Source: Taeniopygia guttata
Taxonomy: Eukaryota > Chordata > Aves > Passeriformes > Estrildidae
Length of the DNA: 64,000 nucleotides
Reading direction: 5' to 3'
NCBI RefSeq assembly: GCF_048771995.1
Contig: NC_133037.1
Span: forward strand, 5,001 to 69,000
The notes beneath the pieces were generated by a model, which saw nothing but the letters and a program-made list of their open reading frames with translations, was not told the origin of the DNA and searched no databases. How positions within the stretch are numbered: the stretch's first letter is position 1; every line of letters starts with the position of its first letter. Position numbers and translations under genes: made by a program. Below, piece by piece: positions 1 through 64,000 of this stretch.

Positions 1-2862
1 CCCTAACCCTAACCCTAACCCTAACCCTAACCCTAACCCTAACCCTAACCCTAACCCTAACCCTAACCCTAACCCTAACCCTAACCCTAACCCTAACCCT
101 AACCCTAACCCTAACCCTAACCCTAACCCTAACCCTAACCCTAACCCTAACCCTAACCCTAACCCTAACCCTAACCCTAACCCTAACCCTAACCCTAACC
201 CTAACCCTAACCCTAACCCTAACCCTAACCCTAACCCTAACCCTAACCCTAACCCTAACCCTAACCCTAACCCTAACCCTAACCCTAACCCTAACCCTAA
301 CCCTAACCCTAACCCTAACCCTAACCCTAACCCTAACCCTAACCCTAACCCTAACCCTAACCCTAACCCTAACCCTAACCCTAACCCTAACCCTAACCCT
401 AACCCTAACCCTAACCCTAACCCTAACCCTAACCCTAACCCTAACCCTAACCCTAACCCTAACCCTAACCCTAACCCTAACCCTAACCCTAACCCTAACC
501 CTAACCCTAACCCTAACCCTAACCCTAACCCTAACCCTAACCCTAACCCTAACCCTAACCCTAACCCTAACCCTAACCCTAACCCTAACCCTAACCCTAA
601 CCCTAACCCTAACCCTAACCCTAACCCTAACCCTAACCCTAACCCTAACCCTAACCCTAACCCTAACCCTAACCCTAACCCTAACCCTAACCCTAACCCT
701 AACCCTAACCCTAACCCTAACCCTAACCCTAACCCTAACCCTAACCCTAACCCTAACCCTAACCCTAACCCTAACCCTAACCCTAACCCTAACCCTAACC
801 CTAACCCTAACCCTAACCCTAACCCTAACCCTAACCCTAACCCTAACCCTAACCCTAACCCTAACCCTAACCCTAACCCTAACCCTAACCCTAACCCTAA
901 CCCTAACCCTAACCCTAACCCTAACCCTAACCCTAACCCTAACCCTAACCCTAACCCTAACCCTAACCCTAACCCTAACCCTAACCCTAACCCTAACCCT
1001 AACCCTAACCCTAACCCTAACCCTAACCCTAACCCTAACCCTAACCCTAACCCTAACCCTAACCCTAACCCTAACCCTAACCCTAACCCTAACCCTAACC
1101 CTAACCCTAACCCTAACCCTAACCCTAACCCTAACCCTAACCCTAACCCTAACCCTAACCCTAACCCTAACCCTAACCCTAACCCTAACCCTAACCCTAA
1201 CCCTAACCCTAACCCTAACCCTAACCCTAACCCTAACCCTAACCCTAACCCTAACCCTAACCCTAACCCTAACCCTAACCCTAACCCTAACCCTAACCCT
1301 AACCCTAACCCTAACCCTAACCCTAACCCTAACCCTAACCCTAACCCTAACCCTAACCCTAACCCTAACCCTAACCCTAACCCTAACCCTAACCCTAACC
1401 CTAACCCTAACCCTAACCCTAACCCTAACCCTAACCCTAACCCTAACCCTAACCCTAACCCTAACCCTAACCCTAACCCTAACCCTAACCCTAACCCTAA
1501 CCCTAACCCTAACCCTAACCCTAACCCTAACCCTAACCCTAACCCTAACCCTAACCCTAACCCTAACCCTAACCCTAACCCTAACCCTAACCCTAACCCT
1601 AACCCTAACCCTAACCCTAACCCTAACCCTAACCCTAACCCTAACCCTAACCCTAACCCTAACCCTAACCCTAACCCTAACCCTAACCCTAACCCTAACC
1701 CTAACCCTAACCCTAACCCTAACCCTAACCCTAACCCTAACCCTAACCCTAACCCTAACCCTAACCCTAACCCTAACCCTAACCCTAACCCTAACCCTAA
1801 CCCTAACCCTAACCCTAACCCTAACCCTAACCCTAACCCTAACCCTAACCCTAACCCTAACCCTAACCCTAACCCTAACCCTAACCCTAACCCTAACCCT
1901 AACCCTAACCCTAACCCTAACCCTAACCCTAACCCTAACCCTAACCCTAACCCTAACCCTAACCCTAACCCTAACCCTAACCCTAACCCTAACCCTAACC
2001 CTAACCCTAACCCTAACCCTAACCCTAACCCTAACCCTAACCCTAACCCTAACCCTAACCCTAACCCTAACCCTAACCCTAACCCTAACCCTAACCCTAA
2101 CCCTAACCCTAACCCTAACCCTAACCCTAACCCTAACCCTAACCCTAACCCTAACCCTAACCCTAACCCTAACCCTAACCCTAACCCTAACCCTAACCCT
2201 AACCCTAACCCTAACCCTAACCCTAACCCTAACCCTAACCCTAACCCTAACCCTAACCCTAACCCTAACCCTAACCCTAACCCTAACCCTAACCCTAACC
2301 CTAACCCTAACCCTAACCCTAACCCTAACCCTAACCCTAACCCTAACCCTAACCCTAACCCTAACCCTAACCCTAACCCTAACCCTAACCCTAACCCTAA
2401 CCCTAACCCTAACCCTAACCCTAACCCTAACCCTAACCCTAACCCTAACCCTAACCCTAACCCTAACCCTAACCCTAACCCTAACCCTAACCCTAACCCT
2501 AACCCTAACCCTAACCCTAACCCTAACCCTAACCCTAACCCTAACCCTAACCCTAACCCTAACCCTAACCCTAACCCTAACCCTAACCCTAACCCTAACC
2601 CTAACCCTAACCCTAACCCTAACCCTAACCCTAACCCTAACCCTAACCCTAACCCTAACCCTAACCCTAACCCTAACCCTAACCCTAACCCTAACCCTAA
2701 CCCTAACCCTAACCCTAACCCTAACCCTAACCCTAACCCTAACCCTAACCCTAACCCTAACCCTAACCCTAACCCTAACCCTAACCCTAACCCTAACCCT
2801 AACCCTAACCCTAACCCTAACCCTAACCCTAACCCTAACCCTAACCCTAACCCTAACCCTAA
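1..2862. repeat. Terminal telomere, (CCCTAA)477
   Basis: This is an uninterrupted run of CCCTAA, 477 copies, on the strand given. The G-rich TTAGGG strand is therefore the minus strand and runs 5' to 3' toward base 1, as expected for the left end of a chromosome. TTAGGG is the vertebrate telomere repeat, bound by shelterin. The first departure is CCCTTGA at 2,863. The true end may lie beyond base 1. Confidence 0.99.
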
Positions 2863-4088
2863 CCCTTGACCCTAACCCCTAACCCCTGACCCTAACCCCT
2901 GACCCTAACCCTAACCCCTGACCCTAACCCCTGACCCTGACCCTAACCCTGACCCTAACCCCTGACCCTTGACCTTGACCCCTGACCCTTGACCCCTGAC
3001 CCTTGACCCCTGACCCTTGACCCTTGACCTTTGACCCCTGACCCTTGACCCCCTGACCCTTGACCCTTGACCCCTGACCTTTGACCTTTGACCCCTGACC
3101 TTTGACCCCTGACCCCTGACCCTTGACACCTGACCCCTGACCCTTGACACCTGACCTTTGACCCCTGACCCTTGACCCCTGACCCCTGACCTTTGACCTC
3201 TGACCCTTGACCCCTGACCCTTGACCCCTGACCTTTGACCCCTGACCCCTGACCCTTGACCCCTGACCCTTGACCCCTGACACCTGACCTTTGACCCCTG
3301 ACCCTTGACCCTTGACCCCTGACCTTTGACCTTTGACCCCTGACCTTTGACCCCTGACCCCTGACCCTTGACACCTGACCCTTGACACCTGACCTTTGAC
3401 CCCTGACCCTTGACCCCTGACCCCTGACCTTTGACCTCTGACCCTTGACCCCTGACCTTTGACCCCTGACCTTTGACCCCTGACCCCTGACCCTTGACCC
3501 CTGACCCCTGACCCTTGACCCCTGACCTTTGACCCCTGACCTTTGACCCTTGACCCCTGACACCTGACCTTTGACCCCTGACCCTTGACCCCTGACCCTT
3601 GACCCCTGACCTTTGACCTTTGACCCCTGACCTTTGACCCCTGACCCTTGACACCTGACCTTTGACCCCTGACCCTTGACCCCTGACCCTTGACCCCTGA
3701 CCTTTGACCCCTGACCTTTGACCCTTGACCCCTGACACCTGACCTTTGACCCCTGACCCTTGACCCCTGACCCTTGACCCCTGACCTTTGACCTTTGACC
3801 CCTGACCTTTGACCCCTGACCCTTGACACCTGACCCCTGACCCTTGACACCTGACCCTTGACCCCTGACCCCTGACCTTTGACCTCTGACCCTTGACCCC
3901 TGACCTTTGACCCCTGACCTTTGACCCCTGACCCCTGACCCTTGACCCCTGACCCTTGACCCCTGACCTTTGACCCTTGACCCCTGACCTTTGACCCCTG
4001 ACCTTTGACCCCTGACCCCTGACCCTTGACCCCTGACCCTTGACCCCTGACCCCTGACTCCTGACCCTTGACCCTTGACCCCTGACCC
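2863..4088. repeat. Telomere-variant array of 7-base words (TGACCCC, TGACCCT, TGACCTT)
   Basis: After a short mixture of CCCTAA and CCCTGA the sequence becomes a run of mainly 7-base words: TGACCCC, TGACCCT, TGACCTT and occasional TGACACC. The words are arranged in longer blocks that recur: the block beginning TGACCTTTGACCTCTG appears at 3,187, 3,425 and 3,873, so segments of roughly 220-240 bases were themselves duplicated. A 7-base period has no stop on the minus strand in any frame, which explains long open frames there; they are not genes. Confidence 0.95.
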
Positions 4089-4156
4089 GCTAACCAGCTA
4101 ACCCTAACCAGCTAACCTGGTTACCCTAACCTGGTAACTAGGTAATCCTAACTAGG
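4089..4156. repeat. Degenerate telomere-like junction
   Basis: Imperfect CTAACC and CCTAACC words mixed with GGTTAC and GGTAACTAGG form a short transition. In this stretch the C-rich strand changes from plus to minus. Confidence 0.6.
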
Positions 4157-4678
4157 GGCGGGGTTAGGGGCGGGGTCAGGAGAGGGGGAGGGGCCGGGGT
4201 TGGAGCCGGGGGGCGGGGCCTCGGGGAAGGGAGTGGCCGGGGGCGGGGCCCCGGGGAGGGGGAGTGGCTGGGGGGCGGGGTTAGGGTTGGGGGAGTGGCC
4301 GGGGGGCGGGGTTAGGGTTGGGGGAGGGGCCGGGGTTAGGGTTGGGGGAGGGTTAGGGTTAGGGGAGGGGTTTGGGTTGGGGGAGGTGCTAGGGGGCGGG
4401 GTTAGGGTTGGGGGAGGGGTTAGGGTTGGGGGAGGTGCTAGGGGGCGGGGTTAGGGTTGGGGGAGGGGTTAGGGTTGGGGGAGGGGCTAGGGGGCGGGGT
4501 TAGGGTTGGGGGAGGGGCTAGGGGGCGGGGTTAGGGTTGGGGGAGGGGTTTGGGTTAGGGGAGGGGTTAGGGTTGGGGAGGGGTCGTGGGAGGGGTTATG
4601 GGTGGGGACTGGGTTAGGGGAGGGGTCAGGTGAGGGGGTGGGGTGCGGGGAGGTGTCAGGGTGATGTGAGGGGGTGGG
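4150..4678 (+). repeat. G-rich minisatellite with inverted TTAGGG words
   Basis: The block is built from GGGGCGGGG, GTTAGGG, TTGGGGGAGGGG and CTAGGGGGCGGGG in units of roughly 35-60 bases. The G-rich strand is now plus, the reverse of the adjoining telomere. Runs of three or more G occur every few bases, so G-quadruplex formation on the plus strand is likely. The glycine-rich open frame across 4,200-4,454 is a product of this composition. Confidence 0.9.
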
Positions 4679-4750
4679 ACTACCTGCTAGACCCCTCCCC
4701 TAGACCCCCTATATGTATATATAAAAAAGAAGAAAAAATATATGTCCGGT

Positions 4751-4859
4751 GCAGCAGTAGAAAATTTGATGCTCCCAGGGAGTAAATAGTTTTCTTTTTA
4801 AAATTTTTTTTTTTTTTTTAATTATTTACTCCCTGGGAGCATGGATTTTCTACTGCTGC
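4751..4859. repeat. Large inverted repeat (hairpin) at the start of segment A
   Basis: Arms at 4,751-4,790 and 4,820-4,859 pair over about 40 bases with few mismatches (GCAGCAGTAGAAAATTT against its complement; TGCTCCCAGGGAGTAAATA against its complement). They are separated by a T-rich loop of about 30 bases. A degenerate counterpart is at the same place in segment B (22,729-22,848), so the structure predates the duplication. Confidence 0.85.
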
Positions 4860-4860
4860 T

Positions 4861-6060
4861 TTTCTATTCTAAAAGTAGAAAGGAAGAGAAAAAGAGAGGA
4901 GGAGAGAGTGAAAAGAAGAAGAAGAAGAGGAGGAGAGAGGAAAAGAAGAAGAAGAGAAGACAAAGAAGAAAAGGAGAGAGGGAGAAGAAGAACAAGAGAC
5001 AAAAAGAAGAGGAGAGAGGGAGAAGAGGAGACAAGAAGAAGACGAGAGAGGGAGAAGAACAAGAACAAGAGGAGAGAGGGAGAAGAACAAGAGGAGAGAG
5101 GGAGAAGAACAAGAACAAGAGGGGAGATGGAGAAGAGGAGACAAGAAGAAGACGAGAGAGGGAGAAGAACAAGAACAAGAGGAGAGAGGGAGAAGAACAA
5201 GAGGAGAGAGGGAGAAGAACAAGAACAAGAGGGGAGATGGAGAAGAGGAGAGAAGAAGAAGAGAGAGGGAGAAGAACAAGAACAAGAGGAGACAGGGAGA
5301 AGAAGAAGCAAAAGAAGAGGCGAGAGTAAGTAGAAGAAAACAAAGTGAGAAGAAGAAAAAGAGGAGAGTGTGAGAAGAACAGGAGAGAGTGGGAAGAAAG
5401 AGAGAGACAAATAACAGGAAGAAGAGTAAAAAGAAGAAAACACAGCGAGAAAAAGAAAACTTAGAGAGAAAGAGAAACCAAAAAAGTTAGATTGGAAAGG
5501 AGGAGAAAGGGAGAAGGAAAGGGGAGTAAGGAGAAAAACAGAGTGAAAGACAAAGAGAAAAGGAAACACTTTAAGTGAAAGAGAAAAGGAAATGGAGAGA
5601 CATGACAAAGAAGACATAGAGGTAAAAGCCTACGGGGAAAAAAAGAAATAGACAGAATGAAAGATAGGGTTCAAGAGAGAAAAATAGAAAGAGACTTAAA
5701 AAGACAAAATAGTTAAAGTTGGACAAAACAGGAAGAAGGGTGAAAGTTAGAAACAAGGGAAATGATAGCAAGGGTTACAAAGACAAAGGCTGACAAACTT
5801 AAAGAAGAAAAAAAAGAAGAAAACACAGTGAAAGCTATATTGAAAGAGACAGATAAATGGACAGGAGGAAATACACATATAAGAATGCGAGAAAAAGACA
5901 AGGTTAGAGGGAAATAGGATTAGAGAAATGCAGAGATGGTGTTAGAAACAGGAACAAAGGAAAACAGAGCCAGAGACAAAGAGAAACAGTTAGATGTGGA
6001 AGTAAAAAGTGAAGAATAGACTGAAGAGGAAAGTAAGAGGCAAAGGGAGAAATAGGGTGA
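4861..6060. repeat. Polypurine GA-rich tract
   Basis: More than a kilobase is almost entirely A and G on the plus strand. From 4,910 to 5,310 it is a tandem array of GAGAGGGAGAAGAACAAGAA-type units; beyond that it becomes a looser A/G mixture. Open frames on plus (Lys/Glu/Arg) and minus (Ser/Leu/Phe) are compositional. Such tracts can form triplex DNA. A shorter counterpart is at 22,855-23,290. Confidence 0.9.
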
Positions 6061-6526
6061 AAATGATATGACACAACCACACCAAATAAAGACAGGAGAC
6101 AAATGGAGGGTGGGGCAGAGGGGTAAGGGGTATCATTATTAGGGCTGATTCATCTTTATTAATTTAATTTTTAATTTCAATTACAGGGAAACAATGTATA
6201 CAAATGTTAGTACAGACACAAATACAATTAAAAATACATCATAACTAAGCACACAAGTACAAGTCTAATTTACATACAGCAGAATACATCAAAAGACAGG
6301 AACAACTTCAAACACAGAACAATACAATGTACTACAAGCCAAATACATAATGACGCAATATAACCGTGTCTCTGCTGCAGAAGAGTCCATTGCGCTTGTA
6401 CAGTTAGATGCACCCGGAACAAAAACGGCTCACAACGCTCATGCAACTTGCATGCCCCCTTCACCTTACACACAAACTCACCTTCACACTCACAGGAACT
6501 GCTTTGTGATATCCGAGTCATCGTCC
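6061..6526. other. Non-coding stretch; possible distal AATAAA on minus
   Basis: This is ordinary AT-rich sequence ending in CA-rich DNA. TTTATT at 6,155-6,160 reads as AATAAA on the minus strand. The segment B counterpart near 23,365 reads AGTAAA. No convincing gene was seen. Confidence 0.4.
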
Positions 6527-6664
6527 CTCCTCGGGAACGTGGTTCCCGGGAGACTCCCAAAAAATCCTCCTGCCTGACGAAAACCCCGGTCCCAGGACAG
6601 TCAGCACCCTAACTTTGGCGATGAACGTCGCCTCGCTGACCGGCCGGGACCGAGGAAAAAAAAA

Positions 6665-6713
6665 CCCAGCCGGGGGGAAAAAAAAAAAACCCCCCGGCTG
6701 GGGATTTTTTATT
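6665..6713 (-). terminator. Candidate 3'-end signal, module 1: AATAAA then hairpin
   Basis: On the minus strand AATAAA (6,708-6,713) is followed within a few bases by CCCAGCCGGGGGG, a T-tract, and the exact complement (arms 6,690-6,702 and 6,665-6,677), then more T. AATAAA is the normal cleavage/polyadenylation signal; any role of the hairpin is inference. Confidence 0.45.
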
Positions 6714-7022
6714 CTAAATTTAAAAATGAGTTGAAAAACCTGAAAGGCAAAAGCCATACACACAAGGTTAGAACCACTCAACACACACACACACACAGCC
6801 CTCCTTCAGCTTACACACAAACCCACCCTCGCTCTCATCTCAACCGCTCGGCTAAGACCTGGCCAACAACACGCACTCGCAACGCTCCTCGGGAACGTGG
6901 TTCCCGGGAGACTCCCAAAAAATCCTCCTGCCTGACAAAAACCCCGGTCCCGGGACAGTCAGCACCCTAACTTTGGCGATGAACGTCGCCTCGCTGACCG
7001 GCCGGGACCGAGGAAAAAAAAA

Positions 7023-7073
7023 CCCAGCCGGGGGGAAAAAAAAAAAAAACCCCCCGGCTGGGGATTTTTTATT
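7023..7073 (-). terminator. Candidate 3'-end signal, module 2
   Basis: This has the same arrangement as module 1: AATAAA on minus at 7,068-7,073 and perfect 13-bp arms at 7,050-7,062 and 7,023-7,035 around an A-tract. Confidence 0.45.
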
Positions 7074-7376
7074 CTAAATTTAAAAATGAGTTGAAAAACC
7101 TGAAAGGCAAAGGCCATACACACAAGGTTAGAACCACTCAACACACACAGCCCTCCTTCAGCTTACACACCAACCCACCCTCGCTCTCATCTCAACCGCT
7201 CGGCTAAGACCTGGCCGACAACACACTCTCACAACGCTCCTCGGGAACGTGGTTCCTGGGAGACTCCCAAAAAACATCATCCTGCCTGACAAAAACCCCG
7301 GTCCCGGGACGGTCCGCGCCCTAACTTTGGCGATGAACGTCGCCTCGCTGACTGGCCGGGACCGAGGAAAAAAAAA

Positions 7377-7425
7377 CCCAGCCGGGGGGAAAAAAAAAAA
7401 ACCCCCCGGCTGGGGATTTTTTATT
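7377..7425 (-). terminator. Candidate 3'-end signal, module 3
   Basis: AATAAA on minus lies at 7,420-7,425 with 13-bp arms at 7,402-7,414 and 7,377-7,389. It is the first module met by a minus-strand transcript coming from the cassette gene, so it is the likeliest polyadenylation site of that gene. Confidence 0.45.
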
Positions 7426-7585
7426 CTAAATTTAAAAATGAGTTGAAAAACCTGAAAGGCAAAGGCCATACACACAAGGTTAGAACCACTCAACACACAC
7501 ACACAGACACGCCTGCAGATGCAAGCTCACACAAACTCTCACAGACAGACACAGACAATCACACTCTCTTCTACTAACACGGTGA

Positions 7586-7879
7586 ATGCCACCCTTACGT
7601 GAAACACTACGCCGAAAGATATGCTTCGACGCATCTTATGACCGCGGCTCCTCGATGTCAATTGGTAGATTCCAGGAAATTCTGTAGGGACCCAGGAACC
7701 TGCAAGACAATGGAGGCGGTCAATGACTGACTATCTGACAGCCAGGAGCTATACCCACTCTGGGCCCATCAGTGTTGTACCCAAAACCCCACAGAAGACA
7801 GATGAACTGCAAAGTTTTACAACTGCTCTACCTAAGCCTGACTGTGTGCTCAAGCAGGGCAGCTCCGATCGTAATTGGC
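7586..7879. other. Unique block shared with segment B, no gene seen
   Basis: This sequence is conserved with 24,070-24,365 (GACTGACTATCTGACAGC, CACTCTGGGCCC). It contains no long conserved frame. In the predicted minus gene it would be downstream of the first AATAAA module or distal 3' UTR. Confidence 0.4.
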
Positions 7880-8428
7880 ACAACAGAGGCGCACACAACA
7901 TAAGCCAATGTAGGTACATACAATATGAGTACTCACAACATAAGCCAATGTAGGTACATACAACATAAGCACATACAATATAAGCCGACATAGGCAGGCG
8001 CAACATAAGCACATACAATATAAGCCAACATAGGCAGGCGCAACATAAGCACATACGATATAAGATGATATAGGCAGGCGCAACATAAGCACGTACAATA
8101 TAAGCTGACAGAGGGAGGCGCAACATAAGCACATCCAATATAAGCCAACATAGGCAGGCGCAACATAAGCACATACAATACAAGATGACATAGGCAGGCG
8201 CAACATAAGCACATCCAATATAAGCCAACATAGGCAGGTGCAACATAAGCACATACAATACAAGATGACATAGGCAGGCGCAACATAAGCACATACAATA
8301 TAAGCTGACAGAGGGAGGCGCAACATAAGCACGTACAATATAAGCCAACATAGACAGGCGCAACATAAGCACATACAATATAAGCCAACATAGGCAGGCG
8401 CAACATAAGCACATACAATATAAGCCAA
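7880..8428. repeat. 40-bp minisatellite
   Basis: About a dozen units of 40 bases share GCGCAACATAAGCACATACA followed by ATATAAGCCAACATAGGCAG, with variants such as CTGACAGAGGGAG recurring in an alternating pattern. Segment B has only about two units (24,365-24,475). A 40-base period gives a 120-base (40-residue) hydrophobic repeat in all three minus frames, explaining the open frames of 161-236 codons there; the frame is probably not a gene. Confidence 0.92.
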
Positions 8429-9250
8429 CAGAGATACGATATAACTGAGGACTTGACATAAATCTCCAGAAGATTAATTTTTGAGTCCTATATCCTTTGA
8501 AAAGGCAGAAGCTACAGAACTACTGTGGTCACATGATGAGGATCAAATACATTCCATATAGAAGTCCCAGAGAATGGCTACCAAATGTGAGAAGGACGAT
8601 GGATGAGAACATCTTGTGTACATCTTCTCGTCCCAGAAAGTAAATATGTAAAGATGCCGGAATAAGTGATATCCGGGAAGGTATGTGAGAAAACTATGGC
8701 CGATACGGCACAGAATGAGGCCGCTAAAGCGCGGCAATGCGGCAAAGACCTATGATGCAGACATGACAGACAGAAGCGCAAACTGCCTGGCAGTTTCACC
8801 TTACGGACCCGAGATTCCTAGCCCAAGATGAGCCATGGGCTGATGATGCCAAAGGAAAGAAAGAACTACGGCACTAGCACATGATGATGAAATGTAACTC
8901 CTCTCAAGATGTTAGTGCCAAAGCACTTAAGAGGAAGCCTAAGAAGATCAGTAGGCCTAGAGAAGGAAGCGATGACTACGGGGTGACGGTGGCGCCAGCT
9001 CCGGACGTGAAGGCGGGCTCCTCGAGTGAAAAGATCCACGATGACGTCGAGAGTCGAAGAAGGCCGCCGACGCGAGCCTCGCGAGAACGTGGAGACCGAT
9101 CGGAACTGCCCTGCCTGGCAAAGACCCTGGTGAGGCTGAGGAAAAACCCTCTCCCTTTGCTTCCGAGGGACCCATCCCGCTACGGGCCTCTTCTCTAAGC
9201 TAACACCAAATTGTCTCCTGTGATAGTAAAAGTTTTTCCCCTTCTCCCAC
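8429..9250 (-). other. Predicted 3' UTR of the copy A cassette gene
   Basis: This lies between the predicted stop codon at 9,251 and the minisatellite. Overlapping frames are open on both strands (plus 8,881-9,198; minus 8,866-9,279), because CpG-rich sequence around 8,960-9,190 lacks stops. The segment B counterpart has lost most of these CpG sites and the frames shorten. I treat it as untranslated. Confidence 0.35.
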
Positions 9251-9387
9251 CTACTGGCCCCAGCACTTAGCTTTTGCAAGACGACCGATGGAATCCAATG
9301 TCAGTCGGATGCGGGCGGCGACACGGTTTCTACGTCCGCTTCGGTGCTGCCGTTTCCAAACTTCAGCTACGTGCCTCTTCACGGTAC
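9251..9387 (-). CDS. Predicted terminal coding exon, copy A, basic tail with stop
   Basis: A strong acceptor (TTTTCTGTTTTATCTTAG) precedes GTACCGTGAAG. The exon is 137 nt: two bases completing a phase-1 codon, 44 codons and TAG. The peptide is strongly basic (KRHVAEVWKRQHR near its start, SGRRNRVAARIR in the middle) and ends KAKCWGQ. The segment B counterpart (25,346-25,488) has an in-frame stop about 15 codons in, after an upstream frameshift. Confidence 0.4.
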
Positions 9388-12300
9388 CTAAGATAAAACA
9401 GAAAATGGAACTAGTGCCCACCAAAAGAGGAATCCCCGGAACTCTTACACACCGCTGCCCCAGCTCACCTGAAATCTTGACTCCACAGGCTGCCTGGAGG
9501 ATACCTGCAAAATGAAAAAGGTACATGCTTAACATGCTGCTGCATAACAGTCACCTATGAGTGACCGTGCCTAAATGCCAACTCACCCGCTCGCCTCTGT
9601 TCCTTCACACACCTAGGGCAGTGACAGCACCTGCAAAAAAACAAAGCAAAAAAACCCACACTGAGATACTGTGAAAACACCATCCCCCTGAACCAAAAAG
9701 TACACCCACCCAGACCTTACGCTTGCACCCACCTGGCCTCGGATATCCGGACGAGAGGCATCTTGCGAGAGGAGTGCCTACAATAAAACAAAGTAACCAA
9801 GAGGGGATGCTTAGAATTGCACCAGAAATTGAGACAAGAGCCAGAACAACAGCTTCTGTCCACTGCTCACCTGGCACACTGGGCCTTGACTGCTCCTAGC
9901 TGCCCGGACTTCCTAAAATTAAACACAAAGACAAGCGCTGTAACACAGTCATCATGTAGGCTTCCCCTACAAACACAAACAATGACTGACCTTCTCAGGG
10001 AAACCCCCAACCGCACCAGGGCAGTCTGCCACAGAGTTAATCCATCTGCATCTGAAAGGAAGTTGGGAGAAAATTCAAAAAGCTGTTTGTTATTAACCTG
10101 TTAATAACTTAACAGGTCAAAACATCTAGTGTGAATTAAGGAATACTATCTTGAATGCAACTACATGCCCCACGCAAAACTGCAAATCTCTAGGACTGGT
10201 GCAATTACAGCAGGCTGTGAAGCAGGGCAGAGCAGCTCTGGGAGAAATATGTGCAGACACCCGTGATCCAGGACAGGATGTGACAAACGACGGGACAGGA
10301 GAGGGAGAGAGAGGTTTGCACAAGAAGAAGGTCTGCAAAGACCAAGAGACCCAAACAACCAAGAGTGCACCATAGACAAGTGACAGGACACACACCGGAA
10401 CTGCTCTGCCCTGTGCACCTCAGCACTGAGATCAAAAGAAACACTTTCCCTTTAGGTGGACTATAGGAGACGCTTCTTGGACATCCCCATCTCTAAAACA
10501 GACACAAAAACCCCTTCTAGAAAGTCCCAACCCACCACCCCACTTCCATCCCCTCTGTGGGTCGTAACCCTCGACTTATCTTGCATGCATTCCGGAGATG
10601 TAAATCCCTGTTGGCTGCAGAAGGACGCCGTCTGCCTGTCTGGTAAGTTCCAGCTGTCACCTCTTGGTCTGCCCAGAGAAAGAAAACCAAACATCAGTAC
10701 ACAGTCTTAACAGCACATCGGACAAAACATGATAGTTCTGCTACTAACCATTCTCCTCAGAATGCCCGGGTTCTTGACCTGCACGCTTCAGGTCTGCTTG
10801 GATTCTGATGCCATCATTGCAGGGTACACCTAGGTTAAATGGAGACAAGGCGACATGGCATTGCTGAAACTTGAGTGGACTCACTCCCCCTCCCTACCTC
10901 CCCAACTCACTGCAATTCCTCGGCCATTCCTCGGGACTTCCCAGATGAGACCTTGAAATGCAAAATTGGAAGGCTCCGTCACAGGGTCCTGTAATACTTC
11001 CAGCGAGATCACAAGTGCATGAAACCTGGTCCATCAGCCAGTTGGTGACAGAGGTATGCGTACTCCGAGCCAATTCCCTAAAGCACAAAAATGAGGATGG
11101 ATGCTTACAGTTGCACCAAAAACTGAAAGCCGAGTAAAAACAACTGCTTCTGTCCACTGCTCACCTTGGACACTTGGCCTTGACTGCTGCTATCTGCCTG
11201 GACCTCCTAAAATTAAAGGCAAAGAACACTGCTGTAACACAGTCCCCATTTCAGCTCTGCCTGCAAATACAAACAAATACAAAAACCCTAACCCTAACCC
11301 AAATACAAACAATACCCTGCTCATGGCAACAACCACCCCCAGAACTGGGGCCCTCTGCCACTGATTTGAACTGTCTGCATCTGAAAAGAAGTTAGGACTA
11401 GTGTCAAAGGGCTGCAGGACAACTTAACAGCACCAAACATGTTATGTCAAGCTCCTAATACAATCTAGAGCCCAACTACACCCTGCATAACAAATTTCAA
11501 GTCCCCAGGAATTGGGCTATTACAGGCTATGCAGCAGGGCAGAGCAGCTCTGGGAGAAATACATGCAGGCACCCGTGATGCAGGACAGGACGTGACAAAG
11601 GAGGGGACAGGACAGGGAGAGAGACATTTGCACAAGAAGAAGGTCTGCAAAGACCAAGTGACCCAAACAACCCAGAGTGCATCAGAAACAAGTGACAGGA
11701 CACATACCGGAACTGCTCTGCCCTGTGCACCTCAGCACTGTGATCTAAACAGACACTTTCCCTTTAGGTGGTTTAAAGGAACACTTCTTGCACATCTCCG
11801 CCCCCAGAGCTCATTCAAAAGGCCCTCCATGTTCCTCGCCTTTGACCCCTCTGTGGGCCTTAGGCCTCGACTTATCTCTCAAACATCCGGGGATGAGAAT
11901 CCATATCCTGTGCGAATGGAGGCTGCCACGCCTGCTAGGCATTTCCTATGGTCACCGGGCTGTGGTCCCTTGCTCACCTACAATCAAGAACACCAAACAT
12001 CACTGCATGATCTTAGATGCACAATGGACAAAACCCAGCAATTCTGCTACTCACCATTCTCCTCAGAGTGCCCGGTTGCTCGGGCCGCACACTTTGACCA
12101 GTACAGAGGCTGCCACCATCATCGCAGGTCCTGCCTGGGTTAAGAAGAGACAAAGTGACTTGGCATTTCTGAAACCTAAGAGGACCTTGGCTCCCCCTCC
12201 CTACCTCGGTGACTCACTGCAACTCCTCGGCCCTTGCCAAAGACTACCCGGATGCCATCTTGCAATACAAAATTTCAAGGCTTCGTCTCAGAGTCCTAAA

Positions 12301-14987
12301 ATACTTCCAGAGGACTCACAAGCACAGGAAACAGAGTCCATCAGCCGGTTGGTGACGGGGGATTGGCGTATTCCGACTGCATTGCCTAAAGCACAAAAAA
12401 TGAGAAACGATGCTTAGATTCGCACCAAAAACTGAAACCTGAGCAAAAATAACTGATTCTGCTCACCTTGGACACTTGCCCTTGACTGCTACTATCTGCC
12501 TGGACCTCCTAAAAATAAAGGCAAAGAACACTGCTGTAACACAGTCACCATTTAAGCTTCCCCTGCAAATACAAACAATGACTGACCTGCTCAAGGCAAC
12601 ACCCTCAACCAGGACTACGGCGCTCTGCCACAGATTTGAACTGTCTGCATCTGAAGGGAAGTTAGAACTAGTGTCAAATGGCGGCAGGACAACTTAACAC
12701 CACCGAACATGTTATGTCAATCTCCTAATACACTCTAGAGCCCAACTACACCCTGCATTACCAATTTCAAGTCCCCAGGACTTGTGCTACTACAGGCTAT
12801 GCAGCAGGGCAGAGCAGGGCCAGGACTCATATGTGCAGACACCCGTGACACAGGACAGGACAGGGAGAGAGAGCTTTTGATGAGAAGAAAGGACTGAGAG
12901 ACCCAAAGAACACAGGGTGCAACAGAGACAAGTGACAGGACACACACCAGAACTGCTCTGCCCTGCGCACCTCAGCACTGTGATCAAAAGAAGCACTTTC
13001 CCTTTAGGCATCCTAATGGGACACTTCTTGCACATGGCCGCCTCCCAAAGCTGATTCAAAAGACCCTCCCAGCGCCTCGCTTTCATGCCCTCTGTGGGCC
13101 TTAGTCCTCGACTTATCTCACAGGCATCTGGGGATGAGAATCCATGTCGCGTGCGAATGGAGGCCGCTTTGCCTGCTGGGCATGTCCTATGGTCAGCGGG
13201 CTGTGGTCCTTTGCTCAGCTACAAGCAAGAACACCAAATATCACTGCATGATCTTAGCTGCACAATGGACAAAACCCAGCAATTCTACTACTCACCATTC
13301 TCCTAAGGAGGCCTGGTTGCTCGGGCCGCACACTTAGGCCATGCTCGGAGGCTGCCACCGTCATCACAGGGTCTGCCTGGGTTAAGAAGAGACAAAGTGA
13401 CTCAGCAACGCTGAAAATTAAGTGGACCTTGGCTCCCCCTCCCTACCTCGGCGTCTCACCGCAACTCCTCGGCCATTGCCAAAGGCTCCCCGGATGCCAT
13501 CTTGAAATACAAAATTTCAAGGCTTCATCACAGAGCCCTGAAATACTTCCAGTGGGCTCACAAGTGCAGGAAACCCGGTCCATCGGCCAGTTGGTGAAAG
13601 AGGCTACGCATACTCCGAGGGGATTCCCTAAAGTACACAAACAAGAATGGATGCTTAGAGTTGCACCAAAAACTGAAACCTGAGCAAGAACAACTGCTTC
13701 TCTCCACTGCTCACCTGGCACACTGGGCCTTGACTGCTGCTATCTGCATGGACTTTCTAAAAATAAATGCAAAGAACACCGCTGTAACAAAGTCACCGCT
13801 TAGGCTTCCTAATGCTAACAATGACTGATCTGCTCCTGACAACACCCTCACCCAGGACTGATGCCCTCTGCCACTGATTTGAACTGTCTGCATCTGAAAG
13901 GAAGATAGGACTAGTGTCAAACGGCGGCAGGACAACTTAACACCGCCAAACATATTATGGCAATCAACTAATACAATGCAGAGCACAACTACACCCTGCA
14001 TTACAAATTTCAAGTCCACAGGACTTGTGCTGTTACAGGCTATGCAGCAGGGCAGAGCAGCTCCGGGACAAATATGTGCAGACACCCGTGACACAGGACA
14101 GGACGTGACAAACGACGGGACAGGAGAGGGAGAGAGAGCTTTCGATGAGAAGAATGTGAGCAAGGACCGAGAGACCCAAAGAACACAGAGTGCACCAGAG
14201 ACAAGTGACAGGACGCATACCGGAACTGCTCTGCCCTGAGCACCTCAGCACTGAGATCAAAAGAAATACCTTCCCTTTAGGTGGCCTAAGGAGACGCTTC
14301 TTGGACATCCCCATCTCCAAAACTGACTCCAAAACCCCTTCTGGGGAGTCCCAACCCAGCACCCCGCTTCCATCTCCTCTGCAGTTTTAGCCCTAGACTT
14401 ATTTTGCACATATCTGGGGATGCAAATCCCCATTGGGTGCAGAAGGAGGCCTCTATTCCCGTCTCCAGGCCGTGGCCCCAACTTATCTTTTGGATGCCTG
14501 GTGCTATGAATCCATGTTGGACCTAAAATGAGTCTGCCTCGGAGGTGATCGCCTGTTAGTCTCTCAGTCAGCTAAAATAATGAACCTGAAAATCAATGGT
14601 TGAGTTTAGTGTTACATGGACCAAATCCCAATAAGTCAGCTACTTATCCTCTCCTGAGTGTGCCTGGGTCCTCAAGTCTCCAACTTCATCCTGAGTCTAA
14701 GGTATAGCTGTTATTAGAAAGGCAAAGTTACATGACATTTCTGTGAGTTCAGTGGATAAGTTTGTGTGCTATATGACACACGGATGCCTCTGCTATGCTT
14801 GTGAAAGGCCTTGCAAATAGACACCGTTTCTCACCCTACCGCCTACAAACCCCTACCACAGTAGCCCCTAACCAGGTACCCTGCTCACTCTCCCTCTCCT
14901 AGTCACAATCCTCAACTCACCTGAAGCCTCTATCTCAGACATCATCTTTGACACAGGGCAGATCCCTTTTGTGACATGATGAATTTG
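9251..14987 (-). CDS. Predicted multi-exon cassette gene, copy A (unknown product)
   Basis: The product is not recognised. On the minus strand a short exon with ATGATG (start at 14,945) ends in phase 1 at a GTGAGT donor. It is followed by about four ~1.27-kb cassettes with short splice-flanked segments, then four terminal exons (9,733-9,777; 9,614-9,631; 9,469-9,504; 9,251-9,387) whose phases join correctly to a stop. Most exons are phase 1-1 and multiples of three, as in modular repeat proteins. Against coding: one Cys-rich exon has an in-frame TGA, another has a one-base deletion, an 81-nt exon ends in TAG, and a 42-nt exon is closed in phase 1. No signal peptide is visible at the predicted N-terminus. 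It may be a decaying gene or a spliced non-coding RNA. Confidence 0.35.
9469..9504 (-). CDS. Predicted 36-nt exon, phase 1-1
   Basis: The acceptor TTTTTCATTTTGCAG and donor CAG/GTGAGC frame 36 nt reading ILQAACGVKIS in phase 1-1. It joins in frame to the terminal exon. In segment B (about 25,560-25,605) the exon reaches GTGAGC after 41 nt, which shifts the frame. Confidence 0.4.
9614..9631 (-). CDS. Predicted 18-nt microexon, phase 1-1
   Basis: The acceptor TTTGTTTTTTTGCAG and donor CTAG/GTGTGT frame 18 nt reading AVTAL in phase 1-1. The same exon is intact in segment B. Exons this short are hard to call by eye. Confidence 0.25.
9733..9777 (-). CDS. Predicted 45-nt exon, phase 1-1
   Basis: The acceptor TTTGTTTTATTGTAG and donor CCAG/GTGGGT frame 45 nt reading TPLARCLSSGYPRP in phase 1-1. 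Segment B keeps it at 25,833-25,877 as SPLARCLWSGCLKP, same length and frame, with several amino-acid changes. Confidence 0.35.
10749..10829 (-). CDS. Cassette exon (VPCNDG type), unit A1
   Basis: An 81-nt exon with acceptor CTTAACCTAG... preceding GTGTACCC and donor GAATG/GTTAGT. In phase 1-1 it reads VPCNDGIRIQADLKRAGQ and on to EEN without a stop. The B-segment version (VPCNDGVRIQADLKRPGQ) is nearly the same in frame. Confidence 0.35.
10911..11077 (-). pseudogene. Cassette Cys-rich exon, unit A1, one-base deletion
   Basis: Splice sites are kept (acceptor TTTTTGTGCTTTAG, donor GTGAGT), but the exon is 167 nt rather than 168 because of a one-base deletion near its 5' end. The downstream frame WLMDQVSCTCDLAGS and GPCDGAFQFCISRS is open but out of phase with the predicted phase-1 entry. 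Confidence 0.4.
12055..12134 (-). pseudogene. Cassette VPC-type exon, unit A2, 80 nt
   Basis: Acceptor CTTAACCCAG and donor GAATG/GTGAGT are kept. The exon is 80 nt, so it breaks the phase 1-1 pattern; the first codons (RTCDDGGS) still resemble the family. Confidence 0.3.
12218..12385 (-). pseudogene. Cassette Cys-rich exon, unit A2, in-frame stop
   Basis: Length (168 nt) and splice sites are kept, but the codon that is TGT in the other units (GPCDEA) is TGA here (GLxDEA). Inclusion of this exon would truncate the protein. Confidence 0.4.
13296..13376 (-). pseudogene. Cassette VPC-type exon, unit A3, in-frame stop near its end
   Basis: This is 81 nt with acceptor CTTAACCCAG and donor GAATG/GTGAGT. 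The phase-1 frame reads RPCDDGGSLRAWPKCAAR and then meets TAG three codons before the donor. Confidence 0.3.
13460..13627 (-). CDS. Cassette Cys-rich exon, unit A3, intact
   Basis: A 168-nt exon, phase 1-1. Acceptor is TTGTGTACTTTAG; donor is GTGAGA. The reading includes SFTNWPMDRVSCTCEPTGS, then SGLCDEALKFCISRWHPGS, then WPRSC. Conserved features across units are W-(P/L)-MD-(R/Q)-V-x-C, G-S-I-(T/S)-G-x-C-D, FCISR and WP-x-x-C. I do not recognise the domain. Confidence 0.4.
13715..13756 (-). other. Cassette 42-nt exon-like segment (ends TGCCAG/GTGAGC)
   Basis: A strong acceptor (TTTGCATTTATTTTTAG) and donor (CCAG/GTGAGC) frame 42 nt in every unit. In phase 1 it contains TAG in the units checked, while another frame (KSMQIAAVKAQCAR) is open. 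If spliced in between phase-1 exons it would stop translation, so it is a poison exon, an alternative exon, or evidence that the RNA is non-coding. Confidence 0.35.
13852..13893 (-). CDS. Cassette 42-nt exon (ADSSNQW type), unit A3
   Basis: Acceptor TATCTTCCTTTCAG, donor CTGG/GTGAGG, 42 nt, phase 1-1, reading ADSSNQWQRASVL. A B-segment copy at 28,663-28,704 reads ADSSNLWQWAPVL with the same splice sites. In several other units the donor is changed (GGGTGG, ATAAGG, TGCGGT). Confidence 0.35.
14921..14987 (-). CDS. Predicted ATG exon, copy A
   Basis: The acceptor CAACATTTTTTCAG is followed by a short leader and ATGATG (first ATG at 14,945). The frame is MMSEIEAS and ends in phase 1 at CTTCAG/GTGAGT. 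Copy B keeps the exon, start, frame and donor at 34,815-34,881 (MVSEIEAS). An upstream ATG in the exon (ATGTCACAAAAG) opens a frame that stops after 11 codons. Confidence 0.4.
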
Positions 14988-15084
14988 CTGAAAAAATGTT
15001 GTACTCAACATGATCTGGAATTACAGGAAGCTACTCCCCCTTAAAAAAAAAAAAAAAAAATCAGAAAATACAAAAGCACCTTAC

Positions 15085-15268
15085 CACCCCAGAATGCATA
15101 ACCCCAAATCACAAACTTAAATACTCCCTGTGTTCAACGTTGTTTTCTTCACAGTATCTTCAAAGCCTCTGTTGCATTTAAAGCCCAAAAGAACAAGCTG
15201 GGATAAGCTGAAAGAGCCTCTTCACCAAAATGAGAGGAGAGCTCTTACCCCCACTGATCCCAGGGAGG
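15085..15268 (-). other. Predicted 5' leader exon region, copy A
   Basis: This lies between a minus-strand TATA-like box and a GTAAGG donor at 15,084. A second donor, GTAAGA at 15,248 (GTAAGT in copy B), could give a shorter leader. A T-tract acceptor region (the A18 run at about 15,043-15,060) lies just downstream. Transcript ends are inferred from TATA spacing only. Confidence 0.3.
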
Positions 15269-15295
15269 GAATGAAGCCCCTTGAAAAGGCTGGGG

Positions 15296-15378
15296 TTAAT
15301 ATACCCCTGATTGGGCCCGCCTCTCATTCCCATGACACCCAGGAAAAGGGAGGGGGCAAACCCCACCGGGCATAAAAG
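15296..15378. promoter_or_regulatory. Divergent two-TATA promoter, copy A
   Basis: The minus strand has CCAAT (15,310-15,314) immediately upstream of TATATTAA (15,296-15,303). The plus strand has CATAAAAG (15,371-15,378). Between them lie GGGCCCGCCTC and GGGAGGGGGC. Segment B preserves all of this at 35,208-35,290. Divergent use is inference; the minus direction leads into the cassette gene. Confidence 0.5.
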
Positions 15379-15399
15379 CCCTCAGAGCAGCTACTGCTG

Positions 15400-15523
15400 T
15401 TTGGCTCCTCTGATTTGAATTCAAAGAGAATAAAGGGCTTGATATAGAAGAAAACTCTTCAAGGAAATGACAGCGCTTTCTTTTTTTGCTACAAATACTT
15501 GGAGCAAAAGGGCAAGAAAACCG
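15400..15523 (+). other. Possible plus-strand first exon from the divergent promoter
   Basis: About 30 bases after CATAAAAG a plus transcript would begin near 15,403; a donor ACCG/GTAAGA lies at 15,524. No protein-coding frame is convincing. In segment B about 150 bases including this donor are missing (junction near 35,403), so any plus transcript differs between copies. Confidence 0.2.
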
Positions 15524-15819
15524 GTAAGAAATAAAACTTTGTTTTTAGGCAGCGTTTCTAGATAAGTTGGATAATTTGCTGTTAACTTATATAATTATTC
15601 CTCAGTGACTTCTAAGTAGTACTCAACGTGAGACTAAGGGTGGAGAAGAATACTAATTATATGAACTGTCTAAGTCTCCTTGGAGCTACTAATTAGGGCT
15701 AACTACATTATAAATAAATATAAGAAAAGAAATGGGCTCCTGGGCAGCATAAAGGTTAAGTACATGCTAGGCTTGCCTTTCCCTGAGATATTTAGTCCTA
15801 GGGCACAGAAAGAAGTGCC

Positions 15820-16350
15820 CTGAAATGTAGTTTTAAACCCTTAAAATGCTGAAAAAGCATTTTAGAACAGGCTCCTTCAGGTGAATCCTTTAAAATGAGG
15901 AAATGGGGAATTTACCTCCACTGAAATGGATACAATGGCAAATAAATGGCTTCTGCCTTTTAATTTAATCCCCTAGAATATTGGGAAAACAGAAGTTTTC
16001 CTCGTTTTAAATCTCTGCAATAATGAAAACAGAGGGATCTTCCACTCAATCCAAGCCTTTAAGAAAGAGGAATAGCTGGGCTTCCCCCTCAATTTAAGCT
16101 TTAGGACAACAAAAAGGGTTACCCTTAATTCAAACCCATAAAAAAACCTTGTCTAGGTTTTCCCCTTCTATTTAAATTGGAAAATAATGGCAAATGGGGA
16201 TTCCCTGTCAATTAACACCCCTAACAGCATAGAAAAGACGGGGCTTCTTTCAACCGAGACCATTAAAATTGCAGGGGAAGTGCATTCCCTCATGATTTGA
16301 ACACAAAAAATAATGGAAAAGGAAGCTTTTTCCCATAAGTTAAACCCCTT
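15820..16350. repeat. Degenerate ~60-bp tandem repeat
   Basis: Loosely repeated phrases (TTTTCCCCTCAATTTAAACC, TTAAAATAATGGAAAA, GGGGAATTTACC) recur about every 55-65 bases. The same structure is in segment B (35,570-36,120). No gene was seen in it. Confidence 0.45.
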
Positions 16351-16675
16351 CTGTCTTCATAACCCCTGTCTTTTCTGGGAGTGCTGTGGAATGTCTGGGA
16401 GTTCTAGGGAGGGACTGACGCAATAAAAGGGGAAAGTTGAAAGCTCTCCCGTGGAACCCCACGTGCTGCCCGGCCTGCTCGGGTGCTGCCCCTTGGCAAG
16501 AGGTCTCTTCCCTCGGCATTTTTTCAAAGGGACGCTCCGTGCTCAGGTGGGTCACACTGCTCCCCGCTCCCTGCTGGATGTTCCGACCGTAGTTCCTGGA
16601 GGGACGCTTGGGATACCCCTGTTAGCCCCTCTGGATTAGCAGCTCCCTGTGCAGGTGTGCCCAGGTAGCTGCACT

Positions 16676-17391
16676 GAAAGCAGCTGGTCATGTGGGGAGC
16701 TGCTACACCCCTGCTACAGTGGGGGATGAGGTGAAGAAAGGTCCTGCAGGGTGTTTCCTCCCCTACGCAGCCCTTTTTCAGCCCCTTAAACAATGGGGTG
16801 CCAGCCTTTCATTTCCAAGATAATTAACAGTCTTTCCTCTATGTGTGCCCCTGGCCAACCAGGAATTGTTCTTCCGAAATTGCAAACGGTGAACAATTTC
16901 TCAGAGACCGCATCTGCCAACACAAGGAACTCTCGCTGCCCTTGGAGAGCAGCACGCCTCCAGTGAACAGACATCGACACATGGGGAGGGTGAGGTTGGT
17001 TTTACAGGGAAAAATGGCAGAGGTCAGGTCACGAGGCCTGTGGCCCCGAGTGATTTTCTACGCTTCATTCTGAATGGCACGGGATTTATCCTGGAGCAAA
17101 ACTGCTGCAAGCAAGAATTCTGCCTGCCCTGGAAGGAAGAAGCACCTCCTCCAAACTGACATCAGGAACTGGGGAGGGTGAGCTATGTTTCACAGAGAAA
17201 TGGGCCTGTGATAGAGTCCACGAGCCAGGGGCCATGAAAGAAGGGCCGCCCCATGAAAATCTGAATGGAGAAGGATTTGTCCTGGACCCAAGCTGCCCCC
17301 ACGTCTGATAGTAAAAGGGTTTTAAATCATGGGGATTTAGGGTTAAAAGGCAAATTAAGCTTAGTAGGCCCTGAAAAGAAAACTGCACCTG
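16676..17391. repeat. ~190-bp repeat family, first two copies
   Basis: Related blocks run from about 16,905 and 17,100 and share AACTGACATCAGGAAC, GGGAGGGTGAG, GGCCTGTGG and an ending like ATCCTGGACCCAAGCTGCC. Further copies are at 17,740-17,935, 17,935-18,170 and 20,830-20,985. No gene was recognised. Confidence 0.6.
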
Positions 17392-17724
17392 TGTAGCTAG
17401 TACATGATAAATTATATAATTGTTAGATGTGATGATTGTTTAGTAATTAAATATAATTACTATTTATTCATAAGAATAATCATGAGAAACTGTGGTCAGG
17501 GACCTAAGAAAGATCACGAGAAACTCGTGTCAATGTATACAATAGAACAATATAAGTTTAATAATTAATATGTAAGTTATATAATGATAGAATATAAAAT
17601 ATGTTCAGCTCAAAAGCCATGTTGGAGTCAGATTTGGATCTGTACCCCTGATTCCCAGAGCTCTCAATAAAAGCACCTGCATATAATCATATCCCGTGGT
17701 TATGTGTGTTCCTGAATGCTAACA
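17392..17724 (+). mobile_element. Solo LTR of an avian endogenous retrovirus
   Basis: The element begins about TGTAGC and ends CTAACA. It has TATA-like AT-rich DNA, AATAAA at 17,666-17,671 and the phrase GGATCTGTACCCCTGATTCC characteristic of avian ERV LTRs. It interrupts the ~190-bp repeat series. No internal viral genes adjoin it. I could not find matching target-site duplications, so both ends are approximate. Confidence 0.65.
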
Positions 17725-18540
17725 CGTTGACCAGGGGTTGCCTTGAAATCCCAAGCACAGCTCGCAAAATGACATCAGGAACCTGGACTGGTGAGTTTTC
17801 CTTCCCAGGGAAAAGGGACAGAGTTTGTGCTCAGGGCCCTGTGGCCCTCAGCGGGTGGCTGAATGCAAAAAATCCGAACATCAAAGGATGTGTCCCGGAC
17901 CCGAGCTGCCACCACCTCAAATATGTGCTGCCCTGACAGTCCCAAGGGAGCCCTGTGAACTGACACCAGGAACCTGCGCTGTAGAATTTGCTTTCACAAT
18001 GTAGATATCCCTCATTCATTCCCAGGGCCCTGTGACCCCCCTGGGTTGTCAGGTCCTAAGTTTCCTTTTGCCTCCTCAATGTCAAAACGGTGCAGGAGTT
18101 CTCCCAGTCCGAATCTCCCACCCCCAAGTACTCAGGGATTTTTTCATGCCAAATACCTGTTGCAAACTGACAGTACAAAGCTTGGGGCATGATTTTTTTC
18201 TGTCTGGATTTCTCCTTGAGAAATCTGCCATCATATAACCCTAACCACAACCACTTTGCTTTGCTCAGAATTCACAACCTTCAGACTGGCAGCATGACAC
18301 CTGACCCACTGGCCCTCCACTGGCACCTTCCCAAAGCATTCCACTGCATTCCAGTAGTACTCGGCATTTTCAGCAGGCATACTGTCTGACCCACATCCTG
18401 ACCCTAAAAATGCACCAAGGAATTCTAAAATAGCATTAGGAAGGTGTAACAATACTCTAAAAGACACCAGAAAAGTCTTAAAAAGCCTTCAAAAATCCCT
18501 AAATAGGGTTCCTAATTCCTAATAGTCCCGCAAAAGAAAA
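17725..18540. repeat. Further ~190-bp repeat copies and A/C-rich sequence
   Basis: Two more copies of the ~190-bp family (17,740-18,170) are followed by ordinary sequence, then AAAAGCC/CCCTAAAT-rich DNA from about 18,400. No gene was seen. Confidence 0.45.
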
Positions 18541-20760
18541 AAACCTCAAGGAAGCCTGCTCAGGCTCCAAGCCCCTTCCTGTTGCTCTCTAGCCCACAGA
18601 TGTCATCCCTACCTTTTTGCAGCAGGTCCTGTTGTCCTCTGAGGGTTCTGGAGTTGTCCTGGTGCAAGGGTCGCTGCCCTGTCCCAGAGGTAGGGTTCCG
18701 GTGTGGTCTTGCTGTTAGGCTTGCTGTGTTGCGCTGCTGTTGTTAGGGGTGAAAAGGGAAAAGGCTGCTTAGGGTGAGGTTAGGGCTGGGGTGAGGGGTG
18801 ATGCACCTGTACCCTAACTTGCCTCCTAAGCTGTAGCCTGTAGCCCTGATCTCCACTAGTCTGTCCAGCCCTCAAACCCTCTCCCTTTACTCCTCAACCT
18901 TTCCCTCTGCCCCCTAGCCCTCAGGCTCTGTGTGTCACCCTCAAGCCCCACTTTGCCCCTCAAGCCCCCTCTCAGCTGCCCCTCAGCTCCTGTGTGCCAC
19001 CCTTAATCCCTCTCCTTTGCCCCTCAGCCCCCAGCTTCTCTGTGTCACCCTCCAGCTGCCCCTGTCCCCCTCAGCATCTCTCTGTGTTACCCACTGTCCC
19101 CTCCCCCTGTTCCTCTCTCAGCTCCCAGCCTGTCACCGTCAAGCCCCCACAGTGCCCCTCAAGCTGCCCCTCAGCCTCTATGCCATGAAAAGACCCTAAA
19201 AACCCATAAAAATGCCCTGACAAGCCCTCATCTTCAAAATGTCTTAAAACCCCCACAAAAACATAAAAATAGCCTCAGAATACCCTTAAAATACAATAAA
19301 AATACCCTACTTCAAAAAAAACCCTAAAACACCCCTAAAAATTCTCAAAGAACTTTTAAAAAAAACCCTAAATACTCTTAAAAGAGCGCTAAAATCAGCC
19401 CCAAAATCCTTAAAACACACTGATAAGACCCTAAAAAAACATTAAATTTCCTCAAAAAACCTAAAAATACCCGAGTCCTAAGAGTCCTCCACATACCCCC
19501 AATAGTCCTAAAAAAGCCCTAAACAATTTTAAATAGTCCTAAAAAAGCCCCAAGAACACCAAAAAAAAAAAAAAAAAAAAAAAAGTAAAAATCCAATTGG
19601 TACTAAGAAAGATCTTAAAATAACTTTTAAAAATCTTTTAAAAGCCCTGAAAAAGCCCTAAAAGTATCCTAAATGTTTCCAGGAAGTTCCTAAAAAGCTC
19701 CTGTGAGAAAACCCCTCAAATATCCTCTAAAAACACTAAAAAAACCCACTAAAAAAAGTGCTCAGTCCCCAGGCTCTACCAGTCTCTCTCTAGCCAGCAA
19801 ACATCATCTCTACCTTTTAGTTAAAGTCACTGCCTGCAGCTGCAGGAAGGGTTCTGGGGCTGTCCCAGCAGTAGGGTCACTCCATGTAGCTACTGTTGGG
19901 GAAAACTGGTGTTCTAGGGGTGCTGTTTGGGGTGAGCTTAGGGCTGGGGTGAGGGCTGCTGCTGTACCCTAAGCCTTCCCAGTACCCTATCTCCTGTCCT
20001 TTGTACCCCTAACCCTCAGTGTCAGATCTCCACTTGTCAAGTCCCACTCTCTTTGCCCCTCAGCCCACAATGTCTGTGTGCCACCCCAAGCCCTCGACAC
20101 TGTCCCTTGGCCCCCTAACCTCCACCGTGCACTCCCCACCCAGGGAGGGGTGGTTTTGAGGGTGAGGTTAAGGGTGGTGTGAGGGCTGGTTCACCTGTCA
20201 CCCTCAGCTACCCCCCACTTTGTCCTCAAGGCACCCCCTGCCTCTCAACCTCCTTGTGTCACCCTCCATGCCCCCACTGCAGCCTCTCAGTGTCTCTGTG
20301 CCACCCTGGAGCCCCCCTCTTAACTCCTACAGATCCCTTCTGCCCCTCAGCCTCCTTGTGTCACCCTCCAGCTCCCCACCGCAGCCTCTCAGCATCTCTG
20401 TGCCCCCCTTTTTACTCCTACAGACACCTTCTGCCTCTCAGCTGCCCCCACCCTCTATGCCACCCTCCAGCCCCCTGCCCTCAGCCCCAGGTTCCTTTGT
20501 GACACCCTGCAGCCCACAGATGTCATCCCTGCCTGTTTTATTTTGGTGTTGTCCTGCTGTGAGGGCTGCACTATCCCCACAAGTTTGGGCTCCCATGTGG
20601 TGCTGCTGGGAGTCACAGGTGGGCGGTGGGGGGAGTGAGGGATGGGGCAGGGGCAGGATGGGGAGGGGTGAAGGGTGAAGAGAGAGTAGGATGGGGGGGC
20701 TGGAGGTACAGCTAGGGGTGGGGGGGGAGACAGGGACAGAGAAGAACAGGGATGAGGGGA
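18541..20760. repeat. ~1.2-kb repeat units with telomere-like words and pyrimidine minisatellites
   Basis: A block containing CCCACAGATGTCATCCCTACC, a CpG-poor region, and GTGAGGTTAGGGCTGGGGTGAG appears at about 18,590-18,800, 19,770-19,980 and partly at 20,140 and 20,510. Between copies lie C/T-rich arrays (18,895-19,180; 20,190-20,480) with CAGCCTCTCTGTGTCACCCT-type units. The proline/serine/leucine open frames here are compositional. Confidence 0.6.
19185..19760. repeat. Degenerate CCCTAAAA-type repeat
   Basis: Words such as CCCTAAAA, CCTAAAAAT and CCCTTAAAA recur irregularly, with a 25-base A-run at about 19,560. They resemble telomere repeats with extra A, but none is long or exact. Confidence 0.6.
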
Positions 20761-20985
20761 GAAGGTGAGGGTAGGAGGGGGCACGACATATCTGACAGAC
20801 AGAACTGCAGCAGAATAAAATTCTGGTTCCTGAGGCAATGCCAAACACCTGCTGCAAACTGACATAAGGAACCCTGGGAAAAGGGCCGCTGTTTGTGCTC
20901 AGGGGCCTGTGACTCTGAGGTGGCAGCTGCCTGCAAAAAATCCGAATGGTGAAGGATGCGTCCCAGACCCAAGCTGGCCCTGCCT

Positions 20986-21066
20986 CAAAGCCTTACCCTA
21001 AACTGAACCCTAAATCCTAACCGAAACACAAACCCTAACCCTAATCCTAACCTAACCCTAACCTCA
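20986..21066. repeat. Short interstitial telomere-like sequence
   Basis: CCCTAA, CCTAA and CCCTAAAT words run from the TTACCCTAAACTGAACCC phrase to CCTAACCTC in the same orientation as the terminal telomere, with many interruptions. It directly precedes the CpG island. Confidence 0.75.
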
Positions 21067-21119
21067 AATAAATCTAATATTAATAATACCTCTAAATTTA
21101 AACTTAAAAATAACAGTAA

Positions 21120-21885
21120 CCCTAGAAAATGGCGGAGCCCACGGCATCACGTGAAAGGAGCAATGATGGCGGCGCCCACGGCATCACGTAAACGAGGCAA
21201 ATATGGCGGCGCCCATTGAATCACGTGATGTAAGCAAATATGGCGTCGCCTACTACATCACGTGACGGGACAAAGATGGCGGCTCCTACTACAACACGTG
21301 ATGAAAGCAAATATGGCGCCCCCCACAGCGTCACGTGATTGGAGCAAATATGGCGTCGCTTACTACATCACGTGACGGGACAAATATGGCGGCGCCTGTG
21401 TAGTCATGTGACAAGGTCAACTATGGCGGCGCCCGCTGCATCACGTGATTGAGTCAAAGATGGCCGCGCCCAGAGAATCACGTGATGGGGCAAAGATGGC
21501 GATTTTCGGGACGGGGTCGATTTTGGCGGTTTTTGGCGGTTTTTTGTGTGCCCTCCGCACGCCCTGCGTGCCGTGGTGCTGTTCCGGTGCACCCGCACCG
21601 GAGGACGCCGCGCGGGATTATTTTTGGAGTGCGGGATTTGTGTCGGAATTTCGGACAGGCGGCTGTCGGGGCGACTAATGCTTGGGGTCTTTTCTGAGGC
21701 GCTGGGGGCGGTGCGAGGGGAGGGGTCGGGGCACCGACGTGGTGACGTCACGCGGTGACGCGACGCAGGGGCGGGCCAGAGGGAGGCGTGGGTGCAGTGC
21801 GCGAATTGCAACGGCAGGTGGCGCTGCGAGACCGAGGGCTGGGCGCGCTGCCGGCCGGCGGCTGTGGGGGCAGAGCGCCTGTTTG
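21120..21885 (+). promoter_or_regulatory. CpG-island promoter between the subtelomeric segments
   Basis: The island is GC- and CpG-rich. It begins with the YY1/E-box array, continues with two E2F-like TTTTGGCGG sites (21,521-21,539), a perfect CRE TGACGTCA (21,743-21,750) and a CTCF-core match CAGGTGGCGCTG (21,815-21,826). The plus-strand orientation of the YY1 sites favours rightward initiation; minus initiation toward the telomere is also possible. Short open frames (for example 21,445-21,678) follow the array but have no recognised product; AATAAA appears on plus near 21,919. Confidence 0.6.
21126..21501 (+). repeat. Tandem ~37-bp array of alternating YY1 and CACGTG sites
   Basis: Ten units of 36-38 bases each contain (A)AxATGGCGxC, the core YY1 site, and in most units TCACGTGA, the palindromic E-box of USF and MITF/TFE factors. 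An eleventh ATGGCG ends the array. The two site types keep a near-constant spacing while the bases between them vary. A few E-boxes are altered (CACGTAA, CATGTGA, AACACGTGA). Confidence 0.9.
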
Positions 21886-21957
21886 TGCAATTCTATCCTT
21901 GTGATGTTGATTTATTAAAATAAAAATATGGATATTGATCTAGTACCGATATCCAAC

Positions 21958-22581
21958 TGTGACAGACAAAAACTCTTTAACAGTTTGAAGTTAGAAAGTG
22001 TATGTTTATTCGACACCCAGCAGCATGTGGGATAGTTCCCAAATACACACCACACTTTCCAAGTGATTAAAGAGCCCTTTTATCCATACAAGTACTGAAT
22101 ACCGAAAATACAAATACCTATTCATTTTGGTACATCCCATTCCTTGCTTCATATGCTAATCATTTCAAAAGCTATTAAGCATGAAGTTTGTTCCCTGAAA
22201 TGGGTCAGTGGTCTCTTTCATGGGGATGAGTCCCAAAATGTGGAAGTAAATGAAGTCTTCCTCATTCTGGCCTTTCTACCGTTTCAATGCAAATATGACA
22301 AATGAACTCTTAGTAGAACTCCCATTCCTTGTCTTCAGTTGATTTCAGAACAGAGGAGGCCCACAATTGTCTTATGCTCCTAAAATCTATTTATCCGTTT
22401 CTATATTCTTCATTATAAACACAGCTAACTAAACATTGTGCTGACAGGCAATCAATTACTAGTTAACTACTCACTCTTAACTTTATCAAGGCCTACTCAT
22501 TTATTTTAATTAACTCTAGTAAGGCTTGTCTTTAACTAAAATCTTAGCTCCTCTAAATCCCTTAAAATTTATGTTTCAACA
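21958..22581 (-). mobile_element. Solo LTR, minus orientation, avian ERVL-like
   Basis: Read on minus it starts about TGTTGAAACATAAATTTTAA and ends CTGTCACA. AATAAA is at 22,005-22,010 near its 3' end, the expected place for a polyadenylation signal. The body matches what I remember of avian ERVL LTRs. No internal viral genes are attached. Target-site duplications were not found, so boundaries are approximate. Confidence 0.6.
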
Positions 22582-22728
22582 TGATGAACTCTTGGTTGTA
22601 TCATTATTCGTCTGGTGGGGTTGATGGGAGTACTGGTTGCTGTGTATTGCTACTGTTACCTGCCAGCTGGATCGCTAATTAGGGGCCCTATATCTATTAG
22701 GAAAAAGAAGAAAAACAATATGTCTGGT

Positions 22729-22848
22729 GCAGCAGTAGAAAATTTCAGGCTCCCAGCAATTAAATAATTTTCTTTAGATAATTATTTAAAGGTTTGGTTG
22801 TTTTTGGTTTTTTTTTACTCCCAGGGAGCCTGAAAGTTTTTACTGCTT
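22729..22848. repeat. Hairpin at the start of segment B
   Basis: The left arm GCAGCAGTAGAAAATTTCAG plus GCTCCCAG pairs imperfectly with a right arm at 22,817-22,848. A nested inverted repeat (TAAATAATTTTC / GATAATTATTTA) lies inside. It is the counterpart of 4,751-4,859. Confidence 0.7.
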
Positions 22849-22854
22849 TTTTTT

Positions 22855-23290
22855 TTAAAGCTGGAAAGGAAAGCAGAGTTAGAAATAAAGGTAGAAATAG
22901 AGAGAAACAAAGGGTTAAAAAAAGTTGAAGTTGGAGAGAAAAAGAGAGACTGAAAAAAAAAGAACTACGAAAACAGAGGCAAACAGTGAAAACAAAAAGA
23001 GTGAAAAATGAGCAGGGTTAGGGTGAAAAAGAAAGTGAGTAAAAAAGAGAAAAAAAAAGTTAAAGCTAGAGAGAAAAAGAAATAGTAAAGTATAAACTAT
23101 AGAGAGAAAAATAAATAGTTGGAAACAGAGGAAGAAAGAAAAAAAAAGCAGGAAATAGAGAAGCAGAGAGACAGAGTTAGAAACAGTGAGAAATAGAAAC
23201 ACAGAGTTAGGGACAGACAGAAATTAAGTCAGAAATAGAAAAGAAAGATGAGAAGCAAAGGAAGAAATACAGTGAAAAAAAAATTACTGA
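22855..23290. repeat. Purine-rich tract, segment B
   Basis: A/G-rich on plus, less regular and shorter than 4,861-6,060. Open frames on minus rich in Phe/Leu/Ser are compositional. Confidence 0.8.
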
Positions 23291-23720
23291 ACCACATCAA
23301 AGAAAGACAGGAGCCAAAGCTGGAAGGTGAGGGAGCAGGGGCATCATTACTAGAGTTGATTCAACTTTACTGAATGAATTTTTTTATTTACACTTCAGCA
23401 AAACACATGGAAACAATGGATACAAATACAAGTACAGATACAATCCATAGACATGCATAGATACAGAGCAATACATGGAAATGCAGCAGCAATGGCAAAT
23501 ACAGAACAACACAGGGCAATAGAAACCAAACACATATCAACACAACATGATCCTTTTTTCTATTTTAATTACATTTTGTTTTATTGTTAGAGGAAACACA
23601 AAACAAAGATTACACACACAAAACAACACTCATCCACCACGAGCACCTCCTTCATGTTACACACAAACTCACCATCGCTCTCATCTCAACTGCTCCGTTA
23701 CACCCCAGAAATCATTGTTC
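23291..23720. other. Non-coding stretch, counterpart of 6,061-6,526
   Basis: AT-rich and CA-rich sequence with no gene seen. The distal AATAAA of segment A reads AGTAAA on minus here (about 23,365). Confidence 0.4.
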
Positions 23721-23960
23721 CTCGGGAACGTGGCTCCCGGGAGCCTCCAAAAAATCCTCCTTGACAAAAACCCTGGTCTGGGGATGGTCTGTGGCCCAAC
23801 CTTAGTGATGAATGTCACCTCGTGGACTGGCCAGGACAGAGGAAAAAAACCCAGCCAGGGGGTGGCGGGGGGGGGAAAAAACCCCAGCTGGGGATTTTTT
23901 ATTCTAAATTCAAAAATGAGTTGAAAAACCTGAAAGGCAAAGGCCATACACACAGGGTTA
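23720..23960 (-). terminator. Single decayed hairpin-plus-AATAAA module, segment B
   Basis: One copy of the ~355-bp module. AATAAA on minus is kept at 23,898-23,903. The hairpin is damaged: CCAGCTGGGG and CCCAGC remain but the long perfect arms of segment A are lost, with a G-rich insertion in the loop. Confidence 0.4.
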
Positions 23961-24364
23961 ACACCGGTCAGCATACGCTCAGACCTGCAGACAGGAGCAC
24001 ACACAAACTTCTCACAAACAGATACAGACAATCACACTTTTGCTGACACGCTGAATGCCACCCTTATGTCAAACACTACGCTGAAGAATATGCTTCGACA
24101 CATCTTCTGACTGCCGCTCCTCGACGTCAAATGGTAGATTCCAGGAAATTCTGTAGGGACCCAGAGACCCACAAGACAATGGGAGGCAGTCAATGACTGA
24201 CTATCTGACAGCTAGGAGCTATTCCCACTCTGGGCCCGTCAGTGTTGTACCCAAAACCCCATACAAGACAGATGAACTGCGAATTTTTGCAACTGCTCTA
24301 CCTAAGCGTCACTACGTGCCGGGACAGGGCAGCTCCGATCGTAATTGGCACAACAGAGGCTCGT

Positions 24365-24475
24365 ACAACATAAGCCAAGGTAGGTACATACAATATAAGT
24401 GCACACATTATAAGCCAACATAGGTAGGCACAACATAAGCACATATAATATAAGCCAACAGAGATACAATATAAG
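24365..24475. repeat. Remnant of the 40-bp minisatellite
   Basis: Only about two units of the ACATAAGCACATA...ATATAAGCCAACA repeat are present, against about a dozen in segment A. Confidence 0.75.
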
Positions 24476-25345
24476 TGAGGACTTGACATAACTCTCCAGA
24501 AGATTAATTCTTGACCCTATACCCTTTGAGAAGGCGGAATCTACAGAATTACTGCGGTCACATGATGAGTGTCTAATATGCTCCATATAGAAGTCCAAGA
24601 GAATGGCATGGGAAGAGAAGGCGCTACCAAAGGTGAGAAGAAAGATGGATGAGAACATCTCATGTACATCTTCCTGTCCCAAAAAGTAAAAATGTAAATA
24701 TGCCAGAATAAGTGATATCCAGGAAGGTACGTGAGTAAAATACAGCCAATACAGCACAGAATGATGCTGCTAAAGCATGGAGATGTAACAAAGGCCTACG
24801 ACACAGAAATCAGTGGACACGGAAAAGATGACACTGGACACAGACACCATGATACGGACACAAGTGGAAACTGCCTGGCAGTTCCACCTTATGGACCCCA
24901 AGATTCCTAACCCAAGATGAGCCATGGGCTGATGAAGCCAAAGGAAAGAAAGAACTAGGGCAATACCACATGATGGTGAAAGGCAACTCCTCTCAAGATG
25001 TTAGTGCCAAAGCACTTAAGAGGAAGCCTAAACAGCTCAGTAAGTCCAGAGAAGGAAGCAATGACTACGGGGTGACCATGGCTATAGCTCCAGACATGCA
25101 GGCAGGCTCCTCAAGTGAAAATATCCACGATGACATCAAGAGTCATAGAAGGCCGCTGATGCAAACCTCATGAGAATGCGGAGACGGATCGGAACGGCCC
25201 TGGCCGGCAAAGACTCCGGTGAGGCTGAGGAGAAACCCTCTCCCTTTGCCCCCAAGGGGCCCATTCCACTATCGGCCTCTCCTCTAAGTTAACATCAAAT
25301 TGCCTCCTGTGATAGTAAAGGTTTTTCCCCCATCTCCCACCAACT
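24476..25345. other. Unique block of segment B, no gene supported
   Basis: Counterpart of 8,429-9,250. A plus frame at 24,970-25,173 aligns with the plus frame at 8,881-9,198 but differs at about 19 of 67 positions, largely at former CpG sites, and ends early. I do not call a gene. Confidence 0.35.
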
Positions 25346-25832
25346 GGTCCCAGCACTTAGCTTTTGCAAGACAACAGGACAGAATCCAATGTCAGTTGGA
25401 TGCGGACGGGGAGATGTTCTCTACATCTGCTTCAGTGCTGCCAGTTCCAAACTTCAGCTACGCACCTCCTCGGGGTACCTAAGACAAAACGGAAAATGCA
25501 ATTAGTGCCCATCAAAGGAGGAATCCCCGGAACTCAGACACACCGCTGCCCCAGCTCACCAGAAAACTCGATTTGACTCCACAGGCTGCTTGGAGGACAC
25601 CTGCAAAATGAAAAGGTACACGCTTGGCATGCTGCTGCATAACGGTCACCTATGAGTGACCGTGCCTAAATGCCAACTCACCCGCTTGCCTCTGTTCCTT
25701 CACACACCTAGAGCAATGACAGCACCTGCAAAAAAACAAAGCAAAAACACCAAACCCACACTGAGATACTGCAAAAACACCACCCCCCTGACTCGAAAAG
25801 TACACCCACCCAGACCTTAAGCTTGCACCCAC

Positions 25833-25877
25833 CTGGCTTCAGACATCCAGACCAGAGACATCTTGCAAGAGGACTGC
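25833..25877 (-). CDS. Predicted 45-nt exon, copy B
   Basis: Acceptor TTTGTTTTATTGTAG, donor CCAG/GTGGGT, phase 1-1, open (SPLARCLWSGCLKP). It matches 9,733-9,777. Confidence 0.3.
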
Positions 25878-26999
25878 CTACAATAAAACAAAGTAACCCA
25901 GAGTGGATGCTTAGAATTGCACCAGAAATTGAGACAGGAGCCAGAACAACAGCTTCTGTCCACTGCTCACCTGGCACACTGGGCCTTGACTGCTCCTAGC
26001 CACCTGGACTTCCTAAAATTAAACACAAAGACAAGCGCTGTAACACAGTCACGATGTAGGCTTCTTCTGCAAACACAAACCATGACTGACCTTCTCAGGG
26101 AAGCCCCCTGACCGGAGCAGGGCACACCGCCACAGAGTTAATGCATCTGCATCTGAAAGAAAGTTGGGAGAAAATTCAAACAGCTGTAGGATAACTTAAC
26201 AGGTCAAAATATCTAGTGTGAATTTAGGAATACTATCTTGAATGCAATTACATGCCCCACGCAAAATTGCAAATCTCTGGGATTGGTGCAATTACACAAG
26301 GCTACGCAGCAGGACAGAGCAGCTGAGGGACAAATAAGCGCAGACACCCGTGACACAGGACAGGACAGGAAAAACAAAAGGACAGGACAGGGAGAGAGAA
26401 CATTTGACGAGAGGAATGTCTGCAAAGACCAAGACACCCAAAGAAAACAGAGTGCACCATAGACAAGTGACAGGACACACACCAGAACTGCTCTGCCCTG
26501 TGCACCTCAGCACAGAGACCAAAACAGACACTTTCCCTTTAGGTGGCCTAAGGGGATGCTTCTTGGACATCCCCATCTCCAAAATTGACTCAAAAACCCC
26601 TCCTGCGGAGTCCCAACCTGGCACCTCTCTTCCTTCCCCTCTGTGGGTCATAACCCTTGACTTATCTTGCACATATCTGGGGATGCAAATCCTCATCAGG
26701 TGCAGAAGGAGGCCTCCTGCCGGTCAGGGAAATTCCAGTTGTCACCAGGCTGTTCCCTCTTGGTCTGACAAGAGAAAGAAAACCAAACATCAGTGCACAA
26801 CCTTAACAGTACATCGGCCAAAACCTGACAATTCTGCTACTCACCGTTTCCTAAGAATGCTCGGGCCACGCACCTCAGGCGTGCTTGGAGGACGACGCCT
26901 TCAACACAGGGTACACCTAGGTTAAGTGGAGACAAGGTGACGCGGCATTGCTGAAACTTCAGAGGACCCTCGCTCCTCCTCCCAACCTCCCCAACTCAC

Positions 27000-27167
27000 C
27001 ACAACTCCTCGGCCATTCCTCTGGGCTACCAGGAGAAGACCTTGAAATACAAAATCGGTAGGCTTCATCACAGGGTCCTGTAATACTTCCAGAGGGCTCA
27101 TAAGTGCAGAAAACCCGGTCCATCGGCCAGCTGGTGACAGGGGCTTGGCATACTCCCAGTGGATTCC
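27000..27167 (-). CDS. Cassette Cys-rich exon, unit B1
   Basis: A 168-nt exon, phase 1-1, with a strong acceptor (TTTTTTGTTTGTGTGCTTTAG) and donor GTGAGT. The frame starts NPLGVCQAPVTSWPMDRVFC, continues TYEPSGSITGPCDEAYRFC and ends ISRSSPGSPEEWPRSC. There are four or five cysteines in about 56 residues. The domain is not recognised. Confidence 0.4.
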
Positions 27168-28265
27168 CTAAAGCACACAAACAAAAAAGCATGCTTACAG
27201 TTGCACCAAAAACTGAAACCTGAGCAAGAACAACTACTTCTCTCCACTGCTAACCTGGCACAATGGGCCTTGGCTGCTGCTATCTGCCTGGACTTCCTAA
27301 AAATAAAGGCAAAGAACACCACTGTAACACAGTCACCATTAAGGCTTTCCCTGCAAATGCAAACAATGACCTGCTCATGGGAAGTTCCTTATCCAGGACT
27401 GGAGCCCACTGCCACAGATTTGAACTGCCTGCATCTGAAAGGAAGTTAGAACTAGTGTCAAAAGGCTGCAGTAAAACTTAACAGTACCAAACATGTTATG
27501 GCAATCTCCTAATACAATCTAGAGCCCAAATACACCCTGCATTACAAATTTCAAGTCCCCAGCACTTGTGCTATTACAGGCTATGCAGCAGGGCAGAGCA
27601 GCTCCGGGATGAATATGTGTAGACACCCGTGACACAGGACAGGACGTGACAAAGGAGGGGACAGGAGAGGGAGAGAGAGCTTTTGATGAGAAGAAAGGAC
27701 CGAGAGACCCAAAGAACACAGAGTGCACCAGAGACAAGTGACAGGACACACACCGGAACTGCTCTGCCCTGTGCACCTCAGCACAGAGATCAAAACAGAC
27801 ACTGTCCCTTTAGGTGACCTAAGGGGATGCTTCTTGGACATCCCCATCTCTAAAACAGACACAAAAGCCTCTTCTAGAAAGTCCCAACCTGGCACCCCAC
27901 CTCCATCCTCTCTGTGGGTCATAACCCTCCACTTATCTTGCATGCATCTGGGGATGCAAATCCCTGTTGGCTGCAGAAAAAGGCCGTCTACCTGTCTGGT
28001 AAGTTCCAGCTGTCGCCTCTTGGTCTGCCGAGAGAAAGAAAACCAAACATCAGTGCACAGTCTTAACAGCACATCTGCCAAAACCTGATAATTTTGCTAC
28101 TCACCATTCTCCTCAAAATGGACATGTACTTGGCCTGGACGCTTCAGGTCTGCTTGGATTCTGACGCCGTCATTGCAGGGTACAGCTAGGTTAAGTGGAG
28201 ACAACGTTACATGGCATTGCTGAAACTCGAGTGGACTCTCACTCCTCCCTACCTCACCGACTCAC

Positions 28266-28433
28266 TGCAACTCCTCGGCCAGTCGTCTGGGCTACCAGGA
28301 GAAGACCTTGAAATACAAAATTGGTAGGCTTCATCACAGGGTCCTGTAATACTTCCAGAGGGCTCATAAGTGCAGAAAACCTGGTCCATCAGCCAGCTGG
28401 TGACAGGGGCTTGGCATACTCCTAGTGGATTCC
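28266..28433 (-). CDS. Cassette Cys-rich exon, unit B2
   Basis: 168 nt, phase 1-1, same acceptor type and GTGAGT donor. It differs from B1 at a few positions, such as SWLMDQVFC and PDDWPRSC. Confidence 0.4.
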
Positions 28434-28662
28434 CTAAAGCACACAAACAAAAAAGCATGCTTACAGTTGCACCAAAAACTGAAACCTGAGCAAGAACAAC
28501 TGCTTCTCTCCACTGCTCACCTGGCAGACTTGGCCTTGACAGCTGCTATCTGCCTAGACCTCCTAAAAATAAAGGCAAAGAACTCCACTGTCATAGAGTC
28601 ACCATTTAGGCTTCCCCTGCAATTGCAAACAATGACTGACCTGCTCATTGGAAGTTCCTCAC

Positions 28663-28704
28663 CCAGGACTGGAGCCCACTGCCACAGATTTGAACTGTCT
28701 GCAT
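28663..28704 (-). CDS. Cassette 42-nt exon (ADSSNLW type), unit B2
   Basis: Acceptor TAACTTCCTTTCAG, donor CTGG/GTGAGG, phase 1-1, ADSSNLWQWAPVL. In the alternate cassettes (near 27,400 and 29,940) the donor reads ATAAGG and is probably dead. Confidence 0.3.
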
Positions 28705-29540
28705 CTGAAAGGAAGTTAGGACTAGTGTCAAACAGCTGCAGAAAAACTTAACAGTACCAAACATGTTATGGCAATCTCTTAATCCAGTCTAGAGCCCAAT
28801 TACACCCTGCATTACAAATTTCAAGTCCCCAGGACTTGTGCTGTTTCAGGCTATGCAGCAGGGCAGAGCAGCACCGGGATGAATATGTGCAGACACCCGT
28901 GACACGGGACAGGACGTGACAAAGGAGGGGACAGGAGAGGGAGAGAGAGCTTTAGATGAGAAGAAAGGACTGAGCGACCCAAAGAACACAGAGTGCACCA
29001 GAGACAAGTGACAGGACACACACCGGAACTGCTCTGCCCTGTGCACCTCAGCACAGATATCAAAACAGACACTTTCCCTTTAGGTGGCCTAAGGGGATGC
29101 TTCTTGGACATCCCCATCTCCAAAACAGACACAAAAACCCCTCCTGCGGAGTCCCAACCTGGCACCTCTCTTCCATCCCCTCTGCGGGTCGTAACCCTTG
29201 ACTTATCTTGCACATATCTGGGGATGCAAATCCTCATCAGGTGCAGAAGGAGGCCTCCTGCCGGTCAGGGAAATTCCAGTTGTCACCAGGCTGTTCCCTC
29301 TTGGTCTGACAAGAGAAAGAAAACCAAACATCAGTGCACAACCTTAACAGTACATCGGCCAAAACCTGACAATTCTGCTACTCACCGTTTCCTAAGAATG
29401 CTCGGGCCACGCACCTCAGGCGTGCTTGGAGGCCGACACCTTCATCACAGGGTACACCTGGGTTAAGTGGAGACAAGGTGACGCAACATTGCTGAAACTT
29501 CAGAGAACCCTCGCTCCTCCTCCCAACCTCCCCAACTCAC

Positions 29541-29708
29541 CACAACTCCTCGGCCATTCCTCTGGGCTACCAGGAGGGGACCTTGAAATACAAAACCGGT
29601 AGGCTTCATCACAGGGTCCTGTAATACTTCCAGAGGGCTCATAAGTGCAGGAAACCCGGTCCATCGGCCAGCTGGTGACAGGGGCTTGGCATACTCCCAG
29701 TGGATTCC
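29541..29708 (-). CDS. Cassette Cys-rich exon, unit B3
   Basis: Nearly identical to B1, 2,541 bases away; 168 nt, phase 1-1, intact, with SRSPPGSPEEW where B1 has SRSSPGSPEEW. Confidence 0.4.
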
Positions 29709-30806
29709 CTAAAGCACACAAACAAAAAAGCATGCTTACAGTTGCACCAAAAACTGAAACCTGAGCAAGAACAACTACTTCTCTCCACTGCTCACCTGGC
29801 ACAATGGGCCTTGGCTGCTGCTATCTGCCTGGACTTCCTAAAAATAAAGGCAAAGAACACCACTGTAACACAGTCACCATTAAGGCTTTCCCTGCAAATG
29901 CAAACAATGACCTGCTCATGGGAAGTTCCTTATCCAGGACTGGAGCCCACTGCCACAGATTTGAACTGCCTGCATCTGAAAGGAAGTTAGAACTAGTGTC
30001 AAAAGGCTGCAGTAAAACTTAACAGTACCAAACATGTTATGGCAATCTCCTAATACAATCTAGAGCCCAAATACACCCTGCATTACAAATTTCAAGTCCC
30101 CAGCACTTGTGCTATTACAGGCTATGCAGCAGGGCAGAGCAGCTCCGGGATGAATATGTGTAGACACCCGTGACACAGGACAGGACGTGACAAAGGAGGG
30201 GACAGGAGAGGGAGAGAGAGCTTTTGATGAGAAGAAAGGACCGAGAGACCCAAAGAACACAGAGTGCACCAGAGACAAGTGACAGGACACACACCGGAAC
30301 TGCTCTGCCCTGTGCACCTCAGCACAGAGATCAAAACAGACACTGTCCCTTTAGGTGACCTAAGGGGATGCTTCTTGGACATCCCCATCTCTAAAACAGA
30401 CACAAAAGCCTCTTCTAGAAAGTCCCAACCTGGCACTCCACCTCCATCCTCTCTGTGGGTCATAACCCTCCACTTATCTTGCATGCATCTGGGGATGCAA
30501 ATCCCTGTTGGCTGCAGAAAAAGGCCGTCTACCTGTCTGGTAAGTTCCAGCTGTCGCCTCTTGGTCTGCCGAGAGAAAGAAAACCAACCATCAGTACACA
30601 GTCTTAACAGCACATCTGCCAAAACCTGATAATTTTGCTACTCACCATTCTCCTCAAAATGGACATGTACTTGGCCTGGACGCTTCAGGTCTGCTTGGAT
30701 TCTGACGCCGTCATTGCAGGGTACAGCTAGGTTAAGTGGAGACAACGTTACATGGCATTGCTGAAACTCGAGTGGACTCTCACTCCTCCCTACCTCACCG
30801 ACTCAC

Positions 30807-30974
30807 TGCAACTCCTCGGCCAGTCGTCTGGGCTACCAGGAGAAGACCTTGAAATACAAAATTGGTAGGCTTCATCACAGGGTCCTGTAATACTTCCAGA
30901 GGGCTCATAAGTGCAGAAAACCTGGTCCATCAGCCAGCTGGTGACAGGGGCTTGGCATACTCCTAGTGGATTCC
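30807..30974 (-). CDS. Cassette Cys-rich exon, unit B4
   Basis: Same protein sequence as B2 by eye, 2,541 bases away; intact. Confidence 0.4.
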
Positions 30975-32081
30975 CTAAAGCACACAAACAAAAAAGCATG
31001 CTTACAGTTGCACCAAAAACTGAAACCTGAGCAAGAACAACTGCTTCTCTCCACTGCTCACCTGGCAGACTTGGCCTTGACAGCTGCTATCTGCCTAGAC
31101 CTCCTAAAAATAAAGGCAAAGAACTCCACTGTCATAGAGTCACCATTTAGGCTTCCCCTGCAATTGCAAACAATGACTGACCTGCTCATTGGAAGTTCCT
31201 CACCCAGGACTGGAGCCCACTGCCACAGATTTGAACTGTCTGCATCTGAAAGGAAGTTAGGACTAGTGTCAAACAGCTGCAGAAAAACTTAACAGTACCA
31301 AACATGTTATGGCAATCTCTTAATCCAGTCTAGAGCCCAATTACACCCTGCATTACAAATTTCAAGTCCCCAGGACTTGTGCTGTTTCAGGCTATGCAGC
31401 AGGGCAGAGCAGCACCGGGATGAATATGTGCAGACACCCGTGACACGGGACAGGACGTGACAAAGGAGGGGACAGGAGAGGGAGAGAGAGCTTTAGATGA
31501 GAAGAAAGGACTGAGCGACCCAAAGAACACAGAGTGCACCAGAGACAAGTGACAGGACACACACCGGAACTGCTCTGCCCTGTGCACCTCAGCACAGATA
31601 TCAAAACAGACACTTTCCCTTTAGGTGGCCTAAGGGGATGCTTCTTGGACATCCCCATCTCCAAAACAGACACAAAAACCCCTCCTGCGGAGTCCCAACC
31701 TGGCACCTCTCTTCCATCCCCTCTGCGGGTCATAACCCTTGACTTATCTTGCACATATCTGGGGATGCAAATCCTCATCAGGTGCAGAAGGAGGCCTCCT
31801 GCCGGTCAGGGAAATTCCAGTTGTCACCAGGCTGTTCCCTCTTGGTCTGACAAGAGAAAGAAAACCAAACATCAGTGCACAACCTTAACAGTACATCGGC
31901 CAAAACCTGACAATTCTGCTACTCACCGTTTCCTAAGAATGCTCGGGCCACGCACCTCAGGCGTGCTTGGAGGCCGACACCTTCATCACAGGGTACACCT
32001 GGGTTAAGTGGAGACAAGGTGACGCAACATTGCTGAAACTTCAGAGAACCCTCGCTCCTCCTCCCAACCTCCCCAACTCAC

Positions 32082-32249
32082 CACAACTCCTCGGCCATTC
32101 CTCTGGGCTACCAGGAGGGGACCTTGAAATACAAAACCGGTAGGCTTCATCACAGGGTCCTGTAATACTTCCAGAGGGCTCATAAGCGCAGGAAACCCGG
32201 TCCATCGGCCAGCTGGTGACAGGGGCTTGGCATACTCCCAGTGGATTCC
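32082..32249 (-). CDS. Cassette Cys-rich exon, unit B5
   Basis: As B3, with one visible substitution (VSCAYEPSGS for VSCTYEPSGS); intact. Confidence 0.4.
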
Positions 32250-33347
32250 CTAAAGCACACAAACAAAAAAGCATGCTTACAGTTGCACCAAAAACTGAAA
32301 CCTGAGCAAGAACAACTGCTTCTCTCCACTGCTCACCTGGCACACTGGGCCTTGACTGCTGCTATCTGCCTGGACTTCCTAAAAATAAAGGCAAAGAACA
32401 CTGCTGTAACACAGTCACCATTAAGGCTTCCCCTGCAAATGCAAACAATGACCTGCTCATGGGAAGATACTCACCCAGGACTGGTGCCCTCTGCCACAGA
32501 TTTGAACTGTCTGCATCTGAAAGGAAGTTAGGACTAGGGTCAAACAGCTGCAGGAAAACTTAACAGTACCAAACATGTTATGGCAATCTCCTAATACAAT
32601 CTAGAGCCCAAATATACCCTGCATTACAAATTTCAAGTCCCCAGCACTTGTGCTATTACAGGCTATGCAGCAGGGCAGAGCAGCCCCAGGACAAATATGT
32701 GCAGATACCCGTGACACAGGACAGGACGTGACAAAGGAGGGGACAGGAGAGGGAGAGAGAGCTTTTGATGAGAAGAAAGGACCGAGAGACCCAAAGAACA
32801 CAGAGTGCACCAGAGACAAGTGACAGGACACACACCGGAACTGCTCTGCCCTGTGCACCTCAGCACAGAGATCAAAACAGACACTGTCCCTTTAGGTGAC
32901 CTAAGGGGATGCTTCTTGGACATCCCCATCTCTAAAACAGACACAAAAGCCTCTTCTAGAAAGTCCCAACCTGGCACCCCACCTCCATCCTCTCTGTGGG
33001 TCATAACCCTCCACTTATCTTGCCTGCATCTGGGGATGCAAATCCCTGTTGGCTGCAGAAAAAGGCCGTCTACCTGTCTGGTAAGTTCCAGCTGTCGCCT
33101 CTTGGTCTGCCGAGAGAAAGAAAACCAAACATCAGTACACAGTCTTAACAGCACATCTGCCAAAACCTGATAATTTTGCTACTCACCATTCTCCTCAAAA
33201 TGGACATGTACTTGGCCTGGACGCTTCAGGTCTGCTTGGATTCTGACGCCGTCATTGCAGGGTACAGCTAGGTTAAGTGGAGACAACGTTACATGGCATT
33301 GCTGAAACTCGAGTGGACTCTCACTCCTCCCTACCTCACCGACTCAC

Positions 33348-33515
33348 TGCAACTCTTCGGCCAGTCGTCTGGGCTACCAGGAGAAGACCTTGAAATACAA
33401 AATTGGTAGGCTTCATCACAGGGTCCTGTAATACTTCCAGAGGGCTCATAAGTGCAGAAAACCTGGTCCATCAGCCAGCTGGTGACAGGGGCTTGGCATA
33501 CTCCTAGTGGATTCC
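33348..33515 (-). CDS. Cassette Cys-rich exon, unit B6
   Basis: As B2 and B4 with DDWPKSC for DDWPRSC; intact. The recent repeat ends just beyond it (about 33,530). Confidence 0.4.
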
Positions 33516-34814
33516 CTAAAGCACACAAACAAGAAATGATGCTTACAGTTGCACCAAAAACTGAAACCTGAGCAAGAACAACTGCTTCTCTCCACTGCTC
33601 ACCTGGCAGACTTGGCCTTGACAGCTGCTATCTGCCTAGACCTCCTAAAAATAAAGGCAAAGAACACTGCTGTAACACAGTCACCATTTCAGCTCTGCCT
33701 GCAAATACAAACAATGACGTGCTCATGGCAAAAACCGCCCCCAGGCCTGGGGCCCTCTGCCACTGATTTGAACTGTCTGTATCTGAAAGGAAGTTAGGAC
33801 TAGTGTCAAACAGCTGCAGGACAACTTAACAGCACCAAACATGTTATGTCAAGCTCCTAAAACAATCTAGAGCCCAACTACACCCTGCATTACCAATTTC
33901 AAGTCCCCGGGACTTGTGCTATTACAGGCTATGCAGCAGGGCAGAGCAGCTCTGGGAGAAATACGTGCAGACACCTGTGACACAGAATGTGACAAAGGAG
34001 GGGACAGGACAGGGAGAGAGAGCTTTCAGCAAGAAGAAAGAACTGAGAGACCCAAACACCAAAGAGTGCACCAGAGACAAGCGACAGGACACACACCAGA
34101 ACTGCTCTTCCCTGTGCACCTCAGCACTGAGATCAAAACAGACACTTTCCCTTTAGGTGGCCTAAGGGGACGCTTTTTGGACATCCCCATCTCCAAACCT
34201 GACTCAAAATCCCCTCCGGGGGAGCCCCAGCCGGGTACCTCTCTTCCTTCCCCTCTGTGGGTTGTAGCCCTTGACTCATCTTGCACATATCTGGGGATGC
34301 AAATCCCCATTGGTGCAGAAGGAGGCCACTGCTCCCATCCTCCGGCCATGGCCCTGACTTATCTTTTGGATGACTGGAAATGCAAATCCACGTTGGACCT
34401 GAAATGAGTCTGCCTCAGAGGGGATCGCCTGTTAGCCTCTTAGTCAGCTAGAATAAAGAACAGGAAAATCAATGGTTGAGTTTACTGTTATGTGGGCCAA
34501 ATCCCAGCAAGTCAGATACTTATTGTCTCCTGAGTGTGCTTAGGTGCTCAAGTCTCCAGCTCCATCCCTAGTCTAAGGTTTGGCTGTTATTATGAGTGGC
34601 GCCTGGTTTAGAGAGGCAAAGGTACAGGGCATTTCTGTGAGTTCAGTGGATAAGCTTGTGCACTGTATGACACATGGATGCCTCCCCTGTGCTTGTGAAA
34701 AGCCTTGCAAATAGACACCATTTCTCACCCTACTGCCTGCAGACCCCTACCATGATAACTCTTAACTGGGTACCCTGCTCACTCTCCCACTCCTAGTCAC
34801 AATCTTCAACTCAC

Positions 34815-34881
34815 CTGAAGCCTCAATCTCAGACACCATCTTTGACACAGGGCAGATCCCTTCTGTGACATGATGAATCTG
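34815..34881 (-). CDS. Predicted ATG exon, copy B
   Basis: ATG at 34,839, frame MVSEIEAS, ending in phase 1 at CTTCAG/GTGAGT. It matches 14,921-14,987 in length and frame, with conservative changes. Confidence 0.4.
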
Positions 34882-34936
34882 CTGTAAAAATGTTGTACTC
34901 GACACAACCGGGAAGTACAGGAAGTTGCACTCCTCC

Positions 34937-34967
<31 letters not shown>

Positions 34968-35207
34968 AGAGATTACAAAAGCACTTCACCACCCCTGAAT
35001 GCACAACTCCAAATCATGAAATTAAATACTCCCTGTGTTCAGCACAGTTTTCTTCACAGTATCTTCAAAGCCTCTGTTGCATTAGAAGCCCAAAAGCACC
35101 TGAAGAGAACAAGCTAAGCTGAAAGAGCCTCTTCACCAAAACGGGAGGAGACCACTTACCCCAGCTAATCCCAGAGAGGGAATGAAGCCCCTTGGCAAAG
35201 CCTGGGG

Positions 35208-35290
35208 TTAATATACCCCTGATTGGGCCCGCCTCTCATTCCCATGACACCCAGGAAAAGGGAGGGGGCAAACCCCACCGGGTATAAAAG
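35208..35290. promoter_or_regulatory. Divergent two-TATA promoter, copy B
   Basis: Minus strand: CCAAT (35,222-35,226) then TATATTAA (35,208-35,215). Plus strand: a consensus TATAAAAG (35,283-35,290), stronger than CATAAAAG in copy A. The ~65 bases between are almost unchanged from copy A although flanking DNA has diverged. Confidence 0.5.
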
Positions 35291-35569
35291 CCTTCAGAGC
35301 AGCTATAGGTGTTTGGCTCCTCGGATTTGAATTCAAGGGGAATAAAAGGCTGGATATAGAAGAAAACTCTTCAGGGAAATGACAGCGCTTTCTTTTTTGC
35401 TACTAATATACTAATTATATGAACAGTCTAAGTCTCCTTGGGGCTGCTAATTAGGGCTAGCTACATTATAAATAAAAATAAGAAAAATAATAGGCTCCTG
35501 CATGGCATGAAGATTAAGGACATGCTAGGCTTGCCTTTCTCTGAGATTTTTAGTCCTAGGGTACAGAAA

Positions 35570-36120
35570 GAAGTGCCCTGAAAGTAGTTTTAAACCCCTA
35601 AAATGCTGAAAAAGCATTTTAGAAGAGCCTCCTTTAAGTGAATCCTTTAAAATGAGGAAATGGGGAAGTTACCTCCACTGAAATGGATACAATGGTAAGT
35701 AAATGGCTTCTACCCTTTAATTTAATCCACTAGAATATTAGGAAAAGAGAGGTTTTCCTCACTTTAGCCTCTCCAGTGATGAAGACAGAGGGATTTTCCC
35801 CTCAATCCAAACCCTTAAGAAAGAGGGATAGCTGGGCTTCCCTCTCAATTTACGCTGTAGGACAATAAAAAGGGTTGCCCTTAATTCAAACCCATAAGAA
35901 ACATTGTCAAGGTTTTCCCTTTCTATTTAAATTGGAAAATAATGGAAAATGGGAATTCCCTGTCAATTAACACCTCTCTAACAGCATAGAAAAGGCAAGG
36001 ATTCTTTCAACTGAGACCACTAAAGTTGCAGGGGAGGTGGATTTCCTCAGAATTTGAACACAAGAAATAATGGAAAAGGAAGCTTTTTCCCTCAACATAA
36101 ACCCTTTTTCCCCTAATAAC
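35570..36120. repeat. Degenerate ~60-bp tandem repeat, segment B
   Basis: Counterpart of 15,820-16,350 with the same recurrent CCCTCAATTTAAACC and AATAATGGAAAA phrases. Confidence 0.4.
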
Positions 36121-36420
36121 CCTTCTATTTTCTGGAGGTGCTGTGGAAGGACCGAGGGCTCTAGGGAGGAATTGATATGATAAAAGTGGAAATTGGAAAG
36201 CTCTCCCCTGGAACCCCACACTCTGCCCTTCCGGCTCAGGTGCTGCCCCTCGGTAAGGGGGCTTTTCCCCTGGCATTTTCTCAAAGAGATGCTCTGTGAA
36301 CACATGCCTCCGGCTGCTCCCTAGGCCCTGGTGGATGGTCCTGGGTTCCTAGAAGGACAGTAGGGAGAGCCTCGTTAATGCCTCTGGAGTAACAACTTCC
36401 TGTGCAGGTGTGCCAGGGTG

Positions 36421-37289
36421 TGGCAGATTTGGTGTTAGTTAATTACTTAAACACTCACTTCTTGCTGGGAGATAGGTAGAAAGTAAAGTAGATTTAAAAC
36501 TTTAAACAGGTATAAAGAAAATTTTATTAAAAGGCACTAGAGGGGAAAAAAATTGGTAAGAATTAAAACAAACCTTTCAGAACACTCCTCTTCCCCCACA
36601 ACTTTTTCTTTCCCACTGATAATATAAAGAAACTAAAGGTAAGATTTGTAGTCAGTTTATTACTTTTAAAATAGTTTTTTTTTTCAGTTTACTTAGGGAG
36701 AGAAGGTTGTGTTGTTAAGGTAATGGAGATTTCTTTACAAGAGGAAAAAGCCAGTTTTCTTGTGGTGCTTAAATCCATTATGAATAACAGTTGTCCAGGG
36801 AATTCTGCTAGAGTGAAGATTTTTTTTTTTCATTTTTACAAGCTTTCCCACAGCTTGTTCATGGGCAATGTTGACTTATGGGGGATTGTTTTAAAGATGT
36901 GCTGTTTAAAGGCAAAAGTTTTTGTTATCTATCTCTAAAATTATTTTTATCTCTGGTAACAAATCTTTTTCTTTCTTGGAGAAGCACAGGACTACTTTTC
37001 CTTCTTTTTCTATTTAAACTTCTTAGGGGATTACAGTTATTTTAACATTTATTTTAGCATGGAGGCTTTTGCTTAATATCAATTTGAACACTTTCATCTC
37101 CTTATAGTTTCATGTGTTAGATGGAAAAAGAGTCTTTTTTTATAACTCATAAGAGATTTTAGCTCCAAAAACAAGACATCTCCTCCTCCCTCCCTTTGGG
37201 ACTTAACTTTCTCTTTACTGACTTTCATGCCTTTTTATTGTTCTTTTACATGCTTGCATTTTGCTTTTTTCTCTTACTCGAGGGCGGAT
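36421..37289. other. AT-rich stretch of unknown origin
   Basis: This is beyond the end of segment B. It is T- and A-rich with short homopolymers and no convincing gene. It could be old retroelement DNA, but I recognise no ends. Confidence 0.3.
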
Positions 37290-38020
37290 AGAAGTAGTGA
37301 GAGGGTTAACATTACGCATGAAGCACTCCCGACCCGCCGGTAACTTGTGGCGAGGATGTGCGACTGGGCTTTGTCAGGACTGGCTCCGTGGTAGGATTTT
37401 GGTTTTGTGCAGGAGCCGCAGGGGTCTCTGATCTCATCCACGCTGAGGAGGAGGGGGCCTGACGGCAAGATCGCGCTGCTCCGGCCAGGGCTCCGCAGCG
37501 TCCCCCGCCTTCCCGCCCGGCAGCTGCTGGGGCCCGGCCGGAGCCAAACCGGGCCGGCGGACGGCACGGGGAGGGGGGAAGGGGCCCGGCCCGCAGCAGG
37601 ACCGCCCGGACCGGCCTGGCTGAAACGGGGGGCCGGGGCCCGTCACCTCCTCACCGACCGGAAGGAAAGAGAGAGTTCCTCGGTTTTTCGTCTTTAACGC
37701 GTGTGTTCCGCTGAGGCGCGTCCAGCTGCGCAGGGGTTCAACAAGCTTGTAGCATCCCATGAACTCTCCCGCCTCAGTCAATTCCCAAGTCCTCGGCTCT
37801 GGCAACGGCAGTAACTACTCACCGTAAAGTTAGTTCCTGGGGAGAAAGACAGTCTCCCATTCGGGCTTCTGTGCCGCAACTTCCACTCTGTAACTTCCCC
37901 GGCTTTCTCCTTTCCCTGTCCTCTCACTGGATTGGTATCCCTGGTGGCCACGCCCCTTTCCCTGGAGACCAAACCCCTCTGTCCAACCCTTAGCTCCGCC
38001 CGCCACCCCTTCCCCTTCTC
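37290..38020 (-). promoter_or_regulatory. CpG island with a minus-strand promoter and first-exon donor
   Basis: The sequence is GC- and CpG-rich at 37,430-37,720. On minus, a GC/CACCC-type box (GGGGCG, 37,951-37,956) and CCAAT (37,931-37,935) lie upstream of a stretch ending TTTACG/GTGAGT with the donor at 37,821-37,822. That is the layout of a housekeeping promoter reading toward the telomere. No coding exon was recognised; open frames within the island are compositional. Confidence 0.4.
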
Positions 38021-38200
38021 AAGCTGTCTCCTCCGCGTGGTCAGTCTCTTTTTTTCTTACCTCGCTGGGTTCCTTTCAGCCGCATGTGATATCCTCGGCT
38101 GGAATAAAGCCCTGCAAAAAGACCCTTTCTTGCCTTTATCGCTGAGCCAGCTGCGGTGGGTGTTGAGTGAGGGTCTGACTGCGTTGCCTGAAGATTATCT
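38020..38200 (+). mobile_element. Possible LTR fragment or exon
   Basis: A pyrimidine tract and TTTCAG are followed by GGCTGGAATAAAGCCCTGC (AATAAA at 38,103-38,108) and GCTGAGCCAGCTGCGGTGGG. The phrase resembles the U3-R-U5 junction of avian LTRs. Alternatively TTTCAG is an acceptor for an exon: the plus frame over 37,932-38,531 is open for 199 codons and looks protein-like after SAACDILGWNKALQ. I cannot decide between them. Confidence 0.25.
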
Positions 38201-38564
38201 CGACTTGCTTTTCCACAAGAGAGGCTTGTGGGGGACAGATTTTAGGCAGCGGCAGCCACTACTTCACCACCTGCACCTTTACAAGCTGTGCTCCACGTAT
38301 CCAAGTGCGTATCCAGGTGATCCCCCAGACCCTGCCCGAAGCGCTCGCCGTCCTTCCATGAGACAGCCCCGGGAGCCCCCCATAAACTCCTCTTCTCCTG
38401 CAGCTCCGTGCAAAAGCCAGCGGCGGCAAACCCTTGCCCTAAAACAGACCCCCCACCCCGGCAGGAGCTGCCTCTTCCTCATCATCCTCACAGCTCACAC
38501 CTGGGGCTGCTCTGGGTTTCTTTCCAAATGAATTTAGCAATAAATACCTATTCTTTACCAATAC

Positions 38565-38965
38565 CTATAAAAATGAAACATTTGCCAGGTTTTAGTATTC
38601 TACACACACCCTTCCCTGTGAATTTTGGGGCACCTTTGGGTCCCTCTGTGGGACGGCACCCAGCGTGACCCCCCTCATTCACCACCCACCCGCTCCCCCA
38701 CCGCAGTGTGCCTCCCTCTCCTAGGGACCTTGGGGTGTGCCCCAAATGACATCAGAGCCCAGGGTCTTCAGCCCCTTTTCCTGACCCCCAAAGAAGGCAC
38801 AGGACAAGTCCAACTGCCCTGAACAGCAGCCCAGCACTCCCTTCCAGCCCTTTCCACACGTCCATCCCCCACGAAAGGGACTCCACCGCAAAAGGAAAGG
38901 GGGAGCAGCCCCCAGAAGGCTTGAAGCTCCTGCCCTGCTTCGCTGTCGCAGGCCAGGGGCAGAAA
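38565..38965. repeat. ~400-bp duplicated segment, copy 1
   Basis: Shares GGTTTTAGTATTCTA, CTTTGGGTCC, CACCCAGC, GGGTGTGCCCCAAATGA, GAACAGCAG and GCAGCCCCCAGAAGGC in the same order with 41,530-41,915. The family is not recognised; it may be an interspersed repeat. Confidence 0.7.
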
Positions 38966-39512
38966 TCTCCTATAAGGAGATAACTTCTCTACCTCCTTCG
39001 TCTTCTCATTTTTCTTGATTTCAAAATCAGAGTTAGAAAACCCTACTGAAGTACAAGACTTAGTAAATAGAAAGCAGTCCCGGAAATTTCATAAGCTAAA
39101 GAAAAAGTTATACTTATGTTTCCATAAGAAATAAATCACGTGAGATTCCTACTCACTCTGTCAAACCTTATTTTAGGAAGACTAAAATAACCCCAAGATA
39201 AATAGTTCCACAACCAAAACAAAACATGTAAGTAACACTAACTAAAACCACACATCCAAATACACTGAGTTCATTGGTCACCAATCCTAAAAATCCATTT
39301 TCTACATGCCTTTAGTATACCTCTTCACAACTAACCTTATACCTTACAAACTATAAATTGTAAATAAAAAAATTTACATGGAACGTAAACTCTTAAAATT
39401 TATACAATCTTACCCCAAATTACAGTTAAACCACAAAAATTAAAATTACTAAAATCACTACAAACAAATACTTGTATAATATTTAGTCACAAAAAAATTA
39501 ATTGGTTTTGTG
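38966..39512. other. AT-rich non-coding stretch
   Basis: Ordinary AT-rich sequence without splice-flanked or conserved open frames that I could support. Confidence 0.4.
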
Positions 39513-39689
39513 TTTGATGGTGAATTTTGTTCACTGAATATTCAGGGCTTGTCAGCATCTGTATTATAAATCCTTGTTTTCCAAGACTTTACAATCAAAC
39601 TATAAAAATGTGTTCCAGACCAGAAGTTTGGCCATGTGCTTATAGTTCAGTAGTGGAAAGCTGTATCATGCAAACAGTCACTTTGGCTG
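39513..39689 (-). repeat. 177-bp segment with an inverted copy at 51,719-51,895
   Basis: Read on minus, it starts AGCCAAAGTGACTGTTTGCA and ends GAATATTCAGTGAACAAAA...CATCAAAC. The other copy has AATAAA where this one has AACAAA. It looks like a 3'-UTR or retroelement tail. Confidence 0.8.
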
Positions 39690-40885
39690 GCACTCACACT
39701 CCCACCAAGATGATCTTACCAGGAGCTCCTCTGCTTTTCACTGCACCAGCCATGACAATGTACGTTCACAAAAATAAATCTTTTCCACAATGAACTGCAG
39801 GTGCAAGGGAACAAGTGCTGCACAACAGTATTTTTCAGCTTAAGCACAAATAAATACTTTCTAAGTTTTGGATTCTGTTTCAATGCACCAGAACCAAATG
39901 AATCTGCTTTGGCTCTGAAAACATCAGCAGCACCAAACACAGCTGCCAGCATGAAACACCTCGCTCTTCCTACCAGCCCTGTCCCTCACACCCTGCTTTT
40001 TCATGTCCTGTGCTACCACACTACAGACTGCTCGGAGTAAGATTCATCCCCAAGAACCATCTCACCGATACCCTTGAACATTTCGACTTCAATGTGAATA
40101 TTGTAGGAACTTCCTGAATGCTATTCCCTAGTACAGCAACAAGACAAAGTCCTCACCCACCCGTGTCTTCATAAAGTAGAGTACAAGGGTAAAACAAGCC
40201 TAGTGGTTTGAGGGGCATTATCTGCCCAAAAAGCCCAACTTTGCATTTAGATGAAATGAACATCACAAACAGAACAATGAACAACAGATGCACGGGACAC
40301 CGTCAGCTTGGACCTGTATTTAATTCAGCAACGGAAAAATCTGGGCCTGAGGGTCTCATGAGAGCGTGCAAAATATATTGAACACTGTTCTAGAAGGCGC
40401 CCACATCATTACTTAAAGGTCTGGCTCAATTAAGGAGCAATACCAATAAAGTCCACAGACAAAAAAGCCTGGTTGTTTTCTTCTTTTAAAAAACTCAACT
40501 ATCTAAATTATGGTTTGGTAATTCAGGTGAATTAAGCCTGCCAGTTTCAGTTGAAAAAGGATCAACTAAGTCTACACTCCAAGATATAAACAGCAGTTAA
40601 ATGTATTAAAGAGGTGGGATACACAGTATCATTGTCCCACTGAATGTCGGCCACAGAAGCTTCTCTCTGCTCCAGGAGCTGCAAGGAATTTGGGTAGTTG
40701 AATGACATCAGAAAATCGCTGTAAAATTCAAAGGCAGAAAGAGAAGATCTACCACTAAAAGGCAGAAAAATGGGAAAGGTTTGAGAAAACATCTCTGTGG
40801 CCCAAATAATAATTATATCCAATTCCCCAGTAAGAATGGGAACCTGCAGCAATTAGGGCCATACAGTCCACAGCAAGAGCTCAGC
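39690..40885. other. Non-coding stretch with weak exon-like frames
   Basis: Minus frames at 39,716-39,952 and 40,562-40,852 look somewhat protein-like (for example SLQLLEQREASVADIQWDND), the second after TTTGAATTTTACAG. No donor or conserved partner was found, and I do not call a gene. Confidence 0.25.
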
Positions 40886-41529
40886 TCAGCACACATCCAG
40901 AGAGGCATTGTCCAGCATCTAAAATAAAAAAAAAAAAAAAAATAGAAAGAGTTGATTTATTTTGTTTTAAAGTTACTTTAAGTTCTTGAAACCAAACCAA
41001 CCTTTGCTCTTGATTTTGGCTCACTGACACACACACACAGGAAGCCAGTGGTCACAGAGGCCCTGCTTGCAGAATTCCTAATCCAAACCCTCGCCTTTCC
41101 TGCCCGGCGCTGAGGGAAATCTGACAGAGGAATAATAAAGAGCCTTTGCTGAGAGCAGTCATCACCCCGTCACCAAGCGGCGAGAGGCAGGGCGCTGGCT
41201 CGGGGGGCTGCAGCACCGCTCTCTGCCCACAGGGCGGCAGCACTACCGCCCAGCTCAGCCCGGGGCTGCGACGCGCTTTAGGGGCAGGCAGAGAAGGGAC
41301 GCAAAAGTTGCCAGAGCGCCCCATTCCCTCCAGCGCCAGCAGTTTTTCTTATGGTTTCAGGCACTTGATTGTTTCTTTCCTATATAAAACCATTATGGCA
41401 TTATTTTCAAAACCTGGACACGTCATGTCCGAGTTTCTGATATTCCTGTACATAATACAGGAGACAGAGAGGGCTTATTATAAAATGAATTTATAAATAA
41501 ATTTAGATTGTCAATATATATAACAAAGA

Positions 41530-41915
41530 AAAACTTGATAGGTTTTGGTATTCTATACTCATCCCTCCCTGTGAATCTTCTGGCAGCTTTGGGTCCTTCT
41601 GGGGGAGGGCACCCAGCATGACTCCCCCTCATTCTCCACTCACCTGCTCCTCTACTGCAGCATGGCTCTCCCACCAATGTTGGGGTGCCCCAAATGAGAT
41701 CTGAGCCCCCAGGCCTCCACCCCATCTTCCAGCCTTTTTTCCTCACCCCCAAAGCAGGCACAAAACGAGTCCCTGAACAGCAGTGCACCGCATTATAAAA
41801 GCAATTTCCACATGTACATGTCCCCAGAAAGGGGCTCTGCTGCAACAAGAAAGGGCAGCAGCCCCCAGAAGGCCTGAAGATCCTCCCCAGCTCCACTGTC
41901 ACAGGCCACTGAGCC
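41530..41915. repeat. ~400-bp duplicated segment, copy 2
   Basis: Direct, diverged copy of 38,565-38,965, about 3 kb away. Confidence 0.7.
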
Positions 41916-42524
41916 ACCCCAAGGCACGGGGGCAGCAGTTGGCTCATCCCTTCCCTACAACCCTGCAGCACCACCGGCATTTGTGCTCACAGACCTGTCT
42001 AGCTGTGGGATGGGAGCACCAGGGACAGATGATGAGAGGCAGAAGGACGGAGTGGGAGCAGAGAAGATACAGGAAGGAAAGGAAGGGTGCAGAATGAAAT
42101 TGAAAAAAAAAAACTCAAACAAAACCAACAAAAAACTGGGATGGGGAAAAAAAAAAAAAGTAAAACTCTCTGAATTAGACTGGATGGCCCAAAGGGTTAT
42201 TTTCCTTGTTTCACAGTACTGCCTACATGCAAGGAAGCTGCCTTTCCTTGCTATGACACCTAATATCAGCAAGGAAACTGTGGAAAAAATTAGGAAACTA
42301 CAGCATTTACCAGAAGCATTTCTAATATATTTAGGAAACACTTTCAGAAGATCACAGAAAGCATATAACAAAAAATCCTAATCTGCACAAGGCTTGAACT
42401 GACCAGCCTCAGGGATCCTAAAGCTCATTTGAAAAACCTGAGTTTTCACATTATTACTATTTCATCACCTATGAAATATAGTGCACCAGTCTTGATCTCA
42501 GACCATAAGTCTGGAGTAATACTA

Positions 42525-43384
42525 AATCATAGAATTGTAGAATGGCTTAAGTTGGAAGGGGCCTGCTATGGCAGTGACATCTTTCACTGGATCAGGTTGC
42601 TAATGGTCCATTCATCAGACCCGTATCCCTCCAATATGGCAGTTACAATGCTGGGAGGCCCAAACCAGTGGAATTAGAGAAGCCCAGGTAGATGACGTCC
42701 ATAGCTTTTCCACTGTTCACTAATGCAGCTACTCCACTGTACTCTAATGCAGCTTCTAGATCAGTCATGTACAATTTGCCGTTGGTGAAGTCATGTTGGC
42801 TGTCCTTAACTGCCTCTCTGTGCCCCAAATGTTTTGACTTGTCTTCCAGGGGGATCTGCTCCATGTTCTTAGCATGCAAGAAGGTGAGGCTGACTGGAGA
42901 GCAGTTCCCATGGTCCTTGTTTTTACCCTTTTTAAAAATGCATGTAATATCTCCCTTTTTTCAGTCACTGGGGATTTTAGCTGTCTGCCATGACTTTTCA
43001 AGTATCATTGAGAATGGCCTGGCAACTACATCAGCCAACTCCCTCAGGACCACGGAATTATACTGATTGCGTCCCATGGACTTCTGGTACATCCAGGCTC
43101 CTCGCATGGTCCCAAACCTGATCTTCATTTTCAATGGCTGTTATGAATTCCCCCAGTCCCTGTCTTGAGGGGCAGGGGCTTGAGAGATGTAGGAAGAGAG
43201 ATTACCACGGAAAACTGAGATGAAAAAATTTGCTGACCATCTCAACCTTCTCTGTGATAGTTGCCTGTAGTTTTCCTGTCTTCCTTATCAGGACAGCACG
43301 GGGAGTGTGATGCGTGCATTTTCTTTCCTTTCTTTTGTCTGGGCTTTCCTGACCTCCTCTCTGCTCCAGGCAGCATATCCCTAC
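42525..43384 (-). mobile_element. CR1 LINE fragment, minus orientation, internally deleted
   Basis: The plus strand begins CATAGAATTGTAGAATGGCTT, the complement of the CR1 3' end. Further on, the minus frame carries a decayed CR1 reverse-transcriptase piece (KNMEQIPLEDKSKHLGHREA, then SQHDFTNGK and AMDVIYLGFS, near residues conserved in CR1). The sequence between the 3' end and this piece is missing. CR1 moves by target-primed reverse transcription; this copy is dead. Confidence 0.85.
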
Positions 43385-43912
43385 AATGAAAGAAAAGCAC
43401 AGACTGAAGACAAGTGTGAGGTTAAAGTAATTTGGAATTCAGCCATCCATGGGTTCTAGATTTACTGCCTATTTAAGTGCAGATATTCCAGAATTTTGCT
43501 TATTTCACATTCACAAGAGGCATGTTGCAAGAATGGCATGCGTATTCAAGAAAGGTCCAATACAGCTGCCCTGACCTATAAAAACTGGCACACAGCAACT
43601 GCACGGTTATAGTGCTAACATTCATAGTAATAAGTAATGCCAAAGCCAGATGACAACATAGGACATAAATCTGAAATTTGATATTAAAGAGACATCTTCC
43701 AGTTGTAAACTGAAGTATAGTATTCTTGCTAATAAAGGATTATACAGACCTGCAGCTGCACAGGGTCTTCTACAGTATACAAAGTAATAAAAATAAAAAT
43801 TAGGTAAGCAGGAAATACCAGATTTGGAATGTAGAAGTAGAGATTTGCATTTAAAACTTCAAACACTTGAAACTAATACCCATGATGTACCAAGCATCTA
43901 ATGCATTCTTAC

Positions 43913-43980
43913 CTTTACTGGCTATAAGTCTTTTGTGTGGACAGGCTTCTTTACCTTCTTTACTTGGCAGCTGACAGACG
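43913..43980 (-). other. Exon-like 68-nt segment with strong splice sites
   Basis: The acceptor TTTTCCTTGCTTTCTCACACAG and donor AAAG/GTAAGA frame 68 nt with one open frame (VCQLPSKEGKEACPHKRLIA). No neighbouring exon was identified with confidence. It could belong to a minus gene starting in the CpG island at 46.3 kb, or be a chance match. Confidence 0.25.
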
Positions 43981-44111
43981 CTGTGTGAGAAAGCAAGGAA
44001 AATCAAAATTACTTCAACAAGACCTGTCTTATGGCTTTTGAAATGTACACTTCCAAACACACGTAGTTCCATCATCAGTCGTATTCTGGAGAGGCCAATA
44101 ATAAATGCCAC

Positions 44112-45984
44112 ATATTAAACAGTCACGAAAATGTAAACCCAAGCCTCATAACTGTATAAAGCCAATGTAAATTAGAAGTCCTGTGTTACAGATTTCCCAT
44201 GCTCTTCATTTCATTCAAAAGCTGGAAGATTTTGGAATGCCACTTATAACGTGAGCTGTATCAGCTGATTTTCTGGTATTACCTCCTAAGCACCGCATCA
44301 ACTTAAGAGGTATGAATGAATGAGCCATGTATGAAGGATTACCTGCATCTCACTCATACACCTGCATATAGACCACTGAAGGATTAAAAAGGATGGTGTT
44401 CTGAAACTCTCAGGCTCCCCAACCCTCTTTCCTTAACCCCTTCCTCAGAGTCTGGATGAGATCAAGTGGTTGTGTGGTTGTGTCAACCATGACCATTCAT
44501 CCTCCAGAGGCAGATGCTGGAGTGCAAGGACCAAGGCAGTAACCACAGTCTCCTACTGAACCGCATTCAGCCTTTCAGCACTTACACACTGCAAATCCAC
44601 TTTTGACAGCTCAGGACTTGAGTCAGGGAAGGCACTTAACAATCAGCGTTCATTCAAAGGCGCAGTCCTTCTATCTATAATCATTATGAATTCAGCTGCT
44701 ACTATTAGTACTAGAGGTCTATAGCTTTACAACAGAACAATTATAAACTGCCACAGCTGCTAAACACATTAATATGTGGCATAGAATATAAGTGAAAAAA
44801 ATCCTGCAATGCACACCTCTGCTCTAACACCTGGTGTCAGGGCTAAAGTAAGTGACAAGGTCAAACTACAGCTTCCTCCTTTGATTTTCAGAGAGGCAAT
44901 TTCTGGGGGTCTTGCTGTGAGCTAGAGGGAAAGTCAGCCTAAGTATCCACCTTCTCAAGCTGATGGTGCAGGGATTGTCCTTCTCAGCCAATCCACAACT
45001 AAATCCACAACTTTTCGCCCCTGGAGGTGGAAAACTGAAAAATGTGGAGCTGTCATTCATAGATTCCATTGCCCTCATCCCATTCACATGATATTGGACT
45101 CATACCTTCTGTTTTGAGGATATGTTCTAAGGCACGTTTCTTTTTCCCTGGCTTCAAACCCATCACTTGGCCTCAGTATCACCATATACATTTCATTTAC
45201 CCCATTTTTGGTTTTGGCTTGTTTTACTGTTCTGAACTTTCTTCTTATCTTACAGTGTATTTCCCATTGCCACTAATCACCTTCAGGATCCTTAGGGCAT
45301 CATGCCCATGCAGGTCATGGGCAGTCCAAACAAAACGTGCCACAGATGTAAACTGGTGCATGAGTTATTGCTACTATTCATATTACTTTTAAATGCCAAA
45401 GGAGCTTGTAGTTATTGCTACATCATATTACTATTCATAAAGCTGCTAACATCAGCGGTTATTTTTCATACCATTACTCAGGACATGGCCCTATAATTTT
45501 CTTGAACTTAATTTTAATAGTCTGTTTCATTCTTTTTTTTGTATCTCCTGAGTGCTGCGGGTGGCAACATGCAAGCAGTCTTTGTTTAATTCCCTGCTTA
45601 CTCTTGAAGACTTGAATTACTTCCCTTACCAAATCTCCTGCTTTTCTATCTCCTGGTCTATCATTATGCTAGCCAGCGACCCATACCTACAGTGAATTTC
45701 ATCTGATAGATATTTTTTTACAGTTACAGCTCCTGTATTTCTTTCAGTGGAGAGTATTAAACCCATTCGAAAATGATGCATGCGATGATAATCAGAGACT
45801 TTTTTTTTTTTTTTTTTAATTTAGAGCACTTAATATTATCTATTTGTACTCTTTACCAAGGTCCCCAGGCTCTCTAATTCGAGGGATGGAAGCTTGGTTG
45901 TATTAGTTTGCTGATAGGATTTAAGGGGGGAAATGAGATGGCAGAAAGAATCTCATGGCAGCACAGAGCTCTGACCCCAGCTCG
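44112..45984. other. Single-copy non-coding stretch
   Basis: Ordinary composition with a 20-base T-run near 45,800. Scattered short open frames only; no gene supported. Confidence 0.4.
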
Positions 45985-46620
45985 TTCAGTAAACACAGCC
46001 CACGGCACTGCGCGCGTCACCGGCGGCCAGGGCCTGCCCCTCGCTCGGGAGGAGCCGCCGCCGCGGCGGCAGCGTGCGAGCAGCCATGCGCCCGGGGCAG
46101 GCGCTTTGCCCGCTGGCCACAACCCTGCTCCAGCCCCAGGGCTCCCCACCGAGCGGAAACACGGCCACGAAGGGGGCGAGCGGCCGGGGCAGAGCCACAG
46201 CGGGGAACGGAACGCCGAGCGACCCCTGCCCGGCGCAGTGCCAGGCCCCTCCTCGCCCCCTCCTCTGCCCGGGGGGACGCGGGCACGGCGGGCAGGAAAC
46301 ATCCCGAGGCTCGTGGGCACCCGCGGGGATGCGCTTACTTGGTCGGGGTCCAAGGGTGCTGCCGCCAGCCGCGAGAAGAGCGGCAGCGCGGGGCGGAAGC
46401 GGACGCGGCTCCGACGGAAGCACCGCAGCGACCGGCGGGACCCCGCTACCCGCCCCGCCCTTACGGCTGGGCCGCGCCCGGCGGCGGCGTCGGGCGGGTG
46501 CTGCCCGGCACGGCGCGGTGGACGGCGGCTGCAATCGCCGGAGAGGCAGCAGCGTGCGCCCGCCGGTCGGCAAGACGCAGGGTTGGGGTGGCCAAAAAGC
46601 GTTACCGCTGGACATGGGCG
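45985..46620 (-). promoter_or_regulatory. CpG island, probable minus-strand promoter
   Basis: Strongly GC- and CpG-rich. Sp1-type boxes (GGGCGGGGCGGG on minus, near 46,455) lie upstream of a donor CCAA/GTAAGC at 46,337-46,338 on minus, suggesting a first exon of roughly 90 nt. No comparable donor was seen on plus. Open frames up to 317 codons in several phases of both strands are expected in stop-poor CpG DNA and none is recognised. Confidence 0.45.
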
Positions 46621-46909
46621 CACAAAAGAGTGCTCCGTTCTCTGTTCCCGGCCTCCCTCGCCTCTGCTCCTGATCTCCAGCTGGGAAGAATGTGTAGCAA
46701 TGAGAGCGCCAGATACCGAGAACAAACGTATTTGAGAGCCCTGAACAAAACAGGAAAAGGGAGACGTTTAGTCCAAGCCGAGATTCCAGCTGTAAAAAAT
46801 ACATCACCTTCCAGCTTCCAGTTTTGGTGGGTTACCTATGTTTGTCTGAGAGTCAAAAAAAAAGCCCCAAAAACCAAAAACCCTCCCCAACACCCAAACA
46901 CAATTTAAA

Positions 46910-48494
46910 ATGCCAGCTAATCACTGCAAGTGTTACAGCAGCAGAGGGAAAAGGAAAATAAGCAGCCGGTAATTTTTATCTGCTCCTTTGTCACATATCT
47001 GCTTAAAATGAGTCACCCAAATAATGGTTTTAATTCCACATTAGTGCATACAGCTGTTTACTGAGTTTATGGCTGGTGGTTAGCCTTTATGAACATTTAG
47101 TATTTCAGTGCTACAAGGAAGGAAGTGCTGAGCACAGATGTTTGCAAATAGCGATAACAGGATAATAAAGTACTGCAAAATAAAGACAAACTCTTGATGT
47201 CCCAGACCTACTCTCTTATTCATGCAGAAAAAAATATCTTAATGCATTCAGTAAAAAGGAATTCCTGTCTGGTGCTGCAATGGGCAGAGATACAGCAGGC
47301 TATGCCTGAATACTTAAAGCCTGTTCTGTCATTGTTTGAGCTGGTCTGGTGGAGGTATTTCTCATATCTAATTCTTCTAGTTTTCTTTAGTTGACAGCTG
47401 TAGCTGGAGTCCAATGATAAAGAAGTACTTTTTGGAGATGGCAGAGGCTGGAAGCTGCTGAAATAGTTTTATTCTTTCTTGCAGGGCAAGGCAAAACCAT
47501 TCTCCTCATCATCACAACTCACAGGAATTGAAAGCTGGGGAGTAACAAGAGGGTGTTGAAGAAGTGAGATGATTTGCTCCAGTAGGAGCACAGGATCTGA
47601 GCCCCTTAAGATTGGATAATGAAAATAAAATTGCTGTAGGTCTGTGCCTAATTCCTGCTTCTCTCTTTTTACTACCTGTTCCCAGCGTATGCTTGGTCTA
47701 GAGTATCAAAACTAGACAACCTGTTTCTGAGACAGATCTGAATTTCACAGCACATACTCATCCTAACTAATATCATGCTGCCTGCAGGCTTTCCACATTC
47801 TCCTTGCCAGGAAAATATCACACCTATTTTTAAGACATCAATACAAATCAAGAACACTTGTTGATCCTCCGCTCATCCAGACATAATTTTGGAGATTCAG
47901 TGTGGACCTGGTGGGACAAGCAGGGATTCCAAGCAGCCTCTCTGGTGTGAAGCATGCCGTTTCTCGCAGTCACTCTCCTGTGTATTAGCTATTTCCTACC
48001 ACACGAGAGGAGGTGTGCAAATTTTTCTGGCATCGACTATTTTGTGGCACAAAGTATTTCAGTCAAACTGGCCTTTTTCAACAGGAATTCCTTTTAACCA
48101 AAGTGTCCTAAGTAGGTGTTCTTGTAAATAGAGGACTGAGATATCAGGCCATAGTAACAAAAAAGTCTCGTCCCAGTCTATTAAAGTCTTGAATGGAGAT
48201 TGATATACACCTCAGGCAGCAATATGCGGGGCTGGAACAGCAGTATTATCTCCCTTTTTAAATTATTAAGCTCTGGAATGGAGAGGGGTTTTATTTCAGA
48301 GTTTCTTATCAGCATCTTGCCCACATGAACAGCTAAATAAGCGTCTTACCACTTCCTTTCCAGGGAGAAGATAATTCATATATGGGTAACTATTTTCTAT
48401 GCATCTTGTAAATACATTTGGGAGGAGCCTAAATTTTCTCTTTAGTTGATACCACTCTTAAAGAGAATTGGTCCAGAAAGAAAGGTTTGAAAAA
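46910..48494. other. Single-copy non-coding stretch
   Basis: No gene, repeat family or RNA gene recognised. Confidence 0.4.
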
Positions 48495-48584
48495 TGTCTC
48501 AATTTCTACAATTTCATTTATTTTTCCTCCTTTTGCCTGAGGAGTTTTAAAGCCAAATGCTTGATTATAGTTTTCCAATTGGGA
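48495..48584 (-). repeat. 90-bp segment with an inverted copy at 54,267-54,356
   Basis: Read on minus it encodes QLENYNQAFGFKTPQAKGGK followed by INEIVEIET within a 67-codon frame (48,429-48,632). The copy at 54 kb, on plus, keeps the same peptide except P to S and a stop after KIN. Confidence 0.75.
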
Positions 48585-51500
48585 ATGTAATACAGCATTG
48601 GTGGACTCACTGCCAGTCATAGCTATCAACACAGCTTGAATGTCTCATACTGGATGCTCATAGATAAGCCTTCACTCATAGAGTTATTTGGTTTAATATT
48701 TTTAAAAAGTGGTTGGGCAATTTGCCATCTGCCTAAAGCACTGCTCCAATTTTATCTGTTTTTTAATTTTTAATTGGTATATAATACTCTAAGGCAGATG
48801 GCATATTCATGTGAAGCAGAATGTAACAAAGGAAAGAATCAAATGCAGTCCTCTTGGCACTTTGTTTTCTGACTAAACCCTTATGATAGTTCTCCTTCTG
48901 ACACATTCCTCATTGTTTAGCTTACAAATTCATTATTTCCACTGTAATCTTGCTGGCTTTTGGCACATGTATAGAAAAGCTGAGCAGTAAATAACTGAAC
49001 TAGGAATCCTGAGAACTGATGTCAATAATTCCATGGCCATTTCAAAACTCTTTGTGTTGAACGTAAATGTGAGATCTCCATTCTTTTGTTAGCTCTTCTG
49101 AGAGGGATAGGATTGTTAATATTCATCTTCCTCTGATACGATTTGGGTTCAGAGGCTCCATGGGAACCAGCCAGATTAGAATAATATAATCATAGTAAAT
49201 TGCTTGTGGCAAAAATTGTATATAAGGCCGCTCTAATACATACATTCAGTCTCTGGACAGCAACAAAAACATCATAACTGAATTAGACTTTTAACAAGAT
49301 TTTGACAATTGATGAAGCAAATGCAACCTTTAAAACAAAAAGTTTCCTCCCCCTCGCGTTATCATGTCTGAGCTGTCAACAGACACACATGAGAAATCTG
49401 GTCCATCTCCTTCATGAATTAGTCTCTCTCTTTATGTATTGCCTTCCTCAGTGTTCCCATTTGCTGTGAAGCTAGCCAACCTACTTAATTTTGTTCCAGC
49501 ATCATTAAAATTACTATTACCATTGCAAATGTTTCCAAGGGAGATAATATTAATAACAGTCTCTCCCATCAGATCCTGTCAGTTCCTGGGGTGATTAATA
49601 TTCCTGTCTGCAAGAAGCATCATATCATTTAGAGAGGGCATATTGCTTGACTCATAGGCTATTATTCTTCATGGTCTGTGTTGAGTGCATTGTGATCTGC
49701 TATTATTGCTTTACTGGTTGCACATCTTGAGATACCTCATAAAGCAATTAGGAATAAGATGAAATTCAGATAGATTCAGATCTAAGAAATGACACAACCT
49801 TTCACGAAGACCTTCATCTCTGTTTTGTCCTCTTCGTTCACCTTGTCACATCCCCACTGACTGTTGCTGTCATTCTTTTCCTACCTAGGATGCAGATGGC
49901 AGCTGCATTTCTCTGTGCATGGCCAGTGAACATCTTTGCAAGTATGATCACAGCACCATGGGCTCCTAACAATTTTTTTCTACTTAAATAGCACATTGTG
50001 TCTGTGGGGAGCTGCTACTCTATTTTGAGATGAGTCATTGCAACTCGTTGTCAAGAATTGTCTAGGAAGAATAGAGATCAGATTTTATTTTCATGGAAAT
50101 AACCATAATCTGGATTTTCCCAGGAAGCCTTGTGATCCACTTCCATAATACAGACTTGAGTGGAGCAATTTTTATTTTGAACACAAAGTGTTAACAGAGT
50201 CTGTTCCTGAATGCTCCATGAAAGGCGCACTTTAATTTATGCAGATTATATATAGCATGTGGGTTCAACAGCAAGTTGCCATGGCAAACCCGAGGGCAAA
50301 TCTTGCTTCCACAAAGTCTGATCTGTGCCATAAACACTGGCTGATCTGATTTTCTTGTCTGGTCTAAAGCAAATGCCCGGGAGGATTTGTCTTCTCAACA
50401 TCAAAATCAACTTTATGGTCTTGGGGCATAGGTTGCAGATTATTTACATCACCTGCTTCTCAAGTGTTTTCCCTCAAAAATCTTCATGGAAGCAGTCAAA
50501 CCTTCCTGTCGTTATGGGGTCAAAGCTGCACAGGAAAGGAATCAGGGAATCAGGAGTGGCAGGTGAATTGCCATTCGGTGACAGGTTGGACACAGATATT
50601 GAACTCCTTAGGTATGCAAAAGAAAGTTCACTTCTTTGCAGCACAAGGTACAAGACAGCAGCAGCAGAAATGACTTCTTTAAGACTACAGGACTCACTAA
50701 CACCCCTCGTGGATATTTGCCCCTATAGACAAGTGTAGAAATGTCAGTGAAACATTTTCCCCTCTAATCCTGCAGCAGAATGCAAGCTGCCACCTTTGGG
50801 TCGCGTTTCTAGCAACGGGGAGGTGGCAGGGAGTGGGCGATGTAGTGTTAGAGACCAGTCAAGGCAGAGGACGGGGCTGGGGGCTGTGGAACGACTCCGT
50901 GCTTAGGATAGGCTGGCTGTACAAGATACTCTAAGCTGCAAAAGACAGCAAATCCACTTCAAACATGGATGTAAGAGAGGTATTCAAACAACAAGGACTT
51001 GTTAATTTTGTGTGGCTTTGCCAACAACTGCACCTGAATGGTGATCTGTACTTAATTTTTTTAAAGATAATAAATTAGGAAAAAAGTCAAACTTAATGCT
51101 AACTACTAGATTTACTCAGGTCTGACAAATTAGTTTAAAGATAAATCTAAGAGGAAGACCTCTCTGAAAAACAAGGAAAAAAACCCAAACTTTCAATGCC
51201 TTTTAAATAAACCAAAAAAACTAAAAAAAAACCCAAAAATGTTTTCTCTCAGTGTTCCCCCAGACAAATGTTTTCAACTCCTTATTTTGAAGTAGAATTT
51301 TCCTTTTAAAATCTGTCCTGATGGTGGAACTAAAGGCTTTAAAAGAAATAATGACAGACGTAAAATTGCATAGAATAAAAAATTAAATTTTCCATTCAAG
51401 TTTAAAAAAAGCACTTTGGATGGATTTTGAGATGACCTTTTCTGAGCTAGACTTCTGTTCTTGCCCAAAATAGTCAGTGTTAGTTTAGCTAACACTGGGT

Positions 51501-51718
51501 AAAATCAATCTTCCACATATCCTCTTCATAGGTTTTTAGACAGAACACTAAACTGCTGAAAAATAAGTTTGGCCAACTACACCAGTGATCTTGCAAAGCA
51601 GTAAAGCTCTCAAATACATTAATGGTATGAATTTATTTAGCACAGTCACACTAAGATTAGTATTTCACCAAAACCAGTGTGGAAAAAATGAGAAATCCGT
51701 TCTTCATTTATTGAAGAC
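48585..51718. other. Single-copy non-coding stretch
   Basis: A 127-codon plus frame at 50,355-50,738 is the longest; it lacks recognisable domains and I do not support it. Otherwise nothing seen. Confidence 0.35.
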
Positions 51719-51895
51719 AGCCAAAGTGACTGTTTGCATTATACAACTTTCCACTACTGAACTATAAGCACATGGTCAAACTTCCGGTCTGGAACACATT
51801 TTTACAGTTTGATTATAAAGTCTTGTAAAACAAGGATTCATAATACAGATGCTGACAAGCCCTGAATATTCAGTGAATAAAATTCACCATCAAAC
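51719..51895 (+). repeat. 177-bp segment, inverted partner of 39,513-39,689
   Basis: About nine in ten bases match the complement of 39,513-39,689 by eye. It ends GTGAATAAAATTCACC, i.e. with AATAAA, followed shortly by A-rich DNA, like the 3' end of a retrocopy. Confidence 0.8.
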
Positions 51896-52379
51896 TAAAA
51901 AACAATTAAAATCAGGAGACATATGTCCAGTAGAGATGGTCGGGTCACTGGTACAAGGCATCCGCTTTGTGGAATGCAAGGGAGACTCTAAGCAAAGCAC
52001 CTTATGTAACAGAGGCAACAAGGAAATTGTGTAGCTGGGCTGGACTTATAGGCTCTCCAGAACATGAAGGGGTAGGTTGGTGAGGGACACAAAAGCTGGA
52101 AGACACTGGATCCACTTTCAAATGACTTACGGGATATATGGGCTAAAACTTCCTAGGATGAAGTTGTTCAGTGTTTTGTATTGCTGTACAGCTTCTTCTA
52201 TAGGTAGACATAGAGACAATCTGCCATTAAAGACACTACAGCTAGCTCTGGGCATTGAAATGCAGAGCCAGCAGGGTTGAAGCTACCTTGAATAATTTAT
52301 GAGGGGTCATCTAAATACAGTCCTTTCTGTTTGGAAAAGTGTAGTCTTTTTAGAGAAAGTATGCTTCAGAATTGTGTTG

Positions 52380-52473
52380 TTTTGTTTGTGGTTTTGGTTG
52401 GTTGGTTGGGTTGGGTTGGGTTTTTGTTGTTTGTTTTTTTTTTGTTTTGTTTTGTTTTTTTTTTTTTTTTGTC
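52380..52473. repeat. T/G-rich low-complexity tract
   Basis: TTGGTTGGTTGGGTTGGG followed by TTTTGTTTTGTTTT and a T-run. Simple repeat. Confidence 0.85.
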
Positions 52474-52479
52474 ATGGAT

Positions 52480-54266
52480 AAATTTTTGACGTGAATTGTT
52501 TCAATATTTCTCCAATAAATCATCTTTATTGCACTCCTCAGGTCAGCATGCCTGATCAGGTCACAACCTGAACTTCTGAGTTACATCCACGCTAAGTCCT
52601 TTTGAACCTGCACAAACCTGTGGGAATCACAAACATGTCTCTCTCTTCAGTCCCACAAAGAGCCTCACTCACAGGGATGCTCATTAACTGCTTTTTCAGG
52701 TTCTAAAAACAATGCATGGTGCTGGATTTTGGATCCTTACCTGGAGGAATTCTATGCTTTTCACCTGCCTCATGACCTACTCCAGGCAAAACAAGGGTTT
52801 TGAAAGATTCCTATTTAATCCCCACACCAGGTTTTTCTTTTGCAGAGGTGCACAGACATTTGGGTATCCATTATTGTCACTCTGAATGTGAGGTGCTCCT
52901 TGGAAAGCTAATTCAGCTAAACTAAGCTTGAAAGTCTAACATGAATCATATGTTAATTGCTCTGCTACAGGATGAGAACTGTTCTTAACAGAGTTGAAGT
53001 AAGCTAAATCCAAACATTAAAATTGGATCAAAGAGTTCCTGGATACTGTGCTTGGTTTCAGGATAAGAAGGAGGTCTGAGGTTCTCTACAGCCACTGTAC
53101 CTAAGCTCGTCTTTCTGGTGATGGAGGCTGGCTATCCTCCTTCTTCAGTCTCTACTAGCTGTACGTCTAAGGTACACATATTTGCATCATGCCCTGTTTC
53201 CTCACCTGAGGCTAAACCCAAGCCTTCGGTCTCACTATCCACACACCACACATATGGAAGCACCATACTCTTTTTTCTATATTGGGAGTAGCCAAAAAAA
53301 AAAAAAAAAAAAAAAGAAAAGAAAAATAAAAAAGTAAAACCACAATGGTATTGACTTAACAAATCTTCACTAACTTACTATATTCAACCAATGTGTTTCA
53401 TTATGTTTCATATGAGCCTGTCATGACTATAAATAAAAAATAATGCAGCTTTGTTTATACTGAAATTTCTATCTCTGTCCGCACACTGCAGTAGTGTATC
53501 ACTTGTCTTGCCAAAGGCATGAAAGATATGTAAAATGCATCTCCCTGAAGATCACCACAAGCAAACCATGCTTCTTCATGTGGGCAGGAACAAGTTGTGC
53601 TGTGGAAGCAGCAAAATCTCAGTGACCTATTATGTCAAGGTAACTTTTAAGTTTCCATTCAGATTTTAAAGTCACTAGTTGTCACCTTGAAGCACTATCA
53701 TCTCCAAGCTGTACAGAAAGGTATTCCCTTTCATTCTTGAAGAAAAAGCAATGGCAAACATGTCCACTTCACAGTGGAGGCACATGTCTTTTCTGAGGCA
53801 AAGAATATGATGAACTAGTGAATATAGAAGGTATTTACAGAATTTAATTCACAATTCCGTGTATACTTGGGAGAAGTATGACAAAGATTTTCCTTTCACT
53901 AAAAAGGGTACTAATACTTTTGTTTTTGCCGTAGGGCTTACAGTATCCCTAGGGCTTGCACTGGAGTTTTCCTCCACTGTAAGACATTCAGAGCTGCCAG
54001 TACTAAATGTCAGGCACTTAAACAGTACTCATTTTAGTGTTGTACGATGATGCCATTCAGCAGTATTAGAGAAGAGACCTCTAAATTTCTATTTGGGCTC
54101 CCAATGCAGCATGGGAAGAGCAACAGAGCATCACTGACTTCAGCAGAACTGCTGATGATTATATCGGAAGATATTTCTCTCCACTAGTTGTACATAAATT
54201 ACCTGTTTGAAAGGGATAAGCTCTAGTCATGAGATTTATCCCTAACCTTCCAACTGACATGTACCT
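52480..54266. other. Single-copy non-coding stretch
   Basis: Contains an A-run near 53,297-53,330; no gene recognised. Confidence 0.4.
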
Positions 54267-54356
54267 TCCCAATTGGAAAACTATAATCAGGCATTTGGCT
54301 TTAAAACTTCCCAGGCAAAAGGAGGAAAAATAAATTAAAGTGTAGAAATTGAGACA
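54267..54356 (+). repeat. 90-bp segment, inverted partner of 48,495-48,584
   Basis: The plus strand reads QLENYNQAFGFKTSQAKGGK then IN and TAA. Family unknown. Confidence 0.75.
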
Positions 54357-54627
54357 TGCTTTTTAAAAATTGTGTTCCACAAAAATATGAGTCACATTCA
54401 TAGATAATATGCCCCCTAAAAAATCAAAACACAGAAAATTTGTTCCAGGAAAATAATTATTTCCCTTTTCATTGTCAAAGTTTATTTAGGGAAGCATATG
54501 CATTTTATTCTTTTAAATTCTTCTAATAAAAATTTATCAGTGAGTGCATACTTGTATAAGAATATCTATGTATATATTTATGCATGCAATAATCTGTGTA
54601 TGTGTGTAAATATATACAAGTGCATAT

Positions 54628-54865
54628 GAGTCAGGGGAGGTTTAAATGGATATAAGGAAAACGTTTTTCTCTCACAGGGTGGTTGAACACTGGAACAGGC
54701 TCCCCAGTGCAGTGGTCATGGCCTCAAGCCTGCGTTCAAGAAGCATTCAGACAATGTTCTAAACCTCAGTGTGAAGCTGTTGGGTTTCCTGTGCAGGGCC
54801 AGAAGCTAGACTCAATGATCCTGGTGGCTTTCTTCCAGCTCAGGATATTCTATGATTCTATGCTT
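54628..54865 (+). mobile_element. CR1 LINE 3' end, plus orientation
   Basis: Contains GGGTGGTTGAACACTGGAAC, AGGCTCCCCAGTGCAGTGGT and ends GGATATTCTATGATTCTATG, the diagnostic CR1 3' terminus with its ATTCTATG repeat. A 5'-truncated, inactive copy, as most CR1 copies are. Confidence 0.95.
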
Positions 54866-57800
54866 CTGCATGTAAATATCTATACACAGTAAGCAGATTG
54901 TAATTTATGTGCCTGATAGTTCAGTTGAACTTCATGAAAAGCTCATAGTCTTCAAAACTAGGCAGTCAACTAACAGAACACAGGAATTGTAAGGTTGCCT
55001 GGTGGCCAGGGCATACCAATATCGTAAGATGCATTACCTATCAGCTACCGTGATCAGTCACTTAAGCTGTCTTGACCTATCAGGAGTTTAACTGAGGTTG
55101 ATTACATAATACAAAATAATGCAATTATGGGAGCATGGTCCTTGGAGATGGCTGGAAGACAAACACAAGGCCAAATTCTCTTACAGTGCAATCCTGGTGA
55201 AGCCAATGGAAACCTGCTGAGGATATGCATGTCCTATTAGGACACAAGAGCTGTGTGCTTGCTTGGTGGCAGTCATTCATCCATCTGGAGGGCATCAGTT
55301 TATACTCTTGATTTTTCCAGGAGGTTTAGGGAAGAAATTCTGTGAAAGTCAGGGCAGATTATACCCATTTTGTCTGTTAACCTCAATCCATAGTCCTTAT
55401 GGGCAGATACCATGGTTTCATTACTGTGGTAGCAAACCTTGCAGAACTACACAGCACTTGCTACAGACAGAACAGTTCTGTCTCTGTCCCTGGCTTATCC
55501 TACAAAGGACAACTTTAGTAGCTAGGCTGTTAAAAGAAAAAGCATAATTCTTTCCACGGAGTGTTTTCTTGTCATTCTGCCTTCTGGGCACATAGTCCAC
55601 TCTAGGATCTACTACACTGTGTCATTTTACTGTTGTTCTGCTCAGAGGGTGCTTAAAACTGAGCCAATGGCAACAGAAGTTAAACAAACAAACAAAAAAC
55701 AAGGAACAAACTAGCAGGGTGGGGAAGCAAGGGGCAGTCATGAAGTGAGGAGTGGGATGCCCAACAGTATTTTTCTGCTTTTGCAATCTGTTTAGATTTT
55801 ATTTAAGATATGTGCTCTTTGGGCAGGAAAAATACATTTTTCCATGGCATGCATAACAAATAGTAACAGCAAATTTCCAAGAAAGTTGTCAGGACACACT
55901 GCATCTTTATACATGTTCATACTTTGTTCTCGCAGAGATCCTAGTTGTGGGTTTAAAAATGACAGAAGTAAATTATTGTTCTGCTAATTAAATCCACACA
56001 GGGACCTGTGCTATACAGATTACATTTTAATTGGTTATTTTATCACCTTTTGCACTATATCTGAAAAGCAGGTTTCATGCTAGATTAGCACAGATTGAGA
56101 AGATTAGTGTCTACGTATGTGTGGGCAGTGTATGTGATAAAAGGATGTAGATGGATACATTTGCACAAAATTTTCCCTGGAATTGGATTTTTTTGCAATT
56201 CACTTTCCTAAATTCTCATTGCTGTCCATCAAAGAAAATTATTAACTTATTAATCTATATCTAGTCTACAAGGAAACTAGAGGTTGCTGAAAACAATTCA
56301 GGAGTTTACCCCTGCTATAAATAAAAGATGGAATATGCAAATCATCAAGAAAGTCAGCCGAGCAAGGGAGTTTTATGGGTAGATCATGTCAATCAGGTGA
56401 CTTGCAAGTAGGAGAAAACCATGCAGTGAAAAAGTATTCAGAGAATAGAGACAGAAATAGGAGTGCTGAATCAATGATGTGAAGCAGAAGATAATGAATG
56501 AATTTGAAGAAAATAGGAGATAAGCAAGATTACCAGCTTGGTTTCATGTGGGCCACAATGGGAAAACATGACTATTACTAAATCTGAAAATGAAGAGGGT
56601 ACAGTAACCAACAGAGAAGGTACTAGGGTCTGGGTAACTTTTCTGTCTGAAAAAAAAAGGGACAGTTACATAAAAAATCCTAGACATGAAAATTATTCTG
56701 CAAAACCAAGTCACCATTCCCTTGTACATTCAGAAATAGTCTAAATTTTGTTTTAAATTATAATTTGTATTTGATGGAGTTATTGCCAAAGAGATTAGCA
56801 AATCCTTTCAGTTCAGAGACATTTAAATTTAGCAGCAGGAAAAAGAAGTTTGTTGAGTGTGGAATCCACCCCTGCTGCTCCAAAACAATCAGAAACAGGA
56901 AAAAGTAATCAAAAGGGAGTTTTAATGAGTTACAGAGCTATTGTTTACTGGGGAGGGCTGCAAGCCTGAAGCCCAAGCCTGGAGGACCTCTGTGACCCTG
57001 TACTGCCTCTCGATGGCAAAATATTTGCTTGAAATTACGTCAAAACAACACAATGTATGTGTCTGAAGGCCAAGGGGGTGGGGGGAGTGCTGAGAAAAAT
57101 AGTGGAAATTCCCTGAGTCTCTGAACATACTGAAGGCTTTCCCTGAAAAACAAAGCAATAAACAGCAGCTGTATTCGTACATTCAAGCGATGTACCACAG
57201 GCAGTGTCTCTTTCGGTTTTACGAAACCAAAGGCTTGCCCTGTCAGACAGTCCCAGAAACAGCTGCACGCAGCTGTTTGCTCCACAGCTGCTGAGCAGGG
57301 GTGGGCTGTGGGGCTGATGGTCCCAGGCACAAGCCTGAAGGGCCAGGTGCCTGCAGGGTGTGAACTGCCAGAGTGTGTGCCAGGCCCAGAACCCTGGGTA
57401 AAGCAATACTGCCGTGGTCTCCTGAGCCTGCCAAAGTCAAAACTTCACAGGGGAATCTGGAAGCTGTTCTGGAGGTGGGGCTGAAAATGGGAAGCTAATT
57501 TTTTCCAAGGAAATAATTATATAAAAGTGCTGGGGTTTTGAGGGAGGACACTTCTGTTGCTTTCCCAGAATTCTCCCTCAGGTAAAAAAGCATGAAATTA
57601 AGTTAGTGCACAAAGGCGACAATTATGTTACTGTAGTGCTCACCAGCAGTTACTTATTCAGTAGTATGGGTCTGAGAGTAGCACCTACCTGGTCAGGGAA
57701 AGACCGTGTTCCTTTTTGCCTGTCCCTATTGACTTACTGGGTGGAAAAATCTCTGCCAAAATGTTTGTGTCTTGCATTTAATGAAAGTCATGCACCACGG

Positions 57801-59597
57801 AATTGGTATAGACCCCTCCAGCCCTCCCAAAAGAATCCAAGTAAGAGAAAGACAACCAGAATGAAAATAAGCAAAAAGATGCAATGTTTCCCGTGGAAAA
57901 TGGACACATTAAAATGAACACCACATCTCAAGAAATAGCAATGAGCTCTGCTCAGACAGCTGTCAGTGATAGCAGAGGTGCAGCATGTAGTTCTGAGTTA
58001 TGTAAAATAACAGATGATCTGCTCAGCCACAAACTGCATAATCCAAATAATTTGTCTACCTGTCCATCACAGTAATACTCCCAACAGAACAAACTGAGCA
58101 GGGTATAAATCAGATCCTTGGCACAAGTACAATATCTGTGACGATCATGAGCTAACTGGCCCATCTAGGCATTCCTCTCCTGTATTTTACAAACTGCCTT
58201 AATTCCATTCAGTGGCATCATGCACAGTTATGTGGCAACCCAAGAGCAGCTTGGAAGAAGCACATTTCGCAATGTGGAGCTAGACAGGAAGCAACTCACA
58301 GCAGCTTCCAGGTTAACAGTCCCCATGAAAATTTTGGTTCTTCCAACACCCTATTAAAAGAAGGCTTTCACTCTGTAAAGTACACACTGTCCAGCACGAT
58401 GTCACTAACAACACTTAAATTTTGTCATTTTTGGCACAAACAATCACCCAAAGAAGACGGATGACAGTAACTTCCTCTACAGGTAACAGGTAATGATAAT
58501 TAAGACAGTACTCAATGTTTAATACAGATTGAAAGTGCTGTTGACAAACTGTCAAACCAGACCGAATATTTTTATTTCACCAACACCTAGTACACTATCA
58601 ACATGTTTGTTAAGCCACCAGATTTTATTTCACTTTCACCTTTGTTAAAATTCAAAATAGCCATGTTTTATCTGCACAAGATCCCATGTGGTCATACGGC
58701 TTTCCAGGGAATGTAAGACAATAGCTTTGTCTAGAGTTGTGTCATTTTCTACTAACTCATATCACTTCACCAAGAAGCTGAAGTATTTTAATTAGATATA
58801 ATATGCAAATTAAAGTAAGAATTTAAAAGCAGAAAACCCCCATAAAGAGACTTTTAAAGTGGCCTCTAAAATGCAGATTCCTCATTTTTTTGCAAGGCAA
58901 ATTAAAGATTTTTAGTCCCTTAACATCCACAGCACCTACAGCTGCCACTACAGCTGTAAGACAGCATTTCTGCAGCTCAGGATGAAACAAAATTGAAGCA
59001 TTCCGGCCCACTAACTGCATCTGAAAATTTCTTACGCACTCAATAATATATGCTTCTACATTTACTTACTGGTTTTCTAGAACGTGTGGTCATGAGCAGT
59101 ACTTAAGACCCAGTAAGGTCTTACACTGATATAATTAGCATGTCTAATTATAGCTGCATTTGGTATATCTATGTCATACATATTAATAAAAAGCTCACCT
59201 TGATGTTGTACATGTGTTTAATAAGAACCAAGTTGGTTGTTGTAAGACACTCTGTTACAATCATTATCTACAATGACTGAATTATAAGTGAGCCAATACT
59301 GCACAGTTTTTCAGCTTTTACCATGCTGAAAACTTTAGGTTCATTTTTAAATTCAGAATCAGATAATGGATTTGCACAAACCTACCAGTACATGTAAGAC
59401 CACTGTGTTTTTATACATACAACAGATGCTTAATTAAAATAATTCTGAATATTTTTTGTCACTTATTCTTCAAATTCACAAGCCCTCACAAGCACTTATT
59501 CCTCTGTCAATCTGAAAAGTGCCAGCAGGTCTCAAAATGTTACTTACAATTTAAATGCAAGACATCAGCTTGACTTTTGCAGCATGCAGGGGGGGCA
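54866..59597. other. Single-copy non-coding stretch
   Basis: Several short open frames (57,040-57,406 minus; 57,606-58,075 plus) have no recognised product or paired splice sites. Nothing else supported. Confidence 0.35.
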
Positions 59598-59664
59598 GAA
59601 ATATATATATATATTTTAATATATAATATGTAATATATAATATATTACATACAATATTATATAG
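59598..59664. repeat. AT microsatellite with self-complementary ATATAATATAT words
   Basis: Runs of AT then ATATAATATGTAATATATAA. Able to fold on itself; a simple repeat. Confidence 0.85.
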
Positions 59665-62600
59665 CAGCAAAATAAAATTTACTTTCTTGATGAAGAAAAA
59701 GATGTTTTGCCATGTCTTATATCTGTTAACAAAACTGGATGTGAGAAAAAAAAGACATATAGTAATAGGGACAACTACCCCCACCTTCCTCACTGTTCAC
59801 TCTCTCTCCTGCAATTGTGTAAAGCAAGGAAGTAAAAAGCTGGTAGAGAGAGAAAAACATGTTTTTCTTTGAAAGTCCATCTGCAGAAATATTTATCAGC
59901 TGTTGGCAAAATGCATACAAAATTATATTCTCTTTCTTAAAGCCAGGAGCAAATAGGTTCTTTTTTCACTTAAAAATGGAGGGCATTTGAAGTCCCTGCT
60001 GCTGGAAAATGAAAAACATGTTTTTAATTTGCTAATTTTGTGGAGATTTTTACTGCTTCCTAAAAACTGATTAGGTCTTTCACCACTCAGATCTGCAGTA
60101 TTATTCAGTGTATTTTTGCCCCTTGGTCAGTCAAAACCTTCCTTTTTCATGAATGGATGTCACCAAAGCTAACCATAGAGGAGATAATTTGAAAACCCAC
60201 TCATTTATCCAGGTGCTGTAAATAAAGGCTAGATAATCAGCCAAGCATGGATACATAGGCAGAGACATGCTGTGTGTGCACCATTCACAGTAGCTGCAGC
60301 AAGAGGAGCCCTGGCAGACTGCCCCCAGAAAGGTCCTGGTTTTGGAGGGTGAAGTATGCACAGTGGAGGTTGGGGGGGAAGTCTCTGTAGAATACACCAG
60401 ATGCACAGTCCAGTCAAAGCCAACCTTTCCCTTGTTTAATGTAAGAAGTCTGACAGGTCTCAGCATCTAGGATGGTCTTGTGAACTAGGAGCAAAACCCT
60501 TTCACAGTTCACATTGACCTCTAGAACCAGACCTCTTTCTTCCCAGCCTCTCTGGCTCCCTTCTCAGCTTACAGAAGAGAAACTTCCTCTCAAAGGAAAC
60601 ATACTTTTTTTCAGAGTTCTTCCATACAAGAGGATCTGCAAAAATGGGTTTAAACTCATCTCCCACTAAGAGGTGCTCAAGGAAGGGAAGAAAATGCTAG
60701 AACAAATTATTTCTCTTAATTTGCCCACATTATTTTCTCAGTTCCCACTATGCTGAAACCACAGAACTTCACAAGACTTTGAAGAATCCTTCATTATGAC
60801 AGGAAAGACACTTGGAAAATATGTAGAGCTGTAAAAAATGCCCCAGAACTAGCATGACTTGAATTCTAATTTAATGAAAAGGTAGGCAGAGCAAGACAAG
60901 AAATTGTTTTTAAACAATTAAAACTCTGTATATCTATCTGTTTTAATGATAGGAAATAATCAGCTATAATCACCGCTGTACAAAATGGTTTTATCACTGT
61001 TGTCTTAACTAAGGAACACAAAATCCCTGGAAAGTGTATGCTACTGCCAAGGCTAAGCAAAAATGGAGATGTCCTGGAGTGATGGAAACTCAGGTAAAAT
61101 GTTTTCTAGCTTTCTGAAAAAAAAAAAAAAAAATCCAATATCTTGATTTTAGGAAAGCAAAGTACTTTTATCCACACTGAGAGTATATAAGATAATGACT
61201 CTGTAGCTTTGAGTGAACAATCTGAAAAATGGTGACGGCTAAGAACCTGTGGAAGACTCCTGGTTACAGAAGAAAGGATAGAGACAGTGATGACATGAGG
61301 ACAATGATTCTGTCCTCAAGAATCAAAACACTTGAGAAAATTAAATGGCTTTAAGTATTGTCACCTGATTAAATTTTGTCCCTTTTTCTCTGTTTGGATC
61401 GGAAGTGGGCTCTAGGAGCTCTGACCCAGCTTTAAAGAATAATATATGCTACCACACAGCATATACACTTCTTGTGTGTCTTGTCACTTCAGTCCTCCGC
61501 ATTAAAATTCCTTCCACTGAACTTTGTTACTCTCCTTTTGATGCTCGTCAGTGAACATCAAAGTCTGGGCTTGGCATGTAGACAAGAGAGAAGGAATCAG
61601 TACAGGAGAAACTGCAGCATGAGTCCACTAAAGAGTGGACATCAGACACTAGGGAATTCAGAAAGTTTTTTTTGTTTACAGCCCAGCTACAGGCAAGTTC
61701 TTTAAATCAGACTTCACACTATGTTCCACTTGAAAGGCAACCATGAATGACACAAATTTATGAGAAGTCAAGTTTCATTCATTCCAGGGCTCAATGCTTC
61801 TGAAAGAAAGTACTGCCACAAAATGGGCAGAAGATATTCTTGCTCTGCTTTGACAGAATAGTTATACACTTTCTTGTGGCTGTGTACACATTCTTCTCCT
61901 GGTGATGTCTAAAAATGTTCCAAATATATAACCGGGGACTGATTCATTCAGGAACAATGTTTATTTGGCAGGTCTGCCTAGAGGACATCAAAGAAGTACT
62001 CCAAAGTAGGCTGCTCAGATACCTTCCACAGAGAAATTTCAGTGAAATGAAACCTAATGTCAAAATTAGGAATTAAAGGTATTTTTACACTCTGAAACAG
62101 CTGTAATTACTTAGAAATGCTTGCTGGAGGCAAAGCATGCCAGAGAGAAGAGAGAGATTTCAGTTTTGATGCTCCACATGAGGAGCATTCCTGAGCGCAT
62201 TGGTTCCATAAGGCTTTCATGCATCCTGTGTTGCTTATTCACCAAATTACAATCAGTATTAGTGGAGCTTCTCACCATCCATACCAGTGCTTGAGAGCAC
62301 GCTCAACAAGTTAATTTCCTGGCTTGGTGAGAAGTTAGTCAGAACTGCAGGAGTGCCTCACATTTTTCCTCATATGTACTTCCACTTGAAGCACTTCCAT
62401 TGATTTGCACTGCAGCTAGGACATGGAATAACACCCTGCAATCACTTGGCCTCCTCTAGACATAGTAGAATAGAAAAAAAAGTTCTTGGTTACCTATGAG
62501 AGAGATCGAAGAAACAAGGAGGGAGGTGCTCAAAATAGGACATTTTGGGCATTTCACAACTTTTTCATCTCAGATAAGGATCCCAGCATAAATGGCTCCA

Positions 62601-64000
62601 AGGGATAGATGTATCACAAGCAGTTTGTCCCACAGTCCAGGCCACTGTGAAAAATGTTTACATATTTTGGTCACACCACTTTTGTATTACCTCTCCTCAT
62701 GCAGCATAACATCACCTTTTAAGAGCTAAGTTTAAGTTTTTTCCTCAAAATAACAAAGAAACACCCATGAATGGGGAAAACCATAGCAGCAAGCTTGTGT
62801 CTCATTACATTTTTCTCACATTTATGACTAGGCTAAAGAAAGAAAAGTTACATACAGCCTGTATTTAGCTTAAAATATACTGGTTTCTCCCCTAGTTTGG
62901 TGAGATGACTGAAGGAGAGCTTGTCTGCCTTCTGACCCAGATCAGTCGGCTTATCAAGTTAAATTGCTTCTCTTGGCAAACTTTGCTTCTCCCTTTAAAA
63001 TGCACTTGCAGTGAAAAGACAGGCTTCTGTGTGTATGAAAATCACAAGAAACAATTAGAAACCCTTCTGCTATGAAGCATCTCTATCCACTGCTGGCAAT
63101 TAAGGTGGCTTGGGTTACAGCAGACATGAGCCACAAGTACATAACAGTTTCCCCTGTTACCTGCTGATTACCAGGCGTAGAGTCATAGGCAAAAGAATTA
63201 GTGTAGATTTTGAAGGCAGCCACTCTAGAATCAACAGCATAGCTTGCTGGCAGGAAATCAGACAGTCTGAGGGGATCCTCCATTGTAGCACTCTACTGTC
63301 AGGAAGTATTTGGTGAGAAAGTAGCTGAATTCAAAGGAAAGGGTGACTTCAAATGTTGCTATATCCTACTGCTCTCTTTCCTTAAGCCTAACACCAGGAA
63401 AATTACTCAGACATCCAAATTGCTCAGCTTTATGGGTGGAACTGACAGGGGCTTTGCATTTGCTGTGAAAAGATGATATTGTAGGTACAATTTATGTCCA
63501 AACCCAATAATAAGAACAAAGATTTCTCACTGTTTATAATTTCCATTTATTGTGTTTGTTTTTGTGCTCTGAAGTGCACTTAAACCCCCTATGCTGATGT
63601 GCAGGCTCTTTTAAAAGTACCCACCAAATCAGAGCTTTAGGATCAAATATTTTACACTCTCTATGAATGCAGAATTACAGAAGTTTATACTAATTTCAGC
63701 TATGCTTCACTAGCTCTGCTAGTAACAGGCCTTCAGTGATGCAAACTGCAAACTATAAGCATGCACAGGAGTACAATGGACTGCATTCAAGCTGCAAGTG
63801 ATTTGCTGAAAGCTCCACTTCTGACTGCTAAAGGAGGCTTGATCATAAGTGGGAAACTACTCAAAGAGCAAAGCATGAGATATCAATATTTTTTAGTCAA
63901 ATGATACTTGTACTGTCATTACAAAAAAAAATGAAAAGAGAGAGTGGCAATGTTGCCATGTTCAGCCACCTCTCCAATGCAAAGTCAGAGGGGCAATATT
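59665..64000. other. Single-copy non-coding stretch to the end of the window
   Basis: AT-rich with a short A-run near 61,118. No gene, RNA gene or transposable element was recognised. Confidence 0.4.

Follow-up and report, generated by a model that had tools for sequence, protein, structure and literature searches.

Why should a subtelomere of Taeniopygia guttata carry a dense and regular array of sites of the kind found in core promoters, next to telomeric DNA that lies inside the chromosome? We addressed this question in a window of 64 kb (the whole stretch of DNA that was analysed), which corresponds to bases 5001-69000 of contig C14, so that the telomere lies to the left of the features described here. 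A preliminary description of this DNA had proposed that YY1 and CACGTG sites alternate in ten units of about 37 bp, with E2F sites at the end of the array, and motif counts agree. Eleven ATGGC[GC] cores lie on the + strand between 21129 and 21496, spaced 36 or 37 bp apart (10 of the 11 read ATGGCG, and 6 of the 11 ATGGCGG); the eleventh, at 21496, is additional to those of the ten units. CACGTG occurs eight times over the ten units, alternating with the cores and in seven of the eight instances as TCACGTGA, and the exact E-box is lost in unit 2 (CACGTA) and unit 8 (CATGTG). Tandem Repeats Finder describes positions 21129-21501 as a repeat of period 37, with 10.2 copies and a 72% match. Two TTTGGCGG sites, which we take to be E2F-like, follow at 21522 and 21532. 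Judged from consensus sequences, AANATGGCGGC is presumably a YY1-type core and TCACGTGA a USF/TFE-type E-box, and we assume that the factor at CACGTG could be any of several bHLH-ZIP proteins. From the local base composition, 376 bp would be expected to hold 0.11 CACGTG and 0.25 ATGGC[GC] by chance, as against the eight and eleven observed, and a chance cluster of motifs was rejected on these grounds.

The array forms the half nearer the telomere of a larger module, in which degenerate CCCTAA repeats, the array and a CpG island follow one another (Table 1). The limits initially given, 21126 to 21501, hold for the array but omit the adjoining island, from 21502 to about 21890; the interstitial telomere DNA mentioned there takes the form of the degenerate CCCTAA repeat at 20991-21063. 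In 200-bp windows starting at 21100-21700, GC is 0.51-0.73 and CpG o/e 1.07-1.33; array and island together are a CpG island under the definition of high GC and a CpG o/e above 0.6 over at least 200 bp. CpG o/e is 1.1-1.3 over array and island, whereas it is 0.0-0.4 in the windows on either side. The + strand of the island is G-rich, with a skew of +0.23 to +0.35, and the skew of the interstitial telomeric repeat is -0.82 on the + strand, so that a telomere-ward transcript would be G-rich too. Two further sites lie in the island: TGACGTCA, presumably a CRE, and a 15-mer resembling CCRSYAGRKGGCRSY, which we take to be the CTCF consensus. At up to one mismatch, the CTCF-like site at 21811-21825 is the sole match in 64 kb, and because 0.73 matches are expected by chance it is not significant alone; we give it weight because other copies of the module keep it. 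With this one-mismatch site and two of its ten E-boxes affected, the window copy carries damaged sites.

Table 1. Features of the module and of the chromosome end in the window (positions are those of the window).
Feature	Position	Strand	Details
Terminal (CCCTAA)n telomere tract	1..2961	.	Period 6, 492.5 copies, 99% match (Tandem Repeats Finder)
Degenerate interstitial telomeric repeat	20991..21063	+ (CCCTAA)	Leftward transcript would read UUAGGG-like
AT-rich spacer, telomeric repeat to array	21064..21125	+	Ends AACAGTAACCCTAG
YY1/E-box array, ten 36/37-bp units	21126..21501	+	AANATGGCGGC then TCACGTGA per unit, one orientation throughout
Junction GATTTTCGGGACGGGG and two TTTGGCGG E2F-like sites	21501..21540	+	Motif count; alignment of copies
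CpG island body	21502..21890	.	GC 0.61-0.73, CpG o/e 1.1-1.3
CRE palindrome TGACGTCA	21743..21750	.	In 27/28 copies
CTCF-like 15-mer CCRSYAGRKGGCRSY	21811..21825	+	One mismatch in window copy

Two tandem units make up the subtelomere in this window, and the inner of them bears the telomeric repeat and island at its outer edge. Tandem repeats of about 1.27 kb form two blocks (8317-16661 and 24347-36414), each preceded by a segment common to both (4707-8430 and 22686-24463); ORFs within the 1.27-kb repeats differ at 1 to 9 positions per pair, which does not suffice for a judgement on Ka/Ks. By the terminal tract, a G-rich stretch at 4153-4678 contains GGGTTAGGG, here oppositely oriented, together with numerous GGGGCGGGG boxes, which we take to be SP1-like. 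It occupies the place where the inner subtelomeric unit has the array and island, and may be the actual telomere-proximal promoter of this chromosome end. At 6527-7503, near the chromosome end, a CpG-rich unit of 352 bp is repeated in tandem (2.8 copies at a 95% match, with a CpG o/e of about 0.8-0.9); a further CpG-rich stretch lies at about 8800-9400, and CpG-rich islands at 37201-37800 and 45801-46800, the latter very strong with GC up to 0.77. Three ORFs in or beside these last two islands have no Pfam match.

We searched the assembly (1.14 Gb, 41 contigs) for further copies; the resulting counts are lower bounds. The array as query gave 30 matches, namely 28 places, a second piece of the copy on C15 and a relic (L036), and the island alone gave 28 places identical to these. 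Among the at least 28 places, 25 are near contig ends (24 ends, with two copies on C10) and three are internal, at 0.78 Mb on C37, 4.27 Mb on C20 and 1.55 Mb on C23. The telomeric-repeat side faces the contig end in 25/25 end copies, and the distance to that end is 18-34 kb in 19 of the 25, the others lying at 0.5, 2, 54, 114, 138 and 150 kb. An interspersed retroelement or LTR promoter was rejected, given at least 28 places only, 25 of them at chromosome ends. The preliminary description had called such a density of sites unusual for a subtelomere and had proposed counting the unit at other chromosome ends. For this genome, the count overturns that view: at least 24 contig ends carry the module.

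Comparison of 28 copies (that of the window and L009-L035) shows which parts of the module persist. CCCTAA hexamers occur in the stretch of at most 330 bp telomere-ward of the array in 27/28 copies, being absent in L031, and TTAGGG was found in that interval in 0/28. The island has a CpG o/e of 1.07-1.24 in 28/28, the three internal copies included; the internal islands are 84-89% identical to that of the window, yet keep a CpG o/e of 1.07-1.23. The CTCF-like site is perfect in 18/28 copies, has one mismatch in 8/28 and two in L013, and occurs twice in each of the internal copies L029 and L031; in L011 neither the CRE nor the CTCF-like site was found at the expected place, and array and island are kept. 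An AT-rich spacer comparable to that of the window is present in the older copies L029 and L030. The number of array units differs among aligned copies, and no YY1 core in reverse orientation was found within the array in any of 24 copies examined. About 0.7 kb between the island and the next segment (21890-22582) is missing in L029 and L031, reflecting either an insertion in the lineage of the window's copy or a loss in that of L029 and L031. At the ends of C7, C4 and C2, the arrays of L021, L022 and L023 are at most one base apart and their islands nearly identical, which we read as a probable sign of recent exchange between chromosome ends.

Because the array sits in a larger subtelomeric block common to the ends (with the longest alignment at each locus about 87-98% identical), single module copies are not independent. 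This sharing is what would be seen if the array were a neutral minisatellite riding on the duplicated block, with site conservation and CpG content as by-products; identical islands at some ends and the varying unit number fit the same idea. We therefore consider here how sites and spacers have fared within the unit, since homogenisation alone would not keep some unit columns and not others. Units were cut from 24 of the 28 copies (L032-L035 left out), giving 189 units of 30-40 bp, of which 118 are distinct. A perfect TCACGTGA is present in 76 of the 118 and one with up to one mismatch in 95, compared with 0.3% of shuffled unit tails at up to one mismatch, and the best match lies at one common offset in 102 of the 118. 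Across the 101 distinct units of 36 or 37 bp, mean heterozygosity is 0.07 over the eight YY1 columns and 0.28 over the eight E-box columns, as against 0.47 over all 20 other columns and 0.56 over 15 spacer columns, the last figure omitting five half-conserved columns that flank the YY1 core. With one array per clade (nine arrays, 63 units), the values are 0.08 for YY1, 0.27 for the E-box and 0.56 for the spacer. ATGGC (GCCAT in reverse) is the most constant part of the unit, at 97-100% per column in distinct units, with these columns partly fixed by the unit-finding method; a separate profile alignment gives 99-100%, by a method that likewise favours core-bearing units.

Between close copies, changes amount to 0.0233 in spacers, 0.0177 in YY1 sites and 0.0122 in E-boxes, from pairs that are non-independent and include upstream sequence in several stretches. 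This excess in the spacers is weak, and the small recent difference between sites and spacers is a further point for a neutral minisatellite. Selection on the sites, as originally suggested, thus finds support across the 101 distinct units (0.07 and 0.28 versus 0.56) and little between close copies; the patterns point to clear long-term and weak short-term constraint. Among 12 non-redundant copies, pi is 0.03-0.06 in island windows and 0.02-0.13 in flank windows, and overall, sites aside, the island has not evolved clearly more slowly than the flanks. Variation between copies is highest in the array (pi 0.09-0.24 in the same 12, with units partly misaligned), because units are gained, lost and shuffled.

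The mutation pattern also carries information on germline methylation. Across 21 aligned copies, the ratio of C-to-T and G-to-A transitions at CpGs to those at other C/G is 1.33 for the island, as against 6.39 for the left flank and 4.00 for the right; the array gives 0.65, with units partly misaligned. The low CpG decay in the island compared with the flanks therefore suggests that the island has largely escaped germline methylation. The contrast between a four- to sixfold CpG decay in the flanks and 1.3-fold in the island also argues against a neutral minisatellite, as does the relic L036 (C5:59411600-59412500), a decayed internal copy that shows what neglect looks like: two or three degenerate units, a CpG o/e of about 0.5, and neither a CRE nor a CTCF-like site found. 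We regard L036 as showing, in nature, what becomes of the module once its function is lost, and we consider neutrality very unlikely.

Outside these elements the same pair of sites is rare. The exact pattern AANATGGCGGC-(9 to 14)-TCACGTGA occurs 69 times in the genome, 65 times inside the elements and four times outside, and a reversed control of the pattern occurs 0 times genome-wide. All four outside occurrences are in CpG islands with GC of about 0.8, which look like gene promoters, although some bias towards CpG islands is expected because the motif contains CpGs. The core-promoter reading of the preliminary description is thereby strengthened in part: to the motifs on which it was based can be added a CpG island that appears hypomethylated in the germline, CRE and CTCF-like sites in nearly all copies, and the occurrence of the exact site pair elsewhere at four places, all of them CpG islands.

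These observations also bear on whether the module could act chiefly as a boundary or insulator, where YY1, CTCF and an E-box factor would mark the edge of a domain or an anchor for cohesin, with little productive transcription. A CTCF-like site with up to one mismatch is present in 26/28 copies, and CTCF regions co-bound by YY1 are a known class, described in the title of the source as transcriptionally active (PMC4056453). However, the CRE, the E2F-like sites and the CpG island are features of promoters, the site pair occurs outside these elements in four CpG islands that look like gene promoters, and L011 keeps array and island with no CTCF-like site. We consider an insulator with little transcription unlikely.

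The architecture of the module, the distribution of its copies and the greater conservation of sites than of spacers are direct observations; the proteins bound, transcription, its direction and the role of its product we infer from sequence. On this basis we think it rather likely that the module, which many chromosome ends share, acts in the subtelomere as a CpG-island promoter of non-coding RNA, probably a bidirectional one, and that it works as human 61-29-37 TERRA promoters do, through different sites. Its tandem YY1 and CACGTG sites would recruit YY1 and a bHLH-ZIP factor (of USF/TFE/MITF type) many times over, and these repeated sites would hold the island open and unmethylated. RNA polymerase II would then start non-coding RNA at the module, probably in both directions, with one transcript running centromere-ward across the G-skewed island and the other running across the adjacent telomeric repeat to give a short UUAGGG-containing RNA. 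The CTCF-like site, about 300 bp from the array, would bound the module. A centromere-ward direction is indicated by the orientation of the cores and the G skew of the island (+0.23 to +0.35). AATAAA/ATTAAA lies at 21914-21919, just past the island on the centromere side, and AATAAA is found on the telomere side at 20537, about 0.6 kb from the array; both transcripts may be short, because AATAAA occurs at 21919 and 20537. A structured RNA was rejected, as no Rfam family reached the gathering threshold over the window.

The same orientation of cores and G skew would suit a promoter of a multi-copy protein-coding gene on the centromere side, all the more as a lone AANATGGCGGC site at a gene often coincides with the start codon. 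We think this highly improbable. AATAAA/ATTAAA stands directly past the island, the donor hexamers GTAAGT and GTGAGT are both absent on the + strand between 18500 and 23035, and a reading frame cannot continue across the array, because its units are 36 and 37 bp long. The stretch of about 0.7 kb after the island is absent in L029 and L031, and eight ORFs of the window have no Pfam match, on which ground a protein-coding product was rejected.

The product might more specifically be TERRA, with the main transcript running telomere-ward through the telomeric repeat, as in human 61-29-37 promoters and ITS-type (Type III) regions. TERRA promoters are best known from human cells. Human 61-29-37 TERRA promoters are described as CpG islands in which each 29-bp unit has two putative, methyl-sensitive NRF1 sites, with CTCF at a distance of about 300 bp (PMC6600276). 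Of 46 human ends, 37 are reported to be of the 61-29-37 type, with CAGE tags and H3K4me3 enriched at the 37-bp repeats and CTCF at the 61-bp repeats, and the promoters of human TERRA that arises from internal telomeric repeats are said there usually to comprise 37-bp repeats (PMC12242772). In layout, this would be the nearest known system to the finch module: in both, short tandem repeats whose units bear methyl-sensitive factor sites form a CpG island, with a CTCF-type site a few hundred bp off, a telomeric repeat alongside and copies at many ends, as far as these two sources describe the human case (PMC6600276, PMC12242772). In the finch, the subtelomeric CpG island is repeated at no fewer than 24 contig ends, and the repeats lie on the telomere side of the array in 25/25 end copies. 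The orientation that would permit UUAGGG is seen in 27/28 copies, in which CCCTAA-strand repeats, internal ones and not the terminal tract, lie within 330 bp of the array (62 bp in the window); read telomere-ward, the strand of the interstitial repeat is G-rich.

Several features speak against TERRA as the main product. In the window, about 18 kb separate the array from the terminal telomere tract, every core points away from the telomere, the G skew of the island likewise favours centromere-ward transcription, and a leftward transcript meets AATAAA about 0.6 kb on, at 20537. We regard a TERRA promoter in the strict sense as possible, on balance less probable than not holding. The two systems also differ in code and position, since the finch sites are YY1 and CACGTG and the human ones NRF1, and since the finch module stands about 18 kb inside the terminal tract, beside an old internal telomeric repeat. 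The equal repeat length of 37 bp is probably a coincidence, because the unit sequences look unrelated.

We also aligned the island to a provisional sequence of a human TAR1-type island, which serves in every comparison given here. The window copy aligns on the same strand around the CRE with a score of 33, which is reached by 5/300, 17/500 and 15/500 shuffles and by 0/86 other CpG-rich pieces of the window. Scores are 33-48 for 21 end copies, 19 of them at one human place and two (L016 and L017) elsewhere, and 28 for the three internal copies, where the shuffle mean is about 25. A consensus of the end copies scores 38 against the same provisional sequence, which 11/2000 shuffles reach, or 5/1000 when the CRE is kept and its flanks are shuffled; with the CRE masked, the best human alignment moves elsewhere and is reached by 38/1000 shuffles. 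We treat the similarity around the CRE as a lead only and do not claim homology. A broader idea, which we put forward tentatively and doubt somewhat more than we credit it, is that the module corresponds in birds to the human TERRA promoter, as a promoter dedicated to chromosome ends with a YY1 and CACGTG code in place of NRF1, and is possibly a very distant relative of the human island. It would then stay active even at former chromosome ends now buried inside a chromosome, an element of this idea that we include because the internal copies are still CpG-rich.

Parts of the proposed promoter have parallels elsewhere. We know of no CACGTG partner at Peg3, and the monomers of mouse L1 Tf are far longer than the finch array units. 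The Peg3 imprinting control region (CSE2) is described as having multiple clustered YY1 sites of one orientation in a CpG island, acting as an orientation-dependent activator at a bidirectional promoter; unlike the finch sites, they are irregularly spaced, and Peg3 is a single locus and a gene promoter (PMC2615030). Mouse L1 Tf promoters are likewise built of tandem monomers with a YY1 site in each; the GCCAT core of the YY1 consensus is reported to be needed for monomer activity, and synergy between monomers to depend on YY1 (PMC11602158). Those promoters are the 5' ends of retrotransposons, whereas the finch has a single module per subtelomeric block. By analogy, as far as the two sources go, Peg3 and the L1 Tf monomers show that repeated YY1 sites can activate transcription (PMC2615030, PMC11602158). 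Among birds, PO41 of chicken and quail is also a subtelomeric tandem repeat, with a 41-bp unit, and is described as transcribed from both strands in most tissues examined; the finch array has a 36/37-bp unit and is set in a promoter-like module, the two being compared by description (PMC4301066).

No description of a TERRA promoter in birds, or of this element, was found among the matches listed in a search of titles and beginnings of abstracts in the open literature. If the module is a true TERRA promoter, telomere transcription would become testable in birds, a group with many chromosomes, and a layout of tandem methyl-sensitive sites, CpG island, CTCF and telomeric repeat would recur with a different factor code. 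Amplification of the site pair is in addition an experiment of nature, from which one may learn how DNA in a subtelomere is kept unmethylated by YY1 and E-box factors.
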